A stretch of DNA of 64,000 nucleotides from assembly GCF_037023745.1 (NCBI RefSeq), contig NZ_CP146101.1:6712001-6776000 (forward strand), read 5' to 3'. The notes under the pieces were generated by a model. That model was not told the DNA's origin. It searched no databases and saw nothing but the letters and a program-made list of their open reading frames with translations. Position 1 is the first letter of the stretch, and the number at the start of each line of letters is the position of its first letter. Shown here piece after piece: positions 1-64,000 of this stretch. The position numbers and the translations under genes were made by a program. This DNA comes from Streptomyces sp. SCSIO 30461. Its GTDB lineage: Bacteria; Actinomycetota; Actinomycetes; Streptomycetales; Streptomycetaceae.

Positions 1-1
1 G

Positions 2-931
2 CCGGGCCACCACCAGTCGCCGTCCTTCGTGTTCGGGGAGTTCGTCAACACCACCGGCTGGTCCAGCTCGCTGTACGTGCTGCTGATCGGACTGCTGCTC
101 GCCCAGTACACCTTCAGCGGGTACGACGCCTCCGCGCACCTGTCGGAGGAGACCACCAACGCACAGGTCTCCGCGTCCCGCGGCATCGTGCGGGCGATCG
201 GCTGGTCGTGGCTGGCCGGGTTCGTACTGCTGGCGGGGCTGACATTCGCCATTCAGGACTACGCCGCCACGCAGTCCACCGCGACCGGGGTGCCGCCGGC
301 GCAGATCTTCCTCGACGCGCTCGGGCTCGCCGGGGCGAAGGCGCTGCTGCTGGTCGTGATCGTCGCGCAGTTGTTCTGCGGGAACGCCGAGACGGCCGCT
401 GCGAGCCGGATGGTGTTCGCGTTCTCCCGCGACGGTGCCCTGCCCGGCTCGAGGCTGTGGAGGTACGTGGACACACGTACCGGTACGCCGACCCGCGCGG
501 TGTGGTTGTCGGTGGGTGTGGCCGCGGTGCTGGCGCTGCCGTCGCTGTTCAGCCCGACCGCGTACGCCGCGGTCACGGCGATCAACGTCATCGGCATCAC
601 GCCCGCGTACGCCATCCCGATCTACCTGCGGATCCGCAACCGCCACCGTTTCCAGCCCGGTCCCTGGAGCCTGGGCCGTTGGGGTGTGCCGGTCGGTGTG
701 GTCGCCGTGCTGTGGGTGGCGTTCGTGACCGTGTTGTTCTGCCTGCCGCAGACGCGCCCGGAGGTCGGCGTCGTCTCGGTGACGACGTTCAACTACGCGC
801 CCCTGGCCTTGCTGGTCGTCTTGGTGCTGGCCACGGTGTGGTGGCGGGTTGCGGGGCGGGGTTACAAGGTGCCGGCCGCGGCGGCGGATGCTGGCTCGGG
901 CATGGCCAAGCTCCAGGAAGAGGTCGTGTGA
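2..931 (+). CDS. APC-family amino-acid permease, C-terminal part (5' end outside window)
   Basis: The reading frame is open from the first bases of the window, so only about 309 C-terminal residues are present. The protein is strongly hydrophobic with roughly seven to eight membrane helices and a motif SGYDASAHLSEET, typical of the APC superfamily of amino-acid/polyamine/amine permeases, followed by the conserved FAFSRDGALPGS segment. It should import an amine or amino acid at the cytoplasmic membrane. Its TGA stop overlaps the ATG of the next gene by one base, so it is probably cotranscribed with the glutamine-synthetase-like enzyme, which suggests that enzyme acts on the imported substrate. 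The exact substrate cannot be read from sequence. Confidence 0.88.
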   Translation, partial: PGHHQSPSFVFGEFVNTTGWSSSLYVLLIGLLLAQYTFSGYDASAHLSEETTNAQVSASRGIVRAIGWSWLAGFVLLAGLTFAIQDYAATQSTATGVPPAQIFLDALGLAGAKALLLVVIVAQLFCGNAETAAASRMVFAFSRDGALPGSRLWRYVDTRTGTPTRAVWLSVGVAAVLALPSLFSPTAYAAVTAINVIGITPAYAIPIYLRIRNRHRFQPGPWSLGRWGVPVGVVAVLWVAFVTVLFCLPQTRPEVGVVSVTTFNYAPLALLVVLVLATVWWRVAGRGYKVPAAAADAGSGMAKLQEEVV

Positions 932-2373
932 TGGTTCCTGTGTCCAGTCCGGCCGGATCCTCACCCCCCAGCGGTCCGTCGACCCCTGCTGGCGACATCG
1001 CCGCGCCGGTGAGGCAGCGGACGGCCCGTGCATTGACTGTCGAGGAACTTCGCAAAGCCGTCGGGGCCGGTGCGATCGACACCGTCATGCTCGCCGTGCC
1101 CGACCTTCAGGGCCGCCTGAAGGGCAAGCGGTACGGGGCGCGGCACTTCCTCGACCGTGTGCTCGACGGCGGCGCGGAGATGTGCGCGTACCTTCTGGCC
1201 ACGGACGTCGAGATGACGCCTGCCGACGGCTTCGCTCTCACGTCCTGGGCGAGTGGGTACGAGGACATGGTGGTGGTGCCGGACCGCTCGACGCTTCGGG
1301 TCCTGCCGTGGATGCCGCGCACCGCGCTCGTGCTGGGCGATGCGGTCGGGCGGGACGAGGAACCCATCGAGGTCGCGCCGCGGCAGGTCCTGCGCCATCA
1401 GCTGACCCGGCTGGCCGCCCACGGGCTACACGCCCAGGCAGGTCTGGAGACCGAGTTCGTGCTCTACCGCGGCACATACAACCCGGCCGCTGGCATCGGC
1501 CCGGGCGGACTCATGCCGGTGGCTGAGGAGAACCTGGACTACGCCCTCGACCACACGCCGGACACCGACCGGCTCTTCCGGCGCCTCCAGGGCTCGCTGT
1601 CCAAGGCGAGCATGCCCGTCGAGGCGATCAAAACGGAAGGCGCCCCGGGCCAGGTGGAGGTCACCTTCCCCCACGGCCCCGCACTGCCGGCATGCGACGC
1701 CCACCTCGTCTTCAAGCACGCCGTGCGCACCCTGACGGGCCGGTCCGGCATGACGGCCACGTTCATGGCCTCTCCCCAGACCAGGCTGGCCAGCGGGCTC
1801 CACCTGCATATCTCCCTCACCCGCAGCGGCAACGCCATGCTCGCCGGCCCCGACGGACGGCTCTCCGCCACCGGTGAGCAGGCCGTCGCCGGGCTGCTCG
1901 CGGGCCTGCCCGGACTCGCCCCGCTGTACGCGCCGAACACCAACTCCTACAAGCGCTATGTGCCCGGTTCCTTCGCCCCCACCTCCATGGCGTGGGGTTG
2001 GGACAACCGTACGTGCGCGATACGCGTCGCCGGACACGGGCCGGGACTGCACCTTGAGGTCCGCGTGCCGGGAGCCGATGCGAACCCCTACCTGGCTCTC
2101 TCCGCAGCCATCGCGGCGATCATCCACGGCATCGAGCGGCAGCTCACTCCGCCAGCTCCCCGCACCGCCAACGCCTACGAGGCCACCGACGCGCCTCTCC
2201 TGCCCCTCACCCTCGATCAGGCCCGCTCCGCGTTCCGGCACAGTCCCGTCGCCCAGGAGGCGTTCGGGAAGGGCGTAGTGGAGCACTACGCCCACCTCGC
2301 GCAGCTCGAACTCGACCACCATCGCGGCACCGTCACCGACGTAGAACAGGCCCGCTGGTTCACTCGCGCCTGA
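931..2373 (+). CDS. Glutamine synthetase-like gamma-glutamyl-amine ligase
   Basis: 480 aa, start ATG overlapping the permease stop (TGATG). The catalytic-domain signatures of the GlnA superfamily are visible: GLETEFVLY near residue 172, EVTFPHG, the ATP-site-like stretch NTNSYKRYVPGS near 338, NRTCAIRV, and the C-terminal EVRVPGADANPYLALSA. Family members of this size next to amine permeases in actinomycetes are usually gamma-glutamyl-polyamine or ethanolamine ligases rather than the housekeeping GlnA, so use of an imported amine is the likely role. That substrate assignment is inference from the neighbour. A true glutamine synthetase cannot be excluded. Confidence 0.85.
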   Translation: MVPVSSPAGSSPPSGPSTPAGDIAAPVRQRTARALTVEELRKAVGAGAIDTVMLAVPDLQGRLKGKRYGARHFLDRVLDGGAEMCAYLLATDVEMTPADGFALTSWASGYEDMVVVPDRSTLRVLPWMPRTALVLGDAVGRDEEPIEVAPRQVLRHQLTRLAAHGLHAQAGLETEFVLYRGTYNPAAGIGPGGLMPVAEENLDYALDHTPDTDRLFRRLQGSLSKASMPVEAIKTEGAPGQVEVTFPHGPALPACDAHLVFKHAVRTLTGRSGMTATFMASPQTRLASGLHLHISLTRSGNAMLAGPDGRLSATGEQAVAGLLAGLPGLAPLYAPNTNSYKRYVPGSFAPTSMAWGWDNRTCAIRVAGHGPGLHLEVRVPGADANPYLALSAAIAAIIHGIERQLTPPAPRTANAYEATDAPLLPLTLDQARSAFRHSPVAQEAFGKGVVEHYAHLAQLELDHHRGTVTDVEQARWFTRA

Positions 2374-2396
2374 ATCCATTCGCCGCATCAAGACCA

Positions 2397-2433
2397 GGCT
2401 CCGGCCGGGAGAGCTCTCCCCTCGGCCGGAGCC
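2397..2433 (+). terminator. Terminator hairpin after the permease/ligase operon
   Basis: Perfect 11-bp inverted repeat (GGCTCCGGCCG at 2397-2407 with its complement at 2423-2433) around a loop that contains the palindrome GAGAGCTCTC. It lies 24 nt after the ligase stop. There is no long T tract, as is common in actinomycetes. Confidence 0.6.
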
Positions 2434-2482
2434 TGCCCAACCCGCACCGCCACGCCATCGGCCAAATCGGAAGGACCCGGTC

Positions 2483-2956
2483 ATGCCCGCACGGCCCACC
2501 AAGGCCGCCTCGCATCCGACGCCCGCCCAGGTCAGAATCGCCAGCAAGCTCGCCCAGGGATTGAGCACCGGCAAAGCGGCAGCCGAACTCGGTCTGTCCG
2601 AAGGAACCGTCGCCATACAGATGTCGCACGGGAACCTCCGGGTCGGGGTACGCCACCGTCACGCCCTCATCCACGCCTGCTACGTCACCGACCATCTGCC
2701 CCTCCCAGAGCCGATTGCGCCGCCACCCGGCGGAGTCGACGACATCGAGACCAAGATCCTCTGGTCCCTCGCTCTGGACTGCACCTACGCCGAGATCGCA
2801 CGGCACATCGGTCTACCCCCCGACGCGATGAAGAAGAAGATCCGCGCACTGCGCAAACGCTGGGCAGCCGAGAACGACCCACATCTGATCACGCTCGGAT
2901 GGAAGTTCGCGGTGCTCAACGCATCCCACGGAACAGGCGGTCGACAGGTCACGTGA
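2483..2956 (+). CDS. Small DNA-binding protein with two helix-turn-helix segments
   Basis: 157 aa. The first half (TPAQVRIASKLAQGLSTGKA, then AAELGLSEGTVAIQMSHG) resembles a LuxR/GerE-type helix-turn-helix. The second half (LDCTYAEIARHIGLPPDAMK) is a second helix-turn-helix. No receiver or ligand-binding domain is present. The upstream TCGGAAGGACCCGGTC ATG provides a GGAAGG ribosome-binding site. It stands alone between the ligase terminator and the convergent type VII operon; whether it regulates either cannot be seen. Confidence 0.65.
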   Translation: MPARPTKAASHPTPAQVRIASKLAQGLSTGKAAAELGLSEGTVAIQMSHGNLRVGVRHRHALIHACYVTDHLPLPEPIAPPPGGVDDIETKILWSLALDCTYAEIARHIGLPPDAMKKKIRALRKRWAAENDPHLITLGWKFAVLNASHGTGGRQVT

Positions 2957-3156
2957 CCGGTCGGCAGCCGAATGTCCGGGGCCTTGGGCAAGCAACAACT
3001 CCCCGCAACCGACCAACCGAAAGCGTCGCTCAGAGGCACTCGTGCCCGACGACCCCCAGCCGACATGGTCGTGCCTGTGCGCCGTCCACGACGTGAACGG
3101 CTGGCGGAGCTTGATGACACCCCGGGCCTTCGCCCGCCTTGAGGCTGTGCTGGGGA

Positions 3157-3172
3157 CGGGCCTGGTGGCCCG
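3157..3172. terminator. Short hairpin at the end of the type VII operon
   Basis: CGGGCC - TGGT - GGCCCG (3157-3162 / 3167-3172) six bases beyond the DUF6177 stop, in the convergent gap between 2956 and 3178. A weak candidate terminator. The rest of the gap (2957-3156) shows no gene I can support. Confidence 0.4.
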
Positions 3173-3177
3173 GTCGG

Positions 3178-4596
3178 TCATCTTGCTTTGAGGTGTCGCA
3201 GCAGTGTCTCGAAGTTCTGCCAGGTGTTGGGGTCGGTTCCGTCGCTCAGTGAGTAGTGCACGGCCGGTCGGGGGTGGAGGCCGAGTTGGGTGGGTTTGGT
3301 GGTCAGCGGCGGTCGGGTGGCGTATTCGAGGCCGATGTCGTGGATGTCGTCCGCGCCGACGGTGAGGGACACCGGGATGGGTGGGGCTTGCAGGTGGGGT
3401 GGGGTGGTGAGGTCGCGTCGGCCGGGGCGGAGGGTGGTCATCAGGCTGACCAGGCCGCCTTCGGCGGCAAGGGCGGCGGCGAGAGGTTCGATGGCGTCCA
3501 GGGGCATGGTTTCGTGGGGGCTGTAGCCGAAGGCGAGGGTGGCTTCCTCCTCGATTCCGGCCGTGGTGCTGCGGATGGTGAGGGTGGCGAGGGCGGGCCG
3601 GGCGGGGTGGCCGACCATGGTGAGCCAGGTGGGTCTGGGGGCGCGATCGCGCGCGAGTTCCGTCAGTTGGCGTGGTGACCAGGGGAGGTTGATGGGTTCG
3701 GCGGTGCCCCAGCCGGCCGGGGGCTGTCCGGTGAGGGTTTGCCAGCAGGTTTCGATCGCGCCGCCGAGGGTGAGGTCGGCGTCGGCCGCATGTCCGGTGC
3801 GTAGGGAGAGCAGGAGCTGGCGCTCGCCGGGGGCTGTCGTATCGCCGGTCTTGAAGGCGTCGGCGAGCTGGGCCTGGCCGTCCGGTGTGCGCAGGGGGGT
3901 GAAGGCGCCGTTGTGCCAGTGCAGGATCGCTCCGGTGAGGCCGTCGTAGTAGCCGCAGTGCTCGTCGCGGATGATCCAGCGGTTGGGGTGTCCGCCGAGT
4001 GCTGTGCGGGTGGGCAGGGTGACGCGGGCGGTCGGCTGGGTGACGACCTGCAGGGCGAGTTCCGTCTCGGCTGCTCGGCGCAGTACGTCGGTCAGGTGGG
4101 TGGTCATGGCGATGATGGGGCGGTCGTCGATGAGGACGGCGGCCTGTTCGGTCAGGACGTCGACGGCGAGCTGGGCGTCGTCGGAACCGGTAGGGGTGAT
4201 GGTGGCGGTTTCCTGGGTGAGCTGGACCGGCTCGATGGTGGCGGTGCCGGGGGGCCAGATGGTGCCGCCGCGCAGGGCGCTGAGGCGGCCGGCGAGGGAG
4301 GCGGCCAGGCGTTCGGCTTCGGGCAGGGCGGTGGAGGCGCGGATTTCCGTCCACCAGAGGGGCTCGTTCGGGAGCGGGGTGTCGGTGCCGAGGAGGCGGG
4401 CCGCTTCGCCGTGGACGTGGACCAGTATGGGCGCGTCCACAGCGAGCAGGGGGCGTCCGGCCGGGGTCCTGAGCTGAATAACTGCGCCGTCGTGGAGGGC
4501 TTCGGCTTCGAGGTCGGGGCCGCCCGCGTACAGGCCCATGAGCATCGTCATGGGGTCGGGCACTTTCTCGGTGAGGGCGACGATGGCCTTGGTCAT
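3178..4596 (-). CDS. DUF6177-type protein of a type VII secretion locus
   Basis: 472 aa, beginning MTKAIVALTEKVPDP. The ATG overlaps the EccC stop (ATGA, 4593-4596), so it is the last gene of the operon and translationally coupled to eccC. It has no membrane segment or signal peptide; the sequence is a mixed alpha/beta protein with motifs such as WWTEIRAST, LGGHPNRWIIRDEHCGYYDG and FGYSPHETMPLDAIEPL. It matches my recollection of the DUF6177 family found beside eccC in Streptomyces type VII loci. Function is unknown; position suggests a cytoplasmic accessory or substrate-handling factor. Confidence 0.72.
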   Translation of the reverse strand: MTKAIVALTEKVPDPMTMLMGLYAGGPDLEAEALHDGAVIQLRTPAGRPLLAVDAPILVHVHGEAARLLGTDTPLPNEPLWWTEIRASTALPEAERLAASLAGRLSALRGGTIWPPGTATIEPVQLTQETATITPTGSDDAQLAVDVLTEQAAVLIDDRPIIAMTTHLTDVLRRAAETELALQVVTQPTARVTLPTRTALGGHPNRWIIRDEHCGYYDGLTGAILHWHNGAFTPLRTPDGQAQLADAFKTGDTTAPGERQLLLSLRTGHAADADLTLGGAIETCWQTLTGQPPAGWGTAEPINLPWSPRQLTELARDRAPRPTWLTMVGHPARPALATLTIRSTTAGIEEEATLAFGYSPHETMPLDAIEPLAAALAAEGGLVSLMTTLRPGRRDLTTPPHLQAPPIPVSLTVGADDIHDIGLEYATRPPLTTKPTQLGLHPRPAVHYSLSDGTDPNTWQNFETLLRHLKAR

Positions 4597-7500
4597 GGTC
4601 CCGGTGCTTCCTGCTGGTGTGGGGCGAGGGCGGTCTGGATGAGCTGGTGGCGTCGTCCGCGGCGGACCAGGGTGCCGCGGCCGGGTGGCTGTGGGGAGGC
4701 GTACAGGCCGGGGAAGAGCTGTCCCTCGGTGCGTTCGCCGGTCATGACCAGGGCGGTGGTGCCGGATTCGCGCAGTGTGGTGAGCATCGGCTCGTGCAGG
4801 GCGCGGGACAGGCCGGCGACGCGGCGGGCGATGACGAAGTGCAGGCCGATGTCCGGGGCGGATGAGATGTAGGGCAGGAAGGGCCCAAGGGGTTGCTGGC
4901 CGGTGGTGGTGAGGATGTCGTAGTCGTCGATGAGGATGACGATGCGCGGTCCGGTGAAGGCGGTCGGAAGGTCGGTGAGGGTGTCGTGGTTGACGCTCTC
5001 GTCGGGCAGGCGTTTGGCGAGTTCGCCGGTGATGCCGGTGGCCAGGGCGTTGGCGAGGTTGGTGTTGTAGGCGTAGCCGCCGCGGTAGGGCTCGGGGATA
5101 AGGCCGCGCAGTCCTCGGCGTGGGTCGAAGACGCCGAAGACCAGTTCCTCGTCGGTGTAGCGGGCGGTGAGCTGGTCGACGATCAGCTTGAGCAGGTTGG
5201 TCTTGCCGCATTCGCTGTCGCCGAGGATCAGCAGGTGTTGGTCGGCGCCGAACAGGTCGAGGTTGACGGGGGCAATGGCGTCCTGGTCGACGCCGATCGG
5301 GATGGACCTGGGTTCGGCGGCAAGGCCGGGGAGTTTGTCGGCGGGTAGTCGGGTGGGCAGGACACGTACCGGGGCGGCGAGGTCGCCGTGCCAGGAGGCG
5401 CGCACGGACGCGGTCGCCTCTTCCACGGCCGCGGCCAGGTCGCCGGTGGTGGTACGGCCGTCGATGCGGGGCAGGGCCACGTGCGCGAAGAGTCTGCCGT
5501 CGGTGAGGATGCGGCCGGGCTCGTCCGGGTGGAGGGTTTCGGAGAGTTTGCGGTCGATGACGGAGTCGCCGGGGTCGTTCAGGCGGAGCTCGACGCGGGT
5601 GCCGAACATCGCCTGGGTGGCGATGCGGACGTCGTTCCAGCGGAGCATCCCGGCGACCACGTGGACGCCGTAGCCGCCGCCGCGCTTGAGGAGGTCGTTG
5701 ACGTCGTCCTCGAGATCGGCGAACTCGTCGCGCAGTGCGCCGAAGCCGTCGATGAGCAGCACGACGTCCGTGGCGGTCAGCTCCGCAAGCCTGCCCTGTG
5801 AACGCACGTGGCGCAGTTGCTCGGGTGAGTCGATGCCGTGGCTGCGGAAGAGCTCCTCGCGCTCGCCCAGCATGGCGCGGACCTCGGCGACGGTGCGGGC
5901 GGCACGCTCGTGGTCGGCGCGGCCGGCGATGCCGCCGACGTGTGGGAGTTTCGCGAGCGTGCTCAGGCCGCCGCCGGCCAGGTCGAGCCCGTACAGGGCG
6001 ACATCGCGCGGCGTGTGAGTCAGCGCCAGGGACAGTGCGAGGGTCCGCAGGGTGGTGGTCTTGCCGGACTGCGGCCCACCGATCAGGGCGCTGTGGCCGC
6101 CGGAGACGGTCAGATCCAGGCTCCACACACTTTGGCGCTGTGTGGCCGGATCATCGAGGATGCCGAGCGGGACTCTGAGCGGCCCGGGCCGCTGAGCCAG
6201 GTGCAGTCCGCGCGCAGACACATCGAGGGGGCCCGCGACCTGGTCGAGGCTGATCACCGTGGGGAGCGGGGGCAGCCAGATCCGGCGCACCGGCTCCGCC
6301 GCCTGGGCAAGCTGGTCGACCATGACCGACATGACGCTGGGGCCGGTCTCCCGCTCCCGCATCGCGGGCTCGTCGGCGGGTGTCGCAGCCTCGCTGCCGA
6401 GGGTGTTGAAGGTCGGATACGGCCAGGCCAACGGCTCGTCCTTGGGCTTCTCGCGCAGGGCCGGGCCACGGTAGGAGCCGGAGACATAGCCGGCCTTGAA
6501 GCGTTCGTACGTCGACGTATCGACCTTGAGATAGCCGAAGCCGGGCAGCGGCGGCAGGTTGAACGCGTCAGTGGTATCCAGAACCGTGCGCGACTCGTCC
6601 GCGGAGAAGGTGCGCAGCCCGAGACGATAGGACAGGTAGGTCTCCAGACCCTTGAGCTTGCCCGCCTCGATGCGCTGGCTGGACAGCAGCAGATGCACCC
6701 CGATCGACCGCCCGATACGGCCGATGGACAGGAACAGGTCGATGAAGTCCGGCTTGGCGGTGAGCAGTTCACCGAACTCGTCGATCACTACAAGCAGGTG
6801 CGGCAGAGGTTCCAGACCCAGCTCGGGCTTCTGTTCGCGCAAGGCGGCGTAGTGGCCGATGTCCGCGACGTCACCCGCGTCCTTGAGGACCTGCTGACGC
6901 CGCTTGACCTCCCCGGCCAGGCTGGTGTGCACGCGCTCGACCAGACCGGCCTGGTTCTCCAGGTTGGTGATCATTCCGGCGACGTGCGGGAGACGGGTGA
7001 AGGGCGCGAAGGTGGCGCCGCCCTTGTAGTCGACCAGCACCAGCGCCAGATCATGCGGAGCGTGCGTGGCGGTCAGGGCCAGGACCAGGGTGCGCAGCAG
7101 CTCACTCTTGCCCGAGCCGGTCGCCCCCACGCACAGCCCGTGCGGGCCCATGCCCAGCTCGGACGACTCCTTCAAGTCCAGCAGCACCGGCTTGTGATGG
7201 TCGTCCACGCCGATCGGGACGCGCAGGAAGTCCCGTTCGCCACGTGTTGCCCACAACCGGACCAAATCCAGGGCGGCCGGATCGTCGATATGCAGCAGAC
7301 CGGGGAAGTCCACCGGCCCGGAGACGGGGGTGCCGTCCTCAACCGACTCCGCCGACAATCTGAGCGGGGCAAGCATGCGGGCCAGACCTTCCACACCCGG
7401 GATACTCACCTCGTCCACGATGCCGTAAGCCTCCACACCGGCCGGGGAACGCAAGTCCTCCACTCCTACGCGGTCACCGTCGACGGTGACGCGTACCGAG

Positions 7501-8597
7501 ACCTCATCCGGCTCGTGCACCTGCTGCTGAAGCAGGTGCAGCACGGTGACCCCCATGTCGGCCAGCCCCACGGCCGCATCCGGCCTGGGGAGTTCGGTCG
7601 CGGTGCGGCCGTGCTCGTCGCTGATGACGAGGAGCCTGTCCGCGAGTTTCAGGGCCCTCTGGTCCGACAGCCCGCGACGCACCTCGGCGGCGTAGGAGGC
7701 CCGACGCTTCAAATCCGCGCGGAGCAGGTCGGCCAACTGATCCATGCTCGGCGCGATCCGCCGCGCAGGGGACGGCCCGTCCAACTGATCCGGATCCAGC
7801 ACGTGCGGGAGCCACTTCGCCCACTGCCAGTCCTGAATCCTGTCGCCCGCGACGCCGAGGGCGAGGGCGACATCGCCAGGGGCGTGCAGCGCGGCAGTCT
7901 GGACCACCAGCGCGCGGGCGACCCGCAGAACGGCCTCCCGGTCCTCGCCGATAATGCTGACGTTCCCCGCCCGGTCCAGCGGCACCGCCAAGGGAAAGTC
8001 ACTGGTCGCGCTGTAGCGGGCGAGCAGCGCTCGGGCCTCGTTCAGCATGAACGGATCCGGCGGCGTCATCACACTCCCGCCACTCTGCCCGATCTCCAGC
8101 CTCTGCACCGGCACCCGCCCCGTGCCGAGTCGCACATGGAGGAAGTCCGCGTCCAGACGGCGCCGCTCCCACACCCGCGCCGCATCGCGCACGATGTCGT
8201 ACAGGGCAGCCGGAGCGGGATTGAGCAACCGGGCTTCCTCACGCCGTCCCCGTTCGACGCGGCTCAGTTCCTCGCGCATCTCCTCGAGATACTCCAGATA
8301 CCGCTCCCGCTGAGCACGCCGGGTCCGCTGCGCCTTGCCCCGCTGCGAAACAAACAGCGCCACCGCACCCAGCAGGGCAAAGACCAGCACGATCGCCCCG
8401 ATCGCGGCGAACTGACTGTTACGGATCACGGTCATCATCACGACCGAACCCATCACCCCGGCCATCGGCAGCAGCGCCGTCGCCGGAGTGCCGATCTTCC
8501 CCTCGGGCAGGTTAGGCGGCGGCTCGATCGTGCGCGCCACCACGGCAAGGGACGGCCGTGTGGAGCGGGCCGGACGGTGCATGAGCTGCTGGGTCAT
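4593..8597 (-). CDS. eccC: EccC-type type VII secretion ATPase (three FtsK/SpoIIIE domains)
   Basis: 1334 aa, the motor of an ESX/type VII secretion machine at the cytoplasmic membrane. Two membrane helices lie near residues 38-58 and 63-83, followed by a basic and coiled segment. Three ATPase domains follow, with Walker A motifs GATGSGKS (about 490), GGPQSGKTTT (about 840) and GDSECGKTNL (about 1127), and Walker B-like LLVVIDEFGELL in the first. This is the full-length single-chain EccC architecture, not the split EccCa/EccCb form. Start and stop overlap the neighbouring MinD-like and DUF6177 genes by four bases each, so all three are tightly coupled. Confidence 0.93.
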   Translation of the reverse strand: MTQQLMHRPARSTRPSLAVVARTIEPPPNLPEGKIGTPATALLPMAGVMGSVVMMTVIRNSQFAAIGAIVLVFALLGAVALFVSQRGKAQRTRRAQRERYLEYLEEMREELSRVERGRREEARLLNPAPAALYDIVRDAARVWERRRLDADFLHVRLGTGRVPVQRLEIGQSGGSVMTPPDPFMLNEARALLARYSATSDFPLAVPLDRAGNVSIIGEDREAVLRVARALVVQTAALHAPGDVALALGVAGDRIQDWQWAKWLPHVLDPDQLDGPSPARRIAPSMDQLADLLRADLKRRASYAAEVRRGLSDQRALKLADRLLVISDEHGRTATELPRPDAAVGLADMGVTVLHLLQQQVHEPDEVSVRVTVDGDRVGVEDLRSPAGVEAYGIVDEVSIPGVEGLARMLAPLRLSAESVEDGTPVSGPVDFPGLLHIDDPAALDLVRLWATRGERDFLRVPIGVDDHHKPVLLDLKESSELGMGPHGLCVGATGSGKSELLRTLVLALTATHAPHDLALVLVDYKGGATFAPFTRLPHVAGMITNLENQAGLVERVHTSLAGEVKRRQQVLKDAGDVADIGHYAALREQKPELGLEPLPHLLVVIDEFGELLTAKPDFIDLFLSIGRIGRSIGVHLLLSSQRIEAGKLKGLETYLSYRLGLRTFSADESRTVLDTTDAFNLPPLPGFGYLKVDTSTYERFKAGYVSGSYRGPALREKPKDEPLAWPYPTFNTLGSEAATPADEPAMRERETGPSVMSVMVDQLAQAAEPVRRIWLPPLPTVISLDQVAGPLDVSARGLHLAQRPGPLRVPLGILDDPATQRQSVWSLDLTVSGGHSALIGGPQSGKTTTLRTLALSLALTHTPRDVALYGLDLAGGGLSTLAKLPHVGGIAGRADHERAARTVAEVRAMLGEREELFRSHGIDSPEQLRHVRSQGRLAELTATDVVLLIDGFGALRDEFADLEDDVNDLLKRGGGYGVHVVAGMLRWNDVRIATQAMFGTRVELRLNDPGDSVIDRKLSETLHPDEPGRILTDGRLFAHVALPRIDGRTTTGDLAAAVEEATASVRASWHGDLAAPVRVLPTRLPADKLPGLAAEPRSIPIGVDQDAIAPVNLDLFGADQHLLILGDSECGKTNLLKLIVDQLTARYTDEELVFGVFDPRRGLRGLIPEPYRGGYAYNTNLANALATGITGELAKRLPDESVNHDTLTDLPTAFTGPRIVILIDDYDILTTTGQQPLGPFLPYISSAPDIGLHFVIARRVAGLSRALHEPMLTTLRESGTTALVMTGERTEGQLFPGLYASPQPPGRGTLVRRGRRHQLIQTALAPHQQEAPGP

Positions 8598-9853
8598 GGC
8601 GTCCTCACCGCGAACCGCAAAGCCTCGGCAGCCAGTTGGACGGCCGCCTGCGACGTGGCCTGCGAAAGCATCGAGTTGACAATCGGGCCGCCCGCGCCCA
8701 GATGCCTGTCATAGGGCACGTGCACCACGGACACCCCGGTCTCGCGCAGATATCCCATAGCGGCCTTCACATCGAGACGGATGTGCGGGGAGCTCTCACA
8801 CAGGGCGACCGCCGTGTGGGCGAGCGTCGGCGCGGGCAGGTGGGCCAGCCAGTCGAGGACCTGCCGGGTTCCGTCGACGCCCTCCGCGGTCGCCGGCACC
8901 ACGAGCACCCGGGAGTGCGCGGTGCCTATCGCGGTGCGCGCCACCTCTCCGGGCAGCGACTCGCAGTCCACCACCGTCACCCCGAAGTAACGGCGCAGGG
9001 CGAGGCTCACACTCAGATACGTCGCCACCTCCAGCGGCGGCCCGATCCGCCCCTGCCCGGCCGGCAACAACCAACCCCCGCCCGTCACCGGCACCAGATA
9101 GCCAGTCACATCCGTGAGCAGCATCGACGGCTCAAGAATCCCGGCCAGATCCGTACACGACCAACGCACCGTCTCCGCGCCAAGACGCACCGGCAGAGTA
9201 CCGAGCGCGGCGTCCGCCTCCAGGGCCAGCACCGGGTCATGCCTGTAACGGCTGTACGTCCGGGCCAGCAACGCCGAAATGGTTGTCTTGCCCACACCAC
9301 CCCGGATCGACGTCACCGCGATAACCCGGCCGGTGGTCACCGGCTGCTGCACATCGCGGGCCAACTGCGTCTGCTCGAACACCTCCTGGGACGCGGACGA
9401 GGCCAGCTTGCGCAAGGAACGGCCCGTGCGGCGGACCGCCGACTCACCATGCACCGGCCGCGACAGGGCCGCAGCCAGGCGGGGATCAACCGTGGGCACC
9501 GACTCCGGAGTGGAGGTGGGCACGCGCGGATCGCGCGGTGTGCTCTGGATTGCCTGTCGTGCGTCCGCACGCGGCTGAGGAAGCGGAGACGACGGTACGG
9601 TGCGCGGGTCGGCCTGCGCCGGAACTGGCGGCACAGGAGCCGACACGGCAGGGGAAGCGACCTGTCCGGCGGCCCGTGGATCGGGCCCAGGCGCCGGTGC
9701 GGGCGCGGCAGGCTGAGGTGCGACGGGCACCACGGCAGGCGCACCAGACGGCTTCCGCACGAGTTGCACCGTCTTGGTCGGCTCGACCGGCTGCTCAGTG
9801 CCCGCCTGCTTCAACTCACGCAGCACATCCTGCTGCCAGTCGCCTCCAGCCAT
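8594..9853 (-). CDS. MinD/ParA-like ATPase of the type VII locus
   Basis: 419 aa. ATG at 9853 is chosen because a strong GGAGGGGAG ribosome-binding site precedes it; a TTG 24 bases upstream lacks one. Residues 1-140 are a proline/alanine-rich low-complexity region. The C-terminal part is a SIMIBI-class ATPase with the deviant Walker A RGGVGKTT (about 185), LALEADAALGTLPVRLG (switch I region) and VTVVDCESLPG. Such MinD-like proteins with disordered N-termini are frequent partners of ESX components in actinobacteria. It overlaps eccC by four bases. A role in positioning or regulating the secretion machine is inferred, not shown. Confidence 0.85.
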   Translation of the reverse strand: MAGGDWQQDVLRELKQAGTEQPVEPTKTVQLVRKPSGAPAVVPVAPQPAAPAPAPGPDPRAAGQVASPAVSAPVPPVPAQADPRTVPSSPLPQPRADARQAIQSTPRDPRVPTSTPESVPTVDPRLAAALSRPVHGESAVRRTGRSLRKLASSASQEVFEQTQLARDVQQPVTTGRVIAVTSIRGGVGKTTISALLARTYSRYRHDPVLALEADAALGTLPVRLGAETVRWSCTDLAGILEPSMLLTDVTGYLVPVTGGGWLLPAGQGRIGPPLEVATYLSVSLALRRYFGVTVVDCESLPGEVARTAIGTAHSRVLVVPATAEGVDGTRQVLDWLAHLPAPTLAHTAVALCESSPHIRLDVKAAMGYLRETGVSVVHVPYDRHLGAGGPIVNSMLSQATSQAAVQLAAEALRFAVRTP

Positions 9854-9898
9854 CGCCGCACTCCCCTCCAAGCCCAACAGGGCCGTACGCTCACCCGA

Positions 9899-11263
9899 TC
9901 AGAAACTGTCGAGCAAACGCCCGTACACACCAAACACCCCGATGACCAGCGGGAACAGAGCAATCACACCCACCGTCTCCAGCAGATCACCCAACCGGCG
10001 CAACCGTACCCGGACATGTTCGGCAGGCTCCACCGCCAACACCACCAACGGCACCACCGCAAAGGCCGTGAGCACCGTGAGCGGACCGACCGCGGCCTCG
10101 GCATGCCGCAGCCACACGCTGACGAGCTCGAAAGCCGCCGCGCTCCCTGCCAGCAGGAGCACCACCACCTCGGCGATCAGCGGGAAGGCCCGTGCCCGCA
10201 GAATGAGCACCACCGCGGTGATCACAGCCAATGGAACGGTCCACGCAGTGGGCGTCCGCAAGAGGAAGACAACGGCGGCAGCCGAGGACCCCGCCGTGAC
10301 GATCGTGGCCAGCACCAAGCCTCGGTGGGTGGCCGTCAGGGCGCTGCCCACCTCGTGGCGGCTCACCGAAACCCCGCCCAACCGACGGTCATCGAGCCCC
10401 GACAGTCCGGAAGCCATCAACGCCACGCGCGGCAGCACCCCCAGCGCCACCACGGAAACAGCGGCCAGCACGGCCCCCACTCTGGCCTGCTCACCCGCGG
10501 TCGAAGCCCCACCCTGCAAAGCCGCCACACCGCCCCAGCAGACCGCGAAGGCGGCCACCGCACCGGCACCGATCAGCCCGCCCCGCCCCAGCGGGGAAAC
10601 CCAGCCCAACAGCAACAGCGCCACCACCACAGCCGCGGCAACAACCGTCAGCCGGGCAACACCCGACCACATCTGTGCATCAGCCAGCGTCCAGGACCCG
10701 AGCACGGCGAGCGCCCCACCGGCGATGACCAACGTGGTGGCCAGCCCACGCCGCCCGGCCCGACCGCAGAGCGCCCCGCCGGCCACGGCCATGACAGCGA
10801 CCACCAGCAACACACCAGCGACCGCTGACAGCCCGAACTCACCGCGCGCAAGCACCCCGGCGCCCAGCGCCCACAGCACCACCGCGGCCCCGGCAGTCAC
10901 CCGCCGTGCTGCGGGCCGCCAACGCCAGGTCCGCAGCCCCAAGTCCTCAGCCACCTCATCAGTGACGTCATGCACCACAGGAGCCGACGGCGCATCCTCC
11001 GCCCGCACCAGCCGCAACACCGCACCATCGGCCACCCCTGCCGAAGCAAGCGTGCTGCCATACGCGAGCGCGGAACCATCCACCGTCACCAGGTGCCGAC
11101 CCGACGGCCGCCCACCCACCCGGTCGTCCAACAACCGCAGAACTTCCGGCAAAAGCCGCCCGATCGGCTCGTCCGAGGGCAGCACCAGATCAATGCGCAG
11201 ACGCTCACCGACAAGCGTGACCCGGCTCAACCCCGCCCGGCCCGCGACACTCACAACCCCCAT
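9899..11263 (-). CDS. eccD: EccD-type membrane channel protein of type VII secretion
   Basis: About 454 aa from the ATG at 11263 (MGVVSVAGRAGLSRVTLV); an in-frame GTG a few codons upstream is possible. The first 90 residues look like the YukD/ubiquitin-like cytoplasmic domain of EccD (LPSDEPIGRLLPEVLRLLDD, then a beta-rich VTVDGSALAYGSTLASAGVAD). The rest is about eleven membrane helices, matching EccD topology. It forms the membrane pore of the ESX complex with EccC. It is preceded by a small membrane protein gene and followed by the MinD-like gene, all in one orientation. Confidence 0.88.
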   Translation of the reverse strand: MGVVSVAGRAGLSRVTLVGERLRIDLVLPSDEPIGRLLPEVLRLLDDRVGGRPSGRHLVTVDGSALAYGSTLASAGVADGAVLRLVRAEDAPSAPVVHDVTDEVAEDLGLRTWRWRPAARRVTAGAAVVLWALGAGVLARGEFGLSAVAGVLLVVAVMAVAGGALCGRAGRRGLATTLVIAGGALAVLGSWTLADAQMWSGVARLTVVAAAVVVALLLLGWVSPLGRGGLIGAGAVAAFAVCWGGVAALQGGASTAGEQARVGAVLAAVSVVALGVLPRVALMASGLSGLDDRRLGGVSVSRHEVGSALTATHRGLVLATIVTAGSSAAAVVFLLRTPTAWTVPLAVITAVVLILRARAFPLIAEVVVLLLAGSAAAFELVSVWLRHAEAAVGPLTVLTAFAVVPLVVLAVEPAEHVRVRLRRLGDLLETVGVIALFPLVIGVFGVYGRLLDSF

Positions 11264-11285
11264 AGCCACCACGCGTTCGAACTTA

Positions 11286-11549
11286 TCACCGAGCCGAACG
11301 CGAAGAAGCGGACTGCTGCACACCTGGCCCATACGACGATTTCCCGATCAATCGTTCAGAAATGAACGACCAACCCACACACCCCGCACACAAAACGGCC
11401 GCGATCACAATCCCGGCAAAGACCTTGCCGACCCGCTCATCAAGAGACCGCCGCGCCCGCTCACCCCCGAACAGAAACGCGTCCCGCATCCGCCGACGCC
11501 GGACCGACACCGACTCCAGCAACTGACTGTCGTACTCCTGCGCGCCCAC
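11286..11549 (-). CDS. Small single-pass membrane protein in the type VII operon
   Basis: 87 aa, GTG start with GAGGA ribosome-binding sequence upstream. The N-terminal half is charged (SVRRRRMRDAFLFGGERARR), followed by one hydrophobic helix VFAGIVIAAVLCAGCVGWSF, an SERLIGKSSYGPG segment and a short tail. I recognise no family. Position between the immunity gene and eccD suggests an accessory membrane subunit of the secretion apparatus. Confidence 0.6.
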   Translation of the reverse strand: MGAQEYDSQLLESVSVRRRRMRDAFLFGGERARRSLDERVGKVFAGIVIAAVLCAGCVGWSFISERLIGKSSYGPGVQQSASSRSAR

Positions 11550-11600
11550 TGCTAGTCCTCATCCCGCTGCATTCGGTCGTAGGGTCAGCGACTCAACATT

Positions 11601-12461
11601 TCACGTGGGAAACTCACCAAGCCACGCCCGCTTGAGCAGCTCGCTCGGGATGTAGTCCGATTCGACATCAATAGGAAATCCCGCATCGTATGCGAGGCAA
11701 GAGATAGCGAGCAAGCCAAGGGAGAGGTAGCCGTCGACGGCTTCTTCTCGCTCCTCTGATTCCGTCCAGAACGACTTATGCAACTCCAGGGCCTCGACCA
11801 GAACCCGATTGAAACCATCATGATCCTTGCGCAGGAAACGATGGAACAGGCTGATCGGCTGATAGAGGATCTTGTCCAACATGTCCGGATCTGCGATACG
11901 GACACAGTCCGAGGCAGAGGCTTCGATCGTGGCGATCAACTTCTCACCGAGCCCTGGACGCTCCAGCCAGTAAGCTTGAAGTACATCGATCCAGAGGTAC
12001 AGGTACTCGTCGTACTTCTTCTCAGAATCACGCAGCACTTCCAGTGGAAATTCGCAGAGCTGCGTCATCCGCCCCTGTTCTCGGCACACGATGGCCAGCC
12101 AAAAAGCGGTAAGCCAGTTACCGGCATGGGTATAGTACTGCGGACCCGTCGCCGGGATTGTTCGCATCTCGTCGTGAATGCGGCACAGAACCTCACCCTC
12201 GCTCCGACTCGCTGTCGCGAACAACGCAGAGCCCAGCTGCATCTCCGTAACCACAGCCTCCCAGGTGCGGAGGTCGGAAGCGTCTGGATTCACCGCCAAA
12301 CGAGCACGAACATGCATATCCGCCTGATCGAGCGCGATGGGAAACATTCGCGGAGAATGCCCTAGTGCAGAGATCGTCTCGATGAGCCCTTCTTTCAGGC
12401 CGTCAGCGTAGGCTTCATCATCGGGCCCGGGGGCGCCATGCCGCATCACCCTCACCGTCAT
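11601..12461 (-). CDS. Imm49-family immunity protein
   Basis: 286 aa, all-helical, no signal peptide or membrane segment. Features typical of the Imm49 family are a central THAGNWLTAFWLAIVCREQ helix pair, KYDEYLYLWIDVLQAYW and the C-terminal LGLLAISCLAYDAGFPIDVE, SDYIPSELL. It starts 12 nt after the stop of the large WXG-type toxin gene in the same orientation, the usual toxin-immunity arrangement, so it should neutralise the nuclease-like C-terminal domain of that toxin in the producing cell. Its base composition is slightly lower in GC than the flanking eccD/eccC genes, consistent with toxin-immunity modules being exchanged. Confidence 0.82.
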   Translation of the reverse strand: MTVRVMRHGAPGPDDEAYADGLKEGLIETISALGHSPRMFPIALDQADMHVRARLAVNPDASDLRTWEAVVTEMQLGSALFATASRSEGEVLCRIHDEMRTIPATGPQYYTHAGNWLTAFWLAIVCREQGRMTQLCEFPLEVLRDSEKKYDEYLYLWIDVLQAYWLERPGLGEKLIATIEASASDCVRIADPDMLDKILYQPISLFHRFLRKDHDGFNRVLVEALELHKSFWTESEEREEAVDGYLSLGLLAISCLAYDAGFPIDVESDYIPSELLKRAWLGEFPT

Positions 12462-12473
12462 CGAGTACTCCCG

Positions 12474-15095
12474 TCACCCAATGTCAAACTGATACTTTTC
12501 AAAGCCGGCATACTGGCCCATATCGACCTTTCCCTTAATCAGGATATAGTCGACCTTTCCCTCCGCAATGGCACGAGCGAGTTCGTTCGCCAGTTTACCT
12601 TCACTGGGGAACTTACGGCTGCGGCGTTGCATATGCCGGAGGATGTCGTCAAAGTACGCCCTCGTCCCCTGCATCGCGCTGCCTCCGCCATACTCGTCCG
12701 GGATTTGCCGGGAGTTGAGCGGAGTACTCACGTTGGACTTGGCCTCGACTACGACGAACCCACCGTCAGGTCTGCGCCAGAGCTGGTCGAACTGATCGTT
12801 GCCGTTCGCCGGTCCGTGCAGAGTCTCCATCTTCGAGTTCGGATAGAGCTCAGGCACAACCTCCGCGGCGACAGCCTCACCATAACTCTCAGCCGCCTTC
12901 GTCTGCTCAGCCATCGCGGCCCGGCGTTCGTTGGCGACGTCCCGTACGAGGTCCGCGTCCGTTGCCCCAGCTACTGACTCCCTGTGCCGCCCGGCGCTCT
13001 GCGCATAGTCAATCGAGCTCCTTCGTCGAGCGGCTGCTTCATCGAGCCTCTGAATCGTCTCGCTATCCAGACCATACCGGCCCTGCTTCACCTCAGAGCC
13101 ATCGACGTACTTCTCAGGGATGGGCGGTGGAGCATCTGAAGCTGCGATCTTAGTTCCCGTTACGGGATCTTCCATCAGCTGCGGTGGGGCATATCCGCTT
13201 TCGTCGGGGATGCTCGTCCTGAGACGACGCCCATCAATTGCGTAGTACTTTTCGAAGTACCCCGCCTCGTGGTTGGCCCGCCAAACCTGTATCTCACTAA
13301 TCTGGGAACGCGTCAGCGAACCAGGGGAACCATAGGGGTTACCGTCATTGCGCATGAAGGAGGGTTGTGCAGTGGACTGCTGGTGATTCGTCGCACTGTT
13401 GCTGGACCCATCCCCAACGCCCCCAGGAACATCGCTGGCGGGCCGCCCCGCACCGCTAAACCGATCGCTGCCAGCGCCCCCCAAGTCACCCAGGGCGCCC
13501 CCGCCCAGTCCGGATCGAGGAGGTACTCCACCACCATGGCCCGTGCCGCGGCGACTTACCGAATCACCACCGGCGGGATTGTAGGATGACCCGGCTCCTA
13601 GACGATTCCCTGACCCAGCAGGTATGTCAGATCCTCGGGCAGCTCCCTGTCCAAGACCGTCGCCGGTGTGAGCAGTGACCCCTCCGGCTCGCGAACCCGC
13701 GCCCATCAGTGTCGGCTCTCTTGGAGGAACCGGCTCCTGCCCGGCGGCGGCTCGCTGGGTGTGCGATCCCTCGACTGCTGCGGGTGTGTTCTTGTAGAGG
13801 GTGCCGTCGGGGTTGAGCCAGTGTCCGCCGGCTTTGGGGGCGTAGATGGTGTTGCCGTCGAAGTCCACGAGTTTCTCGAACTTCTCGGGTGGGAAGGCAG
13901 CGGTCTCGGCCCGCGGGGTGGGGGTGTTGTCGAGTCGGTATGCGCCCTCGCCGACCCTCAGGTAGTCACCGTTGTGGAGCATGCGCAAGTTGGCTAGGGC
14001 GTCGCCGAGTTTGACCGTGCCGAAGCGCATGCCGGTTCCGGCGATCTGGATGGGGTCGATGAAGCGTGCGGCTTTGCCTGCCGTGGAGATGCCGCGGGCG
14101 ATGGCGCCGCCTTTGAGGGTGGTGCCGGCTCCGCCGGTGAAGACGGTGGTGATGACGTTGCCGAAGGTGGCGCCGGCGGCGCGGGCGTTGTCCTTGCCCC
14201 ACTGGTCCCAGGCGACCATGGCCTTCCCGGCCTCTTTCAGGGCGGTGCGGCTCTCGCGCAGGTACTGGGGCATGTACGCGTCCGGCGTGGCCAGATAGGG
14301 AAGGGCCATGGGGGTGGTGAGGTGGATCAGGCCGACGGCGATCTTGCCCAGGTTGTCCCAGGCTTGCAGGGCGGCGTCGGAGCCGTCGGCTCCGAAGAGG
14401 GTGCCGATTCCGCGGACGGTGCCCACGCCGAAGTCGATGATCAGGCCGTCCCAGACGAAGTGCTTGACCTGGCGGTGGAGCTCGTACCAGTGGATGGACT
14501 CATCCAGCCTGTCGCCCCAGGGCAGACCCTCGGCGTTGTTGAGCATGTCGAGGCTGTAGCCGTACTCGTTGTCCGCGCGCGTCTCGTCGCCGTTGTCGGG
14601 GACGTAGCGGAAGCAGCTCACCAGTGCGTGGATCTTGTTGGCGCAGGCGATTTCCGCCGCCTGGAAGGCGAAGTAGGCCGCGTTGATCTCGTCGCGGCGC
14701 GCATTGTTCTCATCGATCAGCGCGTCGTCGTAGGACCACTCGTCGTCCCCGGCGATGCGGGTCTCGAATTCGGCCGCCTCGCTCTTGAGGCGTTCCAGCT
14801 TCTGCACGAGGGGGCGTACTTCGCCGGCGTAGGCGCCAAGAGCGCGGGCTATTGATTCCAACTCGTCGCTGAACTCGTTGGCGCCTGTGGCCACGGGTGT
14901 GGTGACGGCGAACAACTGCTCGGCTTCCGGGGCCTGGTAGTACGAGGACAGCCCCCGAAAGGCCGTATCGATGTCGGTGCCGGCCGACCAGATGGACGAG
15001 GCGTCACCGCTGATCGCCGAGACGTCTCTCTCCAACTGCTCCAGGCTGCCGGTGAACTCAGGGACCTGGGCCGCAGAGACCGGCTGCTTGCTCAC
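12474..15095 (-). CDS. Type VII polymorphic toxin, WXG-like N-terminus and PD-(D/E)XK nuclease-like C-terminus
   Basis: 873 aa, GTG start overlapping the DUF6507 stop (GTGA). Residues 1-180 are a helical WXG/LXG-like secretion domain (SLEQLERDVSAISGDASSIW). Next come a Gly/Ala-rich central region with hydrophobic stretches (about 260-350), a Gly/Ser/Pro linker (about 440-580) and a C-terminal toxin domain. The last 160 residues contain NDQFDQLWRRPDGGFVVVEAKS (D about 769, E-A-K about 782), then a Q-G-T motif and basic helices. This resembles the PD-(D/E)XK restriction-endonuclease fold of polymorphic toxins. Secretion by the adjacent machine and DNA or RNA cleavage in target cells are inferred. 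Confidence 0.85.
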   Translation of the reverse strand: MSKQPVSAAQVPEFTGSLEQLERDVSAISGDASSIWSAGTDIDTAFRGLSSYYQAPEAEQLFAVTTPVATGANEFSDELESIARALGAYAGEVRPLVQKLERLKSEAAEFETRIAGDDEWSYDDALIDENNARRDEINAAYFAFQAAEIACANKIHALVSCFRYVPDNGDETRADNEYGYSLDMLNNAEGLPWGDRLDESIHWYELHRQVKHFVWDGLIIDFGVGTVRGIGTLFGADGSDAALQAWDNLGKIAVGLIHLTTPMALPYLATPDAYMPQYLRESRTALKEAGKAMVAWDQWGKDNARAAGATFGNVITTVFTGGAGTTLKGGAIARGISTAGKAARFIDPIQIAGTGMRFGTVKLGDALANLRMLHNGDYLRVGEGAYRLDNTPTPRAETAAFPPEKFEKLVDFDGNTIYAPKAGGHWLNPDGTLYKNTPAAVEGSHTQRAAAGQEPVPPREPTLMGAGSRAGGVTAHTGDGLGQGAARGSDIPAGSGNRLGAGSSYNPAGGDSVSRRGTGHGGGVPPRSGLGGGALGDLGGAGSDRFSGAGRPASDVPGGVGDGSSNSATNHQQSTAQPSFMRNDGNPYGSPGSLTRSQISEIQVWRANHEAGYFEKYYAIDGRRLRTSIPDESGYAPPQLMEDPVTGTKIAASDAPPPIPEKYVDGSEVKQGRYGLDSETIQRLDEAAARRRSSIDYAQSAGRHRESVAGATDADLVRDVANERRAAMAEQTKAAESYGEAVAAEVVPELYPNSKMETLHGPANGNDQFDQLWRRPDGGFVVVEAKSNVSTPLNSRQIPDEYGGGSAMQGTRAYFDDILRHMQRRSRKFPSEGKLANELARAIAEGKVDYILIKGKVDMGQYAGFEKYQFDIG

Positions 15096-15589
15096 CGCAC
15101 CCCCCGACGGTCCGCGCCTGGCATGTCGAGCGTCTCGGGTGCCCGCACCACCTCTTCCTGGGCGTTGTCCGCCATCGTGAGGTTGCCATGCTGGTAGTGG
15201 CTGGTGGCCTCGGCGGCACCCTTGACGGCATTGCCGGTGCGTGCGGCCATCGACGACATCTTCGCGATCCGGGCCTCAAGGTAGGCGTTCAACGCCGCCC
15301 CGACCGGGCCGATCGCCGGGGCGGACACCGCCACCTCGGGCCGGGTGGTGCCCGGCACCACGGGGCCGATCATGGGCTGCTTCGTCACGTTGGGCCGCAC
15401 CGCTCCCGCAACGACCGGACCCGCCGCCGGGTTGTAGTCGCCACCCGCAAGGACGGTGCCCGCAGAGGCCGCGGCACTCGCGAGGTCCTTCATCATCGAG
15501 TCGAACGCGCTCTCCAGGCGGCCGGCCGCCTCTCCCGTCGTCGACAGGGTGGCCAGCACACCGACCGGATCAATATCCCACTTCGTCAC
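15092..15589 (-). CDS. DUF6507-type small secreted-partner protein
   Basis: 165 aa from the GTG at 15589 (V-TKWDIDPVGVLATL), preceded by a GGGGGCG ribosome-binding stretch. A helical WXG-like N-terminal half is followed by a Pro/Val-rich segment (AAGPVVAGAVRPNV) and another helical part ending in a charged tail. I recall this as DUF6507, found beside toxins of Streptomyces type VII loci. Its stop overlaps the toxin start, so a chaperone or co-secreted partner role is a reasonable guess only. Confidence 0.68.
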   Translation of the reverse strand: MTKWDIDPVGVLATLSTTGEAAGRLESAFDSMMKDLASAAASAGTVLAGGDYNPAAGPVVAGAVRPNVTKQPMIGPVVPGTTRPEVAVSAPAIGPVGAALNAYLEARIAKMSSMAARTGNAVKGAAEATSHYQHGNLTMADNAQEEVVRAPETLDMPGADRRGVR

Positions 15590-15704
15590 AAAACGCCCCC
15601 GCAGCACCCGCGACGGCACCCGTCAAGCCCGACCGGCGCCGCCTGCTTCCCCGTTGTTTTCCAACCGCCCCGCCGGATCAGCCCTGTCAGCCGGATCCGC
15701 TGTG

Positions 15705-16013
15705 TCAGCCGATGCCGTCGACCGCGGCCTTCGCCCTCGCCAGCGTCGAGCGGGCGGTCTCGTCGTTCTGCTCCAGCGTGGAACGCACCAGCTTGATGAT
15801 CTCGCGCACCTCGTTGGCCGCCTTGTTCCAGCGGACTTCCTTGCCGTGGTACTCCTCGGAGACCCCGTCGGCCTGGAACTCGGCCATCGCGGCCTTCACC
15901 GCGGCATCACGGTCGCCGAGCACCAGCTCCAGGCGGCCCACGATCGCCAGCAGGCTGCCCTGCACTTCGGTCGAAGCGGCGATGTCGTACGAGTTGCGAT
16001 CCAGGTTAGGCAT
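15705..16013 (-). CDS. ESAT-6/WXG100-like small protein
   Basis: 102 aa, almost entirely helical (SYDIAASTEVQGSLLAIVGR ... VRWNKAANEVREIIKLVRST), with a W in the turn between two predicted helices, as in ESAT-6/WXG100 helical hairpins, although the exact W-x-G is replaced. It sits 19 nt downstream of a second such protein; the pair probably forms the heterodimer substrate or partner of the EccC machine. A 115-nt gap separates it from the DUF6507 gene, with no gene visible. Confidence 0.75.
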   Translation of the reverse strand: MPNLDRNSYDIAASTEVQGSLLAIVGRLELVLGDRDAAVKAAMAEFQADGVSEEYHGKEVRWNKAANEVREIIKLVRSTLEQNDETARSTLARAKAAVDGIG

Positions 16014-16032
16014 GTCTGTGGTCCCCCCGGGC

Positions 16033-16365
16033 CTAGCGCGCGCCGAACCGGGCGGCGTCGAAGTTGGCGGCGCTCATGTGCTGGTTGACGTTGTCGGTCT
16101 GCTCCTGCATACCGGTGGTGAAGGACTCGTCCATCCCCGCCTGACCACCCAGGATCGCCTGCAGCGACCCGTTCAACGCCGCCGTGATCTCATCCGAACG
16201 GTCCTTGAACGCATCGAACGCGGCCCGGCCGGCCCCGTTGAACTTCCCCTCCAGCGGCTGCGCCGCCACCACCAACTGCTGGATCAGGGCGCCCAGGTCG
16301 TCACTGGACCCGACCGTGCTCCTACCGAGCTGGGACAGGGTCGTCGACCCCATGTCGAACTTCAT
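16033..16365 (-). CDS. WXG100/ESAT-6-like small protein
   Basis: 110 aa from ATG 16365, which has a GGGGG ribosome-binding stretch; upstream in-frame starts would add an unrelated N-terminus. Two helices flank KFNGAGRAAFDAFKDR, where F-N-G takes the place of the W-x-G turn. This is the first gene of the secretion operon and probably the partner of the 102-aa protein downstream. Secretion itself is inferred. Confidence 0.75.
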   Translation of the reverse strand: MKFDMGSTTLSQLGRSTVGSSDDLGALIQQLVVAAQPLEGKFNGAGRAAFDAFKDRSDEITAALNGSLQAILGGQAGMDESFTTGMQEQTDNVNQHMSAANFDAARFGAR

Positions 16366-16860
16366 CCACACACCCCCGTGTGTCAGTTGTGAAACCCACC
16401 CGCGCGAAAGGACATGCACATGCTGCATGCCGCGAGTTCGATTTGTATCAACCGCACATTGCAGCCGCAATGCAAATCCAGCCAGAAGCTGACCCGTCAG
16501 CGTCACAACTTGGCCACCACACGCGCTGAGACAGGCCACTGCCCGAGGTCACTACAGGGTTGTCGGCGGGCGTGTGGGCTCACCGGCGATGTACGCCGTG
16601 AGAGGCACGGCCGGGCCCGCATACCGTGCCGATCACGCTGTCGTCGTCACCAACGGCACCTTCAGCCGAGTTCGAGACCGGTACGGGGCTGAGCCAGCAC
16701 CGACCGAACCGCGGGCGCGAGCCGCCGCCGAGTTGTGTACCGGCACCCTGGCCCGTGGAGGGCTTGGCCTTCTGGCCAGCCTTGCACGGGCGCCTGCGGC
16801 ACGGCTGGCAGGCTCCGGGCCCAAGACGGCCGCGCTAGGCGGTAGGGAAGGTGAACGGGA
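16366..16860. promoter_or_regulatory. Intergenic region with the putative promoter of the type VII operon
   Basis: 495 bases between divergent genes, with no ORF that I can support. The part next to the secretion operon (about 16400-16490) is clearly lower in GC and holds several short symmetries: CATGCACATGCTGCATG (about 16414-16430) and ACATTGC-AGCC-GCAATGC (about 16453-16472). These are the plausible promoter/operator of the minus-strand operon. The right part carries a GGAAGG ribosome-binding site for the phosphotransferase remnant. Confidence 0.4.
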
Positions 16861-17855
16861 ATGCCAGCGGACGACTGCGCCAGCGAGCATCTGCTCAGGG
16901 ACGCCCTGGCCCGTGTGAGCGGAGCGTGGCACGCGGCGGAGTACCGGTTCGAACCGGTAGTCGGCGGCACCATGGCCGCGGTCTGGCGCGGCGTCTCATC
17001 GACCTCGCAGGCCCCGGACGTGGCCCTGCGGCTGACGCCCAAACCGGCCGCCCTGATCAGCCGGATCGCGGAGCTGGTCGACGGGGTCGCCGGTGTGGAG
17101 TGTCCGCAGACGGTGGCCGTCGGCACAGTGGAGACCAAGACCCGTCCGCGAACCGTTCACGTGTGCACCTGGATCGGCAAGGGAGCCGTCGACCGGAGCG
17201 ACCCGTACGGCCTGGGCCAAGACCTGGCCCGACTCCACTCGGCGCTGGCCCGGCCGGATGCGGGCGATTTCACCGACGCCTGACGTTCGAACGCGGCCCG
17301 GTTCCCTCCCCGGGCCAGGAGCTGCCCCACTGGTACGTGGCCCGGCACCTGTGGCGGGACAGGATCCTGCCCCGCCTGGCCCAGGACCTGGCGTCGCTGC
17401 GGCCCCAGCCCATCCACGGCGACCTGCACTGGGACAACGTCGTGGCCGGCAGTGGTGGCGGCCGGTTCGGGTTCATCGACTTCGACAAGGTCATGCACGC
17501 CCCGCCCGTTTTCGACCTCGCCAAGCTCCTCGCCACCGGGTTCTTCGTCCTCCAAGGCGAGAGAGCCCGCTACCAGCAGTCACGGGCCACGGACCTCCTG
17601 GCGGGCTACCGCAGCATCCGGCCACTGGACGAGGCCGAGGTAGCCGCGATCGAGGGTTTCGTGGTGATCCTCAACGGAGAGATCGCACGCCTGGGATACA
17701 CGTACGACGTCCCCGCCTACCAGGCCCAGGCCAACGCGGTCGGCGCCTGGTGGACGACCCGGCGCCGCCAGCGGCCCCAAGACCCACTCGGCCTGCGCGA
17801 GCGGAAGAACCTCCCCGCGACCCAGCAGCTCCGCCTGTCTGACCACGACAACTAA
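16861..17855 (+). pseudogene. Aminoglycoside-phosphotransferase-family gene broken by one frameshift
   Basis: The first 140 codons (MPADDCASEHLLRDALARVS...) and the following part, with the kinase catalytic loop HGDLHWDNV and metal-binding GFIDFDKV, belong to one APH-type small-molecule kinase but lie in different frames. The break is at about 17277-17282, where GACGCC-TGACG gives a stop. Restoring one C (GACGCC-C-TGACG) would join D-A with L-T-F-E-R and give a protein of about 330 aa, normal for the family. It is either a real pseudogene or an assembly error in a C run. A GGAAGGTGAACGGGA sequence precedes the ATG. Confidence 0.8.
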
Positions 17856-17886
17856 GCGCTCCCGCACCACCAGCACCTTCTGATGA

Positions 17887-18306
17887 GACCCGTGCGCTCG
17901 AAAGCACGGAGTCACCGGGATCGGGAAGGGCGGGGACGCGTCGGCGGTCCTGGAGGGCTCCTCGCTGGCCTACCTCGTCCAGGTGAAGACCAAGGACAGC
18001 GGCGACCCCGCCGAGCAGGAATGGGAATGGGTCGTCCACGCCTTCGGCCCCCAGGGGCCTCGTCTCGCCGAGCAACTGGTCGCCGCCGTACAGCTATGGG
18101 ACAAGCATCTGCGTCCCAGCTGCGTCGACCCGGTGCTCACAGTCCACCCAGCCGCAACCCCTGATCACCTGCTCCCCGCCGGAAGCGTTGTCGACAAGCA
18201 GCACTGCCGACTGGTGTACCAGTGGCCCCGCCACAACGCCGCTATCCCCGCCCCCGTGCATCGCACCGAAGAAGCGACAACGGCAGTAGGCAGGGAGGGA
18301 GCATGA
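17887..18306 (+). pseudogene. C-terminal remnant resembling an isoaspartate-type methyltransferase
   Basis: Open from a stop at 17884 with no good start until GTG 17983. The readable protein includes GKGGDASAVLEGSSLAYL, QEWEWVVHAFGPQGPRLAEQ, LWDKHLRP and PDHLLPAGSVVDKQHCRL. This pattern recalls the C-terminal domain of the protein-L-isoaspartate-methyltransferase-like enzymes of lanthipeptide (FxLD-type) loci; the methyltransferase fold proper is missing. With the frameshifted kinase next door it suggests a decaying peptide or natural-product locus. The family call is from memory. Confidence 0.4.
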
Positions 18307-18613
18307 CCGTCGTGCCGACACCCCGCTCCGTGAGGCCGGTCTGGGCGCTCACCGCCTCGCATGCGTACGCGGCAGACCTCCGAGAACGCAGAGGTGAACC
18401 TGAGGAGCGGGGCCGGGATCGGTGCCGCTTGGGAGCAGGCGCAGGCACTCGCCGGGATCCTCGCCGGCTGCCCCGAGCCTGCCGTCCGCGCTCCGCCTGC
18501 GGACTCAAGTGACCGGTGTGTCCTACCAGTGCGTTCGCGGCTACTCGACCGTCGTGAGCGAACACTTCCACCGTCATGCTCTCACGCTCGGTATACGGCA
18601 TCCCGCCGCTCCT
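18303..18613 (+). other. Unresolved stretch, probably degraded coding sequence
   Basis: An ATG at 18303 overlaps the stop of the methyltransferase remnant (ATGA) and opens MTVVPTPRSVRPVWALTASH, but the sense-looking sequence then seems to move to another frame (ENAEVNLRSGAGIGAAWEQA). No family recognised. I treat it as a further frameshifted remnant. Confidence 0.25.
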
Positions 18614-19792
18614 TTACGTCAGGACAGGCAGCGATTCGAGGCCGCGTACCAGTCGGGTCCGTCGCCAGTTCAGTTCGCTGGGCGGTTGAGCGAGCCGGAT
18701 TCCCGGGAACCTGGTGAGCACGGTTCTCAGTGCGATCTCCACCTCGGCCTTGGCCAGGGGCGCGCCGAGGCAGCGGTGGATGCCGTGGCCGAAGGCGAGG
18801 TGGGCAGCCGCGTCCCGGTCCAGGTCGAGGCGGTCCGGCGCTGGGAACCGCTTCGGATCTCGGTTGGCGGCCCCAAGTGCGACCAGGACGGGGACGCCGG
18901 CGGGGATATCGGTGCCGCCGAGCGTGATGGCTTTGGTGGTGAACCGGAAGGTGGCTGTGCTGACGGAGGAGTCGAAGCGGAGCAGTTCGTCCAGGGCTGC
19001 GGGGACCTGGACGGGGTTGTCCCGGAGGCGATCCAGTTCGGTCGGGTGCTGGAGTAGCGCCAGGGCGGCGTTGCCGAGGGCGTTGGTGGTGGTTTCGTGT
19101 CCGGCCACGAGCAGTAGTACGGCCAGGGAGAGTAGTTCCTCTTCGCTGAGGTGGTCGTTTCCGTCGCGAGCGGAGATGAGCCGGTCGAGCAGACAGGTGC
19201 CGGGGTTTTGGCGTTTGGCGGTGATGAGGCCGGTCATGTAGTCGGCCATCGCGTGCGAGGCCGTGTCGATGGCGTCGGGCTGTGCCGCTGCGAAGAGCTG
19301 CGCGGACCAGCGCTGGATGTCGGGTCGGTCGGCTTGGGGAATTCCGAGTAGCTCGCAGATCACGATGACCGGCAGGGGCACCGCCAGGTCGGCCACGAAG
19401 TCGGCTGGTTCGCCGGCGGGCCATTGGTCCAGCAGTTCGTCGGTGACCTGGGCGATGAACGGGCGCAGTTCCGCTACGGCCCCGGTGGTGAACGCCTTGG
19501 TGACCAGCTTGCGCAGTCGGGTGTGCTGGGGTGGGTCGCTGGCCAGCATGGTGTGGGCGAGGGCGGGGTGCAGGCGGCGCCGTGATCCCTTGCCCGCGAA
19601 GAAGGTGGCCGTGTCCTTGGAGAGGCGGGCGTCGCCCAGGGCTTCTCTTGCTTCGTGGTAGCCGGTGACCAGGTAGCTGGGGCGCCCCCCGGGGCTGGCG
19701 GGTAGGGGTTGTACCGGGCATGTGGACCGCATGGCCGCGTAGGTCGGATAGGGGTTGTGGAGGAAGCGGGGGTCTTGGGTCGGGTCGGTCAT
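18614..19792 (-). CDS. Cytochrome P450
   Basis: 392 aa, a normal size for a soluble bacterial P450. The I-helix oxygen-binding motif AGHETT (about 230), the K-helix E-x-x-R in LDELLRF (about 272) and the heme-ligand loop FGHGIHRCLG (Cys about 341) are all intact, as is the N-terminal NPYPTYAAMR. The ATG at 19792 lies 4 nt after the stop of the upstream membrane protein gene, so expression is coupled to it. It should hydroxylate or otherwise oxidise a small molecule with a separate ferredoxin; no redox partner or other biosynthetic enzyme is adjacent. Confidence 0.92.
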   Translation of the reverse strand: MTDPTQDPRFLHNPYPTYAAMRSTCPVQPLPASPGGRPSYLVTGYHEAREALGDARLSKDTATFFAGKGSRRRLHPALAHTMLASDPPQHTRLRKLVTKAFTTGAVAELRPFIAQVTDELLDQWPAGEPADFVADLAVPLPVIVICELLGIPQADRPDIQRWSAQLFAAAQPDAIDTASHAMADYMTGLITAKRQNPGTCLLDRLISARDGNDHLSEEELLSLAVLLLVAGHETTTNALGNAALALLQHPTELDRLRDNPVQVPAALDELLRFDSSVSTATFRFTTKAITLGGTDIPAGVPVLVALGAANRDPKRFPAPDRLDLDRDAAAHLAFGHGIHRCLGAPLAKAEVEIALRTVLTRFPGIRLAQPPSELNWRRTRLVRGLESLPVLT

Positions 19793-19796
19793 GTTC

Positions 19797-20975
19797 TCAG
19801 GCTCCAACGGGCTCCGGGCGGCCTTCGTCGGCGACACGCCCGGCATGGCCGGTGTAGGCGTGCGCCACGAGGAGGAGCCACTCCGTGTCTGTGCGCAGGT
19901 CCTTGTGCAAGGCGGCCTCCGCGGCTGGCGGGGCGACTTCGTCGGCGAACCGTCCGGCTTTCAGGTCGGCGAGCGCTGCCTTGACGACGGCCGCCTCGAC
20001 TGCCGCCGCGCCTCTCATCGTCCCTGTGTCGATGGCGTCCTGGGCCGCCTTCTGTACCTTGCGGGATCGGTGGGGCCGAAGGGTGAGGATGCCGTCGCTG
20101 ATCTCGATGACGCGCCGCTGGAGGAGGAAGTCGGAGTCGGTCGAAGCGTCCTCGGCGTCAGCGATCGAGAGGACGATGTTCGGCATCGCGGCTGACAGGT
20201 CCTTCCACAGGGGGCCGAGTGCTTCGAAGGACTGCGTCTCCCAGCGTCGGCGGCGGGCCTGGCTGATCGGGTAGGCCACGGCAGGCAAGGTCAGGCCGAG
20301 GCAGATCAGCAGGACGGCGAGTGCCGGCGCGGTCACGCTGAAGGCGCACCTGCCGACGAGCGAGGAGCACTGCGAGGTGCTGTCGACGAGGCCCAACTCC
20401 AAGCCCAGATCGACGAGCCTGGTCGTCTTGTAAGCGAGGTAGACCAGAGCGAAGACACAGCCCGCCGCTGCGATGCGAAGTCCTGTTCGGACGCTGGCTC
20501 GACGTGTCGACAACGACTGGCGTACGGCCTGCACCAGGAAGTCGACCACCGCGAAGCCGAGGTAGGTGACGTACAGGAGCAAGTAGAGCGCGTACACCTG
20601 CGCAGAGCGGTGGCCCATCTGCTCGTAAGCGAACAGGACGGTCATGCCGAAGACCGCCACGGCGAGGAGGACAAGGCGCACGCGGATGCGCCGCCGGGCC
20701 TCCGCGAGGTCGAGATTGAGCTGGAACGAGGCGGCGACGACCGCCATGGCAGCCACCAGCGAAGCGGAGTTGCTCAACAGCCGGGCGACGTGCGGCACGA
20801 GGCTTTCGACGGCGTCTTCGACCAGCGGCGCGTAGGAGGCGAAGGCCAGGGCGAAAGCCCCGAGGAGCGCGCCCATGGCCCACGTACCGGTGGGACGGGG
20901 GGTCCCTCGGCCGAATACCCAGTAGCCGGCCGCCGCGGCGAGCAGGATCGACATGCCGAGGAAAAGCATGTTCAT
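19797..20975 (-). CDS. MAB_1171c-family putative membrane transporter
   Basis: 392 aa, ATG overlapping the upstream peptidase stop (ATGA). The N-terminal 260 residues form about seven or eight membrane helices (start MNMLFLGMSILLAAAAGYWV). The C-terminal cytoplasmic domain contains RRWETQSFEALGPLWKDLSA and RRVIEISDGILTLRPH, the signature I associate with the MAB_1171c family of putative transporters common in Streptomyces next to small peptidase or XRE genes. Substrate and direction are unknown. Position in a three-gene overlapping operon suggests it works with the ImmA-like protein and the P450. Confidence 0.8.
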   Translation of the reverse strand: MNMLFLGMSILLAAAAGYWVFGRGTPRPTGTWAMGALLGAFALAFASYAPLVEDAVESLVPHVARLLSNSASLVAAMAVVAASFQLNLDLAEARRRIRVRLVLLAVAVFGMTVLFAYEQMGHRSAQVYALYLLLYVTYLGFAVVDFLVQAVRQSLSTRRASVRTGLRIAAAGCVFALVYLAYKTTRLVDLGLELGLVDSTSQCSSLVGRCAFSVTAPALAVLLICLGLTLPAVAYPISQARRRRWETQSFEALGPLWKDLSAAMPNIVLSIADAEDASTDSDFLLQRRVIEISDGILTLRPHRSRKVQKAAQDAIDTGTMRGAAAVEAAVVKAALADLKAGRFADEVAPPAAEAALHKDLRTDTEWLLLVAHAYTGHAGRVADEGRPEPVGA

Positions 20976-21514
20976 CGGCCGAACCGACCTCTCTTGAAGG
21001 GCTGGGCGAAGAGTGCGTCCCAGCTTTCCGGTCCCTTGCTGGGCCGGAGGGAAGGGGCTTCGCGGTCGCGATAGATGCGCCGACGGATTACCGACGCCAT
21101 CGTCTCCGCCTGCCGTTCGTCGGTTGTCGAGTAACTGGTACGCCCCGACATGCGCATCACCAGGGTGGGGTTCACTCCGAGAGCCCCCGCCGTCTTCGCG
21201 TCGACCTCCAGGCTTCCTGGATGATCGCAGTACACGTGACACAACTCGTGCGTGAGAATGTGTCGCTGGTGGTGCACGGACGTGCCCTCCTCATAGAAGA
21301 GAAGGTCTGCCACCGGGGTCTCCACCCTTATGCCGCACGGCGCGTCGACCGCGCCGAGTGTGGTCAGCGGTTTCAGGATGATCGGCTTGCCGCGCTGTTC
21401 GGCTATCGCCTCGCGCAATTCACGTGTGCTGAAACGGTACGGCAGGCGCAGCCGGTCAACCTGCTCCTCACACCATTTACGCAGTCGATTCTGGTCGTTT
21501 TCCGGCAAGGGCAT
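20972..21514 (-). CDS. ImmA/IrrE-like zinc metallopeptidase
   Basis: 180 aa from ATG 21514, chosen for its AAGGGGGAAACGC ribosome-binding site. The zinc-binding motif H-E-L-C-H is in HILTHELCHVYCDHPG (about 102-117). ImmA/IrrE family peptidases cleave or antagonise XRE-type repressors, and the divergent gene at 21851 encodes such a regulator, so a repressor-peptidase switch controlling the downstream membrane protein and P450 is a reasonable hypothesis. This class of protein is also often annotated as a toxin component in Streptomyces. Confidence 0.75.
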   Translation of the reverse strand: MPLPENDQNRLRKWCEEQVDRLRLPYRFSTRELREAIAEQRGKPIILKPLTTLGAVDAPCGIRVETPVADLLFYEEGTSVHHQRHILTHELCHVYCDHPGSLEVDAKTAGALGVNPTLVMRMSGRTSYSTTDERQAETMASVIRRRIYRDREAPSLRPSKGPESWDALFAQPFKRGRFGR

Positions 21515-21850
21515 GCGTTTCCCCCTTGGCTTGGCTGTGCGCCAACTTTCTGGTGGGCGGGAGGATGCCAAGAGGAAGGCGGAACTCGCACTTCCCGGAA
21601 GTCGCACTTCCGATTACCGAAGGTGAGCTGAGGTTGGCGTCGCCGCCACGAGGTTGACGAGCCTTTCGATCTTGACTTGTACGGCGAAACGCCAGACATC
21701 CGGACTTACATGTCACCCCGTCAGGTTGATTGAATGATCGACCATCCGTTATGTCTGACTACGCTGAATGACTGATCCCTGATTTCGCGATGGCGATTCG
21801 GGGCGCTCTGTGGCCCATGTCACCCCATGGGTGGGCTCTAATCTCGGGTC
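21515..21850. promoter_or_regulatory. Divergent promoter region with a repeated CATGTCACCCC motif and a likely leaderless start
   Basis: 336 bases between the ImmA-type operon and the XRE gene, AT-richer around 21720-21790. The 11-mer CATGTCACCCC occurs twice in direct orientation (21709-21719 and 21816-21826), the second inside a partial palindrome CCCATG-TCAC-CCCATGGG. A -10-like TAATCT at 21839-21844 lies only 6 nt before the ATG at 21851, which fits leaderless transcription of the regulator. The repeated motif is the natural operator candidate. Confidence 0.45.
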
Positions 21851-22696
21851 ATGGACTCTCGGGGCGGGCCGATCGAGGGCGAAGGCCCGGAGGGGGAGTC
21901 CCTGCCCGCGCTGCTGCGTTCGTGGCGGGGGCGCATCAACCCCCGAAAGATCCCGCGCCTGGCTGCCCCAGGGCGGCGAAGCAAGGGCCTGACGCAGGAT
22001 GACGTAGCTCGCCTGGCGGGCGTGAGCGCCCGTTGGTACGGAGCGCTGGAACGCAATATCAAGGCCGAGTACTCGGCCGACTTCCTCGACCGGATCTCCT
22101 CCGCGCTTCAACTGAGCCCGGCGGAGCGCCGTACTCTGTACCTGAAGGCGGTCGGCCGTCCGCCGGCCCTTGCCGTGACACCGGAAGCGGACGCGGTAGC
22201 GGAGGTGGACGAGGCGCTGCTCCAGCAGTTCCTGGACAACCAGACCCCTGCGCCCGCCTTCGCGACAGACCTCGCATGGAACGTGATCAGCTACAACCAG
22301 CCGGTACTGGACTGGTTCCCCTGGGCCGCCCACCAGGCCAATCAGATGAGATGGACATTCCTGGCCCCGGAGGCCCGTGAGCAACTCGTGGCCTGGGAAC
22401 AGGATTGGGCGCGCCCCTTCCTGGGGCAGATCCGCTACGCACGGGCCCACCACCCGAAAGACGAGGCGCTGTTGCGGTTGGAGCGGGACATCCTCGCGGG
22501 ATCACCGGACGCCCGGGAGATGTGGGATCGCCGCGAGGTGATCGAGCACTCCCACGGCGCCCTGCGCCGACTCAGACTCCCCTACCACCAGGGACGCGAG
22601 GTGGCCGTACGCATCGTCGACCTACGACCGATGCGCAGCGACCTCCTGCGCGTAGCCGTACTGATGGAAGACCACCAAAGGGCCGACGGCGCCTGA
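21851..22696 (+). CDS. XRE-type regulator with MmyB-like ligand-binding domain
   Basis: 281 aa. An N-terminal helix-turn-helix (LTQDDVARLAGVSARWYGAL, about 49-68) is followed by the C-terminal domain of the MmyB type with its hallmark WNVISYNQPVLDWFP, then FLDNQTPAPAFATD upstream and EDHQRADGA at the end. Such proteins are thought to bind small hydrophobic ligands. It is transcribed divergently from the ImmA-like/MAB_1171c/P450 operon and convergently with the EspR-like gene. It is the probable local repressor and the candidate substrate of the ImmA-like peptidase. Confidence 0.85.
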   Translation: MDSRGGPIEGEGPEGESLPALLRSWRGRINPRKIPRLAAPGRRSKGLTQDDVARLAGVSARWYGALERNIKAEYSADFLDRISSALQLSPAERRTLYLKAVGRPPALAVTPEADAVAEVDEALLQQFLDNQTPAPAFATDLAWNVISYNQPVLDWFPWAAHQANQMRWTFLAPEAREQLVAWEQDWARPFLGQIRYARAHHPKDEALLRLERDILAGSPDAREMWDRREVIEHSHGALRRLRLPYHQGREVAVRIVDLRPMRSDLLRVAVLMEDHQRADGA

Positions 22697-22701
22697 CCGA
22701 G

Positions 22702-22727
22702 GCGCGGCGCCGACAGGCGCCGGCGCC
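22702..22727. terminator. Hairpin between convergent regulators
   Basis: GCGCGGCGCC-GACA-GGCGCC-G-GCGC forms a strong stem with one bulge in the 35-base gap between the convergent stops. Probably a bidirectional terminator. Confidence 0.5.
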
Positions 22728-22731
22728 GGCC

Positions 22732-23166
22732 TCACTCGTCGTCGAGCAGGTCCGAGTCCTCCGGCTCCGGCATCCCCTCAAGCCGACGGGCCTGGTCGAT
22801 CACGGCGGTCAACATGTCCAGGCTCGACGAGCTGAGCCCATTGGCGCGCAGGGCGACCCGGCGCACACTCTGGTCGCGCATGGCGGCGACGACGCGGATT
22901 TCGGCACGCTGTCGCTCGGACTCCTCCTCATCGAAGAAGTAACCCGGGCTCACCCCGAAGAACCCGGCCAGCGCCCGGATCGTCTGCATCTTCGGGTTCG
23001 TGTTGATCCCGGTGCGGAGCTGCTGGATAGCGCTCGCGGAGATGGCCACGCCCGAGGTGTCACGGATGCCCTGCGAGACCTCCGCGTACGTGTACGGGCC
23101 GCGACCCTTCGGGCGCACCTCCCGGAACAGATAGTCGAGCAGCTCCGCGAAGCTCTTCTCAGTCAT
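22732..23166 (-). CDS. EspR-like helix-turn-helix regulator
   Basis: 144 aa. The order FAELLDYLFREV, GRGPYTYAEVS, IQQLRTGINTNPKMQTIRAL, FFGVSPGYFFDEEES, MRDQSVRRVALRANGL closely parallels the architecture of mycobacterial EspR: HTH followed by a dimerisation helix after an MRDxxVRRIAxRAxGL-like segment. EspR controls ESX-1 genes in Mycobacterium tuberculosis. Here the gene lies about 6 kb from the type VII operon, so a role there is tempting but not shown. A -10-like TAGGAT lies about 30 bases upstream of the ATG. Confidence 0.75.
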   Translation of the reverse strand: MTEKSFAELLDYLFREVRPKGRGPYTYAEVSQGIRDTSGVAISASAIQQLRTGINTNPKMQTIRALAGFFGVSPGYFFDEEESERQRAEIRVVAAMRDQSVRRVALRANGLSSSSLDMLTAVIDQARRLEGMPEPEDSDLLDDE

Positions 23167-23755
23167 CCCCTGCCCTTCGCCATAGCCCCCATCCTATCCA
23201 CTCCAGTGGTGATCACACCCACTCTCACTCCACACATCAACATCACAGTTGACGACCGGGCGCCACTGCGATGTAACTTAACCACCAAGTTCGTCCAGTG
23301 CAGTGTTTCGCGCCTGCTCGGGACGCACGCGAAGAGAGTGGACCCACAGGCACAGGAGCGAAGGGCGACGCGCCAGGACACCCGAGAGCGGCAAACCCCG
23401 GACGGATCCACGGCGCGAGCCGAAACTCCCGGGCGATCACAAATGAAGTATCTTTCGCGACTCTCTGCAACCTCTGCAGAGTTTATGAACCAAGTCTGGA
23501 TCTTGACACGGGTCCATGCGTATGTTCGTCGTCCCCGGGCAACCCGCCCGTCACGACGCACCTGAGGAGTCCACCAAGCACGGACTGCACCGAGTAGGTA
23601 CCTGATACAGCGACGGCGCCCGAGAGCGGTAACTCTCAGACGCCGAACGCGAAAGCGGCATACCCGCCCCGGCAAGGGCGGAGATTGCCCACCATCACCA
23701 CGCTGATCCCTTCCACGGGGCATCTCAGCGCGGCAACACCAAAGGAGATTGTCGC
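23167..23755. promoter_or_regulatory. Long intergenic region upstream of the replication-type module
   Basis: About 590 bases without a supportable gene. A lower-GC island at about 23440-23545 includes CTCTGCAACCTCTGCAGAG and a TTGACA (about 23500), suitable for promoters. CCCGAGAGCGG occurs twice (23381 and 23619). Close to the module the RNA could fold: GAGAG-CGGTAA-CTCTC (about 23621-23636) and CCGCCC-CGGCAA-GGGCGG (about 23665-23682). Such structures upstream of a leader peptide may control its translation. Confidence 0.4.
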
Positions 23756-23833
23756 ATGCAGTCTGCCCTGCGCCAAAGGCCCACATCGGCCCGCGCGGCA
23801 GCAACCCACCGCTCGGTCGGCGGTGCCCGATGA
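23756..23833 (+). CDS. 25-residue leader peptide coupled to the replication-type gene
   Basis: An ATG at 23756 preceded by AAAGGAG with 8-nt spacing opens a 25-codon frame (MQSALRQRPTSAR...) whose TGA overlaps the ATG of the next gene (ATGA at 23830). The downstream gene has no ribosome-binding site of its own (GGTGCCCG before ATG), so its translation probably depends on this leader. Leader-peptide coupling is a known way to control plasmid Rep synthesis. Confidence 0.55.
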   Translation: MQSALRQRPTSARAAATHRSVGGAR

Positions 23834-24744
23834 GCAGAGACGCCCGCGAATGGGTGTGGGAAGACAGCCGCAGCCGGGGAACCGCCCGCCTGATCCTGCT
23901 GTCGATCGCCGACCGGGTGGCCGACGACCAGTGCGTGGCCTGGGCTTCCCTCGCCAGCCTGATGGAGCGGACGAACGCGTCCCGCAACGCGGTCCGCAGG
24001 GCCCTGGCCGCCCTCGCCGACAGTGGTGAACTCGAGCTGCTCGACAGGTACGAGGGCCCGCACCGCAGTTCGGTCTACCGGCTGCCGCTGACCGCCGCGT
24101 ACCTGGCCAAGCTCGCAGCCGCCCGCGAGGAGGACCCGGACGTCGACAGCGTCGATCCGGCAACGGCATCCGACCCGGTGCCCGAGCTCGATGAGGGCAG
24201 GCTCCGGCGGTACGGGATCCGCCCCAAGAAGGGGGCGGATTCCGACCCCTCCCGCCCGAATGTGACCGGGGCTGATTCCGACCCCTCGCGTCAGAATCGG
24301 ACCCCTCGACGGGTCCGATTCCGCACCCCCGAGGGGGCTGTTTCCGACCCCCAGAACCAGAGTGAACCGAAGGTGAACCGGAGGTACAGCAGCAGTAGGG
24401 CTGCTGCCGTCACCTCGGCCAGCGAGTGGCAGCCCGACCCAGCCACCCATGCCTGGACCCAACGCGAGGGGCATCTCGCTCGCCTCGGCGAGGACGGCCT
24501 CGCCGCCGCCGACGCCAAGTGGCGTGCCCACCGGGCCGACTTCAAACCCCGATCAGCCGACGCGTGGGCCGCCGACTGGCGGTCCTGGGTCGCCCGCGAA
24601 CACGCCCCGAGCCGCCCCAAGCTCTACGCCCTCCCCGGCAGCAACGACCACAGTGGCGCCAGTGGGCCTGGCCGGATGACCCGGGCTGAGGCCCACACAG
24701 CCGCCCTGCTCGCCGCCCTCGAAGAGCCGACCGGAACGGAGTAG
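23830..24744 (+). CDS. Winged-helix protein, probable replication initiator of a mobile element
   Basis: 304 aa. The N-terminal 110 residues form a winged helix (REWVWEDSRSRGTARLILLS ... ASLMERTNASRNAVRRALAA), as in many actinobacterial plasmid and phage replication proteins. The middle is a low-complexity region in which ADSDPSRPN and ADSDPSRQN are repeated. The C-terminus has a Trp-rich helical segment (DAWAADWRSWVAREH). It heads a series of plasmid-type genes (zinc finger, WhiB, DUF2637, MobC, relaxase). A replication role is inferred from context and domain; no catalytic nuclease or helicase motif is seen. Confidence 0.6.
   Translation: MSRDAREWVWEDSRSRGTARLILLSIADRVADDQCVAWASLASLMERTNASRNAVRRALAALADSGELELLDRYEGPHRSSVYRLPLTAAYLAKLAAAREEDPDVDSVDPATASDPVPELDEGRLRRYGIRPKKGADSDPSRPNVTGADSDPSRQNRTPRRVRFRTPEGAVSDPQNQSEPKVNRRYSSSRAAAVTSASEWQPDPATHAWTQREGHLARLGEDGLAAADAKWRAHRADFKPRSADAWAADWRSWVAREHAPSRPKLYALPGSNDHSGASGPGRMTRAEAHTAALLAALEEPTGTE
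24238..24321 (+). repeat. Iteron-like direct and inverted repeats inside the replication-type gene
   Basis: GATTCCGACCCCTC occurs twice, 36 nt apart (24238-24251, 24274-24287), followed by a perfect 11-bp inverted repeat GAATCGGACCC / GGGTCCGATTC with a 6-nt loop (24294-24304 / 24311-24321). All share a (G)GTCCGATTC-like core. Several plasmid origins lie within rep genes, so this is an origin or autoregulation candidate. Confidence 0.5.
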
Positions 24745-24751
24745 CCACGCC

Positions 24752-25447
24752 ATGGACCGTCGTGAAACCGCAGCCCTGCTGGCCTACATCGGCCGACTCG
24801 ACCCCCGCGCCATCCGCACCGACCAAGGCGAAGCCGCCGACCAGCTCGCCCAGTGGCACGAGCTCCTCGGCGACGTGCCCCTGAGCACGCCGCACGGCTG
24901 GGACGCCCGCATCGCCGCCCGCCAGCACATCCGCACCTCGCCCTACCCGATCCTGCCCGCGGACATCGGCCGCCCCTGGGAGGGCTACCGGCGCGACCGC
25001 ATCAACCGGCACACCGACCCCACCCCCGCCGTCGACCCGGACGACCAGGCCGCCTGGCAGGCCGAGCTGGTACGCGCCCGGCACGCGGTCGCCACCGGCA
25101 CAGCCGAGCCCGCCTCCCACCGGCAACTCGGCAGCGGCCGACCCGACCCGGAGCTTGAGGCGCGGCTGAAGGCGATCGGGTCCTGCATCCCCCCAGCCGT
25201 CCGTACCGAGCTCGCCCCGTACCGGCCGATCCGTGCGGCACGCGAAGCGGCCGTCGCCCAAGGGCGGCCCGACCCGCTCGGCGTCCGCTGCCCGTGGTGC
25301 CTGGCACAGGCCGGAGAGCCCTGCTGCCGCCGTCGCATCGGCCTCGACGGCGCTGCCAGCGGACACGCCCCGCGTGCCACCCCGCACCCCACACGGCTCG
25401 ACCTCGCCGCCGCCCGGCACCACGGGCCACAGCCCGCCATGGCCTGA
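24752..25447 (+). CDS. Zinc-finger protein of the mobile module
   Basis: 231 aa starting 8 nt after the replication-type gene. The N-terminal two thirds are helical (ETAALLAYIGRLDPRAIRTD, QHIRTSPYPILPADIGRPW). The C-terminus carries a small zinc-binding motif CPWCLAQAGEPC near residue 179, followed by a His and HPTRLDLAAARHH, as in small actinophage/plasmid zinc-finger proteins. Gene order (second after a helix-turn-helix initiator) suggests a replication accessory or helicase-loader-like role, but no P-loop is present. Confidence 0.6.
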   Translation: MDRRETAALLAYIGRLDPRAIRTDQGEAADQLAQWHELLGDVPLSTPHGWDARIAARQHIRTSPYPILPADIGRPWEGYRRDRINRHTDPTPAVDPDDQAAWQAELVRARHAVATGTAEPASHRQLGSGRPDPELEARLKAIGSCIPPAVRTELAPYRPIRAAREAAVAQGRPDPLGVRCPWCLAQAGEPCCRRRIGLDGAASGHAPRATPHPTRLDLAAARHHGPQPAMA

Positions 25448-25568
25448 CCCGCGCCCCTCCCCACCCGGCCACGAGCGCAACACGCCGTAGCCGCACCCAC
25501 CCCTGCCGCTCCCCCACCCGCCGGGCCAACCTGCCCGGCCGATGCGGCAGCACCACGGAGAACCATCC

Positions 25569-26213
25569 ATGCGCAACATCACCACCCACAGCGCGCCGGT
25601 CAGCGGCCTGCGCGGCATCGCGGACACCTACTGGCAGGCCCGCGGGGCGTGCCACTGGCTGTACCCCGAGGACGCCGACGAGTTGTTCTTCGCCTCCGGC
25701 CGGGACCGCGAGGCCATCGCCGAGGCGAAGGCCCTGTGCGCCACCTGCCCGGTCCGCGACGAATGCCTCGACTTCGCCGTGGAGAACGGCCTCAAGGAGG
25801 GCGTCTGGGGCGGATGCACCCCGGCCGAGCGCGAACCCCGCCGCGACGAGATCGCCAAAGATTGCGATGACCGCCGCGTTGTCGCGGTCATCGAGCACCG
25901 GCGGGAGGTGCACCTCAACGCCAAGGAGCGGGGCGCCGTCATCGACCGTGCCTACGCCCGAGGCTGGCGTGCCGACCGGCTCGCGGTGGCCCTGCGCGTC
26001 GGTCAGGAACGTGCTCGCGACCTGCTCACCGAGGCCGCCCACAAGCTTGCCGACCGGGGCCAGGCTGTTCAGGTGCCCCAGGCGCCGAAGCAGCGCAAGC
26101 GCCGCAGGCCCACCACGAGCAAGCCCGCGACCAGCCCCGCCGCCCGCCACCGGCAGGCAACCGTGCCGGTGAAGACCATGTCCGCGAACACCCCTCTCGG
26201 AAAGGCCGTATGA
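25569..26213 (+). CDS. WhiB-family iron-sulfur regulator
   Basis: 214 aa, ATG with GGAG upstream. The four conserved cysteines of the [4Fe-4S] domain are visible: one in RGACHWLYP, then CATC plus C in LCATCPVRDECLDFAVENG, followed by the family G-V-W-G-G turn (KEGVWGGCTPAE). A C-terminal basic tail (KQRKRRRPTTSK) is long for a Wbl protein. WhiB-like genes on actinobacterial plasmids and phages modulate host sigma-factor output. Its stop overlaps the DUF2637 start (ATGA). Confidence 0.9.
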   Translation: MRNITTHSAPVSGLRGIADTYWQARGACHWLYPEDADELFFASGRDREAIAEAKALCATCPVRDECLDFAVENGLKEGVWGGCTPAEREPRRDEIAKDCDDRRVVAVIEHRREVHLNAKERGAVIDRAYARGWRADRLAVALRVGQERARDLLTEAAHKLADRGQAVQVPQAPKQRKRRRPTTSKPATSPAARHRQATVPVKTMSANTPLGKAV

Positions 26214-27943
26214 CCCACCAGGCTCTCTCCCTCGCCGTGCCGGACCTCGCCCCGCCCCTCGTCCTCGGCCTCTCCACCGCCCTGGTGCTGGCCGCGGTCG
26301 TGGTCGGCTGGGTGATCCGACGCCGAGCCGTCCGCACGTCCACCGCGGGCAGCCCCGCGGTCAGGGTCGCGGCCCTTGCCGCGCTCGGGTGCACCGCCTA
26401 CAGCGCGGACACGAGCTGGCGGTTCGGGGCCGACTACCTGGACATGGGCAGCACCGTCGAGCGCGCCTTCATGTTCGCCACGGCCGAGCTGGCCCTGTTC
26501 GCCACAGCGTTGATGGCACGGCAGAACCTGGCCACCCAAGGCGCCCCCGGCCTGCCGGGAGCTCTGGTCTGGCTCATCACCGCCGTGCAGATCATCCCCG
26601 CCTACGCCGAGTTCGGCCCCGTCGGAGGCACCGTCCGCGCCCTGATCGGCCTGGTCATGGCGGCCGTGCTGTGGCACCTCGCGATGGGCATCGAACTCCG
26701 CCTGCGCACCCCCGGCGCGGCCTCCCGGGGACTGCTCGCCAGCCTGGGACGTGAACTGCGTGAGCGGCTGCTGTCCCGGCTCGGTATCGCCGCTCGGGAC
26801 CGTGACGCCGCTCAGATCACCCGCGACCGGGCCACCGCCCGCGCGGTCACGCTCGCCGCTCGCCTGGCCGAGCGCACCCCCGAGCAACGCGGTACCTGGC
26901 GCGGCCGGTACCTGACCCGGCGCCTGTCCAAGGCCATCGGGCACGCCGCCGTCGGCAGCGACCCCGTCCAACGGACACGCCTCCTCGACCAGCTCGCCGT
27001 CCGCCGCCACGCGATCGACCTCGCCAGCATCACTCTCCCCTCCCCCTGGTCCCACCCCCAGCACCAGAAAGAAGCCGGGACCGTCCCCGCCCCGACCGAC
27101 ACCATCACCACGCTGGTCCCCGCCTCGGTCCCCGATCACGGTCCCCACCACACCGACCCATCTGCCGGGGACCGGTCCCCCGCATCCCGGGGACCGGTCC
27201 CGGGGACCGTCCCCGCGTCGTCCCACTCACCCGGGGACCGCAGGCCGGAAAGCGGGGACCGTCCCCGCGAAGACGGCGGCCAAGTCGCCCTCCCCGAGAG
27301 CAGCGACGCCGGGACCGCGGAGCGTGAAGCCGCAGCTCACGCCGCAGAAACCCGGGGACCGACCGACGACGAGTCGGGGACCGACACCACCGGGGACCGG
27401 GGACCGACCGACACCGACACGGGGACCGACACCACCGGGGACCGGGGACCAGCCGACACCGACACGGGGACCGACACCACCGGGGACCGGGGACCAGCCG
27501 ACACCGACACGGGGACCGACACCACCGGGGACCGGGGACCAGCCGACACCGACACGGGGACCGACACCACCAGCAACCCGGGACCGGACGACGACCAGTC
27601 GGGGACCGACACCACCGGGGACCGGGGACACACGGTCCCCCTGCGGCGGAAGCCGACCGGGGTGAAAGGCAAGGGCAAGCGGAACCGGGCACGCCGGCCG
27701 CAGGCGCAGCGGCCCTCGCGGGAGCTGCTGGAGTCCGCGGACCAGCTCGCCCGGCAGGTCCTCCCCCATGTCCCGGCGGTGCTGGAGCGGGACGGGAACG
27801 AAGCCCTGTCCCGTGTGCAGCTGCGGGAGATCCTCCGCCAGGAGGGCCTGACCGGGGGACGGAACGAACGCCTGAGCCTCGTGCTGCAGCAGTTGCGGAG
27901 CGAGGCGACCACCACCACCACGACGACGAGGAGCAGCCGATGA
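26210..27943 (+). CDS. DUF2637-type membrane protein with repetitive Asp/Thr-rich tail
   Basis: 577 aa. The N-terminal 170 residues hold four to five membrane helices (LVLGLSTALVLAAVVVGWVI ... LPGALVWLITAVQIIPAYAEF), the DUF2637 pattern of Streptomyces mobile elements (often called Spd-like or spread-associated by context). A basic helical region follows, then a tail of about 200 residues dominated by a 15-residue repeat (GTDTTGDRGPADTDT), and a final basic helical domain (ESADQLARQVLPHVPAVLER, about residues 500-520). Coupled by ATGA to WhiB upstream and to a 63-codon gene downstream. Function unknown; its context suggests DNA transfer or maintenance. Confidence 0.65.
   Translation: MTHQALSLAVPDLAPPLVLGLSTALVLAAVVVGWVIRRRAVRTSTAGSPAVRVAALAALGCTAYSADTSWRFGADYLDMGSTVERAFMFATAELALFATALMARQNLATQGAPGLPGALVWLITAVQIIPAYAEFGPVGGTVRALIGLVMAAVLWHLAMGIELRLRTPGAASRGLLASLGRELRERLLSRLGIAARDRDAAQITRDRATARAVTLAARLAERTPEQRGTWRGRYLTRRLSKAIGHAAVGSDPVQRTRLLDQLAVRRHAIDLASITLPSPWSHPQHQKEAGTVPAPTDTITTLVPASVPDHGPHHTDPSAGDRSPASRGPVPGTVPASSHSPGDRRPESGDRPREDGGQVALPESSDAGTAEREAAAHAAETRGPTDDESGTDTTGDRGPTDTDTGTDTTGDRGPADTDTGTDTTGDRGPADTDTGTDTTGDRGPADTDTGTDTTSNPGPDDDQSGTDTTGDRGHTVPLRRKPTGVKGKGKRNRARRPQAQRPSRELLESADQLARQVLPHVPAVLERDGNEALSRVQLREILRQEGLTGGRNERLSLVLQQLRSEATTTTTTTRSSR
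27376..27630 (+). repeat. 45-bp tandem repeats within the DUF2637 gene
   Basis: A 45-bp unit beginning GGGGACCGACACCACCGGGG is repeated at 27376, 27421, 27466 and 27511, with degenerate copies at 27556 and 27601. The octamer GGGGACCG occurs about 18 times between 27160 and 27640, almost all on the top strand, including upstream palindromes GGGGACCGGTCCCC. The period is a multiple of three, so copy changes alter length, not frame. Confidence 0.85.
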
Positions 27944-28131
27944 GAACGTGCCGCAAGTTCACCCAGATGCGCGGTCAGTACGAGCGGGATATCGCCTTCC
28001 TGACCGCTCACTCCAAGCGGCATGCCGGAAGGCCGGCGGCGAAGTCCAGCGCCACGCACGCCGGATTGGCCAAGGCACGGATGGCGCGGGTTCTCGCGGG
28101 GCACGTTCAACGCTGCCCGGAGTGCATGTGA
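27940..28131 (+). CDS. Small conserved-looking hypothetical protein
   Basis: 63 aa, ATG overlapping the DUF2637 stop (ATGA). Basic and helical with a C-terminal HVQRCPECM, possibly half of a metal-binding knuckle. The tight coupling on its 5' side is the main support. No family recognised. Confidence 0.5.
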   Translation: MRTCRKFTQMRGQYERDIAFLTAHSKRHAGRPAAKSSATHAGLAKARMARVLAGHVQRCPECM

Positions 28132-28218
28132 CCCGCAAAGGTACAGGTCAACTCCCTGATGTGACCGGGTGGCCCGGCAAGGTGCCGGGCCACCGGCCCC
28201 GTCTCGACAGGGGGCCGC

Positions 28219-28377
28219 ATGGACGCGCATCCCCCGCATTCGACCACTCTCGCCGCCGAAGCCGACGCGTGGGCGGAGGTCTTGATCCCCGTCCCCGCGC
28301 ACGGCCGTCCTCGCACCGGCCGACCGACGGCTCGCCCGGCACACGCCGGACAACCCCGGCCGATCCAATCACCGTGA
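28219..28377 (+). CDS. Possible 52-residue protein upstream of mobC
   Basis: ATG preceded by GGGGG with good spacing opens MDAHPPHSTTLAAEADAWAE, VLIPVPAHGRP..., with codon bias like its neighbours. An alternative frame (GTG 28128 to TGA 28427) overlaps the flanking genes by four bases on both sides but encodes an arginine/proline-rich product that looks like a shadow. Only one can be right; I prefer the shorter frame, with low confidence. Confidence 0.3.
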   Translation: MDAHPPHSTTLAAEADAWAEVLIPVPAHGRPRTGRPTARPAHAGQPRPIQSP

Positions 28378-28423
28378 CCGGCACCATCCCGTACCGACTA
28401 CGCACCATGAGGCCCGCATTCCG

Positions 28424-29050
28424 ATGACAGAGTCGACCGCACACCGCAACACTTCGACATCTCTGCCCGACATCAACTCGGTCTCAGCGCGAGCAAGTTG
28501 GGTCGGAAGCGTAGCTTCCGACACTCCCGCCCCAGAGGGGGCGGGAGAGGACCTGCACCGGGGGGCGCAGGTCCGGGAGGCTTCGACCGAGGGCGGATCG
28601 AAGCCGGGACAGGAGGAGAAGCCGACCACCCGCGCCAGCCGCCGTGAGCGCGCGTCCCGTGCCCGTCAGCGTCCGCGCCAGCCGCCCGCAAAGAAGCGTC
28701 TGCGTCAGCCCAACACGCGTTTCAACGATGATGAGTTCGCTGTGATCAAGTCCGCCGCCGCCCGATGCAACCTGTCCGTCGCCGGGTTCCTCGCCCGCTC
28801 CGCGCTCGCCGCCGCCCGCGATCTCGACCGCACCCGTACTGAGATCGCCGACGAACGCGAAGTGATCACTGCCCTGTTCGAGAGCCGACGCAGGCTCGGC
28901 TGGGCCGGAAGCAACCTCAACCAAGCCGTCAAGGCGCTCAACTCCGGTGCCGACGCACCCCAACTCGACACGGCCATCGCCGCCGTACGACGGGCGGCCG
29001 AGTCCGTCCACGCCGCAACCACTCAGCTCATCGACCAGCGCACCGCATGA
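28424..29050 (+). CDS. MobC-like relaxosome accessory protein
   Basis: 208 aa from ATG 28424 (GAGG 9 nt upstream). The first 90 residues are low complexity and overlap an array of DNA hairpins. The conserved part is QPNTRFNDDEFAVIKSAAAR, CNLSVAGFLARSALAAARDL, and GSNLNQAVKALNSG, the classic MobC/NikA-type segment (N-x-N-Q-x-A-K-A-L-N) of MOBP-type relaxosomes. It overlaps the relaxase start by four bases (ATGA, 29047-29050). It should bind oriT and assist nicking. Confidence 0.85.
   Translation: MTESTAHRNTSTSLPDINSVSARASWVGSVASDTPAPEGAGEDLHRGAQVREASTEGGSKPGQEEKPTTRASRRERASRARQRPRQPPAKKRLRQPNTRFNDDEFAVIKSAAARCNLSVAGFLARSALAAARDLDRTRTEIADEREVITALFESRRRLGWAGSNLNQAVKALNSGADAPQLDTAIAAVRRAAESVHAATTQLIDQRTA
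28503..28605 (+). repeat. Array of four consecutive perfect hairpins, oriT candidate
   Basis: Within 103 bases: TCGGAAGC-3 nt-GCTTCCGA (28503-28521), CTCCCGCCCC-4 nt-GGGGCGGGAG (28524-28547), GGACCTGC-10 nt-GCAGGTCC (28549-28574), GGCTTCGA-11 nt-TCGAAGCC (28579-28605). All stems are perfect. They sit directly upstream of the conserved part of mobC, next to the relaxase, where an origin of transfer is expected. Confidence 0.6.
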
Positions 29051-30744
29051 TCCCCAGCGTCAACAAGTCCGGCTCGCGCACCATCGGCCTGCTCAAATAC
29101 CTCTACGGCCCGGGCAAACGCGAAGAACACATCGACCCGCACCTCATCGCCTCGTTCGACGGTATGTCCCCCGACCCCGGCCGCGCCCCGAACGCCACCC
29201 TGGGGGATCTCCAGCAGCTCCTCGACCAGCCCGTCATGGTACTGCCGAAGCACGCCCGTCCCGCCAAGCACGTGTGGCATACCTCCGTCCGCGCCACCGC
29301 GAACGACCGGATCCTGAGCGACGAGGAATGGGGTGAGATCGCCCGCCGGGTCGTGGCCGCGACCGGTATCGACCCCGGCGACGGCAAGCCCGGCTGCCGC
29401 TGGGCTGCCGTACGCCACGCCGATGACCACATCCACATCGTCGCCACCCTCGTCTGCGAGGACGGCAGCCGACCCGACGACTGGCGCTCCGGCAGCCGTG
29501 CCCAGGCCGAATGCCGCCTCATCGAGAAGGAACTCGGCCTGCATCAGGTCGCCCCGGGGGACGGCACTGCCGCCCAGCGGCCTACGAGCGCCGAGCGCCA
29601 CAAGGCAGAGCGCCAAGGGCGGGAGCGGACCGCTCGTGAGGAACTGCGCGAGACGGTACGGCGCGCGGTTGCCGGAGCCCAGGGCGAAGAAGAGTTCTTC
29701 GAGCGGCTGGCCGCCGCCGGCCTGCTGATCCGCAAGCGGGCCGCCCCCTCCGGGGACCTGCTCGGATACAAGGTCGCCCTGCCCGATGACCTCAACAAGG
29801 ATGGCGAGCAGGTGTACTACCCCGGGGCGCGCCTGGCACCGGACCTGTCGCTGCCACGGATCCGGGAACGCTGGTCCGCCAACCCCCCTCCCCAGGGCGC
29901 TGGCACGCAGGCCAAGGCCAGTGGGCCGTCCGCTGCGCGTCGCCGCGTGGCCTCTGTCGCGTGGCAGGGAGTCCTGGTCCTCGAGCACGCTGACGATGCG
30001 GTCGCCGCCGCCTACATCGCAGCGACCGGCGAGGTACTGGATGCGCTTGCGAAAACCTCCGCAGCCCATACGCGCCGGGAACTGCGTGAAGCTGCCTGGG
30101 CATTCGAGCGGGCCTCACGCTCCCACGTCCGTGCCGAGCGCGGCCATGACCGGGCCCTTCGGCAGGCCGCCCGGGACCTCGTCCACAGCGGCCCGGCCCT
30201 CGGTCGCGGAGAGGACGCCGCGATGACCGCGATGGCGATCGACATGATCTTCTTCCTCATCACCGCCGCCGCGCACTGGCACGCCAAGAAGAAACACCAC
30301 CAGCAGGCAGCCGCCGCACGCGCCGCCGCCGAACATCTGCGCGCCGCCTACCACACGGCCGCCGCAGAACCCCTCCGCGCGCTCCACCAGCGCGGCCAGC
30401 GGCTGAGCCGCCCCCTGCTGCAGCGACAGGCGGTGCTGCTGCGCGAGGCACTGCCAGGACTGGCCGAGGAGATCCTCGCCGAGCCCGGTTGGTATGCCCT
30501 CGCCGCCACCCTCACCGACGCGGAAGCTGCCGGGCAGGATCCTGCGGTCTTGCTCGCCGATGCCGCCGGGCACCGTGAACTGGATACCGCCGAATCCGTC
30601 AGTGACGTCCTCATGTGGCGGCTGCGTCGAGCTGCCAGCCTTCCGGCAGATACAACTGGCCATCCCACGCCCAGCGGCAGGGATGTCGGGCCGTCGCTTG
30701 GGGCAGACACCGAGCGGCAACGCCCCCGTCGCCGGACGAGGTAG
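29047..30744 (+). CDS. Relaxase / mobilization nuclease
   Basis: 565 aa. The N-terminal domain has relaxase features: SRTIGLLKYLYGPGKREEH, WHTSVRATANDRILSDEEW and the metal-binding histidine cluster RHADDHIHIVATL (HUH-type 3-His motif) near residue 140. The helical C-terminal half has hydrophobic helices (MTAMAIDMIFFLITAAAHW) and may contact the coupling machinery. Together with MobC it would nick at oriT and pilot single-stranded DNA. No coupling ATPase is in this module, so the element would be mobilized in trans, possibly by the cluster at 52.7-64 kb. Confidence 0.85.
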   Translation: MIPSVNKSGSRTIGLLKYLYGPGKREEHIDPHLIASFDGMSPDPGRAPNATLGDLQQLLDQPVMVLPKHARPAKHVWHTSVRATANDRILSDEEWGEIARRVVAATGIDPGDGKPGCRWAAVRHADDHIHIVATLVCEDGSRPDDWRSGSRAQAECRLIEKELGLHQVAPGDGTAAQRPTSAERHKAERQGRERTAREELRETVRRAVAGAQGEEEFFERLAAAGLLIRKRAAPSGDLLGYKVALPDDLNKDGEQVYYPGARLAPDLSLPRIRERWSANPPPQGAGTQAKASGPSAARRRVASVAWQGVLVLEHADDAVAAAYIAATGEVLDALAKTSAAHTRRELREAAWAFERASRSHVRAERGHDRALRQAARDLVHSGPALGRGEDAAMTAMAIDMIFFLITAAAHWHAKKKHHQQAAAARAAAEHLRAAYHTAAAEPLRALHQRGQRLSRPLLQRQAVLLREALPGLAEEILAEPGWYALAATLTDAEAAGQDPAVLLADAAGHRELDTAESVSDVLMWRLRRAASLPADTTGHPTPSGRDVGPSLGADTERQRPRRRTR

Positions 30745-31161
30745 TACCGGACCGCTGCAGCGAGCTACGGCGCGGATCGGGCAGCACGGGCAGCGACGGC
30801 AGCGCACGGTGCTGACGTGACGGCGACTTGACCAAGCAGACACTCGAAGATTGACGGCACATCGAAGCTCCGGTTGCGTACGGCGACGGGGAAGGTCGTC
30901 CGTCACCAACCGGAGCTTCGTTGCTTCCGTCACGATCCCCACTCCGCTCGTCACATCGCCGTGACCAGGCATCCCACAAGATCACCATGCTTTTGAGACA
31001 CCTCTACACAACTGAGAGTAGTGCTTCCGTGACTCATGCATGTAGGTTCGGTGGCGGTTGAAATGCGGCTCGGGGGGAGGCGCTTGCGTGCCTTTGCGTG
31101 TTTCCATGCCCCGATCCGTGTAGGCGGAGGCCATGGCTCCGCTTAATGGAGGGGACTCATA
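30745..31161. promoter_or_regulatory. Intergenic region with a long inverted repeat and the I36 promoter
   Basis: 417 bases, no gene seen. It holds a perfect 14-bp inverted repeat (CGAAGCTCCGGTTG at 30863-30876, complement at 30907-30920) whose 30-nt loop can itself pair partly (ACGGCGAC / GTCGTCCGT), either a terminator after the relaxase or an element boundary. The right part is less GC-rich, with TTGAGA about 18 nt before AGTAGT (near 31000), a possible promoter, a GCGGAG/CTCCGC hairpin (31126-31144) and GGAGGGG before the next ATG. Confidence 0.45.
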
Positions 31162-31539
31162 ATGAAGCGAAACTTGGTGGGGGCGGCGCTCATCGGTGCG
31201 GCGCTGATTGTCGGTGGGACGGGCATCGCCAGTGCAGCACCGGCGGGGTGCACGGCAAGTGGCGCCGTCTGTCTGTACCGGGATGACGACTACAGAGGCG
31301 GCCAGGTCACCCTGTCCGGCACCACCACCGGAATTACCCACCTGAGCTCGTACGGCTTCAACGACCAGGCGGACTCGTACTACAACAATTCCACCAAGGA
31401 TGCTGCCTGGTACACGGACGCCAACTATGCAGGGCGTCGTGTGTGCATGCACAGCACCTCGGGCAATCACAGCTTCAGCTTCCAGGACTCCGACGAGGCC
31501 AGTTCAACGCGGAAGCTCAGCTCAGCCTCCTCGTGCTGA
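31162..31539 (+). CDS. Secreted peptidase-inhibitor I36-type protein
   Basis: 125 aa with a clear signal peptide (MKRNLVGAALIGAALIVGGT, cleavage probably after ASA). The mature part (CLYRDDDYRGGQVTLSG, YGFNDQADSYYNNS, WYTDANYAGRRVCMH) is a beta/gamma-crystallin-like fold of the peptidase inhibitor I36 family (SMI-type metalloprotease inhibitors of Streptomyces). Four cysteines after the signal region could form two disulfides. It has its own terminator, so it is a single transcription unit. Confidence 0.85.
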   Translation: MKRNLVGAALIGAALIVGGTGIASAAPAGCTASGAVCLYRDDDYRGGQVTLSGTTTGITHLSSYGFNDQADSYYNNSTKDAAWYTDANYAGRRVCMHSTSGNHSFSFQDSDEASSTRKLSSASSC

Positions 31540-31561
31540 CGTCGGGCGGGTGAGGTGAACC

Positions 31562-31590
31562 GTGGGGCGGCCGGATACCGGCCGCCCCAC
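31562..31590 (+). terminator. Terminator of the I36 gene
   Basis: GTGGGGCGGCCGG-ATA-CCGGCCGCCCCAC, a perfect 13-bp stem with a 3-nt loop, 22 nt after the stop and just before the ABC transporter genes. Confidence 0.8.
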
Positions 31591-31617
31591 TCTCGTAGAA
31601 GAGGAACAACCATTCAC

Positions 31618-32340
31618 ATGAGCGAGAACGTGGCGATCACCGCCACCCGGCTCGGTAAGACGTTTGCTATGGGCAAGCAGAGCGTGGCCGCGCTGCGGGA
31701 CGTCTCGCTGACGCTTCCCGCAGGCACGTTGACCGCCCTGACCGGTCCCAGCGGCTCAGGCAAGAGCACCCTGCTCCATCTGATCGCCGGCTTGGAACGG
31801 GTCGACTCCGGCACCCTTGAGGTGCTGGGCCACCCCGTGCACACGTGCGGTCAGGCGGAGTTGGCCGCGCTGCGGCTGAGGGAGATCGGGTTCGTCCATC
31901 AGGACTTCAGCCTGCTCGCCGACCTCACTCTGCTGGAGAACGTGCGCCTTCCACTGGAGGCCACCGGCACCGCCCGCAATGACGCGACCACGGCGGCATG
32001 CGAGGCGATGGCCCGCGTCGGCCTCACGGGTCTGGAGCAACGCTTCCCCGCCGAGGTCTCCGGCGGGCAGCAGCAGCGCGCCGCCATCGCCCGCGCCATC
32101 GTCGGCCGCCGCACTCTCGTTCTGGCGGACGAGCCCACCGGGTCGCTCGACTCCAAGACCGGCGCGGAGATCATGGGAGTGCTGGCGCAGTTGCGCGACG
32201 AAGGCGTCACCGTCGTTCTCAGCACCCACAACCCGGCGAATCTGTCCCACGCCGACCAGGTCGCGGTCCTTCACGACGGCACGCTGCTCTCCTTCGACGC
32301 CGCCGAGTCCGCTGAGTCCGCTGAGGGGGGCGTGGCGTGA
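31618..32340 (+). CDS. ABC transporter ATP-binding protein (MacB/LolD type)
   Basis: 240 aa. Walker A GPSGSGKST (about 45), Q-loop in FVHQDFSLLADLT, signature SGGQQQRAAIARAI, Walker B LVLADEPTGSLD and H-loop STHNP are all present. Organisation and the adjacent FtsX-like permease place it in the MacB/LolD/lipoprotein-or-antimicrobial-peptide-exporter group. GAGGAA lies upstream of the ATG. Its stop overlaps the permease start (GTGA). Confidence 0.93.
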   Translation: MSENVAITATRLGKTFAMGKQSVAALRDVSLTLPAGTLTALTGPSGSGKSTLLHLIAGLERVDSGTLEVLGHPVHTCGQAELAALRLREIGFVHQDFSLLADLTLLENVRLPLEATGTARNDATTAACEAMARVGLTGLEQRFPAEVSGGQQQRAAIARAIVGRRTLVLADEPTGSLDSKTGAEIMGVLAQLRDEGVTVVLSTHNPANLSHADQVAVLHDGTLLSFDAAESAESAEGGVA

Positions 32341-34847
32341 AGGCGGGGTATCTGCATGTGGTGGGCAGGCGCACGGTGGTCGGCCGCGGTACCAGACGTG
32401 TCGGGCTCCTTGTGCTGCTGGCGCTGCCGGTGCTGCTCGCGACTCTCGCGGCGGGGCTGTTCGCCTCAGTCGCCCCTTCGGCGGAGCAGCGTGCCACCAG
32501 CACGCTGGGCCGCGCCGACGGGCTGATCTCGCTCACCGACCCCGCGTCGACGGCGAAGGTCGGGGAGGAGCTGCGGAAGCGCGTACCGGGGATCACTCTG
32601 CTTCCGATCGATGACAACACCGAGTTCCCCGTGTGGGTCAACGACCGCACGGTCGGCGTGCGGTACGTGGACACCGACTGGTCCTCCCCCCTGGTGCAGG
32701 GCCGGTACCGGCTGCTGCAGGGGCGCTTCCCTGCGAAGCTGGGCGAGATCGCGGTGAGCAGGGCCCTCGCCGACGCGCACGGTCTCGGCCTGGGTGGCAG
32801 TCTGCCCTACCGGTGGAAGCGTGACGCACCGGCGCGGATCGTGGGCCTGGTCGAGAGCCCGCAGTCCCACGCCTCCTACGACTACCTCGCCGCCCCCGGG
32901 CAGCTCAGGGCCTGGCCGAAGACAGGGGCGGACACCACCAACGACATGCCCTCGGGCTACGGTCTCCTCCTTGCCGGGGACGGAGCTCAGGTGGATACCG
33001 CGCAAAGCCTCGTCATGGAGAAGGGGATGATGATCGAGACCCGCTCGGGCATCGCTGCCTCGCGGACGATGATCGAACGGGAACCCGCACTACTGCTCGC
33101 GCCCGGAATCGTCATCCTCGGAGTCATCGCCGCCGGGGCGTTCGCCCTGCGCATGCGACGCACCCGCGCCGAGTTCGCGATCCTCGCCGGCCTCGGTGTA
33201 CCGGACCGCCACCTGCGGTACGCCGCCGTCTTCGGGGCGCTGTGGGCCGGAGCCCTCGCCGCTCCCGCCGGCTGGCTCGCCGGGAGTCTGCTCAGCCTGG
33301 CCGCACGTCCGCTCCTGCCGCGCTTCACCCACAAGGACACCGCCCCCTACGACGCGCTGCTCCTGGGGGGTCTGCTGACCGTCGTCCTGTCGGTCGCGGT
33401 GGCGGCGCTGGCCGCTGTGCTCACGTCGCGGTACCCCGCCGGGCTACCCGCCCGCGAGCGTGCCCGCACCACACCCCGCCAGAGCAAGCGAGCTCATCTG
33501 TGGGCACCGGTACTCTGCGGCCTCGGCGCGCTCGGGATCGCCCTCGCGGTGGCCTTCTCCGACGACGAGACCGTCTCGGCCGTCGCCGCCGTCACGGCCA
33601 TCGTGTGCCTGGCCGCAGCGGCACTCACCCGTATCGGGGATGTCCTGGGCGGACTGGCCCGCCTTGCCGACGGCACCCTGGGCGCTCGTATCGCCCTGCG
33701 CGCGTTCGCCCGTGACCCCCGCCGGCCGGTCGCGGCGATCGTCATCGGATCCGTCGCGCTCGCCGTCACCATCGGTATCCTCGGCACCCTGTCCAGCCTC
33801 ACCGCCCATGGACGCGCCACCTACGTCGGCAGCCGCCACCTCGACCAGGTCGAAGCCCTGCTCTTCGCGGGCAGCGACCCCGCCGCCGTCGAGAAGGCCC
33901 TCGCCACCGTCTTCCCCGAAGGCACACCCATCGCCAGAGGCACCTACCCGGTCGACGACCAGCTCCTCAAAGCCTCCGTCACCCCTGCTCTGACGCCTCC
34001 CTGGAACATCATGTCCCAGGCAGGCGACGAGTCCGGCGACCGGCGGCAGATCGAAGTCGTCGACGACGAGGAGACCTTCAAGGTACTCACCGGCCGGACC
34101 TGGTCCACCCAGGAACGCGCGGCACTCGAAGACGGCCGCATCCTGGTTATGGCCCCCGAATACCTCAAGGGCGACCGGATCACACTGTCCAGGCCGACAT
34201 CGCTCGACGCCGACACCGCGCCGCCGGCCACCCGCGACGTCACCGGTGCCGTGCTCTCCGATCCCGTCGACGCCACAACACTCACCCGCGCCGCCGCCTA
34301 CGTCAGCACCGAGACCGCACACGCCCTCGGCGCGAAGACCGTCGACTACTCGGTCATCGCCGCCCCCACCAACCCCGTGCCCGACCTGGAAGAACGCCTC
34401 GTCAAAGCCCTGGAACCGGTCGACGTCGTCATGTCCGACGTCCGCATCGAGACCGGCCCCGAACTCACCCCACCCTTCCTGTGGTACCTCCTGCTCGGCC
34501 TCGCTCTCGCCGCCGTCGTGACCGTCCTCGGCATCACCATGACCGCATCCGCGACCGAGCTCCGACCCGACCTCGTCCGCCTGCACCGCGTCGGTCTGTC
34601 GCCCCGCACCCTGCGCGGGATCGTCATCTGGCAGTCGCTCACCATCGCCGCCCTCGCGGCCGTCCTCGGCATCGCCGCCGGCTGGGGCCTGACAGCCGCA
34701 CGGAACTGGCCCGGGAACATCGCGGTAGTGATGGACTGGACAGCCATCGCCACCGTATTCGCCCTGACCCTCGCCCTCAGCGCGGCCTACGGCGCCCTCG
34801 CCGCACCACGCCGCATCGGCAACACCCTCAACCGCACCGAAGCCTGA
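32337..34847 (+). CDS. FtsX-like ABC transporter permease
   Basis: 836 aa, GTG start overlapping the ATPase stop by four bases. An N-terminal membrane helix (GLLVLLALPVLLATLAAGLF), an extracellular domain, a block of helices (about 260-370 and 385-430), a second extracellular domain, and three C-terminal helices (WYLLLGLALAAVVTVLGITM...) give the duplicated FtsX arrangement seen in Streptomyces single-chain permeases. With the ATPase it probably exports peptides or lipids or resists an antimicrobial. No two-component system is adjacent. Confidence 0.9.
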   Translation: MKAGYLHVVGRRTVVGRGTRRVGLLVLLALPVLLATLAAGLFASVAPSAEQRATSTLGRADGLISLTDPASTAKVGEELRKRVPGITLLPIDDNTEFPVWVNDRTVGVRYVDTDWSSPLVQGRYRLLQGRFPAKLGEIAVSRALADAHGLGLGGSLPYRWKRDAPARIVGLVESPQSHASYDYLAAPGQLRAWPKTGADTTNDMPSGYGLLLAGDGAQVDTAQSLVMEKGMMIETRSGIAASRTMIEREPALLLAPGIVILGVIAAGAFALRMRRTRAEFAILAGLGVPDRHLRYAAVFGALWAGALAAPAGWLAGSLLSLAARPLLPRFTHKDTAPYDALLLGGLLTVVLSVAVAALAAVLTSRYPAGLPARERARTTPRQSKRAHLWAPVLCGLGALGIALAVAFSDDETVSAVAAVTAIVCLAAAALTRIGDVLGGLARLADGTLGARIALRAFARDPRRPVAAIVIGSVALAVTIGILGTLSSLTAHGRATYVGSRHLDQVEALLFAGSDPAAVEKALATVFPEGTPIARGTYPVDDQLLKASVTPALTPPWNIMSQAGDESGDRRQIEVVDDEETFKVLTGRTWSTQERAALEDGRILVMAPEYLKGDRITLSRPTSLDADTAPPATRDVTGAVLSDPVDATTLTRAAAYVSTETAHALGAKTVDYSVIAAPTNPVPDLEERLVKALEPVDVVMSDVRIETGPELTPPFLWYLLLGLALAAVVTVLGITMTASATELRPDLVRLHRVGLSPRTLRGIVIWQSLTIAALAAVLGIAAGWGLTAARNWPGNIAVVMDWTAIATVFALTLALSAAYGALAAPRRIGNTLNRTEA

Positions 34848-34876
34848 TCCGCCAATACGTCATCCGGCGAACACAT

Positions 34877-34912
34877 CACCGACGACCGGCGCCTACACGC
34901 CGGTCGTCGGTG
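34877..34912. terminator. Bidirectional terminator hairpin
   Basis: A perfect 15-bp stem (CACCGACGACCGGCG at 34877-34891, complement at 34898-34912) with a 6-nt loop, between the convergent permease and DUF317 genes. Confidence 0.8.
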
Positions 34913-34914
34913 CT

Positions 34915-35736
34915 TCAGGATGCCGGGGCCTGAAGGAGCCGGTCCCTGGTGCTGTCCGGGAGTACCCGGCGCAGGACGGGTGCGGTGGAGCTGAGGGAGT
35001 GGGCGAAGGCGGCGATGATGTCGTGCGGGACGCTCGCGCTGAAGGATGCCGCCCACAGGCACGGGGCGCCCATGACGGGTTCTACCCACGCCTGCCATCC
35101 GAGGGGCCCCTCATCGTCCGGCTGGAGGGTCAGGACGCGCGGGTCCGCGTCCTGGATGAGCGGGGGTACCTCGCCCAGGCTGACGCATGCGGTGAAGGTA
35201 GGATCCGCCGCCTGTGCGTTCGGCTGATCGGCATCGCGATACCAGCCGTGAGCAGCTACCGCATCGATCACGCACTCGGGGCCGGTGCGGACCACGGTCG
35301 GAGCGTCGTGGGCGTCGAGGGCATGGGCGAAGTCGGAGACGGCCTCGCCGGGGACGCCGAAGGTGAAGTATGCCGACCATCCGGCAAGTGGGCTGCGCGT
35401 GTCCGCGCGGGCGGAGAACTGCCAGGCGATGGGCAGGTCACCGAGGTGGAACGGCTCGTCGGGGAGGGTCCATTGGGCCCACCGGAGGGTGTCGGGGCTG
35501 ATGTGGAGGACGGTACTGCGCAGGACCTGCCGGTCCTCCTCCGCTTGGTCGGGCTCGCGTCGGCCGCGGATGATGGCCAGGCTGCTCCAGCCGAGTCCGG
35601 TGAGGGTGTCGGCGACGGCGTCGTAGAGGCATCCGTCGTCGCCGGCCAGGTGCCGGGGCCCGACCCAGTACGCGGCCAGAGAGCCGGCCGGGGAGGAAGC
35701 ATCGAGTGGGAATTCGGGGTTCAGGGGCGCCTCCAA
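34915..35736 (-). CDS. DUF317-domain protein
   Basis: 273 aa, TTG start with GGAG five bases upstream. Two copies of the DUF317 fold can be read: YWVGPRHLAGDD... GWSAYFTFGVPGEAVSDFAHAL, and LGWQAWVEPVMGAPCLWAAS ... PHDIIAAFAHSL. DUF317 proteins are of unknown function and typically sit on Streptomyces plasmids and integrative elements. A second, shorter one follows upstream in the same orientation. Confidence 0.75.
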   Translation of the reverse strand: MEAPLNPEFPLDASSPAGSLAAYWVGPRHLAGDDGCLYDAVADTLTGLGWSSLAIIRGRREPDQAEEDRQVLRSTVLHISPDTLRWAQWTLPDEPFHLGDLPIAWQFSARADTRSPLAGWSAYFTFGVPGEAVSDFAHALDAHDAPTVVRTGPECVIDAVAAHGWYRDADQPNAQAADPTFTACVSLGEVPPLIQDADPRVLTLQPDDEGPLGWQAWVEPVMGAPCLWAASFSASVPHDIIAAFAHSLSSTAPVLRRVLPDSTRDRLLQAPAS

Positions 35737-35778
35737 AGGACTCCGAGAATGAGCACTGCCTGCGGATGGGTATCCGTT

Positions 35779-36138
35779 TCACAGATGCGGTGAGGTCTCC
35801 AGCACTCGTGCCACTGCGGCGGCGACGATGTCAGCCGGCGTCTCCGTGTCGAACGCGATGCTGTAGCCGGGGACGCTCGCCGTGCCGGTGACGGCGATCT
35901 TCCACCCCTCACCCTTCGTACCGGGACGCCCATCAGGGAACCATCCCAGGTAGAAGCGCCCATCCTTCGAGCTGATGTGGACATCCGCACGGTCGTCCAC
36001 GACCAGGTGGAAGTCCTGGGCGGTGAACTGGTCGGTCACCAGCGTGTGCTGGCCGGGACCGAGTTGCCAGTCGCGGAGCCTGAGGGCTTCGACAGTGGTG
36101 GCAAATCCGGGGCTCGACGGAGCCACGGTCATGGTCAT
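35779..36138 (-). CDS. Short DUF317-like protein
   Basis: 119 aa from ATG 36138; ATG 36132, eight bases from the GAGAGG, may be the real start. One domain with FYLGWFPDGRPGTKGEGWKI, AVTGTASVPGYSIAFDTETP, ADIVAAAVARVLE, consistent with a single DUF317-type unit. It precedes the longer DUF317 gene by 42 nt in the same operon. Its 5' side abuts the left end repeat of the caspase cassette. Confidence 0.65.
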   Translation of the reverse strand: MTMTVAPSSPGFATTVEALRLRDWQLGPGQHTLVTDQFTAQDFHLVVDDRADVHISSKDGRFYLGWFPDGRPGTKGEGWKIAVTGTASVPGYSIAFDTETPADIVAAAVARVLETSPHL

Positions 36139-36251
36139 CACCTCTCTGACCTGGCAGTTTAGGGAAGACTGTCTACGTTGACATGACCCTGCAATGGTTG
36201 GCCAGTCATTCCCGGCTCTTTCCTGTCTGCCCCAGGCGAACTGTCCTTCGT

Positions 36252-36321
36252 CATCCAATCGAGGCGTTTGACAGCGAACGCAGTCGTCTGGGCTTTTCTG
36301 ACAGTGAATCTAGTCGTGAGG
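36252..36321 (+). repeat. Left end repeats of the caspase cassette
   Basis: 36252-36287 matches the inverse of 41853-41888 at 31 of 36 bases. It contains a unit TGACAGCGAACGCAGTCGTC (36269-36288), repeated 30 nt further on as TGACAGTGAATCTAGTCGTG (36299-36318), five bases before the ATG at 36323. A degenerate third unit lies outermost (about 36250-36268). Confidence 0.8.
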
Positions 36322-36322
36322 G

Positions 36323-39300
36323 ATGACCAGCCTCGATCCCGATAGCCTGGTGACCGAAGCGTACGGGCACGGGGGGATGATGGTTCGAGCACTTCTGCTC
36401 GGGGTTGGGACCTTTGAGAACGTGGTCGACGGCGAGTGGAGCCCTACGCCGGAGGGGTTGCTTCCGCTGCCGTCGGTTGAACCGCAGGTGCGTGAACTCG
36501 CCGAGGTGCTTTCACACTTCGACGGGCTGAACGTCAGTGAGCCGTTGATCGACGCGGACTGGGTCAGCGTTAGGGAGAACTGGCGGCAGCTGCGGAACGA
36601 CTCAGCAGGCCGGCCGCGTATCGTTCACTTTGCCGGTCACGGAGTCTCTCGTGGCCGGATCTTGTACCTGCCCGTGCACGACAGCCGTCTGACCGACCTT
36701 CCGGAGTCTGCGATCGATGTCGGCCGATGGCTGAACGAGGTCGAGCACGGCTCCGACCAATCTTCCGTCCTATTCCTGCTCGATGTTTGCGGTGCAGGGG
36801 CCGCGACGGACTACCAGCTGTTCCAGGATGTTCCCGAGGGCGATCGAAAGACCTGGGTGATTGCGGCCTGCACGGCGGACGAGAGCGCCTTCGATGCACG
36901 GTTCACCAAGGCCACAGCCCAGGCGCTGGAGCGGCTCCGCTTGGGGCACTGGGATATCTCTCCGACTCTGTCCCACGTGCCCGTGGAGGCTGTCGCCGAC
37001 GAGATCGCGCGGGAGCTGGTCTGTCTCGGCGAAGGGTATCCGCAAACTGTGGTGCACTCGCCGCGCCGAGCCGCCTCGTTGGCGGTACCGGAGTTCTTCG
37101 TCAACCCGGCGTTTAGCACTGACGGCTGGCAGCGTTTTCGGAGCCGACTCCGGTTTGCAGTTCGGGAACTGGCCGCTGAGTTCGACCCGGGTCTGGACCC
37201 AGTGCACTTCATCACCCGGGCGTCCGGCCGCCTAGACGACGACGCTGTTGCGTTGATGGGTTGTCTCTTCACTGGGCGGACACGTGAGCTCACCCAGATT
37301 CGCTCCTGGTTGGCGAGCGACGAACCCCTGTTGCTGGTGACCGGAAGCCCCGGGGCAGGAAAGTCTGCGCTGCTGGGGGTGACGGTCTTCCTGTCGCACA
37401 ACCAGCTCGCCGAGCTGAGTACCGGGCTGGTTGGCCGCATTCGTGCTCAGTACCGCCCGGAGCGTCGGTACCCGACTCTTGTCGCGGTCCATGCCCGGCA
37501 CCGGAGCACGGACGAGGTGATCGCGTCGATCATGGTTCAGCTGTCTTCTGAGGACGCAAAGTCGGCAGTTGCTAGCAGTGAGCAAGCTCTGGACAAGCTC
37601 AAACGCATCGCCCAGGACCTGCCGGAACCGGTGGTACTCATCATCGATGCCATTGACGAAGCCCTAGAGAGCGATCGCATCGCCCGCAATCTGCTCCCCG
37701 AGCTCCTGCGCACACTCCGCTCTGACGGCCACCCCGCCTTCCGGGCGCTCGTGGGAATGCGCCCGCCGCAGGCGGACGGCCACCGGTTCTGCGAGGTGCC
37801 CGGTGCCCACGCGATGGTGCTCGACCTGGACACCTCCTCTGATATCGAGGACCTCGCGGACGACCTCACGACCTACATCGCCGACATCCTGGACAGCGGG
37901 TCCGGTTACAACGACCAGGCCCTTCGTGAGTCCGTAGCCCGTGCGGTCGCCACCGAAATCGCCCATAGCCCCGATCGCAGCACCTTCCTTGTCGCAGCAC
38001 TCTTCGCCGAATTCCTGCGAACCGGTGCACCCTTGACTCCCGAGGAGGCGGTCGCTCAACTGCCGCAGAACCTGCCGCTCCTGCTCGAACTGCACCTGCG
38101 GACCGTGCTGGACGGCGACCCGTGGATGCGGCACTTGATGGTGGGGCTGGCACAGGCGCGCGGTCAGGGTATGCCGCTGGAGCTTGTGGCCGCAGCAGCC
38201 ACCGCTGCCGCCATGGCCGCAGGTAAGGATCTCCGCCCGCTGCCCCCAGGCGAGGCCCGTGAGAAGCTGGCTACTGCCCGCTTCTATCTGCGGACGAACA
38301 TCGACTCGGACGGACGTCAGCTCTACCGGTTCTTCCACGAGACGATCACCGAGCACTTCCGTGACGCCGGGGCCGAACTCGACGGGCTCGCCGAGACGCT
38401 TTTTCACGAGCTATTGTCGGCCGTCCCCGGGCGGTGGGCCGCTGAAGGGCCTCGGTGGGACCTCGCCGCACCGTATCTGCTGCGACATCTCATGGAGCAT
38501 GCCGTCGCTGTTCCGGGCGGATCTGCGGTCGACCAGCTCTTCCTTGACCCGGAGTACCTCGTCCGCGCCGACCACGCTGGCATCTGGGAGGCAGTCCACA
38601 GGACGAAGACCCCCACAGCGCGGCGAGCCGGAGCCGCGTACCGGAAGGCATTCGGCCGCTTCGATCTCGGCAGCCTCTTCGGCCAGCGCATACCGCTAGA
38701 GACTCGACGTGCCAAGCTTCAGCAGAGCCTCGTGACCTACCAGGCGGCCGGGCTCGCACGCCGCCTCCACGACGAAGGGGCCCCGCTCCGCACGTACTGG
38801 AGCACGGGCTTGCCTGAGGAGTCCCTGCTGTACGTCATCGGCGCGGACGAGTTGGGCGCCACCGTGTCAGCCCTCGCCCTGGGAGCCGTCGATCGACGGC
38901 TCCTCGCCGTGTTCGGCGGCACCGATGGCTCCCTCCAAGCGTGGGACATCACACCGAGCCCTGACAGCGCGGTCCAGTACTTCTCGGCTTCGAGGACGGA
39001 CAAGGGCGCCATCACCCAAATGGCGATCGTGGATCTGGATGAGCGGGCAGTCATCGCCTCGGTGACTGACCAAAACGCTCTCCTGCTGTACGACCTCGCA
39101 ACGGGTGCGCTCGTCGCCGACACATGCCTTGACGGCGCGAGGGTTTCAGCCCTGACAGTCGTTGGCAGCGGCGACGAAACGGCCCTTGCAGTCGGTCGAG
39201 TCAGTGGCGAGATCAGCCTAGTCGGCCTCCTAGACGAGTCATTCGGCAGGCTCCTCGACACCGTCGAAGCCGGGGACGCCGCCATCGGTTCGTTGCTCGG

Positions 39301-40912
39301 CGTGGAGTCCACGGACGGCTCCCTCGCCTTCCACTACGTTTCCGCCCAACCCCAGGGACATGAGCCGAGGGTGCTGCGGAATCTGGAAGAGCGGCCCGTC
39401 ACCATCTCCTCGGAGGGACCGCTCCAGGAGGTACGGATCCAACCCACGGACACGCGAACCCCGCTATTCTCGCTCATCGCCTACCACCCCGGCATGTGTG
39501 CGGTAAGGCGGAACGGTGAGACCGTCCACGTCATCACGGGGCCCAAAGACCGCGGGTTGGCACTCGCAGACATCCGTCATGTCGACCGCTTTCGGCTCGC
39601 GCTGACCGCCCATCGCGACGGCAACATGCGGGTGTGGGACCTCGACGTTTGCCCGGCGTTCGGTCACGGCCAGAACCACTGGCACCCCGCCGCAGTCCTC
39701 GGCACCATCCGGCTCGGCGGCTCGGAGCTCGCCCTCAGCGCCGAACTCGCGTTTGGTGAGATCAAGGCTTGGGACCTGAAGACTGGCGCCGAGGATCACA
39801 GACTGACCGACCTGGGCAAGCTCAGCCATGCCGCCACCGTCACAGCTGGCGACGGGTCCTACGTCGTCACGGTGAACACGGAGAACGACCTCGACACCTG
39901 GAATGTCCGTGAGGATGCCCTGGAATCGACAGTCCGCCTCCCCGCCCCGGCCACCGCGTTGGCCGCTGTGCCGCACGGCGATTCGGTGTGGGCCGTGGTC
40001 GGCGCTGCCGACGGCAGTATCCATGTGTGGGACACGAACAAGGAGTCACTCTCCCACGCCCTCGCCGACGTGGAGGGGCCGGTCACGGAGCTGATCGCGG
40101 GCGACGTCGGCGGCGAGTCTCTCCTGATCAGCGTCCACGACGAACGCACGGTCTGTCTCTGGTCCCTGGCTGACAGCACCCTGCGGCAAACGATCACGCT
40201 GGACCGGATCGGAGCGATCGCGATACAAGGTGGGCGGCTGTTCGCTGCCGAGCAATCGTCGAACGGCGATCAGGTGCGGATCTGGGACCTTGCGACGGCC
40301 TCACTCGTGGGCTCTGTCGCCGTGGCCAGCCCTCAGCTGATGGCTGTCAGCCAAGTAAACGGCAGGCCGGTACTCGTGACCGCTGTCAGCAAGGCGGAGA
40401 TCCAGGCATGGGATGTCGAAACCGGAGACCCACTCGGACATCCGGCCTCGGTGCCGGATCGAGTCCACACAATCGCCCCCTACGAGAGCGGCGTCCTGGT
40501 AGGCAGCAAAGCTGGCCACGTCACGGCCCTCGGCTGGGCCTGCCCCGCAGAAGCGTCGGCACTCCGCCCGACGAGGCCGACCGTCCAGGTCACCCACGTC
40601 CTGGCTTGGTTGCCGGGCGAACTGCTATGCGGCGATGCCCGCGCAGACGGATGGGAGTTGTACACAGTCGACGAATGGGAGAGAGGGCTGCCGCCCTCCT
40701 TCGGCCTGATCTACGCCCGCCCCATCACTGCGACGACGAACGAACTCCACGATGCTCTCGTCCACGTACTGACGCCGCGCGGCTATGAGGTCGTGCGGCT
40801 GGAGGCACACGACTACGAGATCAGCAAGGTCGACGGCGTGACCACCGGCGGCCCGTGGCGATTCCCGGCGTACTCCGTTCATTGCCACTCGGAGGAAGGA
40901 CCAGAGCAGTGA
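36323..40912 (+). CDS. Caspase-like protease / STAND NTPase / WD40-repeat protein
   Basis: 1529 aa (ATG 36377 or 36380 would trim 18-19 residues and begin directly before the first caspase strand RALLLGVGTFEN). Residues about 20-260 are a caspase-like (C14) domain with catalytic His106 in HFAGHGVS and Cys156 in LLDVCGAGA. A STAND-type NTPase follows with Walker A GSPGAGKS (341-348) and Walker B VVLIIDAIDEA (about 437-447). A helical region leads to WD40-type repeats from about 850 to 1430 (DGSLQAWDI, DGNMRVWDL, DGSIHVWDT, ERTVCLWSL, QVRIWDLAT, EIQAWDVET) and a 90-residue C-terminal domain. This sensor-switch-protease layout is known from bacterial conflict/immune proteins: the WD40 part senses, the NTPase oligomerises and the caspase cuts a partner. 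The hydrolase gene overlaps its stop. Confidence 0.9.
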   Translation: MTSLDPDSLVTEAYGHGGMMVRALLLGVGTFENVVDGEWSPTPEGLLPLPSVEPQVRELAEVLSHFDGLNVSEPLIDADWVSVRENWRQLRNDSAGRPRIVHFAGHGVSRGRILYLPVHDSRLTDLPESAIDVGRWLNEVEHGSDQSSVLFLLDVCGAGAATDYQLFQDVPEGDRKTWVIAACTADESAFDARFTKATAQALERLRLGHWDISPTLSHVPVEAVADEIARELVCLGEGYPQTVVHSPRRAASLAVPEFFVNPAFSTDGWQRFRSRLRFAVRELAAEFDPGLDPVHFITRASGRLDDDAVALMGCLFTGRTRELTQIRSWLASDEPLLLVTGSPGAGKSALLGVTVFLSHNQLAELSTGLVGRIRAQYRPERRYPTLVAVHARHRSTDEVIASIMVQLSSEDAKSAVASSEQALDKLKRIAQDLPEPVVLIIDAIDEALESDRIARNLLPELLRTLRSDGHPAFRALVGMRPPQADGHRFCEVPGAHAMVLDLDTSSDIEDLADDLTTYIADILDSGSGYNDQALRESVARAVATEIAHSPDRSTFLVAALFAEFLRTGAPLTPEEAVAQLPQNLPLLLELHLRTVLDGDPWMRHLMVGLAQARGQGMPLELVAAAATAAAMAAGKDLRPLPPGEAREKLATARFYLRTNIDSDGRQLYRFFHETITEHFRDAGAELDGLAETLFHELLSAVPGRWAAEGPRWDLAAPYLLRHLMEHAVAVPGGSAVDQLFLDPEYLVRADHAGIWEAVHRTKTPTARRAGAAYRKAFGRFDLGSLFGQRIPLETRRAKLQQSLVTYQAAGLARRLHDEGAPLRTYWSTGLPEESLLYVIGADELGATVSALALGAVDRRLLAVFGGTDGSLQAWDITPSPDSAVQYFSASRTDKGAITQMAIVDLDERAVIASVTDQNALLLYDLATGALVADTCLDGARVSALTVVGSGDETALAVGRVSGEISLVGLLDESFGRLLDTVEAGDAAIGSLLGVESTDGSLAFHYVSAQPQGHEPRVLRNLEERPVTISSEGPLQEVRIQPTDTRTPLFSLIAYHPGMCAVRRNGETVHVITGPKDRGLALADIRHVDRFRLALTAHRDGNMRVWDLDVCPAFGHGQNHWHPAAVLGTIRLGGSELALSAELAFGEIKAWDLKTGAEDHRLTDLGKLSHAATVTAGDGSYVVTVNTENDLDTWNVREDALESTVRLPAPATALAAVPHGDSVWAVVGAADGSIHVWDTNKESLSHALADVEGPVTELIAGDVGGESLLISVHDERTVCLWSLADSTLRQTITLDRIGAIAIQGGRLFAAEQSSNGDQVRIWDLATASLVGSVAVASPQLMAVSQVNGRPVLVTAVSKAEIQAWDVETGDPLGHPASVPDRVHTIAPYESGVLVGSKAGHVTALGWACPAEASALRPTRPTVQVTHVLAWLPGELLCGDARADGWELYTVDEWERGLPPSFGLIYARPITATTNELHDALVHVLTPRGYEVVRLEAHDYEISKVDGVTTGGPWRFPAYSVHCHSEEGPEQ

Positions 40913-41775
40913 CGATCCTCGCAGTGCACGGCATCGGCAACCACCTGAGTGGCCGATCGCCAGAGCAGGCGGCCACTCAACTGGCAGAGCAGTGGCAGCT
41001 CAAACTTCAGCAGGGGTTCACGGCCGCCGGACTGGGCGACCACCGACTCCCTTCCCTGAACGCCGCGTACTACGCTCACCACACCCACGCCGCCGAGCGG
41101 CAGGCTGCAGTGCCGGACGTACTTGCCCTCGACGAACGAGAACAGTCCGTAGTCATCGCCTGGGCGCTGGCCCTAGGTTCACCCACCCTCCAGGAACGGC
41201 AGGGACTGATTACCGCACCACTGCGGCAGGTCCTGTCCTGGCTTTCCCAACGCCGCAAAATCCCCATCGGGACAGTCATTCGGCTCGCCGTCCAACTGGC
41301 GGGCGAGGCCCGCCGCTACCTCCACGTTCCGCAGGTACGGGCTGCCGCCCGATCCACCGTGGCCGAGTCGATCCGACGAGTGCAGCCCCGCGTGGTGCTG
41401 GCGCACTCCCTCGGCTCCGTTGTCGCGTACGAGGCTCTCCATGCTCACCCGGAACTGACCGTGGACTGCTTCGTGACCTTGGGATCCCCCCTTGGCCTGC
41501 CGGGCGGGATTTTCGATCACCTGGTGCCTGCGCCAATCGCCGATCGGGGTGCCCGACCTGCCGGAGTCCGCTACTGGGTGAACCTCGCCGACACAGGTGA
41601 CCTGGTGGCGATTCCTCATCGGCTCGGCGACCGATTCCCCGTTGACCAGCACGCCGACATTCCGATGGGCCGTATCGACTTCCACACCTTCGGAGCGTAC
41701 TTGTCTTCCCCGCTCACCGCTGCAGCGATTACGCCCTTCGTCCTTAACCCGACAGCCCCGGACCAGATCGCCTGA
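40909..41775 (+). CDS. Alpha/beta-hydrolase coupled to the caspase-STAND protein
   Basis: 288 aa, GTG start overlapping the caspase-STAND stop (GTGA), with GGAGGAAGG upstream. The N-terminus TILAVHGIGN carries the oxyanion-hole HG motif. The nucleophile elbow is LAHSLGSVV (Ser167, with A in place of the first G of G-x-S-x-G). Candidate Asp is in VNLADTGDLV (about 226-229) and His in DFHTFGAYL (about 261). No signal peptide. It may be the effector (lipase or esterase) or the proteolytic target of the caspase-like partner; both are inference from coupling. Confidence 0.85.
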   Translation: MTILAVHGIGNHLSGRSPEQAATQLAEQWQLKLQQGFTAAGLGDHRLPSLNAAYYAHHTHAAERQAAVPDVLALDEREQSVVIAWALALGSPTLQERQGLITAPLRQVLSWLSQRRKIPIGTVIRLAVQLAGEARRYLHVPQVRAAARSTVAESIRRVQPRVVLAHSLGSVVAYEALHAHPELTVDCFVTLGSPLGLPGGIFDHLVPAPIADRGARPAGVRYWVNLADTGDLVAIPHRLGDRFPVDQHADIPMGRIDFHTFGAYLSSPLTAAAITPFVLNPTAPDQIA

Positions 41776-41827
41776 GGATTTCGGCGCTCGGCGTCCTAAA
41801 CGATCCAGCATCGCAGGTAGCGCCCCT

Positions 41828-41843
41828 GCACGCAGGAGCGTGC
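41828..41843 (+). terminator. Hairpin after the caspase/hydrolase operon
   Basis: GCACGC-AGGA-GCGTGC, a perfect 6-bp stem 53 nt after the hydrolase stop and 9 nt before the right end repeat. Confidence 0.45.
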
Positions 41844-41852
41844 TCACCTCGC

Positions 41853-41890
41853 ACGACTAGGTTCACTGTCAAACGACTCGGTTGGATGTC
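41853..41890 (-). repeat. Right end repeats of the caspase cassette (inverted)
   Basis: Read on the minus strand this is two directly abutting 20-bp units, TGACATCCAACCGAGTCGTT (outer) and TGACAGTGAACCTAGTCGTG (inner). The inner unit matches the unit just before the caspase ATG at 19 of 20 positions. The 36-bp core is the inverted partner of 36252-36287. Confidence 0.8.
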
Positions 41891-41903
41891 AGAGCACTGA
41901 CCC

Positions 41904-42050
41904 TTGCCCACTGTGGAAGACCTGCTCGCCGAAGTCGGGCCGCGGGCCGAATATCGGCGCACGCCGCCCTCGGGAGCTGCCGCTGCTGGTGCCCGACGTG
42001 CCCTGCCGCCTTCTCCCGCCACTCCCCGGACGCCGTGCCGGGAGCATGCG
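41904..42050 (+). other. Possible coding remnant outside the right cassette end
   Basis: TTG 41904 opens PTVEDLLAEVGPRAEYRRTP, which looks protein-like, and a neighbouring frame continues ELPLLVPDVPCRLLPPLPG. This may be a broken gene fragment next to the insertion. 41776-42104 contains nothing else apart from the repeats and hairpins listed. Confidence 0.25.
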
Positions 42051-42054
42051 AAAA

Positions 42055-42081
42055 CCCCTGGAATCGCGGGGATTCCAGGGG
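42055..42081 (-). terminator. Terminator of the LAXTG protein gene
   Basis: CCCCTGGAATC-GCGGG-GATTCCAGGGG, an 11-bp perfect stem followed on the minus strand by TTTT, 23 nt after the stop at 42105. Confidence 0.85.
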
Positions 42082-42104
42082 CCGGGTTCAGTGCGGGGAG
42101 CGGG

Positions 42105-43097
42105 TCAGCTCTCGTCGGTGTCGTCGGTGGGAGTGTCGTTTCGGTGTCGGCGTGCCGCTATCGCCGCTGTGCCGCCTGCGGCGAGGAGCAGTCCCGCTCC
42201 ACCGAGGAGCCATGGTGTGGTGTCGGCGCCGGTACGGGCGAGGGAGCCGCTCGGTGCCGGGGCAGGGGTGCTCGACGCGGTCGCGTCGTCCTGCGGATCG
42301 TGGGACGGAGCCGTCGACGGGTCGGTGGAGCTGTCGCTGTCCGGGGCCTGCGGAGTCGGCTCGGTGGTCGGTTCGGTGGTCGGCTTGTCGGACGGGTCGG
42401 GGCTCGGCGGCGGGGTGGAGGTCTTGGCGTTGGTGACCGTCACGGTGACCTTGTCGGCGGGCTTGGCCTTGAACCGGGTCTGCCCCTGGTAGAGGTCGTA
42501 TCCGGCTGGCGCCTTGGCCTGCTTGGCCCAGAAGTCGGTGCCGGTGCGGCTGGTGACGGGGAGCTTGGCGGTCGCGGTGCCGTCAGGGCCGGTGGTGAGA
42601 GTGAGGAGGTTCTCGGTGCCGGTTCCAATGTTCACCGTGGCACCGGGCAGGAGCTTGCCGGTCTTGTCGTCCTTGGCCTGCAGGAGGACTTGGGCGGGCT
42701 TGAACGGGTCGGTGATGGTCAGAGGTGTGTCGGCGCCTGGGGTGACGATGACGTCCTGGTCGGCGACGGTGTCATGCAAGGGGCTGCCGCTGGAGACCTC
42801 CTTCAACCGGTAGATGCCGGGCGCGAGGCCGGTGAAGGCGAGCTTCCCGGTCGTGTCAGTCCTGCCCATGGCCGCTTCGGTGCCGGTGGCGTCGTAAAGG
42901 GTGAAGGTGGCTCCGCCGAGGACGTCGCCTGCGGGGTCCTTCTTGAGGATGGTGACGGTGCCGGCATCGGCCGCACTCGCGGCGGGGGTGGGTTCGGTCG
43001 GCTGGGCGGTAGCGGTCGGCGCCCAGACGAGGGTGCCGGTCACGGTCGCGGTGACAGCTATAGCGGCGGGAAGGCGACGAGCGGCGCGGATACGCAA
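42105..43097 (-). CDS. Sortase-anchored surface protein with SpaA/prealbumin-like repeats (LAXTG)
   Basis: 330 aa. It has a signal peptide (RRLPAAIAVTATVTGTLVWA, about residues 8-27). Two or more beta-sandwich units follow: one with TVTILKKDPAGDVLGGATFT and GIYRLKEVSSGSP, a typical SpaA/Cna-B-like isopeptide domain, and a second with LPGATVNIGTG and FWAKQAKAPAGYDLY. Then come a Pro/Thr/Asp-rich wall spacer and the sorting signal LARTGAD followed by a hydrophobic helix and a basic tail (AARRHRN). LAXTG suits class E sortases of Streptomyces. No sortase gene is in the window. Confidence 0.88.
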   Translation of the reverse strand: MRIRAARRLPAAIAVTATVTGTLVWAPTATAQPTEPTPAASAADAGTVTILKKDPAGDVLGGATFTLYDATGTEAAMGRTDTTGKLAFTGLAPGIYRLKEVSSGSPLHDTVADQDVIVTPGADTPLTITDPFKPAQVLLQAKDDKTGKLLPGATVNIGTGTENLLTLTTGPDGTATAKLPVTSRTGTDFWAKQAKAPAGYDLYQGQTRFKAKPADKVTVTVTNAKTSTPPPSPDPSDKPTTEPTTEPTPQAPDSDSSTDPSTAPSHDPQDDATASSTPAPAPSGSLARTGADTTPWLLGGAGLLLAAGGTAAIAARRHRNDTPTDDTDES

Positions 43098-43154
43098 GAA
43101 GGAACTCCTGAGGGGAAGAAAGGGGACGGGACGCGCACGTGGAGTGCCCAGGGG

Positions 43155-43649
43155 TTACCGGGTTCGTGTGCCGGTGCGTTGGGTGGCCGGTGGTGCGGGG
43201 GCTTGGGAGGCAGTGCGGCCCGCTGACCTGGCTGGGGCGGCGGCGTTCCAGGCGCCGGGGAACCAGACAGCCGTGTACTGCTCGATGGCGTCCCGCAGCC
43301 CGGTGACGACCGCGCCCTGCCAGGGCAACTCGCCGGGACGGCAGTAGCGGGTGGTGAAGGTGGCGTAGCCGGAGGAGTTGCGCGAGGTGTTCTGGGCTTC
43401 GTCGCGGCGGTGGAAGGTGCCGTGGTCAGCGAAGCTAAGGGCCACCGCGTCGAGGTTGCCTCGGTCGCTGTGGACCACAGTGAGTCGGATGCCGCCGTAG
43501 GTGTACGCGTGGATCGTCTCTGTGAAGTCGATACGCAGGCGCAGCACTCCGCCGTGGTTCGGGGTGGCGTAGTAGGTGTTGCCGACCACCGTGCTCTCGG
43601 TGAAGGGAAGGCAGAGTTCGGCGAAGAACTCGGGTGCGTGGAGGGACAA
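43155..43649 (-). CDS. Hypothetical protein
   Basis: 164 aa with a beta-rich sequence (TESTVVGNTYYATPNHGGVL, YTYGGIRLTVVHSDRGN, FADHGTFHRRD) and a disordered Ala/Pro tail. No signal peptide is evident and no family recognised. It lies 18 nt after a DUF317 gene in the same orientation and 57 nt before the LAXTG gene, so the three probably share a transcript. Confidence 0.55.
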   Translation of the reverse strand: MSLHAPEFFAELCLPFTESTVVGNTYYATPNHGGVLRLRIDFTETIHAYTYGGIRLTVVHSDRGNLDAVALSFADHGTFHRRDEAQNTSRNSSGYATFTTRYCRPGELPWQGAVVTGLRDAIEQYTAVWFPGAWNAAAPARSAGRTASQAPAPPATQRTGTRTR

Positions 43650-43667
43650 GTGGGCCCTTCGAGTCGG

Positions 43668-44546
43668 CTATCGGCGGGAGGGGGCGGGGCGGCTGGTGGT
43701 GGTGCTCCAGCGCGGCACGCTGGCAGTCACGCGTGGGGGCGTGGGGCGCAGGGAGACGGCGCGCTGGACATCTAGGGGTGTCGGGGCCGATGGGCGGTCC
43801 GGTTCGATGGGGGTGAGGTGTGCCATGCCGGCGGCGTAGCTGAATGTGGCTTCGCGCCATCGGGCAAGCGGCGCCGGGTCGGCGACGCACTCGGTGACGG
43901 CGGTGATCAGGGCGACGGGGGTGTCGGTGCTAGCCGTGGCGTACCAGAGGGGTCGGTTGATGGAGGTGCCGGCCCATAGGTGCCAGCGGGCTTCGCGGGT
44001 GTTCAGCTCGTCGTCCAGGGAGAGCGGGCCGACGGTGTGGTCCAGTGAGGCGAGCTTGTCGGGTGACTGGATGGAGAACACGTCTGGGTCGGGGCGGGCG
44101 AAGAGCCAGCCGCGGTCAGTGAGCGGGGCGACGGCGCGAAAGGGATCCCGGTCGGGGACTCTCGGGTCGGGTCGTGCGAGGTAGGCGTCCGGTCCCTGCT
44201 CGTACGCCGTGGCGAGCGCGGTGGTGAACGCGGTGACGAATTCGGTGGGGACGCTGTCGTTGAAGCAGACACCCCACGTCGGGGGGGCGAAGGGGTCCTT
44301 GTAGGCGTTGATGCGCCAGAGGCCGTCGTCTTCGCCTTCGGGGAGGAAGCCGAGACGGACCCGGTCGTCGGGCGCGTGCACGTAGGCGTTGCCGAGGTCA
44401 TCGTGGCGCAGGCTCCAGCCGAGTGCTGTGAGTGGGGCAAGGGCGGGGTCGCCGGTGCCGGTCGCGCGGGCGAGGTGGCGCGGCCGGACGTAGACGTCCC
44501 CGTCGATTACGGGTGTGTCGTGGTCGGGGTGGAGATGAGGAGGCAA
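43668..44546 (-). CDS. DUF317-domain protein
   Basis: 292 aa, TTG start. VYVRPRHLARATGTGDPALA, LTALGWSLRHDDLGNAYVHA and FNDSVPTEFVTAFTTALATA form the first DUF317 unit. A second follows (PLTDRGWLFARPDPDVFSIQ ... RWHLWAGTSINRPLWYATAS), then a basic disordered tail. It is the third DUF317-type gene in the window, on the far side of the caspase cassette from the first two. Confidence 0.75.
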   Translation of the reverse strand: MPPHLHPDHDTPVIDGDVYVRPRHLARATGTGDPALAPLTALGWSLRHDDLGNAYVHAPDDRVRLGFLPEGEDDGLWRINAYKDPFAPPTWGVCFNDSVPTEFVTAFTTALATAYEQGPDAYLARPDPRVPDRDPFRAVAPLTDRGWLFARPDPDVFSIQSPDKLASLDHTVGPLSLDDELNTREARWHLWAGTSINRPLWYATASTDTPVALITAVTECVADPAPLARWREATFSYAAGMAHLTPIEPDRPSAPTPLDVQRAVSLRPTPPRVTASVPRWSTTTSRPAPSRR

Positions 44547-44586
44547 GCGAGGTCCGGTGGTCCATGGTGATGGATAGGGGGGCGGG

Positions 44587-44913
44587 TCAGGGCTTGCGCC
44601 TGCGGCGGAGTTCGATCACTGGGGCCCATTCCGGGTGGTCCGTGAGGAGCTTGCGCGCGTACAGGGCGGTGTAGTTGTTGTTGAGGCCCTTCACGCCGTA
44701 GGGGCGGCTCCAGCGGAGTGCTTCGAACAGGGCTTTCATGCCGACGCGTTGGGCGCCGCTGGCGACGCGTTCGGCGACGAGGCGCTCCAGCAGCCGGTAG
44801 ATCCACGGGTGGCGTGCGTCGAAGTTGTGGAACTGGGCGCTGATCGGGTCAGCGAGGTCGCGATCGGGGTGTCCGGGTCCGGTGATCCGGTGGGGTGCGG
44901 TGGACAAGGACAT
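44587..44913 (-). CDS. Small conserved-looking hypothetical protein of mobile elements
   Basis: 108 aa. YRLLERLVAERVASGAQRVG, MKALFEALRWSRPYG, LNNNYTALYARKLLTDHPEW and a basic end ELRRRRKP resemble a small actinophage/plasmid protein family with an L-N-N-N-Y-x-A-x-Y-A-R core that I recall without a function. Basic C-terminus could contact nucleic acid. Same orientation as flanking genes. Confidence 0.55.
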   Translation of the reverse strand: MSLSTAPHRITGPGHPDRDLADPISAQFHNFDARHPWIYRLLERLVAERVASGAQRVGMKALFEALRWSRPYGVKGLNNNYTALYARKLLTDHPEWAPVIELRRRRKP

Positions 44914-44931
44914 GGCGGGGCTCCTGTGTGG

Positions 44932-46164
44932 TCAGGCAGGGCGGGGGTGCGCGATGGGGAGGGTGCGCAGCCGGGCGAAGACGGTGAGCAGACCAAGGGC
45001 CTGTAGGACGGCGGCGGCGGTGATGACCGTGCCGAGTTGGCCTGGGGTGACGGCGGCGACGAGGAGTCCGGCGAGGGGGAAGGGCAGGGTGAGGAGGAGG
45101 ATCGTCAGCGCCAGGGTGGCGCCGAACACCTGGGGTGGGATGAGGTGGGAGCGCAGGGTGCGCAGGACCACGGTCAGTCCGCCCTCGCCGGCCATTAATG
45201 CGGCGATGAGCAGCATGTATGCGTAGTAGGTGTGGGCGTGGGCGACGGCCAGGGCCGCGCCGGTCGCCAGCAGGGCGAAGGCGGCGCCGACGGGCCACAG
45301 CCCGTACCGGTCGATGGCGAGGCGCGCGGCGGTGACCGCGAGGAGGGACGCTCCGGCCGCCGCTGACCAGATGAGTCCGGCCTGCGCGGTGGTGTGCCCG
45401 AACTCGCTGACGACGATGACCGGTGTGGCGGCCTGCAGCAGCCCGATCGATATGTTGGAGACGACCAGGCCGGTCACCAGCCAGGCGAGGGCGGGCAGCG
45501 AGCGCAGGGTGGACCATCCGGTGCGCAGCCCCGCGGCCACCGGCAGCAGGCCGGTCGGCTGATGCTGCTGCCCGGGGGCGAGCGCGGCGGCCAGGATGGA
45601 GCAGGCCGCGAGGACGAGCAGCATCCCGTACGGTCCGCTGTGCTGCAGGAGCAGCCCTGCGGCGGCGGGGCCGGTGAGGGTGGCGCTCTGGTCGATGCCG
45701 AGCAGGACCGACTGCACCCGGTGGGCGCGGTTGCCCGCCCGGCGGCTGGCGTCGCTGCCCGCCGTCTCCACGGCGATATAGGAGAACTCGCTGAGCACGC
45801 CCGTCAAGGCGGCGAGCGCCATGACCGTCACGATCGCCGCCGAGCCGGTCTGCTGGGACAGGAGACCGGCCGCAGCGACAACGACGACGGCCCGGGCCAG
45901 GCTCGCCCACCGGGTCACACGTGCGGTGCCGATCCGGTCGACGAGCGCGCCGGCCACGGCGAACGCGGCCAGGCGCGGTGTCCACTCCAGCGCGAACGCG
46001 AGCCCGGTCAGGGTCGCGGAGCCGGTCGTGGCCAGCACCAGCAGGGGGATGCCGTAGGTGGCCATGGCGAACGCCGCCGCGTCCGCGGCACGCGGCAGGT
46101 AGACGCTCCGTACCAGGGTCGGGACCAGGGGCGGTGCGGGCCGTACAGCGGCATGTCGTGTCAC
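44932..46164 (-). CDS. MFS transporter
   Basis: 410 aa from GTG 46164, overlapping the upstream regulator stop (GTGA). About twelve membrane helices; the cytoplasmic loop after helix 2 is ALVDRIGTARVTRWASLARA, as in MFS-type exporters of the enterobactin/macrolide-exporter group. Coupling to two winged-helix regulators suggests a drug or metabolite exporter under local control. Substrate unknown. Confidence 0.82.
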   Translation of the reverse strand: MTRHAAVRPAPPLVPTLVRSVYLPRAADAAAFAMATYGIPLLVLATTGSATLTGLAFALEWTPRLAAFAVAGALVDRIGTARVTRWASLARAVVVVAAAGLLSQQTGSAAIVTVMALAALTGVLSEFSYIAVETAGSDASRRAGNRAHRVQSVLLGIDQSATLTGPAAAGLLLQHSGPYGMLLVLAACSILAAALAPGQQHQPTGLLPVAAGLRTGWSTLRSLPALAWLVTGLVVSNISIGLLQAATPVIVVSEFGHTTAQAGLIWSAAAGASLLAVTAARLAIDRYGLWPVGAAFALLATGAALAVAHAHTYYAYMLLIAALMAGEGGLTVVLRTLRSHLIPPQVFGATLALTILLLTLPFPLAGLLVAAVTPGQLGTVITAAAVLQALGLLTVFARLRTLPIAHPRPA

Positions 46165-46661
46165 GCGGCGAGCTCGCAGTCCGACTGGTACAGCTGCCGC
46201 TCGTGGACGGCGATCCACCGGGCCAGCGCCTCCTGCGGCTCGTGCACGTCCAGCCGTGTGTTGCCCGTCACGACGACGCCGTCTTGGGCGTCGCCGTGTG
46301 CGGTGGGCTCGGATATCAGTCGCAGGGTGTGGCGGATCCGGTCGGTGAACGTGCCGCTGGGCGCGGGGTAGTGGTGGCGTCGTGCCCAGCGGGCGATCGT
46401 GTCGTACAGGTCGGCGAGGTCGCGTCCGGTGTCGGTGAGCCCGATGCCGTGCGGGGAGCGCACGATCAGGCCGAGGGTCTGTGCCCGGGTGACGGCCTGG
46501 CGCAACGCGTGGCGTGAGAGGTCGGGGAACGTGGCGGACATGCCGCGTGCCGGGATGGCGCCGTGGTCGTCGATCTCGGTGATCAGACGGATCAGCGCCA
46601 CAGTCGACAACACGCGCGTGGCGGGCTGGGCCTGGGTGTGCGGGAGGGGGGTGGTGGTCAT
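46161..46661 (-). CDS. Winged-helix regulator
   Basis: 166 aa, ATG overlapping the stop of the HxlR-type gene (ATGA). STVALIRLITEIDDHGAIPA, SRHALRQAVTRAQTLGLIVR, IGLTDTGRDLADLYDT is a clear winged-helix pattern; no extra ligand domain is recognised. It is sandwiched by four-base overlaps between an HxlR-like gene and the MFS exporter, so it is probably involved in controlling the exporter. Confidence 0.7.
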   Translation of the reverse strand: MTTTPLPHTQAQPATRVLSTVALIRLITEIDDHGAIPARGMSATFPDLSRHALRQAVTRAQTLGLIVRSPHGIGLTDTGRDLADLYDTIARWARRHHYPAPSGTFTDRIRHTLRLISEPTAHGDAQDGVVVTGNTRLDVHEPQEALARWIAVHERQLYQSDCELAA

Positions 46662-47509
46662 CGGCTCGGGGCTCCCATCGGAAGGGCGGCGTGCGGTCGG
46701 GCTGCGTGCGTGTGGGAGAACAGCGCGGCGTTTCGCCACGCCGGGCGATATGTGGACTGGGGCGGTGGCGGTGCCGTGGTGGGGGCGGGACGCCGGGTGG
46801 GGGTACGGAGCCACGTCGGAGACGGCGCGGGGGTCACCCGGTCGGGGTTTCCCCACACGGGGTGGGTGGCGGCGTGGGCCGGTGGGCGTCCGGCGGCCCA
46901 GGCCGACAGGCCCGCGAAGAAGCCGCCCAGACGGTGGCCGGCATGGGTCAGCCGGTAGGGCTGGCCCATGCCGGCGCTGTTCACCAGTCCGTCGTCGACC
47001 AACTGCCGCAACTGCGGGTAGATGCCCGTCCACAACACAGTCGGCATGGCGAGTCGGGCCAGCCCGCGCGCGGTCGCTTCCTCGCGTGCTTTCAGCGCCC
47101 ACAGGATCGCCGGGGTCTGGCGTCGGCTGATCAGGGCGAGGCTGTCCTCGATCTGCTCCACCGGGGACAGCGGTGTGTCCGGCTGTTCCAGGAACTCTCC
47201 GGCCCACGAGGCGAGGGCCGGCAGCGCGGGCAGGAGCTGCCGACCCCGCTCGGTGAGCCCGTACGTGACGTGCCGCGAAGCGTGCTCGGTGCGCTCGGCC
47301 AGCCCTGCGTGGCACAGCAGTCGCACTTTCGGGTGGAGCTGGCCGGGGTGGATCCAGGAGAGGCGGTCCGCGATCTGCGAGTAGCGCAGCGGCCCGTCCG
47401 AAAGGGCCAGCAGGATCCGGACGTTCCAGCTCGGGGTGATCATGCTGAGCGCCTCGGTGACGCGGGCGACGTCCGTATCCGTGGCAGGGGGCAGTCCTGT
47501 AGCAGCCAA
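46658..47509 (-). CDS. Tandem HxlR-type winged-helix regulator
   Basis: 283 aa, TTG start with AGGAG upstream. Two HxlR-like wings are fused: WNVRILLALSDGPLRYSQIA ... YGLTERGRQLLPALPALASW, and TPAILWALKAREEATARGLA ... YRLTHAGHRLGGFFAGLSAW, the second degenerate. A Pro-rich tail follows. HxlR proteins normally have one such domain, so this is an internal duplication. Confidence 0.75.
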   Translation of the reverse strand: MAATGLPPATDTDVARVTEALSMITPSWNVRILLALSDGPLRYSQIADRLSWIHPGQLHPKVRLLCHAGLAERTEHASRHVTYGLTERGRQLLPALPALASWAGEFLEQPDTPLSPVEQIEDSLALISRRQTPAILWALKAREEATARGLARLAMPTVLWTGIYPQLRQLVDDGLVNSAGMGQPYRLTHAGHRLGGFFAGLSAWAAGRPPAHAATHPVWGNPDRVTPAPSPTWLRTPTRRPAPTTAPPPPQSTYRPAWRNAALFSHTHAARPHAALPMGAPSR

Positions 47510-47536
47510 GGCAGAAAACTCCTAGCAGTGGGGGGT

Positions 47537-47947
47537 TCAGCGGCTCGGGGCAGCGCTGGGCGTCGCGGAGCGCGCGACAGGTGGTGTGAGGGGATCGGGC
47601 ACGGGTTCCGCGGGCCGAGGACGGCTCGGGGCGAGGCTGTGAACAACCGCGGCCGTGGAGACGGACTGGGTGTCGCGGACGGCGACGGCCTCGGCGAGAC
47701 GACGCGTACCGTCGAGGAGGTGGGACACCTCGAAGCCGGTGATCTTCCGTTCGGGATGGATCAGTTGGGCGAGGCGTTCGCGGTGGAAGGTGATGCTGCG
47801 CTCAGCGTCGGCGAGACTCTCGTGCATGGCGAGGAGGGCTGCGAGCATCCCGGGCGGATGGTCCTGGGCCCAGGCGTGGAGTTCGGCGAGCGGAGCGCCG
47901 TACAACTCCTCTATCCGTGCAGCTATCTCGGTGGAAGTCGGGTGCAA
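47537..47947 (-). CDS. Hypothetical helical protein
   Basis: About 136 aa from a TTG at 47947, 11 nt after the upstream stop; a GTG at 47989 overlapping that gene is the alternative. STEIAARIEELYGAPLAELH, ESLADAERSITFHRERLAQL and FEVSHLLDGTRRLAEAVAVR are amphipathic helices, then a Pro-rich tail. It shares the theme H-R-E-x-L-A with the gene at 49.6-50.2 kb. No family recognised. Confidence 0.5.
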   Translation of the reverse strand: MHPTSTEIAARIEELYGAPLAELHAWAQDHPPGMLAALLAMHESLADAERSITFHRERLAQLIHPERKITGFEVSHLLDGTRRLAEAVAVRDTQSVSTAAVVHSLAPSRPRPAEPVPDPLTPPVARSATPSAAPSR

Positions 47948-47957
47948 TCGCTGGCTT

Positions 47958-48398
47958 TCACGGGTGGCGGGCTCGGGCCGTCCCGGCACGCGGAGGTGCC
48001 GGAACGGCCGTAGGCCCGGTAGTGGCCAGACGCGCCTGCGCGACCGGGACCGGCCGGCGGAGGCGGGTCGGCGGCATGGTGCGCAGCAGCTCGCCGAGGG
48101 CGGCGCGGTAGCTGTCGCGCGCGTCGAGTGCCGCGTCCAGCCACTGCGCGTCGAAGCGGAGCTTGTCCGCCGACAAGTCCCCCAGGTCGCCCTCGGGTGA
48201 CATCGCGGCGTGCACGCGGTCGCGGACGCGGACCACCTGTGCCTCGGCCAGGGCCAGGAAGGAACGCAGCTCCAGTCCCCGGGTGAGCGCGGGTGAGACA
48301 TCCGGGCTCATGGCCGCCTCATACAGCTCGGCGAGGGAGGCCGCGAAGACCGCGGTCAGGTGGTCGTCCATGGTGCTGGGCCGGTGGCCGGTGCTCAT
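47958..48398 (-). CDS. Hypothetical helical protein
   Basis: 146 aa, ATG overlapping the upstream stop (ATGA). Entirely helical first 110 residues (MDDHLTAVFAASLAELYEAA, LRSFLALAEAQVVRVRDRV, WLDAALDARDSYRAALGELL) and a basic tail. Part of a set of three adjacent small helical proteins coupled to each other. No family recognised. Confidence 0.55.
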   Translation of the reverse strand: MSTGHRPSTMDDHLTAVFAASLAELYEAAMSPDVSPALTRGLELRSFLALAEAQVVRVRDRVHAAMSPEGDLGDLSADKLRFDAQWLDAALDARDSYRAALGELLRTMPPTRLRRPVPVAQARLATTGPTAVPAPPRAGTARARHP

Positions 48399-48871
48399 CG
48401 CCGCACCGCCCTTCCCACCTGCGGTGTCGTCGGCATGGTCGCGGGTCGGCTCGGGGCACTGGTCTGCGGGGCCGGTCCCCTACGCGGGCCGAAGCGCGCG
48501 AGTTGTTCGGCGGCGAAGCCCTTCTTCCCCGGAGCGTTCGGGTCGAGGAGGAACCGGATCACCATGGCCCGTCCGTCACGTGTGGCGACCGCCGCGTTGA
48601 CGCGGTGGGCCAAGTCCATCGTGGGGTCATCCACCTCGCTCGGGCGTGTCTCCAGCGCGGCGACGAGGGCGTCCTCCGCGCGGTCGAGCGCCGCCTCGGA
48701 TGCCGCCAGCAGCCCATGCCACCGGACGAGCTCGGTGGCCTCAGGATCGGCGTGCGGGGCTGCGGACACCGCGGCCTTCAGCTCATCCATGCCCATCCCG
48801 AAGTGTGCTGCGATCCGGTCGGCGAGCACACCCACGACATCCGTCGTCGTGTCGGCGTGGTCGTCAAGCAA
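48395..48871 (-). CDS. Hypothetical helical protein
   Basis: 158 aa, TTG start preceded by an ideal AAGGAGG. VVGVLADRIAAHFGMGMDEL, WHGLLAASEAALDRAEDALV and DGRAMVIRFLLDPNAPGKKG suggest a helical bundle; the tail is Pro/Arg-rich. First of three coupled small genes downstream of the SH3 protein gene. No family recognised. Confidence 0.55.
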   Translation of the reverse strand: MLDDHADTTTDVVGVLADRIAAHFGMGMDELKAAVSAAPHADPEATELVRWHGLLAASEAALDRAEDALVAALETRPSEVDDPTMDLAHRVNAAVATRDGRAMVIRFLLDPNAPGKKGFAAEQLARFGPRRGPAPQTSAPSRPATMPTTPQVGRAVRR

Positions 48872-48946
48872 GGAGACCTCCTTGGTTCGTCAAAAAGAGC
48901 GCGGCTTGCCCGGCCTTTCGGAACAAGATCCGGGCGTTGGCGAGGT

Positions 48947-48980
48947 GAATTCCTTGACCTGGTAGGCGGGTTGGGAATTC
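48947..48980 (-). terminator. Possible terminator of the SH3 gene
   Basis: GAATTCC / GGAATTC inverted repeat (48947-48953, 48974-48980) with a 20-nt loop, 7 nt beyond the stop at 48988. Confidence 0.35.
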
Positions 48981-48987
48981 AGTGCGA

Positions 48988-49350
48988 TCAGTCGAGGCAC
49001 ATTCGGACGTCGCGGTACACGTAGGTCCCGGAAACCCAGCCCTTCACGCCGGTGGTCCGGTCCGTGATGTAGAGCCAGTTCCCGCTCTTCTTGTGCACGG
49101 TGAACGTGTGGCTGTCGTAGAGCAGGCCGACCGCGGTCGACTTCGTCGTGGCCTTGGAGCGGATGTTCACGACCTTCGTATGGACCGCGTACGGCAGCGG
49201 CGGCAGGTAATCGCAGTCCACAGCAGGTACGGCGGCCACAGCGGTCACGGCGGTGGGAGTGATGGCCGCGCTCGCGGCAGGAGCCGACAACAGCGGCGAA
49301 GCGAGGGCCGCGAGCCCGGCGGCAGATAGAGCTATGCGGGTTGAGCGCAT
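48988..49350 (-). CDS. Secreted SH3-domain protein
   Basis: 120 aa from ATG 49350, which has GGAGG ten bases upstream. Signal peptide MRSTRIALSAAGLAALASPL with cleavage near ASA. A bacterial SH3 domain follows: VNIRSKATTKSTAVGLLYDS, HTFTVHKKSGNWLYITD, GVKGWVSGTYVY. Two cysteines flank the domain. Likely binds peptidoglycan or acts at the cell surface. The frame upstream stays open into the previous gene, but the signal peptide and ribosome-binding site fix this start. Confidence 0.82.
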   Translation of the reverse strand: MRSTRIALSAAGLAALASPLLSAPAASAAITPTAVTAVAAVPAVDCDYLPPLPYAVHTKVVNIRSKATTKSTAVGLLYDSHTFTVHKKSGNWLYITDRTTGVKGWVSGTYVYRDVRMCLD

Positions 49351-49438
49351 ACGAAAATGACCTCCGTAAGGAAATGGGGACATGCAGGGGAGGACGTCAG
49401 GACGTGTGGTCCCGGCGTCTGCGATAAGGGTCTGGGAA

Positions 49439-49463
49439 ATCGCCGGTTTGGCTAACCGGCGAT
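49439..49463. promoter_or_regulatory. Palindrome upstream of the SH3 gene
   Basis: ATCGCCGGTT-TGGCT-AACCGGCGAT, a perfect 10-bp inverted repeat in the leader of the SH3 gene, next to TATAGA (about 49470). Its right half recurs at 52467-52487 (GTTTGG...ACCGGCGATC). Operator or hairpin. Confidence 0.5.
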
Positions 49464-49619
49464 CGTCGTCTATATTCCGCCGCCCACCGACACCCAAGCC
49501 GTCAAACGCGCTGCACAGAAAGGCACTTATGAAATGGCTGGCGGTGGTGTGCCCGTGCGCATGGGTCCTCTCGGTGTACGAGAGGGGGACTATCGGCCAT
49601 GCCGGTCGAGAGCATGCGT

Positions 49620-49667
49620 GGGGCGGTGCGGGGTCGGGGCGGTGCGGGGTCGGGGCGGTGCGGGGTC
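49620..49667 (-). repeat. 16-bp tandem repeat, three copies
   Basis: GGGGCGGTGCGGGGTC three times without mismatch (top strand), inside the 3' part of the winged-helix-type gene. The unit is not a multiple of three, so copy number changes the C-terminal frame. Confidence 0.85.
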
Positions 49668-50118
49668 GGCGTCGGTGGGCCATGAGTGCGGCCCGGCCCG
49701 TGTCGGTCAGGGTGACCGGCTGGCCCGCGTGCAGGGGGTGGTCGGTGTCCCGGGTGAGAAGGCCGGCCGATTCCAGGCGCTGTAAGTCGGCGTAGGGGAG
49801 GCGAGTTTTGGATGCCGTGGCCACGGACCGGCGGTTGGTCAGCAGGTGCTCATGGAGCTCCAGCGCGCGGATCAACCGCCGCTCGGCGGCCTCCCGCTCC
49901 TCGACGGCTTCCTCCATCTGGTCGACGGTGCGGTCGATCCGGTCGAACAGCGCGTCATCGACGGGGAACTCCCCGCTGGCGAGCCAGTGCAGCAGGCTGC
50001 GGTAGAAGGTCACACCGGTCTCCGCCCGGGCCAGCTCGCGGTGCAGGTCCACCGCGCGGGCATGGTCCTCGTCCAGGACGCCGAGGTCCCGATGGCGCCA
50101 CAGGGTGTCGACGTCGTG

Positions 50119-50167
50119 GCCGCTGGCCGCTGGCTGCTGGCTGCTGGCTGCTGGCTGCTGGCTGCTT
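50119..50167 (-). repeat. 7-bp tandem repeat, seven copies
   Basis: On the minus strand: AAGCAGC, four perfect CAGCAGC, two CAGCGGC. It lies about 20 codons after the TTG start of the winged-helix-type gene. Each unit change shifts the frame by one. Confidence 0.88.
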
Positions 50168-50243
50168 CCAGACGGTGATCGAGGGACGACAGGACCCGGC
50201 GCGGTGGTGCGGGTTCAGCGGGCAAACGGGCGGCTCCTCGGGT

Positions 50244-50726
50244 TCATCGGACGGGGCTGTGAGCGGTGCTCGGGGTGGGGCGCGGGGCGGGCAGGCCAAG
50301 GGTGCGGGCGGGCCCGGGCTTCGGCACGGGTGGCCTGGTCTCCAGTTGCGGGGAACGGGAGCGGGCGGCGTGGGTGCGGGCGCTGAGCGGTCGGCGCGGC
50401 AGGCCCAGGCGGCGGCCGACCTCGTCGTAGACGTCGTTGCGAGCCCGGGGTCGTACCGCGACGACGTGGATCTCGCTGGTGTGCGGCGACGTGGCGGGTG
50501 CAGGTCGCAGCGCGTAGACGATCCGCCACGCGCGGCGGGAGTCAAAGGCGAGCTTGCGGTAGCCGGACAGGTCGCCGGTCAGCTTGCTGCCGAACAGATC
50601 CGCGCTCACCACGTCCTGCAACTGCGCGAGTGCCAGGTCGCGGATGTCTCCCGGCGCCTGCAGGAGATCGCTCAGCGCCCGCGGGTCGAAGCTGAGACCG
50701 AACCCGGGCGGCCTGCCCGCGCTCAC
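50244..50726 (-). CDS. RelE/ParE-like toxin
   Basis: 160 aa, GTG overlapping the DUF4913 stop (GTGA). The first 105 residues have the RelE/ParE toxin pattern: LQDVVSADLFGSKLTGDLSG, YRKLAFDSRRAWRIVYALRP, EIHVVAVRPRARNDVYDEVG. A basic, Pro-rich 50-residue tail is additional. No typical antitoxin (RHH, HTH or PHD) is adjacent; the coupled DUF4913 gene upstream takes the antitoxin position. Confidence 0.75.
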   Translation of the reverse strand: MSAGRPPGFGLSFDPRALSDLLQAPGDIRDLALAQLQDVVSADLFGSKLTGDLSGYRKLAFDSRRAWRIVYALRPAPATSPHTSEIHVVAVRPRARNDVYDEVGRRLGLPRRPLSARTHAARSRSPQLETRPPVPKPGPARTLGLPAPRPTPSTAHSPVR

Positions 50727-51460
50727 GGCGCCGGCTCCGACACCCCGACCACCTCAGCCTCAGCCTCGCCGGGCGTGTCGGTGTCGTCGGTGTCGGGCTT
50801 CTCGGAGCGGGCCGAGGGCGGCGGGCCGGGCAGCAGCCGGTGGGCCGGCCGGTCGGGAGAGGTCATACAGGCCGACAGGGGGCCTGCGGGCGCGCGGATC
50901 GCCGCGACGGTGTGGGTGAGGAAGTCGCGGTGCCACACCGCCATCCCGGCCAGCCCCGCATCCGGTTCCTTGTGCTGCAGGTAGGCCAGCCACAGGGAGT
51001 GCAGCCACGCGACGACGTCGTCGTGCTCCTGCCACCGCAGACACCACGGCGCGGCCGTCGTGACCTCCGCCCCGTACACGGGCAGGAGGAAGTCATCCAC
51101 CCAGTCCGACAGCGCGTCGAGCTCGTCCTCAAGCGCCGGCCCCTCCAGTTCGAGGATCGGCCGCGGCTCCGGCGGCACGGAGGGAGGCGGGCCACCGAAA
51201 CCGGACGCACCGAACGACGAGAAAGGCGACAACGACGGTGCGGGTGGGGGCGCGGCGGCCAGGTGATCCAGCTGCTGGGCCTGCTGGGCAGACTGCTCCA
51301 TCAGACGCCGAACGTTCGCCTCGATTCCCTCAAGGTGCGCGTCGGGAACCCGGATCGGCTCCAACGCCGCTGATTCTTCGCTTCCTTCGGTTTCAGGCAG
51401 GGAAATGAGAGCCTCCTCGGGGCCGGGGGTATGGGGATGGAGCACCTTGGCGGCGGGCAC
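50723..51460 (-). CDS. DUF4913-domain protein
   Basis: 245 aa, GTG start. A helical N-terminus (LEGIEANVRRLMEQSAQQAQ) and Pro-rich linker lead to the DUF4913 core: LDALSDWVDDFLLPVYGAEV, PWCLRWQEHDDVVAWLHSLW, GMAVWHRDFLTHTVAAI. DUF4913 proteins are small actinobacterial plasmid/ICE proteins of unknown function. Coupling to the RelE-like toxin suggests a functional pair. Confidence 0.78.
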   Translation of the reverse strand: MPAAKVLHPHTPGPEEALISLPETEGSEESAALEPIRVPDAHLEGIEANVRRLMEQSAQQAQQLDHLAAAPPPAPSLSPFSSFGASGFGGPPPSVPPEPRPILELEGPALEDELDALSDWVDDFLLPVYGAEVTTAAPWCLRWQEHDDVVAWLHSLWLAYLQHKEPDAGLAGMAVWHRDFLTHTVAAIRAPAGPLSACMTSPDRPAHRLLPGPPPSARSEKPDTDDTDTPGEAEAEVVGVSEPAP

Positions 51461-51514
51461 ATACCGCAGGCGGGCGGCAAACCGGCCGTCGGGCGCTCTG
51501 GTGGGACGCGGTCG

Positions 51515-52360
51515 TCAGGCGGTGAGAATGACGTCGTCCTGAGACAGGATCTGTTGCGTCGTCTGATGTAGCCGCTTTTTGGCAATGGAGGCGTAGTGCT
51601 TGGTCTTCTCCACGCCGATGAAGTCGCGGCCCTCCAGCAGCGCGGCGACGCCGGTGGAGCCGGAGCCCGCGCAGAAATCCAGGACCGTCCCGTCCTGGGG
51701 GCAGATCTTCACCAGCTCACGCATGACCGATACCGGCTTCTGCGTGATGTGCTGACGGTCCTTGCCGGACGGCTGGGACGCGGAGTACAGGCCAGGGAGG
51801 TAGACCGGATTCCGTGCCGCGTCGAGGGGCCCGTTGGACGCCCAGATGATGAACTCGCAATTCTGCGTGAACCGGCCCTTCTGCGGGCGGGCCTGCGGCT
51901 TGTGCCAGGCCAGGACACCACGCCACAGCCATCCGGCGGCCTGGATCGCGTCCGTGGTGATCGGAAGCTGCCGCCAGTCAGTGAAAACGAGTGCGGTCCC
52001 GCCGACCTTGGTGACCCGGTGAGCTTGCGTCATGATCTGGGTGAGCCAGAACCCGTAGGAACGCTGGTCCATGTTCTCGCCGTCGAAATCTGCGAGACCG
52101 TGAGTGGCTTCGGCGGAGGTGTACTTCTGCTTCGCCGTACGGGTAGTGCGTTCCTTCGCGGTACGGCCACCGGAGTTGTACGGCGGGTCGGTGATCACGG
52201 AGTCGACGCAGTTGTCGGGCATGTTCGACAGAACACTGAGCGCGTCGCCCTGATGCAGGGAATAAGGCAAAAAGGTACCCCGATTCGGGAAGGGTGCAGG
52301 AAGCCCTCGCAGAGAAGTCCCCTCGGCGCCCACCGGGCATGCAGAAAGCCCGCGGCGCAT
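51515..52360 (-). CDS. Solitary DNA methyltransferase (N4-cytosine/N6-adenine type)
   Basis: 281 aa from ATG 52360; a TTG at 52270 (LPYSLHQGDALSVL) is the better conserved start. Motif order DPPYNSGG (motif IV) first, then FCAGSGSTGVAALLEGRDFIG (motif I) near the C-terminus, places it in the beta class. WASNGPLDAARNPVY and KPVSVMRELV are also typical. No restriction endonuclease gene is next to it, so it is probably an orphan methylase protecting or marking the element. Divergent from the conjugation-type cluster. Confidence 0.87.
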   Translation of the reverse strand: MRRGLSACPVGAEGTSLRGLPAPFPNRGTFLPYSLHQGDALSVLSNMPDNCVDSVITDPPYNSGGRTAKERTTRTAKQKYTSAEATHGLADFDGENMDQRSYGFWLTQIMTQAHRVTKVGGTALVFTDWRQLPITTDAIQAAGWLWRGVLAWHKPQARPQKGRFTQNCEFIIWASNGPLDAARNPVYLPGLYSASQPSGKDRQHITQKPVSVMRELVKICPQDGTVLDFCAGSGSTGVAALLEGRDFIGVEKTKHYASIAKKRLHQTTQQILSQDDVILTA

Positions 52361-52712
52361 TCGGACAGGGGAAGAGCGAGAGTCCCAAAACTGTAGAGGC
52401 GGAATGCCGGTCGTCCAAGGAGACCATGCGACAGGGGTCGGGAACTGACCCGTCCCGGCTGAACTGTTTGGTCGACCGGCGATCCGGGCCTAACGTTTTA
52501 GGACCGTCAGGAACACGCCTCGTGCATCAGGCCACCAGCCCGAGCCACGCAGGCACCCTGTGCCCGACGTACCACCGCCGGCCATGGCGGAGCGAGCGGC
52601 AACTCGCCCCGCACGCCGTCTTTCTCATCGCCCACCACCGGCCGCCGCGCCCCTTCCACCCACACCCTTGCTTAGCGCGGCAGGCCGGACACCTATCCCG
52701 AAGGACAGCTCT
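52361..52712. promoter_or_regulatory. Divergent promoter region between methylase and conjugation-type cluster
   Basis: 352 bases, no gene supported. Contains GTTTGGTCGACCGGCGATC (52467-52485), which repeats the palindrome half found upstream of the SH3 gene at 49446, and CCTAA-CGTT-TTAGG (about 52489-52502). AAGGACAGCTCT precedes the first small ORF. Likely operators for a shared regulator. Confidence 0.4.
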
Positions 52713-52775
52713 ATGACGATTCGCTACCCGCCCCTGCCCGAAATCCGCATTCCACTGGTGAGGCAGGCCGGTTGA
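52713..52775 (+). CDS. 20-residue leader peptide of the conjugation-type cluster
   Basis: ATG with AAGGA upstream encodes MTIRYPPLPEIRIPLVRQAG; its TGA overlaps the TTG of the next gene (TTGA). The downstream gene has no own ribosome-binding site, so this is probably a translational leader. Confidence 0.5.
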   Translation: MTIRYPPLPEIRIPLVRQAG

Positions 52776-53887
52776 AGGGGGTCGCCGCCGCAATCGGCGT
52801 CGTCTTCGTCTCCCCGATACTCCTGAGCGGCCAGGCCATGATGATGGCCCGTGCCGCCGAAGCCGCCCAGAGGGCCGGTGGTCCCGGGGTCTGCCTGCCC
52901 GACGTGGACACCGGGAAGATCACGGATCAGGTCACCAAGATTCTTGACGGTGCGGACGCATCCAAGATCCGCGTCGAGGGGCTTGACCTGCCGGCCGAGC
53001 AGATCCCCCACGCCAGGACGATCGTCGCCACCGGCATCAGCCTCAACGTCCCCCGGCGTGGGCAGGTCGTGGCGCTTGCCACCGCCCTGCAGGAATCCCG
53101 TCTGCGGAATCTGAACTACGGTGACCGCGACTCGCTCGGTCTGTTCCAGCAGCGTCCCAGCCAGGGCTGGGGCACCCCGGAGCAGATCCGCGACCCGCTC
53201 TACGCGTCCGAGCGGTTCTACAAAGCGCTGCTCGGCGTGCGGGGGTGGCAGCAGATGACCGTCACCCAAGCCGCCCAGGTCGTGCAGAAGTCCGGGTACC
53301 CCGACGCGTACGCGCAGTGGGAGCCGCTCGCGTCCGCGCTGCAGACAGCGATCGCCGCCACCTTCCCCGGTGGGGACTCCGCCAAGGACGGCGAGAACGC
53401 GTCGCCGTCGACTGGCGACTGCGGTGTCGCCAGCGACGGGTCGTCGTTCGGGCGGATCCCGCCAGGCAAGATGCCCAAGGGATACACAATCCCGGCAGAC
53501 GCCGATCCTCGCGCTCGGAAGGCGATCGTCTGGGCGATGGGCCAACTCGGCACCATGTACCAGTGGGGCGGAAACTGCACCAACCCACGCGGGCCTGATC
53601 CGATGGGCCGCTGTGACTGCAGCTCACTGACCCAGCAGGCATACAAGCATGCCGGGATCACACTCACCCGCACCACCTATACGCAGGTCAACGAAGGCAA
53701 ACCCGTCTCCGCAGCGAGCCTCCAGCCCGGTGACCTGATCTTCAGCCGTGGCAGCGCCGCAAGTCCCGAACACGTCGGGATCGCGCTCGGCGCGGGACTC
53801 GCGATCGAGGCGCCAAGGACAGGAACACCGGTCCGCGTCAGCCCCCTCAAGGACTGGGACATCGTCGCCGTGCGCCGCGTCCTGTGA
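52772..53887 (+). CDS. Bifunctional cell-wall hydrolase: lytic transglycosylase-like and NlpC/P60 domains
   Basis: 371 aa, TTG start coupled to the 20-codon leader. An N-terminal hydrophobic segment (VAAAIGVVFVSPILLSGQAM) acts as signal or anchor. Next is a transglycosylase-like region (VVALATALQESRLRNLNYGD, RDSLGLFQQRPSQGWGTPEQ). The C-terminus is an NlpC/P60 peptidase with Cys in GRCDCSSLTQQAYKHAG, and His in SPEHVGIALGAG. Such proteins open peptidoglycan for conjugation or secretion machines (VirB1 role), matching its place at the head of the cluster. Confidence 0.88.
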   Translation: MKGVAAAIGVVFVSPILLSGQAMMMARAAEAAQRAGGPGVCLPDVDTGKITDQVTKILDGADASKIRVEGLDLPAEQIPHARTIVATGISLNVPRRGQVVALATALQESRLRNLNYGDRDSLGLFQQRPSQGWGTPEQIRDPLYASERFYKALLGVRGWQQMTVTQAAQVVQKSGYPDAYAQWEPLASALQTAIAATFPGGDSAKDGENASPSTGDCGVASDGSSFGRIPPGKMPKGYTIPADADPRARKAIVWAMGQLGTMYQWGGNCTNPRGPDPMGRCDCSSLTQQAYKHAGITLTRTTYTQVNEGKPVSAASLQPGDLIFSRGSAASPEHVGIALGAGLAIEAPRTGTPVRVSPLKDWDIVAVRRVL

Positions 53888-54001
53888 TCGCGACGCGCCA
53901 CATCGCGCCTTCTCGCAATAGCGCGCTGAGCCGACTCGATCTCTACCCCTATTCGCCCTCCCACCGCTGACCTGCTGGCCTGCCTTCAAGGAGTCTTCGC
54001 T

Positions 54002-54316
54002 ATTTCCATACCGCTCGCAGAGCACCTCACCTACCTCGCCTATGACCCAGGGATCACCCCGGCCGGCGGCGGACTGCCTGGTCTCGGTGTCCTGAAGACC
54101 GTCGTCAACAGCATCAACTTGTTCGGCATCGTGGCGGTTGTCGGCGCGCTTGCCGTCTCCTTCGGTGTGTGGGCCTGGGGCCACCACACCGGTGGCCACC
54201 AGGCCGAAGCCAACGGCAAGAAGGGCGCCCAGGTAGCGGCGTTCGCCGCGCTCGGCCTCGGCGCCGCCAACGGCATCGTCGCCTTCTTCAGCGGCCTGGG
54301 GGGCAAGGTCCAGTGA
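54002..54316 (+). CDS. DUF6112-type small membrane protein
   Basis: 104 aa if started at ATT 54002, 8 nt after a perfect AAGGAG (53988-53993): SIPLAEHLTYLAYDPGITPA. A TTG at 54119 would remove the conserved N-terminus. Two membrane helices (FGIVAVVGALAVSFGVWAWG, AAFAALGLGAANGIVAFFSG) resemble VirB2-like small subunits in size and topology. Coupled by GTGA to the next gene. Confidence 0.7.
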   Translation: MSIPLAEHLTYLAYDPGITPAGGGLPGLGVLKTVVNSINLFGIVAVVGALAVSFGVWAWGHHTGGHQAEANGKKGAQVAAFAALGLGAANGIVAFFSGLGGKVQ

Positions 54317-55002
54317 CACGAGCTCGCCGCCCTTCCTTCCCCGGGCACGGCGTCGGCTGGTCGGCCAACCGGCGCATCGCCCTCGCCGCCGGTGTCATCG
54401 CTGTACTGATCGCCGTGACCGCGGCCGTCGCCTTCTCCACGGGCCGCGCCGACCACAACGCCCCGTCCGTGAAGGATCCGCCCGCTGCGGGCGCGAGTGC
54501 TGGCCCAACGCAGGCGGGGCCGTCCCCGGCCGCCGGTGCGGGACCGGTGGCGAAGCCGCCGCCGCTCGCCGAGCCGGTCGCCTTCGCCAAGGCCGCCGCC
54601 CTCATGCTGTGGTCCTACGACACCCGCACCACCAGCCGCGAGCAGCACCTCGCCGGCATGCGGGCCTGGATGTCCACCGAGACCAAGTACACCGACTGGA
54701 ACTCCCTCGCCGCCCAGGTACCCGACCCGCTGCTGTGGTCGCGCATGGCCGACCAGGACCAGCGCGCCACCGCCACCGTTTCCGAGGGCCACTACCCGAG
54801 CGGGTTCAAGCAGGCGCTGGCCGAGGACCCCTCCGCGATCACCGAGGCGTACATCTACGCGGTCACCGTCAACGGCAAGCAGCAGATCGCGTGGAAGGGC
54901 GGCGGGGGCGGCGCCGAGGACCGCGCCGTCACCCTCGCCGTGCAGTGCCACCCCGGCAACGACTGCACCCTCGCCGCCATCGCCCCGACCGTCACGCAGT
55001 AG
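54313..55002 (+). CDS. Single-pass membrane protein of the conjugation-type cluster
   Basis: 229 aa, GTG overlapping the DUF6112 stop. One N-terminal membrane helix (IALAAGVIAVLIAVTAAVAF), a Pro/Ala linker, then an extracytoplasmic domain (FAKAAALMLWSYDTRTTSRE, AYIYAVTVNGKQQIAWKGGG, CHPGNDCTLAAIAP). Topology and gene order resemble the VirB8/TraM-like or conjugative-transposon TcpC-like subunits; not certain. Confidence 0.62.
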   Translation: MTRARRPSFPGHGVGWSANRRIALAAGVIAVLIAVTAAVAFSTGRADHNAPSVKDPPAAGASAGPTQAGPSPAAGAGPVAKPPPLAEPVAFAKAAALMLWSYDTRTTSREQHLAGMRAWMSTETKYTDWNSLAAQVPDPLLWSRMADQDQRATATVSEGHYPSGFKQALAEDPSAITEAYIYAVTVNGKQQIAWKGGGGGAEDRAVTLAVQCHPGNDCTLAAIAPTVTQ

Positions 55003-55035
55003 CCCGCCCCATGAACCAGGAAAGGAGCCATCCGT

Positions 55036-56391
55036 TTGGGTTTCTGCGACCTCCCCCTCACGGACAAACTGTGCGCGGTCGGCGACGCGGTCGACTTCGC
55101 CACCAATCCCGGGCAAGCCGTCGGCGACTGGATGGCCAAGAGCGCCGGTGAACTCGCCGCCGCAGCCGCCGACCTCGCCGCCAAAGCGGTCAACGCCACC
55201 AGCGCCGTCGACCTGAACGCCACATGGTTCGTCGACAACTACCGCACCATCCTGCCCATCGGCCTGGTGCTGCTCGTGGCAACGTTCTGCGGCCAACTGG
55301 TCCGCGCCGCCATCCGCCGGGACGGACAGGCCCTGGTCCAGGCGTTCACCGGCACCGCCTCCGGAGCGATCTTCGCGACCTGCGCGATCACCTTCACCAC
55401 CATCGCGATCGAAGTCGTCGACGCGCTGAGCGACGGCCTGTTCCAATCAGCCGGCTTGACCATCGAGACCGCGGTCCGCCGCATCGTCAAGGTCAGCCAG
55501 ATCGCGACACTCACACCCATGGGCTGGCTCGTTCCCGTCGTCGCCGGACTCGGCGCCGCCATCGGCGCGTTCCTCTACTGGTGCGTGATGATGGTCCGCA
55601 AGATCGGCATCCTCGTCATGGTCACCCTGGCGATCTTCGCTTCCGCAGGCGGCGGCTGGGAAGCCGCCCGCAGGTGGCGACGCGGCTGGATCGAGGCCAC
55701 CGCCACCCTCGTCGTCTCCAAGCTCCTGATGACGATCGTGTTCGTGCTCGGCATCGCGGCCCTCGGCAGGACCGAAGCCAAGGACGGCGTGGCCGCCCTT
55801 GCCGACGTCATGGCCGGCATCGTCGTCATGGTCCTGGTCCTGCTCTGCCCGTACGCGACGTTCAAGTTCGTCCACTGGGCAGCCGAAGGCTCGGACGGGG
55901 AATCGATTCACCGCGCAGGCGGCGCAGGTGCGCAGATCGCACGCCAGCATGCCGAGAAGGCCGCCCGCAAGGCCGCCGCTGCCGCGGCCACCGCCGGAAC
56001 CGGCGGCGCGGCAGCCGGAGCCGGTGGCGCTGGTGCTCCGCAGGGCCCCGATTCCTTCCCCGGCGACATCGCCCCCACCTCCACCGGCGCGGATCAGGAC
56101 GACTCGCAGAGCACGGGCTCGGGTGTGTCGCCGGTGGGTAACGCGGCCAAGTCCGGTCTGGAGAAGGCAGTGCAGCCCGCGCCGACCCACGTGAAGGACG
56201 ACACCAGCGGTCATGTCGGCGGCAGCCCGGCAACGGGCAGTCCCGAACCGGCCTCCGGCTCGGGTGCTGGTTTCGGGGGTCGGTCGTTCTCGCCGCCGAC
56301 GACGTCCGCGCCGCCGCAGGACGCCCCGCCGGCGACAAGCACCCACCCCAGCGCACAGGGAGCTCCACCGCTACCCCCGGCCGGTTTCTGA
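55036..56391 (+). CDS. TrbL/VirB6-like polytopic membrane protein
   Basis: 451 aa, TTG start after AAAGGAG. Six or seven membrane helices between residues 70 and 275 (ILPIGLVLLVATFCGQLVRA, WLVPVVAGLGAAIGAFLYWC, IVVMVLVLLCPYATFKFVHW) and a long Ala/Gly/Pro-rich cytoplasmic tail. This is the VirB6/TrbL type of inner-membrane channel subunit in actinobacterial conjugation clusters. Confidence 0.8.
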   Translation: MGFCDLPLTDKLCAVGDAVDFATNPGQAVGDWMAKSAGELAAAAADLAAKAVNATSAVDLNATWFVDNYRTILPIGLVLLVATFCGQLVRAAIRRDGQALVQAFTGTASGAIFATCAITFTTIAIEVVDALSDGLFQSAGLTIETAVRRIVKVSQIATLTPMGWLVPVVAGLGAAIGAFLYWCVMMVRKIGILVMVTLAIFASAGGGWEAARRWRRGWIEATATLVVSKLLMTIVFVLGIAALGRTEAKDGVAALADVMAGIVVMVLVLLCPYATFKFVHWAAEGSDGESIHRAGGAGAQIARQHAEKAARKAAAAAATAGTGGAAAGAGGAGAPQGPDSFPGDIAPTSTGADQDDSQSTGSGVSPVGNAAKSGLEKAVQPAPTHVKDDTSGHVGGSPATGSPEPASGSGAGFGGRSFSPPTTSAPPQDAPPATSTHPSAQGAPPLPPAGF

Positions 56392-56481
56392 CCCTCCCCA
56401 CCACGCACCCCTCGGGGGCGGAACAGCCATCATGCGCCGTCCCGTCCCCGGGGGCCCCAGCCCGCGCACCCTGGACCCTCT

Positions 56482-57960
56482 TTGTCTGATCGCTCCGTCG
56501 CCCCCGCCCCGGTCGCGGTGAAGTTCCCGCACCGGTCCCGCCGCGGCATCCTCCTGGGCCTTTCCCTCGCCCAACTCCTCCTCGTATCTGGCGCGATGGC
56601 GCTGCTGCTCGCCACGGTCGTCACGACCGGGCTGACCGGCGTCATCGCCCTCACGCCCCTTTGGGCCGTTGTCGCCGCGCTGGTCGTCATCCGCCGCGGC
56701 GGCAGGTCCCTGATCGACTGGACCCCGATCGTCGCCCGCCACGCCCTTCGCCAACGCACCGGACAGACCCTGTGGCTCGCCCGGCCCCGCACCCGCCCCC
56801 GCCAGGACGGCCTCCTCCACCTGCCCGGCACCGCCGCCTCCCTCAAGGTCGTCACCCCCGGCGACTCCACGGGCGGTGCCGCCGCCGTCCACGACCCGCA
56901 CCAGCAGACCCTGACCGCCGTCGCCCGCGTCACCAGCCGCGCGTTCGCCCTGTTGGACCCAGGCACGCAGAACCACAACGTCACCGCGTGGGGCCGGGCG
57001 CTCGCCGGTCTCGCCCGCACCGGGCACGTCGCCACCGTCCAGGTCCTGGAACGCACCGTGCCGGACTCCGGCGACACCCTCGCCCGCCACTGGGCCCAGC
57101 ACGGCCGTCCCGAAGCACCGGTCGCCGGGCAGGTCTACTCCGAACTCGTCGCCTCCGCCGGGCCCGCCGCCGCCCCGCACGAGACCTACCTCGCCATCTC
57201 CCTCGACCTCAAGGCTGCCAAGCGGCTGGTCAGCCAGGCCGGTGGCGGGCTGCCCGGTGCCTTCACCGTCCTGGAGCAGACCACGGCCAGCGTCGCGCAG
57301 GCCGCCCGCAACGCCGGGCTGACGGTCAGCGGGTGGCTGAGCGCGCGGGAGATCGCCGCTGTGATCCGCACCGCCTACGACCCCCAGGCCCTCGGCGCGC
57401 TGCAGCAGTGGTCCGACACCGGCCGTGCCGAAGCCGACCCCGCCGCCGCCGGACCCGTCGTCCAGGTCGAGGAATACGACCGGCTCACCACCGACACCGC
57501 CCATCACACCACCTTCTGGGTGGAGAACTGGCCCCGCACCGAGACCGGTGCCGGGTTCCTGCACGGGATCATGTTCACCGCCGGCATCCGCCGCACCCTC
57601 TCCCTCACCTACATACCGCAAGGGCTGGAGTCCGCGCTGCGGGACGTGCAGCGCAAGAAGGCCGCGATCATCGCGGACGCCAACGAACGCTCCCGCCGCG
57701 GCCAAGTCGATTCCGAAGAGGACTCCGTCGAATACGCCGACGTGAAAACCCGTGAACGGCAGCTCATCGCCGGACACGCCGACGTCGCCCTGACCGGCCT
57801 GGTCACCGTCACCGCCGACACCGACGCCCTCCTCGACGCCGCGTGCGCGCAGATCGAGACCGCCGCCGTCACCGCCGGCGTCGACCTGCGCCGCCTCACC
57901 TACCAGCAGCCCGACGCGTTCACCCTCGGCGCGCTGCCGCTGGCCCGCACCACTCTCTGA
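56482..57960 (+). CDS. SCO6880-family membrane-associated protein
   Basis: 492 aa, TTG start. Two N-terminal membrane helices (GLSLAQLLLVSGAMALLLAT, LTGVIALTPLWAVVAALVVI), then a large cytoplasmic alpha/beta domain (RGGRSLIDWTPIVARHALRQ, FWVENWPRTETGAGFLHGIM). I recognise it as the SCO6880 family of Streptomyces, found with VirB4-like ATPases; it may be the N-terminal module of a split VirB4. Sits between the TrbL-like and VirB4-like genes. Confidence 0.82.
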   Translation: MSDRSVAPAPVAVKFPHRSRRGILLGLSLAQLLLVSGAMALLLATVVTTGLTGVIALTPLWAVVAALVVIRRGGRSLIDWTPIVARHALRQRTGQTLWLARPRTRPRQDGLLHLPGTAASLKVVTPGDSTGGAAAVHDPHQQTLTAVARVTSRAFALLDPGTQNHNVTAWGRALAGLARTGHVATVQVLERTVPDSGDTLARHWAQHGRPEAPVAGQVYSELVASAGPAAAPHETYLAISLDLKAAKRLVSQAGGGLPGAFTVLEQTTASVAQAARNAGLTVSGWLSAREIAAVIRTAYDPQALGALQQWSDTGRAEADPAAAGPVVQVEEYDRLTTDTAHHTTFWVENWPRTETGAGFLHGIMFTAGIRRTLSLTYIPQGLESALRDVQRKKAAIIADANERSRRGQVDSEEDSVEYADVKTRERQLIAGHADVALTGLVTVTADTDALLDAACAQIETAAVTAGVDLRRLTYQQPDAFTLGALPLARTTL

Positions 57961-58009
57961 CCCGGCCGCCCTCTGCACCGATACGGCGGCAGGAAGGCCC
58001 CCGTCCCCC

Positions 58010-58468
58010 TTGACCTCTCCTCCCCCTACCAGTGACGCGCACCCCTACCTGCGCGCCGCCACCGCCGGCATCCGCCACCACACCCGCGCCCAGGACCGGT
58101 CAGCGCCGCCAACACCGGTGGACCGTCTCCACCTCGACGTACTCCACGCCCACCTCACCACGCTCCACCAACTCCTCGACCAGCTCGCCACGGCAGCGCG
58201 CCCCACCCGTCCCGGCGCCGGCCGGCACCTGGCCGCCGCACACACGCGGCTGTGGCAGGCCAGCGCCGAGGTCCACGCGGCCTTCCACCTGCTGCCGTCC
58301 GCGACCACAAGCTCCACCGCGTGCCGCCCCGAGCGGCTACCGGAAGGACCACCGGTCCTCACGATCTGCCAGCGCCACCTCGCCGCCGGTCACGCCGTCC
58401 GTCGCAGGACCACACCGAGCGACCTCAACACCCCGCCCCACCACCACACCACCAGCTACATCAAGTAG
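58010..58468 (+). CDS. DUF6238-like hypothetical protein
   Basis: 152 aa, TTG start with AGGAAGG 12 bases upstream. His-rich helical protein (PYLRAATAGIRHHTRAQDRS, DVLHAHLTTLHQLLDQLATA, RHLAAAHTRLWQASAEVHAA). I associate it with DUF6238 of Streptomyces conjugative regions; function unknown. Confidence 0.6.
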   Translation: MTSPPPTSDAHPYLRAATAGIRHHTRAQDRSAPPTPVDRLHLDVLHAHLTTLHQLLDQLATAARPTRPGAGRHLAAAHTRLWQASAEVHAAFHLLPSATTSSTACRPERLPEGPPVLTICQRHLAAGHAVRRRTTPSDLNTPPHHHTTSYIK

Positions 58469-58488
58469 CCGTCACCGAAAGGCCCTGT

Positions 58489-59031
58489 ATGCGCCAGTTC
58501 AAGCGTTCCGCCTCCACCGCCGTCGTCGTCGCCGCGCTCGCCGGCACCGCCGCCGTAGCGACCGCTACCCCCGCCGCAGCCGCCGGCTACACGTGCAGCA
58601 CCAGCAGCAAGTCCATCGACGACGCGGCCTACACCGGCCCCTGGGCCGACAACTGGGATGTCACGGTCACCCTGTGCGCCAAGCGCTCCGGGTCCACCGT
58701 CTACTCGTACGCGAAGATCAGCTGGGACGGACCGGCCTACGGTCAGGTCGACGACAGCACCATCTTCGACGGCGCCTACTTCACCCTCCAGGTCAAGCGG
58801 TCCCAGTCGGGCACCGACCCGGTGATGAAGTCCGCCCACTCCTACGGCATCCAGAGCGCGCTGGAGAACAGCGACTCGAACGCCAACTACAACAACAGCT
58901 ACACCACGCCCGTCCTGAGCTACCCGATCGGCTCCGCAAAGGGCCTGGGCGACGGTGAGCTCCTCCTCGACTGGAACAACGACGGCAAGGGCTACGAGAA
59001 GCACCTCTTCACCGCCTCCCCCGTGGTCTGA
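58489..59031 (+). CDS. Secreted protein of unknown function
   Basis: 180 aa with a signal peptide (MRQFKRSASTAVVVAALAGT, cleavage after AAA). The mature part is beta-rich (DDAAYTGPWADNWDVTVTLC, SYAKISWDGPAYGQVDDSTI, LENSDSNANYNNSYTTPVLS) with two cysteines likely disulfide-bonded. No family recognised. Its place inside a conjugation cluster suggests a surface or aggregation role. Confidence 0.65.
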   Translation: MRQFKRSASTAVVVAALAGTAAVATATPAAAAGYTCSTSSKSIDDAAYTGPWADNWDVTVTLCAKRSGSTVYSYAKISWDGPAYGQVDDSTIFDGAYFTLQVKRSQSGTDPVMKSAHSYGIQSALENSDSNANYNNSYTTPVLSYPIGSAKGLGDGELLLDWNNDGKGYEKHLFTASPVV

Positions 59032-59077
59032 CCCGCACCACGCCCGAGACCGCCGTCACCCGAAAGTCACCGCCGCC

Positions 59078-60592
59078 ATGACTCACCGGCCCGCCCGCCG
59101 AGCCCGCCGCGCCTCCGCGAGCCCCCTGTTCACCCCGCACCGCGCCGACCGCGCCAGCCGCAAGGCCGCCCGCAGGCGGCTCGCGGAAGCCACCGCGAAA
59201 GCCCGTACCGAGGCGGCGTCCCGCCCCGCAGGCACCGAACGGGCCGAAGCGGAGATGCCCGCGCCGCTGTATCCGGCGGGCGGGCGGCCCGGGCATGGCT
59301 CAGCGCGCGGCAACCGGCTAAGGCTCCCCGCCCACCGCATGACCACCGCCGTCGCGGCCGGGGCGTATCCGTTCCTCGCCGAGGGCGGACTCGGCGCCGA
59401 GGGCGTCTACATCGGCCGCGACGTCCACGCCGAAGCATCGTTCGTGTTCGACCCGTTCGCCCTGTACGGGAAGGTGGCGGGCTTCACCAACCCCAATATC
59501 CTGCTGGCCGGGGTGATCGGACAAGGGAAGTCGGCCCTGGCGAAGAGCTTCGCGTTGCGGTCGATCGCCTTCGGCTACCGGGTGTACGTGCCCTGCGATC
59601 CCAAGGGCGAGTGGACGCCCGTCGCCCAGGCCCTCGGCGGCACCTCAGTCGCCCTCGGCCCCGGGCTCCCCGGCAGACTCAACCCCCTGGACGCCGCCCC
59701 ACGCCCCGAGAGCGTCTCGGAGGCGGACTGGGCGGGTGAGATCCGCAAACGGCGCCTGCTCCTGCTCGGCTCGCTCGCCCGCACCGTCCTGGGGCGGGAC
59801 CTCGCGCCGATGGAGCACACCGCCCTCGACGTCGCCCTGGACGCGGTGGTCACCCGCGCCACCCAGACGGGCCGCACCCCGCTCCTCGGTGACGTCACCG
59901 CGGCCCTGAACAACCCCGACGAACTCAACACCGTCGGCGGCACGATGTCCGGACGGCTCGATGACGCGGCACGCGACCTGGCCCACGCCATGCGGCGCCT
60001 CGTCCACGGCGACCTCGCCGGCATGTTCGACGCCCCGAGCACCATCGCCTTCGACCCGGCCGCGCCGATGCTCACCATCGACCTGTCACGGCTCGGCGGA
60101 TCCGGCGACGACACCGCCCTCGTCCTCGCCATGACGTGCGCCTCCGCCTGGATGGAGTCCGCGCTCACCGGCCCGGGCGGCGGCAGGCGCTGGATCGTCT
60201 ACGACGAAGCCTGGCGCCTCATGCGCCACGTCGGCCTGCTGCAGCGCATGCAAGCCCAGTGGAAACTCTCCCGCGGGCTCGGCATCGCCAACCTCATGGT
60301 CATCCACAGGCTCAGCGATCTACTCACCGCGGGCGACGCCGGCTCCCAGGGCCGAGCCCTCGCCGAAGGGCTCCTCGCCGACTGCTCCACCCGCATCATC
60401 TACCGCCAGGAAACCGACCAACTCCACGCCGCCGCGTCACTCCTCGGCCTGACCTCCGTGGAGATGGAAGCCATCGCCCACCTCAACCGAGGACGTGGCC
60501 TATGGAAGGTGGCAGGACGATCTTTCATCGTCCAGCACCAGCTCCACGCACACGAATTGACTTTGTTCGACACCGATTCCCGCATGCATTGA
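59078..60592 (+). CDS. VirB4-like ATPase of the conjugation-type cluster
   Basis: 504 aa. A basic N-terminus of 90 residues precedes the ATPase: Walker A GVIGQGKSAL near 157, Walker B-like RWIVYDEAWRLM near 370, and downstream motifs LMVIHRLSDLLTAGDAGSQ and STRIIYRQETDQL typical of the C-terminal domain of VirB4/TraU-like ATPases. It should energise the transfer apparatus. Its stop region overlaps the beginning of the parB reading frame. Confidence 0.88.
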   Translation: MTHRPARRARRASASPLFTPHRADRASRKAARRRLAEATAKARTEAASRPAGTERAEAEMPAPLYPAGGRPGHGSARGNRLRLPAHRMTTAVAAGAYPFLAEGGLGAEGVYIGRDVHAEASFVFDPFALYGKVAGFTNPNILLAGVIGQGKSALAKSFALRSIAFGYRVYVPCDPKGEWTPVAQALGGTSVALGPGLPGRLNPLDAAPRPESVSEADWAGEIRKRRLLLLGSLARTVLGRDLAPMEHTALDVALDAVVTRATQTGRTPLLGDVTAALNNPDELNTVGGTMSGRLDDAARDLAHAMRRLVHGDLAGMFDAPSTIAFDPAAPMLTIDLSRLGGSGDDTALVLAMTCASAWMESALTGPGGGRRWIVYDEAWRLMRHVGLLQRMQAQWKLSRGLGIANLMVIHRLSDLLTAGDAGSQGRALAEGLLADCSTRIIYRQETDQLHAAASLLGLTSVEMEAIAHLNRGRGLWKVAGRSFIVQHQLHAHELTLFDTDSRMH

Positions 60593-60609
60593 AATCACAG
60601 GAGACAGAA

Positions 60610-61422
60610 ATCGAAACTCATCCCATCACTTCGCTTTTTCCGTCGCTCGACGGGGACGAGCTGCGTGCCCTCGCCGACGATATACGCGACCGCGGCTTGC
60701 TGCACCCGATCGTTCTCGACACTCAGGGCCGCCTCCTTGACGGACGCGGCAGGCTGAAGGCATGCGAAATCGCCGACGCCGAGCCGGCGTTCGTCACCTA
60801 CGACGGAGGCGACCCCAGCGGATACGCCATGTCGGTGAACCTTCGTCGCCGCAACATCACCAAGGGGCAAGCGGCCATGATCTCCGCGAAGGCCCGCTCA
60901 GCGCCTGAGCACCGGCCCCGCTCAGGCGCTGAGCAGTCCACCCGCTCAGTCGCTGAGCAGACGGGACTGTCCCTGGGGCGCATCAGCCAAGCCAACATGG
61001 TCCTCCAGCATGCCCCTGACCTGGTCGACTCCGTGATCAGCGGCGCCATGGGCCTGGATGAGGCGTATGAGAGCGCCCGGGCGAACAAGGCCAAGGCCAA
61101 CTCCGCCGAAGTCCAGCTCGCCCGCCTGCGAGCGGAGGATCCCGAGCTCGCTGACCGGGTCGTCGAGGGTGATCTGACTCTGGCCGGAGCGTGGGCGGAG
61201 CGTACCGAGCGCGTCGAGGAGGACAAGCGGCAGCGCAAGGTCGCCACCCGGCTCTTGGACGAACTCGTCCCCTCGCTCGCCCAGACCCGGGGCACGACGA
61301 CGTTCAGCCGGTACGACCCCGCGTACGCCACCGGTACCCCCATCACCCGCGAGGTCATCGCGTACGCGATGACGGCCCTGACGGAGATGGACCAGGTATG
61401 GCAGGAGCGTGACCTGCCGTGA
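60610..61422 (+). CDS. ParB-like partition protein
   Basis: About 270 aa from ATC 60610, six bases after AGGAG; TTG 60589 is the conventional alternative but lacks a ribosome-binding site. N-terminal ParB/Srx domain (LRALADDIRDRGLLHPIVLD, GRLLDGRGRLKACEIADAEP, MSVNLRRRNITKGQAAMISA), HTH region (TRSVAEQTGLSLGRISQANM) and a helical C-terminus. No parA is adjacent. Three palindromes (60896-60958) lie in its HTH-coding part. Confidence 0.85.
   Translation: METHPITSLFPSLDGDELRALADDIRDRGLLHPIVLDTQGRLLDGRGRLKACEIADAEPAFVTYDGGDPSGYAMSVNLRRRNITKGQAAMISAKARSAPEHRPRSGAEQSTRSVAEQTGLSLGRISQANMVLQHAPDLVDSVISGAMGLDEAYESARANKAKANSAEVQLARLRAEDPELADRVVEGDLTLAGAWAERTERVEEDKRQRKVATRLLDELVPSLAQTRGTTTFSRYDPAYATGTPITREVIAYAMTALTEMDQVWQERDLP
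60896..60958 (+). repeat. Three palindromes with exact 24-bp spacing inside parB
   Basis: GCTCAG-NNN-CTGAGC occurs at 60896, 60920 and 60944 (central CGC, GCG, TCG). At protein level this is a repeat R-S-x-A-E-Q. parS or autoregulatory operator candidate. Confidence 0.8.
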
Positions 61423-61955
61423 CAGACCACGCTGAACTGCGACTGCGGTGCCTGGTCGAGGAGACCGCGCGGGAGATCACCGACACCGACGGCCGATTCC
61501 GCAAGCGGGACCTCGTTACAGCGGTGCGCGCCAAGCTCGACCACACGCACCTCGGCCCGCAGACACAGGCCCTCGCTCTCGACAGGCTCGCCGAGAGTGA
61601 GGTGACCGGGTTCGGGGACCAGCGCAACCCCCGGCGCAGGGGCCCCGGCACCCTCTTCCATCCCGATGACATCCTCAAGCTGGGCAACGGCATCTGGGTG
61701 TGGATGAAGGACACCACCGATGCGGATCTTGTCGCGTGGCAACGCCTGTCGCGGCGGAACCGGGCGTATGTCGACGCGGCCGACAACGAGGTCCAAGACT
61801 ACACCGACGAGCGCCTCGACGCCTTCCGTACCACCGACGGCATCGTCCGCCTCATCGACCTGGAGCACCACTACTTCGGATGGACCCAGGACAACGCCGA
61901 CCGTCCGGGCACTTCTGACCACGACCGCGACCCCGAACTCGATCACCGCTCATGA
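61419..61955 (+). CDS. Hypothetical protein coupled to parB
   Basis: 178 aa, GTG overlapping the parB stop (GTGA). Helical N-terminus (LRCLVEETAREITDTDGRFR, RDLVTAVRAKLDHTHLGPQT) followed by a mixed domain (NGIWVWMKDTTDADLVAWQR). Its stop overlaps the next start. It may be a partner of the ParB-like protein; no family recognised. Confidence 0.62.
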   Translation: MTDHAELRLRCLVEETAREITDTDGRFRKRDLVTAVRAKLDHTHLGPQTQALALDRLAESEVTGFGDQRNPRRRGPGTLFHPDDILKLGNGIWVWMKDTTDADLVAWQRLSRRNRAYVDAADNEVQDYTDERLDAFRTTDGIVRLIDLEHHYFGWTQDNADRPGTSDHDRDPELDHRS

Positions 61956-62551
61956 CATTTGATATCCAGCGCCAGCCGATGCCGCGCGACGACACACTGC
62001 GCCTCATCAGCGCGATCAACGCTATGAAGAACAAAGCACGCAATGCCGCCGAGCAGTGGGAACTGCTGGACGAGCGGGGACATGTACCGGCCGAACCCTC
62101 CTACGCCGGGCTGCTCCAACATGCCGTCGGCGCGCAGGACCTCTCCCGCGCCGTGATCCGGCTGACTGCCAACTTCGCCACAAGCCCGCACAGCAAGACC
62201 CGCGACGGCCGCACCGTCCTAGCCCGCCTCGCGACGGCCTCCACCATGTCGAGCCATGCCTCGGGGCACTTCGCCGAGACCGCTGAAACCATCCTGGCCC
62301 TGTCCCGATCCCCCGAGCAAAGCAGGCCGTATCTGGAGAACTCCATGGTCCTCGACCACGCCACGGCCCGCGCCTACCTGCGGCGCACCTCGGAATCGCT
62401 CCGCGACGCCGTCAAGGAACTCGACGCCCACCTCGACTTCCACCGCTACTTCTCCACGCCTTCCCGACAGGAGCGCCCAGCACCCGCGCCACCCAGGGGC
62501 ATTCCGCCCACACCGCCCTCCCCACCGGCCGGCCCGACAGGCGGCAGGTAG
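61952..62551 (+). CDS. Hypothetical helical protein
   Basis: 199 aa, ATG overlapping the previous stop (ATGA). Almost all-helical (RLISAINAMKNKARNAAEQW, RAVIRLTANFATSPHSKTRD, RTSESLRDAVKELDAHLDFH) with a Pro-rich tail. No family recognised. Confidence 0.6.
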   Translation: MTFDIQRQPMPRDDTLRLISAINAMKNKARNAAEQWELLDERGHVPAEPSYAGLLQHAVGAQDLSRAVIRLTANFATSPHSKTRDGRTVLARLATASTMSSHASGHFAETAETILALSRSPEQSRPYLENSMVLDHATARAYLRRTSESLRDAVKELDAHLDFHRYFSTPSRQERPAPAPPRGIPPTPPSPPAGPTGGR

Positions 62552-62575
62552 CCCGACGACTCCCGGAGACCCTCC

Positions 62576-63148
62576 CTGTCCACCCGTTCCGTGATCGCCC
62601 GACCCACCGACACCGGCTACACCGGCATCCATGTCCAGCACGACGGGCATCCCAGCCACCACCTGCCGCTCCTGCTGACCGCCTACCAGTACCGCTTCGA
62701 ACGGGACACCGAAGCACTGTCGCAGCACCTCATCGACGAGGTCCCCATCGCCTGGGCGGAGATCGGCACCGACCTCCTCGACGGCGCCCCGACCGCACTC
62801 CTCACCGCGCTGACCGGCGGCAAACGGTGGCCCAGCCGCACGATGGACAACGTCATCACCACCGACGGATCACCCCCGGTGCGCATGCTGGAGACCGAAA
62901 TGTCCGTCGAGGACTCTGACACCGAATGGGTCTACGTCCTGCACCAGCACGGCATCGAAGTGATCAGCGCCCCGTACATGAGCGTCGGTGCCGTCGTGGA
63001 CTGGGACACCGACCCGCGCTCCGCCTTCAGCGACCACCCCTTCCACTGGGCACCCGGCGCAGTCCCGGTGATCACCCCGAGGACCACCGAGCAAGCCGCA
63101 CCCGCCGCGGCACCACCCGCTGCCACCGCGGCGCCTCGCGCCCGATGA
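62576..63148 (+). CDS. Hypothetical protein with apparent CTG start
   Basis: 190 aa if begun at CTG 62576, seven bases after GGAG (STRSVIARPTDTGYTGIHVQ); the GTG at 62591 is the nearest canonical codon but is 22 bases from it. Alpha/beta protein (LLLTAYQYRFERDTEALSQH, EWVYVLHQHGIEVISAPYMS) ending in an Ala/Pro tail. No family recognised. Confidence 0.58.
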   Translation: MSTRSVIARPTDTGYTGIHVQHDGHPSHHLPLLLTAYQYRFERDTEALSQHLIDEVPIAWAEIGTDLLDGAPTALLTALTGGKRWPSRTMDNVITTDGSPPVRMLETEMSVEDSDTEWVYVLHQHGIEVISAPYMSVGAVVDWDTDPRSAFSDHPFHWAPGAVPVITPRTTEQAAPAAAPPAATAAPRAR

Positions 63149-63271
63149 CGACACACCGCAGGTCAGTTGAGCACGCCAGAGACATATCGCGCACGTGGCC
63201 GCCCACGGCCCGGCTGCACATCGCGGCCACTGGCAGCCTCCGCCCCGACAACGTGAGGAGAATCCCACCCC

Positions 63272-63730
63272 TTGCAACCCGGCACCCATTTCGCCTTCGG
63301 CACCCACGAGATACACGGCTTCGTGGCCTCCTTCACCCCGGCCATGCCCGTCCACCTTGCCCACTGGTACCTGGATCGCGAGGAGTTCGAGCCCGTTCCC
63401 GGCACGCAGCCGCTCTTCCGGCTGAGGGCACCCGAGTACGACGGTCCGCGCCGAACCCGTCAAGCCGTCCACGATCTGCGCCGCCAGGGCTACACCGTGC
63501 ACGCCGACATCGCCCTCGCCCCGTCCCCCTCGGCCGGCCCGCCACGCCTCGTCCGTCCCCACCGGGTCCCCGAGCACCGCGCCCGTCTCGCCCAGGCCGG
63601 CGCCGGTCGGACGACGCAACGCTTCACACCGCCGGCCGCCTCCCCACCAGCGGCACGGCCCATCCCGTCGAAGCCCACCTACCCTCCGACCGTCCACCTG
63701 ACGGCGGCGGGCGGCGGGCGGTCCCGATGA
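63272..63730 (+). CDS. Hypothetical protein
   Basis: 152 aa, TTG start after AGGAG. HFAFGTHEIHGFVASFTPAM, VHLAHWYLDREEFEPVPGTQ and RRTRQAVHDLRRQGYTVHAD form a compact N-terminal domain; the rest is Pro-rich. Its stop overlaps the next ATG. No family recognised. The 123-base gap before it holds no gene. Confidence 0.58.
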   Translation: MQPGTHFAFGTHEIHGFVASFTPAMPVHLAHWYLDREEFEPVPGTQPLFRLRAPEYDGPRRTRQAVHDLRRQGYTVHADIALAPSPSAGPPRLVRPHRVPEHRARLAQAGAGRTTQRFTPPAASPPAARPIPSKPTYPPTVHLTAAGGGRSR

Positions 63731-64000
63731 CGCCCGCGAGCAGTCCCATCCCCGGCGCCCCGGTGCTGCCCGAACTGGTCGACGGTGCACGTGACTTCCG
63801 GCTGCGGATGGCAGTCATCGACCGCGAGACCGAGTCCGCGCTGGACCTGACCCGCGACCGCTACGGCCGCACCGTCCACGCGGACGCGGCGGCAGCCGCC
63901 CGCGCCCACCGCAGCAAGGCGGCCGTCAAGGCATACACCACGCACCTCGCTCCGTACACCGACGCTCTGCTCGATGCCGCGCGCCGGGCGCTCGACGACC
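63727..64000 (+). CDS. Hypothetical helical protein, 3' end outside window
   Basis: First 91 codons; ATG overlaps the previous stop (ATGA). FRLRMAVIDRETESALDLTR and AARAHRSKAAVKAYTTHLAP suggest a long helical protein. No family recognised. Confidence 0.55.
   Translation, partial: MTPASSPIPGAPVLPELVDGARDFRLRMAVIDRETESALDLTRDRYGRTVHADAAAAARAHRSKAAVKAYTTHLAPYTDALLDAARRALDD

Follow-up and report, generated by a model that had tools for sequence, protein, structure and literature searches.

A caspase-STAND-WD40 and alpha/beta-hydrolase gene pair between inverted Tn7-like ends in Streptomyces, a candidate protease-gated immune or cell-death module

When a caspase-like protease and a lipase-like hydrolase are encoded by overlapping genes, the question arises of whether the two proteins function as one system and how that system came to be where it is. 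We addressed this question at a locus of Streptomyces sp. SCSIO 30461, in a window of 64,000 nucleotides of contig NZ_CP146101.1, to which all coordinates below refer. A caspase-STAND-WD40 gene (36323..40912, forward strand; 1529 amino acids, alternative start at 36377) is followed on the same strand by an alpha/beta-hydrolase gene (40909..41775; 288 amino acids), whose GTG start overlaps the caspase stop as GTGA. An earlier note on this DNA, made from the letters alone, had read H106, C156 and K347 in the long protein and S167 in the overlapping hydrolase, all of which were confirmed. Its interpretation, an undescribed immune or death system with the hydrolase as effector or target, is borne out as regards a conserved pair, but it missed the transposon ends that surround the pair and a motif in the hydrolase loops.

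The two proteins and their pairing

The caspase domain (36377..37132, forward strand) contains the H106/C156 dyad and D154 of an invariant DxC aspartate position, and its fold is that of the caspase superfamily (C14-like peptidases), with a score of 42.7 bits that misses the cut-off of 140 of the curated family NF047832; searched by itself, the domain matches no Pfam family at E 0.01. Both dyad residues are invariant in 71/71 and 14/14 group-labelled relatives, counted from an alignment of 88 caspases of which three carry no group label, and in a second set the His is present in 36/37, the sole exception being the fused protein L115. Loss of the Cys/His pair in relatives, which the earlier note had considered a point against its reading, is thus rare. 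The STAND NTPase (37196..38506, forward strand) has readable Walker A (K347) and Walker B motifs and matches NPHP3_N, AAA_16 and nSTAND1 above the Pfam cut-offs. For a stretch towards the C-terminus (39593..40411, forward strand), beta-propeller (WD40) profiles are the best matches, all below cut-off.

The hydrolase has an alpha/beta-hydrolase fold with a nucleophile elbow and a Ser-Asp-His triad, the structural marks of lipases and phospholipases, with non-lipases also among its fold neighbours, of which ydeN ties (13.9). S167, D231 and H259 are invariant in 20/20 sequences of set A1, and the aligned catalytic His is absent from 2/39 hydrolases of another set (L109 and L115). A search of PDB sequences with the hydrolase profile gave no convincing match (best E 0.032). 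The hydrolase is likely the effector or target of the caspase protein, and we infer a protease-gated, lipase-like effector; the chance that it acts on a membrane lipid we put slightly below even.

A caspase gene lies beside the hydrolase at 35/40 congeneric loci and at 52/80 named-genome loci; the pair is conserved with both active sites kept, and the adjacency persists across several orders. Among the 28 named-genome exceptions, 23 form one solitary hydrolase clade (23/23 together, support 1.0) without an adjacent caspase, and solitary hydrolases lie near a gene read as PhoD-like in L200, L221 and L192. The earlier note's expectation that caspase homologues come with the hydrolase holds for close relatives, with a hydrolase at 10/10 of the best ten caspase and STAND matches (the window among them), but not for distant ones: a caspase without a hydrolase was found in 9 of 20 more distant regions, which had been chosen because an earlier listing showed no hydrolase there. 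In L115 caspase and hydrolase are fused in one chain, which has neither the caspase His nor the loop motif described below. Its use as a natural test of gating is weakened, since the hydrolase part, which resembles the group 2 hydrolases, also lacks the aligned catalytic His; the fusion may simply have decayed. A PADLOC scan of 12 window proteins hit mad8 twice (13.4 and 30.2 bits), by which a defence island is not established. That so many related bacteria keep both genes side by side points to a mobile unit for immunity or cell death. The two genes very probably act together.

Tn7-like ends and a target site beside DUF317 genes

The pair is framed by inverted copies of the R (tnsA-side) end of an actinobacterial Tn7-like family. 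The left end (36242..36318, forward strand) has a TGTCC terminus and repeats at 36267-36287 and 36297-36317, an array that is also found 5' of tnsA in L091, L099 and L105, and the right end (41853..41897, reverse strand) is R-like and in inverted orientation; it has a single complete repeat, and its terminus is shortened. The repeat arrays at both ends resemble those of autonomous relatives, as expected of a Tn7-like element, and the segment between them is filled by the caspase and hydrolase genes. As the element has no tnsABC genes of its own, it is at best a non-autonomous Tn7-like derivative.

An 85%-identical unit in L159 has perfect ends with TGTCC/GGACA termini and a 5-bp target duplication, ACTGG, on both sides, and its homology to the window ends at 41897. 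The window copy has no perfect 5-bp target duplication and, because of this and its shortened right terminus, may now be immobile. Within the Tn7-like family, target duplications were found in 8/12 elements compared with 11/2000 in a random control; L092, L094 and L097 have none under the TG..CA rule. By eye, ACAGT stands on both sides of L097, with a variant terminus. Since only L159-L161, out of 80 hydrolase loci from named genomes and 40 congeneric ones, show the end repeats (≤3 mismatches), this packaging is confined to one lineage; a copy in G247, 85% identical, is without the ends. We hold with high confidence that this is a Tn7-like element with a caspase-hydrolase cargo.

The target-site flank TCTTTCCTGTCTGCCCCAGGCGAACT (36217..36242, forward strand), the last base of which is the first base of the element, adjoins two reverse-strand DUF317 genes (both PF03771), one beside the site (35779..36258; 54.1 bits, cut-off 25) and a second at 34915..35736. 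The target site (≤1 mismatch) is present in 21/150 congeneric genomes at 22 places, 21 of which are adjoined by DUF317-like sequence. The listed TTG start of the nearer gene extends into the element, and its real start is probably internal.

The inverted repeats could also be an operator or promoter pair, or the leftovers of two separate Tn7-like insertions, a reading that we consider very improbable. It would fit the missing target duplication of the window copy, the R-type character of both ends, and the position of the repeats directly before the caspase gene, at the place of the tnsA leader in relatives. Against it stand the termini and flanking ACTGG of the L159 unit, the latter of which led us to reject a promoter or operator as the sole reading of the repeats, as well as the end of homology at 41897 and, in the accessible part of PMC13370975, a Tn7-like system in which two right ends reportedly give reduced transposition. 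IS630 ends were likewise rejected: the sole further copy of the repeats in the same genome (C1:2504910) is beside an IS630-type transposase ORF, but on visual inspection the array falls beyond the insertion sequence and adjoins a tnsA-like ORF.

A loop motif and how the pair might work

The hydrolases of group 1, which are mostly caspase-linked, carry Q-[GSA] in variable loop 1 in 75/78 and in variable loop 2 in 64/78, the remaining 14 lacking it in loop 2; the loop windows were defined after the motif had been seen, and group 1 is hand-set and not a clade, with group 2 nested inside it and 6/78 members without a caspase ORF within 2.5 kb. The motif is rarer in the solitary clade (loop 1, 7/23; loop 2, 2/23), which as one lineage counts once in the comparison, and in group 2 it occurs in 2/16 and 1/16, respectively. 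The window hydrolase has Q65-A66 in loop 1 (41101..41106, forward strand) and Q98-G99 in loop 2 (41200..41205, forward strand), which names two exact peptide bonds as candidates for recognition or cleavage; the latter is inside a segment of pLDDT<50 (residues 96-101), loop 2 being modelled with the lowest confidence. Covariation of the caspase S1 pocket between hydrolase groups gave some discriminating columns, e.g., residue 193, and no clear reading.

From these features a working sequence can be proposed. The C-terminal WD40 propellers would sense an invader or damage cue, upon which the STAND NTPase, as in its family, would oligomerise with nucleotide exchange and, by analogy, bring the caspase domains together and activate them. 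The active caspase could then cut the hydrolase at Q-G/S/A in one or both flexible loops and so unmask the lipase-like Ser-Asp-His site, and the hydrolase would attack lipids or another ester substrate so that the infected cell stops or dies. Because of the ends, the common target and the target duplication in a close relative, we propose that TnsABC-TniQ of autonomous relatives acts in trans on the ends and places the module beside DUF317 genes. That the caspase gates the hydrolase by proteolysis we consider an even chance, and the whole, in which a non-autonomous Tn7-like element carries a pair of genes for immunity or cell death that is gated in this way, somewhat better than even.

Two alternatives bear on the gating step. 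The Q-G/S/A loops may be a docking or structural feature of a caspase-hydrolase complex that is co-activated without cutting, which we consider rather unlikely. In MALT1 and metacaspase biochemistry the aspartate of the DxC motif is tied to Arg or Lys at P1, not Gln, and the invariant D154 thus fits basic P1 residues and favours docking, as do the scarcity of the motif in group 2 and the loop 1 Q-T of the near relatives L037 and L160; the location of the motif in the least confident model loop, and its much the same context in two separate loops, would instead be expected if a linear motif is being recognised. Less likely still, the hydrolase is a captured regulator or housekeeping enzyme, e.g., one that removes a signal or acyl group, and what the caspase cuts is something else. 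The solitary clade with its PhoD-like neighbours and the distant caspase-STAND proteins without a hydrolase agree with capture, but this reading has to contend with adjacency kept in several orders alongside a one-chain fusion, with a loop motif that caspase-linked hydrolases carry far more often, and with members of the same hydrolase superfamily that are joined to proteases at other loci too.

Returning to protease gating, we tentatively offer a wider generalisation, which is doubtful as a whole: bacteria may repeatedly have joined this lipase-like superfamily to proteases that are unrelated to one another (caspase-STAND-WD40, caspase with NucA, trypsin in one chain), which would make protease-gated pro-lipases that are to lipids what the protease-gated pro-nucleases are to nucleic acids. 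The caspase form would recognise Q-G/S/A in two loops that gate the enzyme, and R-R elements of Tn7-like type without tns genes would bring such systems to DUF317 sites by borrowing TnsABC-TniQ. Protease gating of the present pair, if true, would extend proteolytic activation in bacterial immunity beyond nucleases and gasdermins to lipase-like enzymes.

Relation to known systems

According to the accessible text of Kaur et al. 2020 (PMC7159879), VMAP-system caspases always have a neighbouring alpha/beta-hydrolase gene, caspase and hydrolase are predicted to operate together, and a related hydrolase effector occurs in GAP1-N1 systems; to call the pairing undescribed, as the earlier note did, was therefore too strong. 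The VMAP (MoxR-vWA) ternary systems resemble the present pair in having a caspase-superfamily peptidase with a neighbouring hydrolase gene, whereas those systems are built around VMAP together with MoxR and vWA, or around a GTPase, and the caspase of the present pair shares its chain with WD40 propellers and a STAND NTPase that has Walker motifs. The VMAP-C protein had 0 matches in the window's own genome (G000), and the 30 loci of the best VMAP-C matches (flanks of ~1.5 kb) had no match to the hydrolase profile. New here are the loop motif, the packaging without tns genes and the fact that the STAND/WD40 form stands alone; neither the pair nor the element was found by title or abstract among the listed open-licence literature matches, which is no proof of absence.

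Shared with Canu and the protease-gated pro-nucleases in Hachiman and AVAST, as far as PMC12799240 was accessible, are a co-encoded protease and pro-enzyme, flexible loops with conserved residues and a caspase domain similar to MALT1; the effector there is an MBL-fold nuclease, whereas fold and triad, as read from sequence and model, mark the partner here as an alpha/beta-hydrolase. In the accessible text of Benler et al. 2021 (PMC8649781), TnsABC-type elements likewise carry defence genes as cargo and an Actinobacteria-dominated Tn7-like clade is noted as experimentally uncharacterised, and the words 'nonautonomous', 'non-autonomous' and 'caspase' do not appear there; unlike those elements, the one in the window lacks tns genes and has an R-type end on either side.

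The EACC1 two-gene systems, in the same portion of Kaur et al. 2020, also have an N-terminal caspase and a variable C-terminal part with STAND among its domains. They differ in that no EACC1 gene precedes the caspase here: upstream are opposite-strand DUF317 genes behind the transposon end, and downstream is the hydrolase. An EACC1-caspase system is nevertheless cargo of the same Tn7-like family in L090, so that two different caspase-based conflict systems are packed in one family, both adjoining a DUF317-type target site (in L090 by eye). Such packaging would give caspase systems a physical vehicle for their patchy spread among multicellular actinobacteria. Among 50 motif loci, 30 of them ~3 kb long, L090 was the only one with a caspase-profile match as cargo of this family.

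Linkage of the caspase and hydrolase genes

The window, positions 6712001-6776000 of a single 8.05-Mb contig, carries a caspase-STAND-WD40 gene (36323..40912, forward strand) and an alpha/beta-hydrolase gene (40909..41775, forward strand), and this pair is real and conserved. A search with the window hydrolase gave matches in 125/295 congeneric genomes, and the neighbourhoods of 40 of the best matches were scanned with domain profiles built from those same 40 loci. The caspase domain was present in 35/40 (18/20 and 17/20), the five loci without it being L038, a broken locus with WD40 as its sole remnant, L039, which ends at a contig end and in which WD40 adjoins the hydrolase, L109, L111 and L121. 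Gene order is not fixed: the caspase gene may precede the hydrolase gene, the order is reversed in L041 and L045, and the two genes are convergent in L044 and L051; a separate WD40 gene follows caspase-STAND and hydrolase in L055, L056 and L113, and in L115 a single 1705-aa chain unites caspase-like, STAND and hydrolase portions.

Among the best 80 of 435 named-genome relatives, a set that partly overlaps the congeneric one (e.g., L039 = L169, L040 = L170), 53 loci have a caspase, and in 47 of them it lies no more than 300 bp from the hydrolase ORF. The distance is 1.5 kb in L224 and 1.7-2.5 kb in L166, L180, L233 and L208, where the caspase gene is split or broken and its remainder lies in between; the caspase of L227, 4.5 kb off, was excluded, leaving 52/80 with a linked caspase. 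The co-occurrence that the earlier note proposed to check is borne out in both sets. The 27 named-genome loci without a caspase comprise three with WD40 only (L162, L169, L220) and 24 without any of the three domains.

Most of the 28 exceptions in this named-genome set (23/28) form one clade with support 1.0, mostly from Nonomuraea and presumably otherwise from other Streptosporangiaceae, in which the hydrolase lies near a putative PhoD-like gene in three of the loci that we inspected by reading; the hydrolase seems to have a solitary lineage here. The five outside it are L183, L204, which sits at a contig end, and the three loci with WD40 only. Caspase homologues lacking the hydrolase, which the earlier note had named as evidence against its proposal, were absent among the 10 best caspase+STAND matches in a search of 150 genomes, the window included, but accounted for 9 of 20 more distant regions picked because no hydrolase was listed there in the 295-genome search. 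The hydrolase was nonetheless found in three of these 20 (L284-L286), with a weak partial match in one (L300), and 7/20 had STAND only. As the near matches all have the hydrolase and the distant ones mostly do not, the hydrolase is tied to the near branch of the caspase family and not to the whole of it.

Further arrangements were also seen. In each of L269-L272 a single protein (715-752 aa) ends in a hydrolase of the same superfamily, a trypsin-like domain being confirmed in L269, the one examined; L273, L275 and L276 have hydrolase relatives near a caspase match, and in L276, the one of the three examined, a NucA-type endonuclease gene was confirmed between them.

Catalytic residues, selection and a loop motif

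The catalytic Cys/His pair, the loss of which in relatives the earlier note would have counted against its proposal, is kept: H106, D154 and C156 are invariant in the 85 caspases with a group label, and among 37 caspases of another set L115 alone lacks the His and none lacks the Cys. Hydrolase residues S167, D231 and H259 are unchanged in 20/20 aligned proteins, and among a set of 39 the aligned catalytic His is absent in L109 and L115. Between the window copy and those of L159, G247 and L160, dN/dS lies at 0.29-0.33 in the caspase gene and at 0.15-0.25 in the hydrolase gene; evolution is fastest in the WD40 part (0.38-0.43), as expected for a sensor. The G247 copy (L037) differs from the window with a dS of 0.20 in the WD40 part vs 0.59 in the caspase part, which suggests recombination inside the gene.

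For the hydrolase loops, 117 proteins were sorted into three sets: the 23 of the solitary clade, another, caspase-linked clade assigned by hand (group 2, n = 16; monophyletic, support 0.88) and the remaining 78 (group 1), which is no clade since group 2 nests inside it and of which six have no caspase ORF within 2.5 kb. In group 1, Q[GSA] occurs in loop 1 (residues 58-78, after YYA) in 75/78 and in loop 2 (residues 90-106) in 64/78, or 75/78 as [QM][GSAN], compared with 82/779 for 21-residue stretches elsewhere in these proteins; the loop windows were chosen after the motif had been seen, so these counts are descriptive and carry no formal test. Thinning group 1 to below 70% identity gave 48/50, 40/50 and 48/50, respectively. 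The residue before Q is mostly E or A (28 and 27 of 75 in loop 1; 30 and 26 of 64 in loop 2). Q[GSA] is found in loops 1 and 2 of 7/23 and 2/23 solitary-clade proteins and of 2/16 and 1/16 in group 2, and loop 1 has Q-T in L037 and L160, two of the window's nearest relatives. Loop 1 of 12/16 group 2 proteins carries [RK][GSA], which is not diagnostic because the solitary clade has it too (15/23). In the hydrolase model, pLDDT falls below 50 only at residues 96-101 (ERQGLI), which hold Q98-G99.

From this pattern we infer that the Q-[GSA] sites are read by the caspase, which probably cuts them, and the hydrolase would then be gated by it at the bonds Q65-A66 and Q98-G99. The Asp of the DxC motif is known from enzymes preferring basic P1 residues, and the invariant D154 therefore counts against cutting at Q-[GSA]. 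The fused L115, which has lost the caspase His and whose corresponding region by eye lacks Q-[GSA], is weak evidence on the motif because its hydrolase His is also lost.

Tn7-like ends and target site

Judged by its ends, the pair sits on a Tn7-like unit. Inverted repeats frame the cassette (left end 36242..36318, right end 41853..41897), their 19-base core occurring twice in the window and in 0 of 100 shuffles. The 21-base repeat (≤1 mismatch) is found in 54/290 congeneric genomes, the reversed repeat serving as control in 0/290. The window's own genome has three copies of it at the cassette and a fourth at 2.50 Mb, adjoining a truncated tnsA-like ORF near tnsB, tnsC and tniQ genes. That locus (L057, 9132-17424) has two tnsA-like genes, the truncated one beside the same R-type (tnsA-side) array with an IS630-type element adjoining, the other preceding tnsB, tnsC and tniQ. 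The two-repeat array lies directly 5' of tnsA in the tnsA-tnsB-tnsC-tniQ series of L091, L099 (family-checked) and L105, although tnsC is split into two pieces in L091, as are both tnsB and tnsC of L105. Since the array precedes tnsA in these relatives, the left border is read as an R-type end with the caspase gene at the tnsA position; the right border is likewise R-like, in inverted orientation and with a single full repeat. Reduced transposition with two right ends is reported for a related system (PMC13370975).

L159 (Streptomyces sp. SID10853) carries the entire unit at 85% identity to the window, with termini TGTCC/GGACA and ACTGG flanks on both sides; homology ends on the right at 41897 and on the left extends into the common target flank. 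In L160 and L161 the unit's ends are partial or degenerate and homology to the window is confined to the unit, and G247 has both genes at 85% identity and shares neither ends nor flanks with the window. Of 12 family members searched for TG..CA termini flanked by matching 5-bp sequences, eight have them (L159, L099, L105, L091, L104, L090, L089, L093) and the window, L092, L094 and L097 do not; random positions gave 11/2000. The window copy, with its right terminus shortened and no exact duplication, may now be immobile.

On its outer side the left end is flanked by a short site present in 21/150 genomes (22 places), adjoined by DUF317-like sequence at 21/22 and followed within 120 bases by a repeat of the family (≤4 mismatches) at 8/22, the window included. 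A sister element, L090 (3138-11202, G183), has CCAGT on both sides and carries EACC1 and a caspase-nSTAND1-WD40 protein; by eye its target flank is similar to the window's and the adjoining ORF looks DUF317-like. An 82-aa ORF in it was read as a candidate tnsA remnant, with no tblastn match at 1e-6. Units of ~1 kb bounded by L- and R-type ends of the family occur in L092, L093 and L085, and the L093 unit, with an ACGGC duplication, indicates that very small derivatives exist.

Known systems and genomic surroundings

The system had been put forward as a candidate undescribed one, a term that overstates the case. Kaur et al. 2020 (PMC7159879) place an alpha/beta-hydrolase gene always next to VMAP caspases and list STAND among the variable domains of EACC1-caspase systems. 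In Canu (PMC12799240), a caspase is reported to activate a nuclease that has conserved glycines in two insertions predicted to be disordered, and Benler et al. 2021 (PMC8649781) describe Tn7-like elements with defence genes among their cargo. Given these precedents, the unit is not a new class. The hydrolase is likely the effector of the pair, for which phage defence is a candidate, unproven function.

Elsewhere in the window, a relaxase gene (29047-30744, PF03432) lies a few kb upstream of the pair, which may place the locus within a conjugative or mobilisable island. At 4593-11332 there are genes resembling those of type VII secretion (FtsK/SpoIIIE ATPase, EccD), and 58955-60592 has a PADLOC match to mad8 (30.2 bits, E 7.6e-8).
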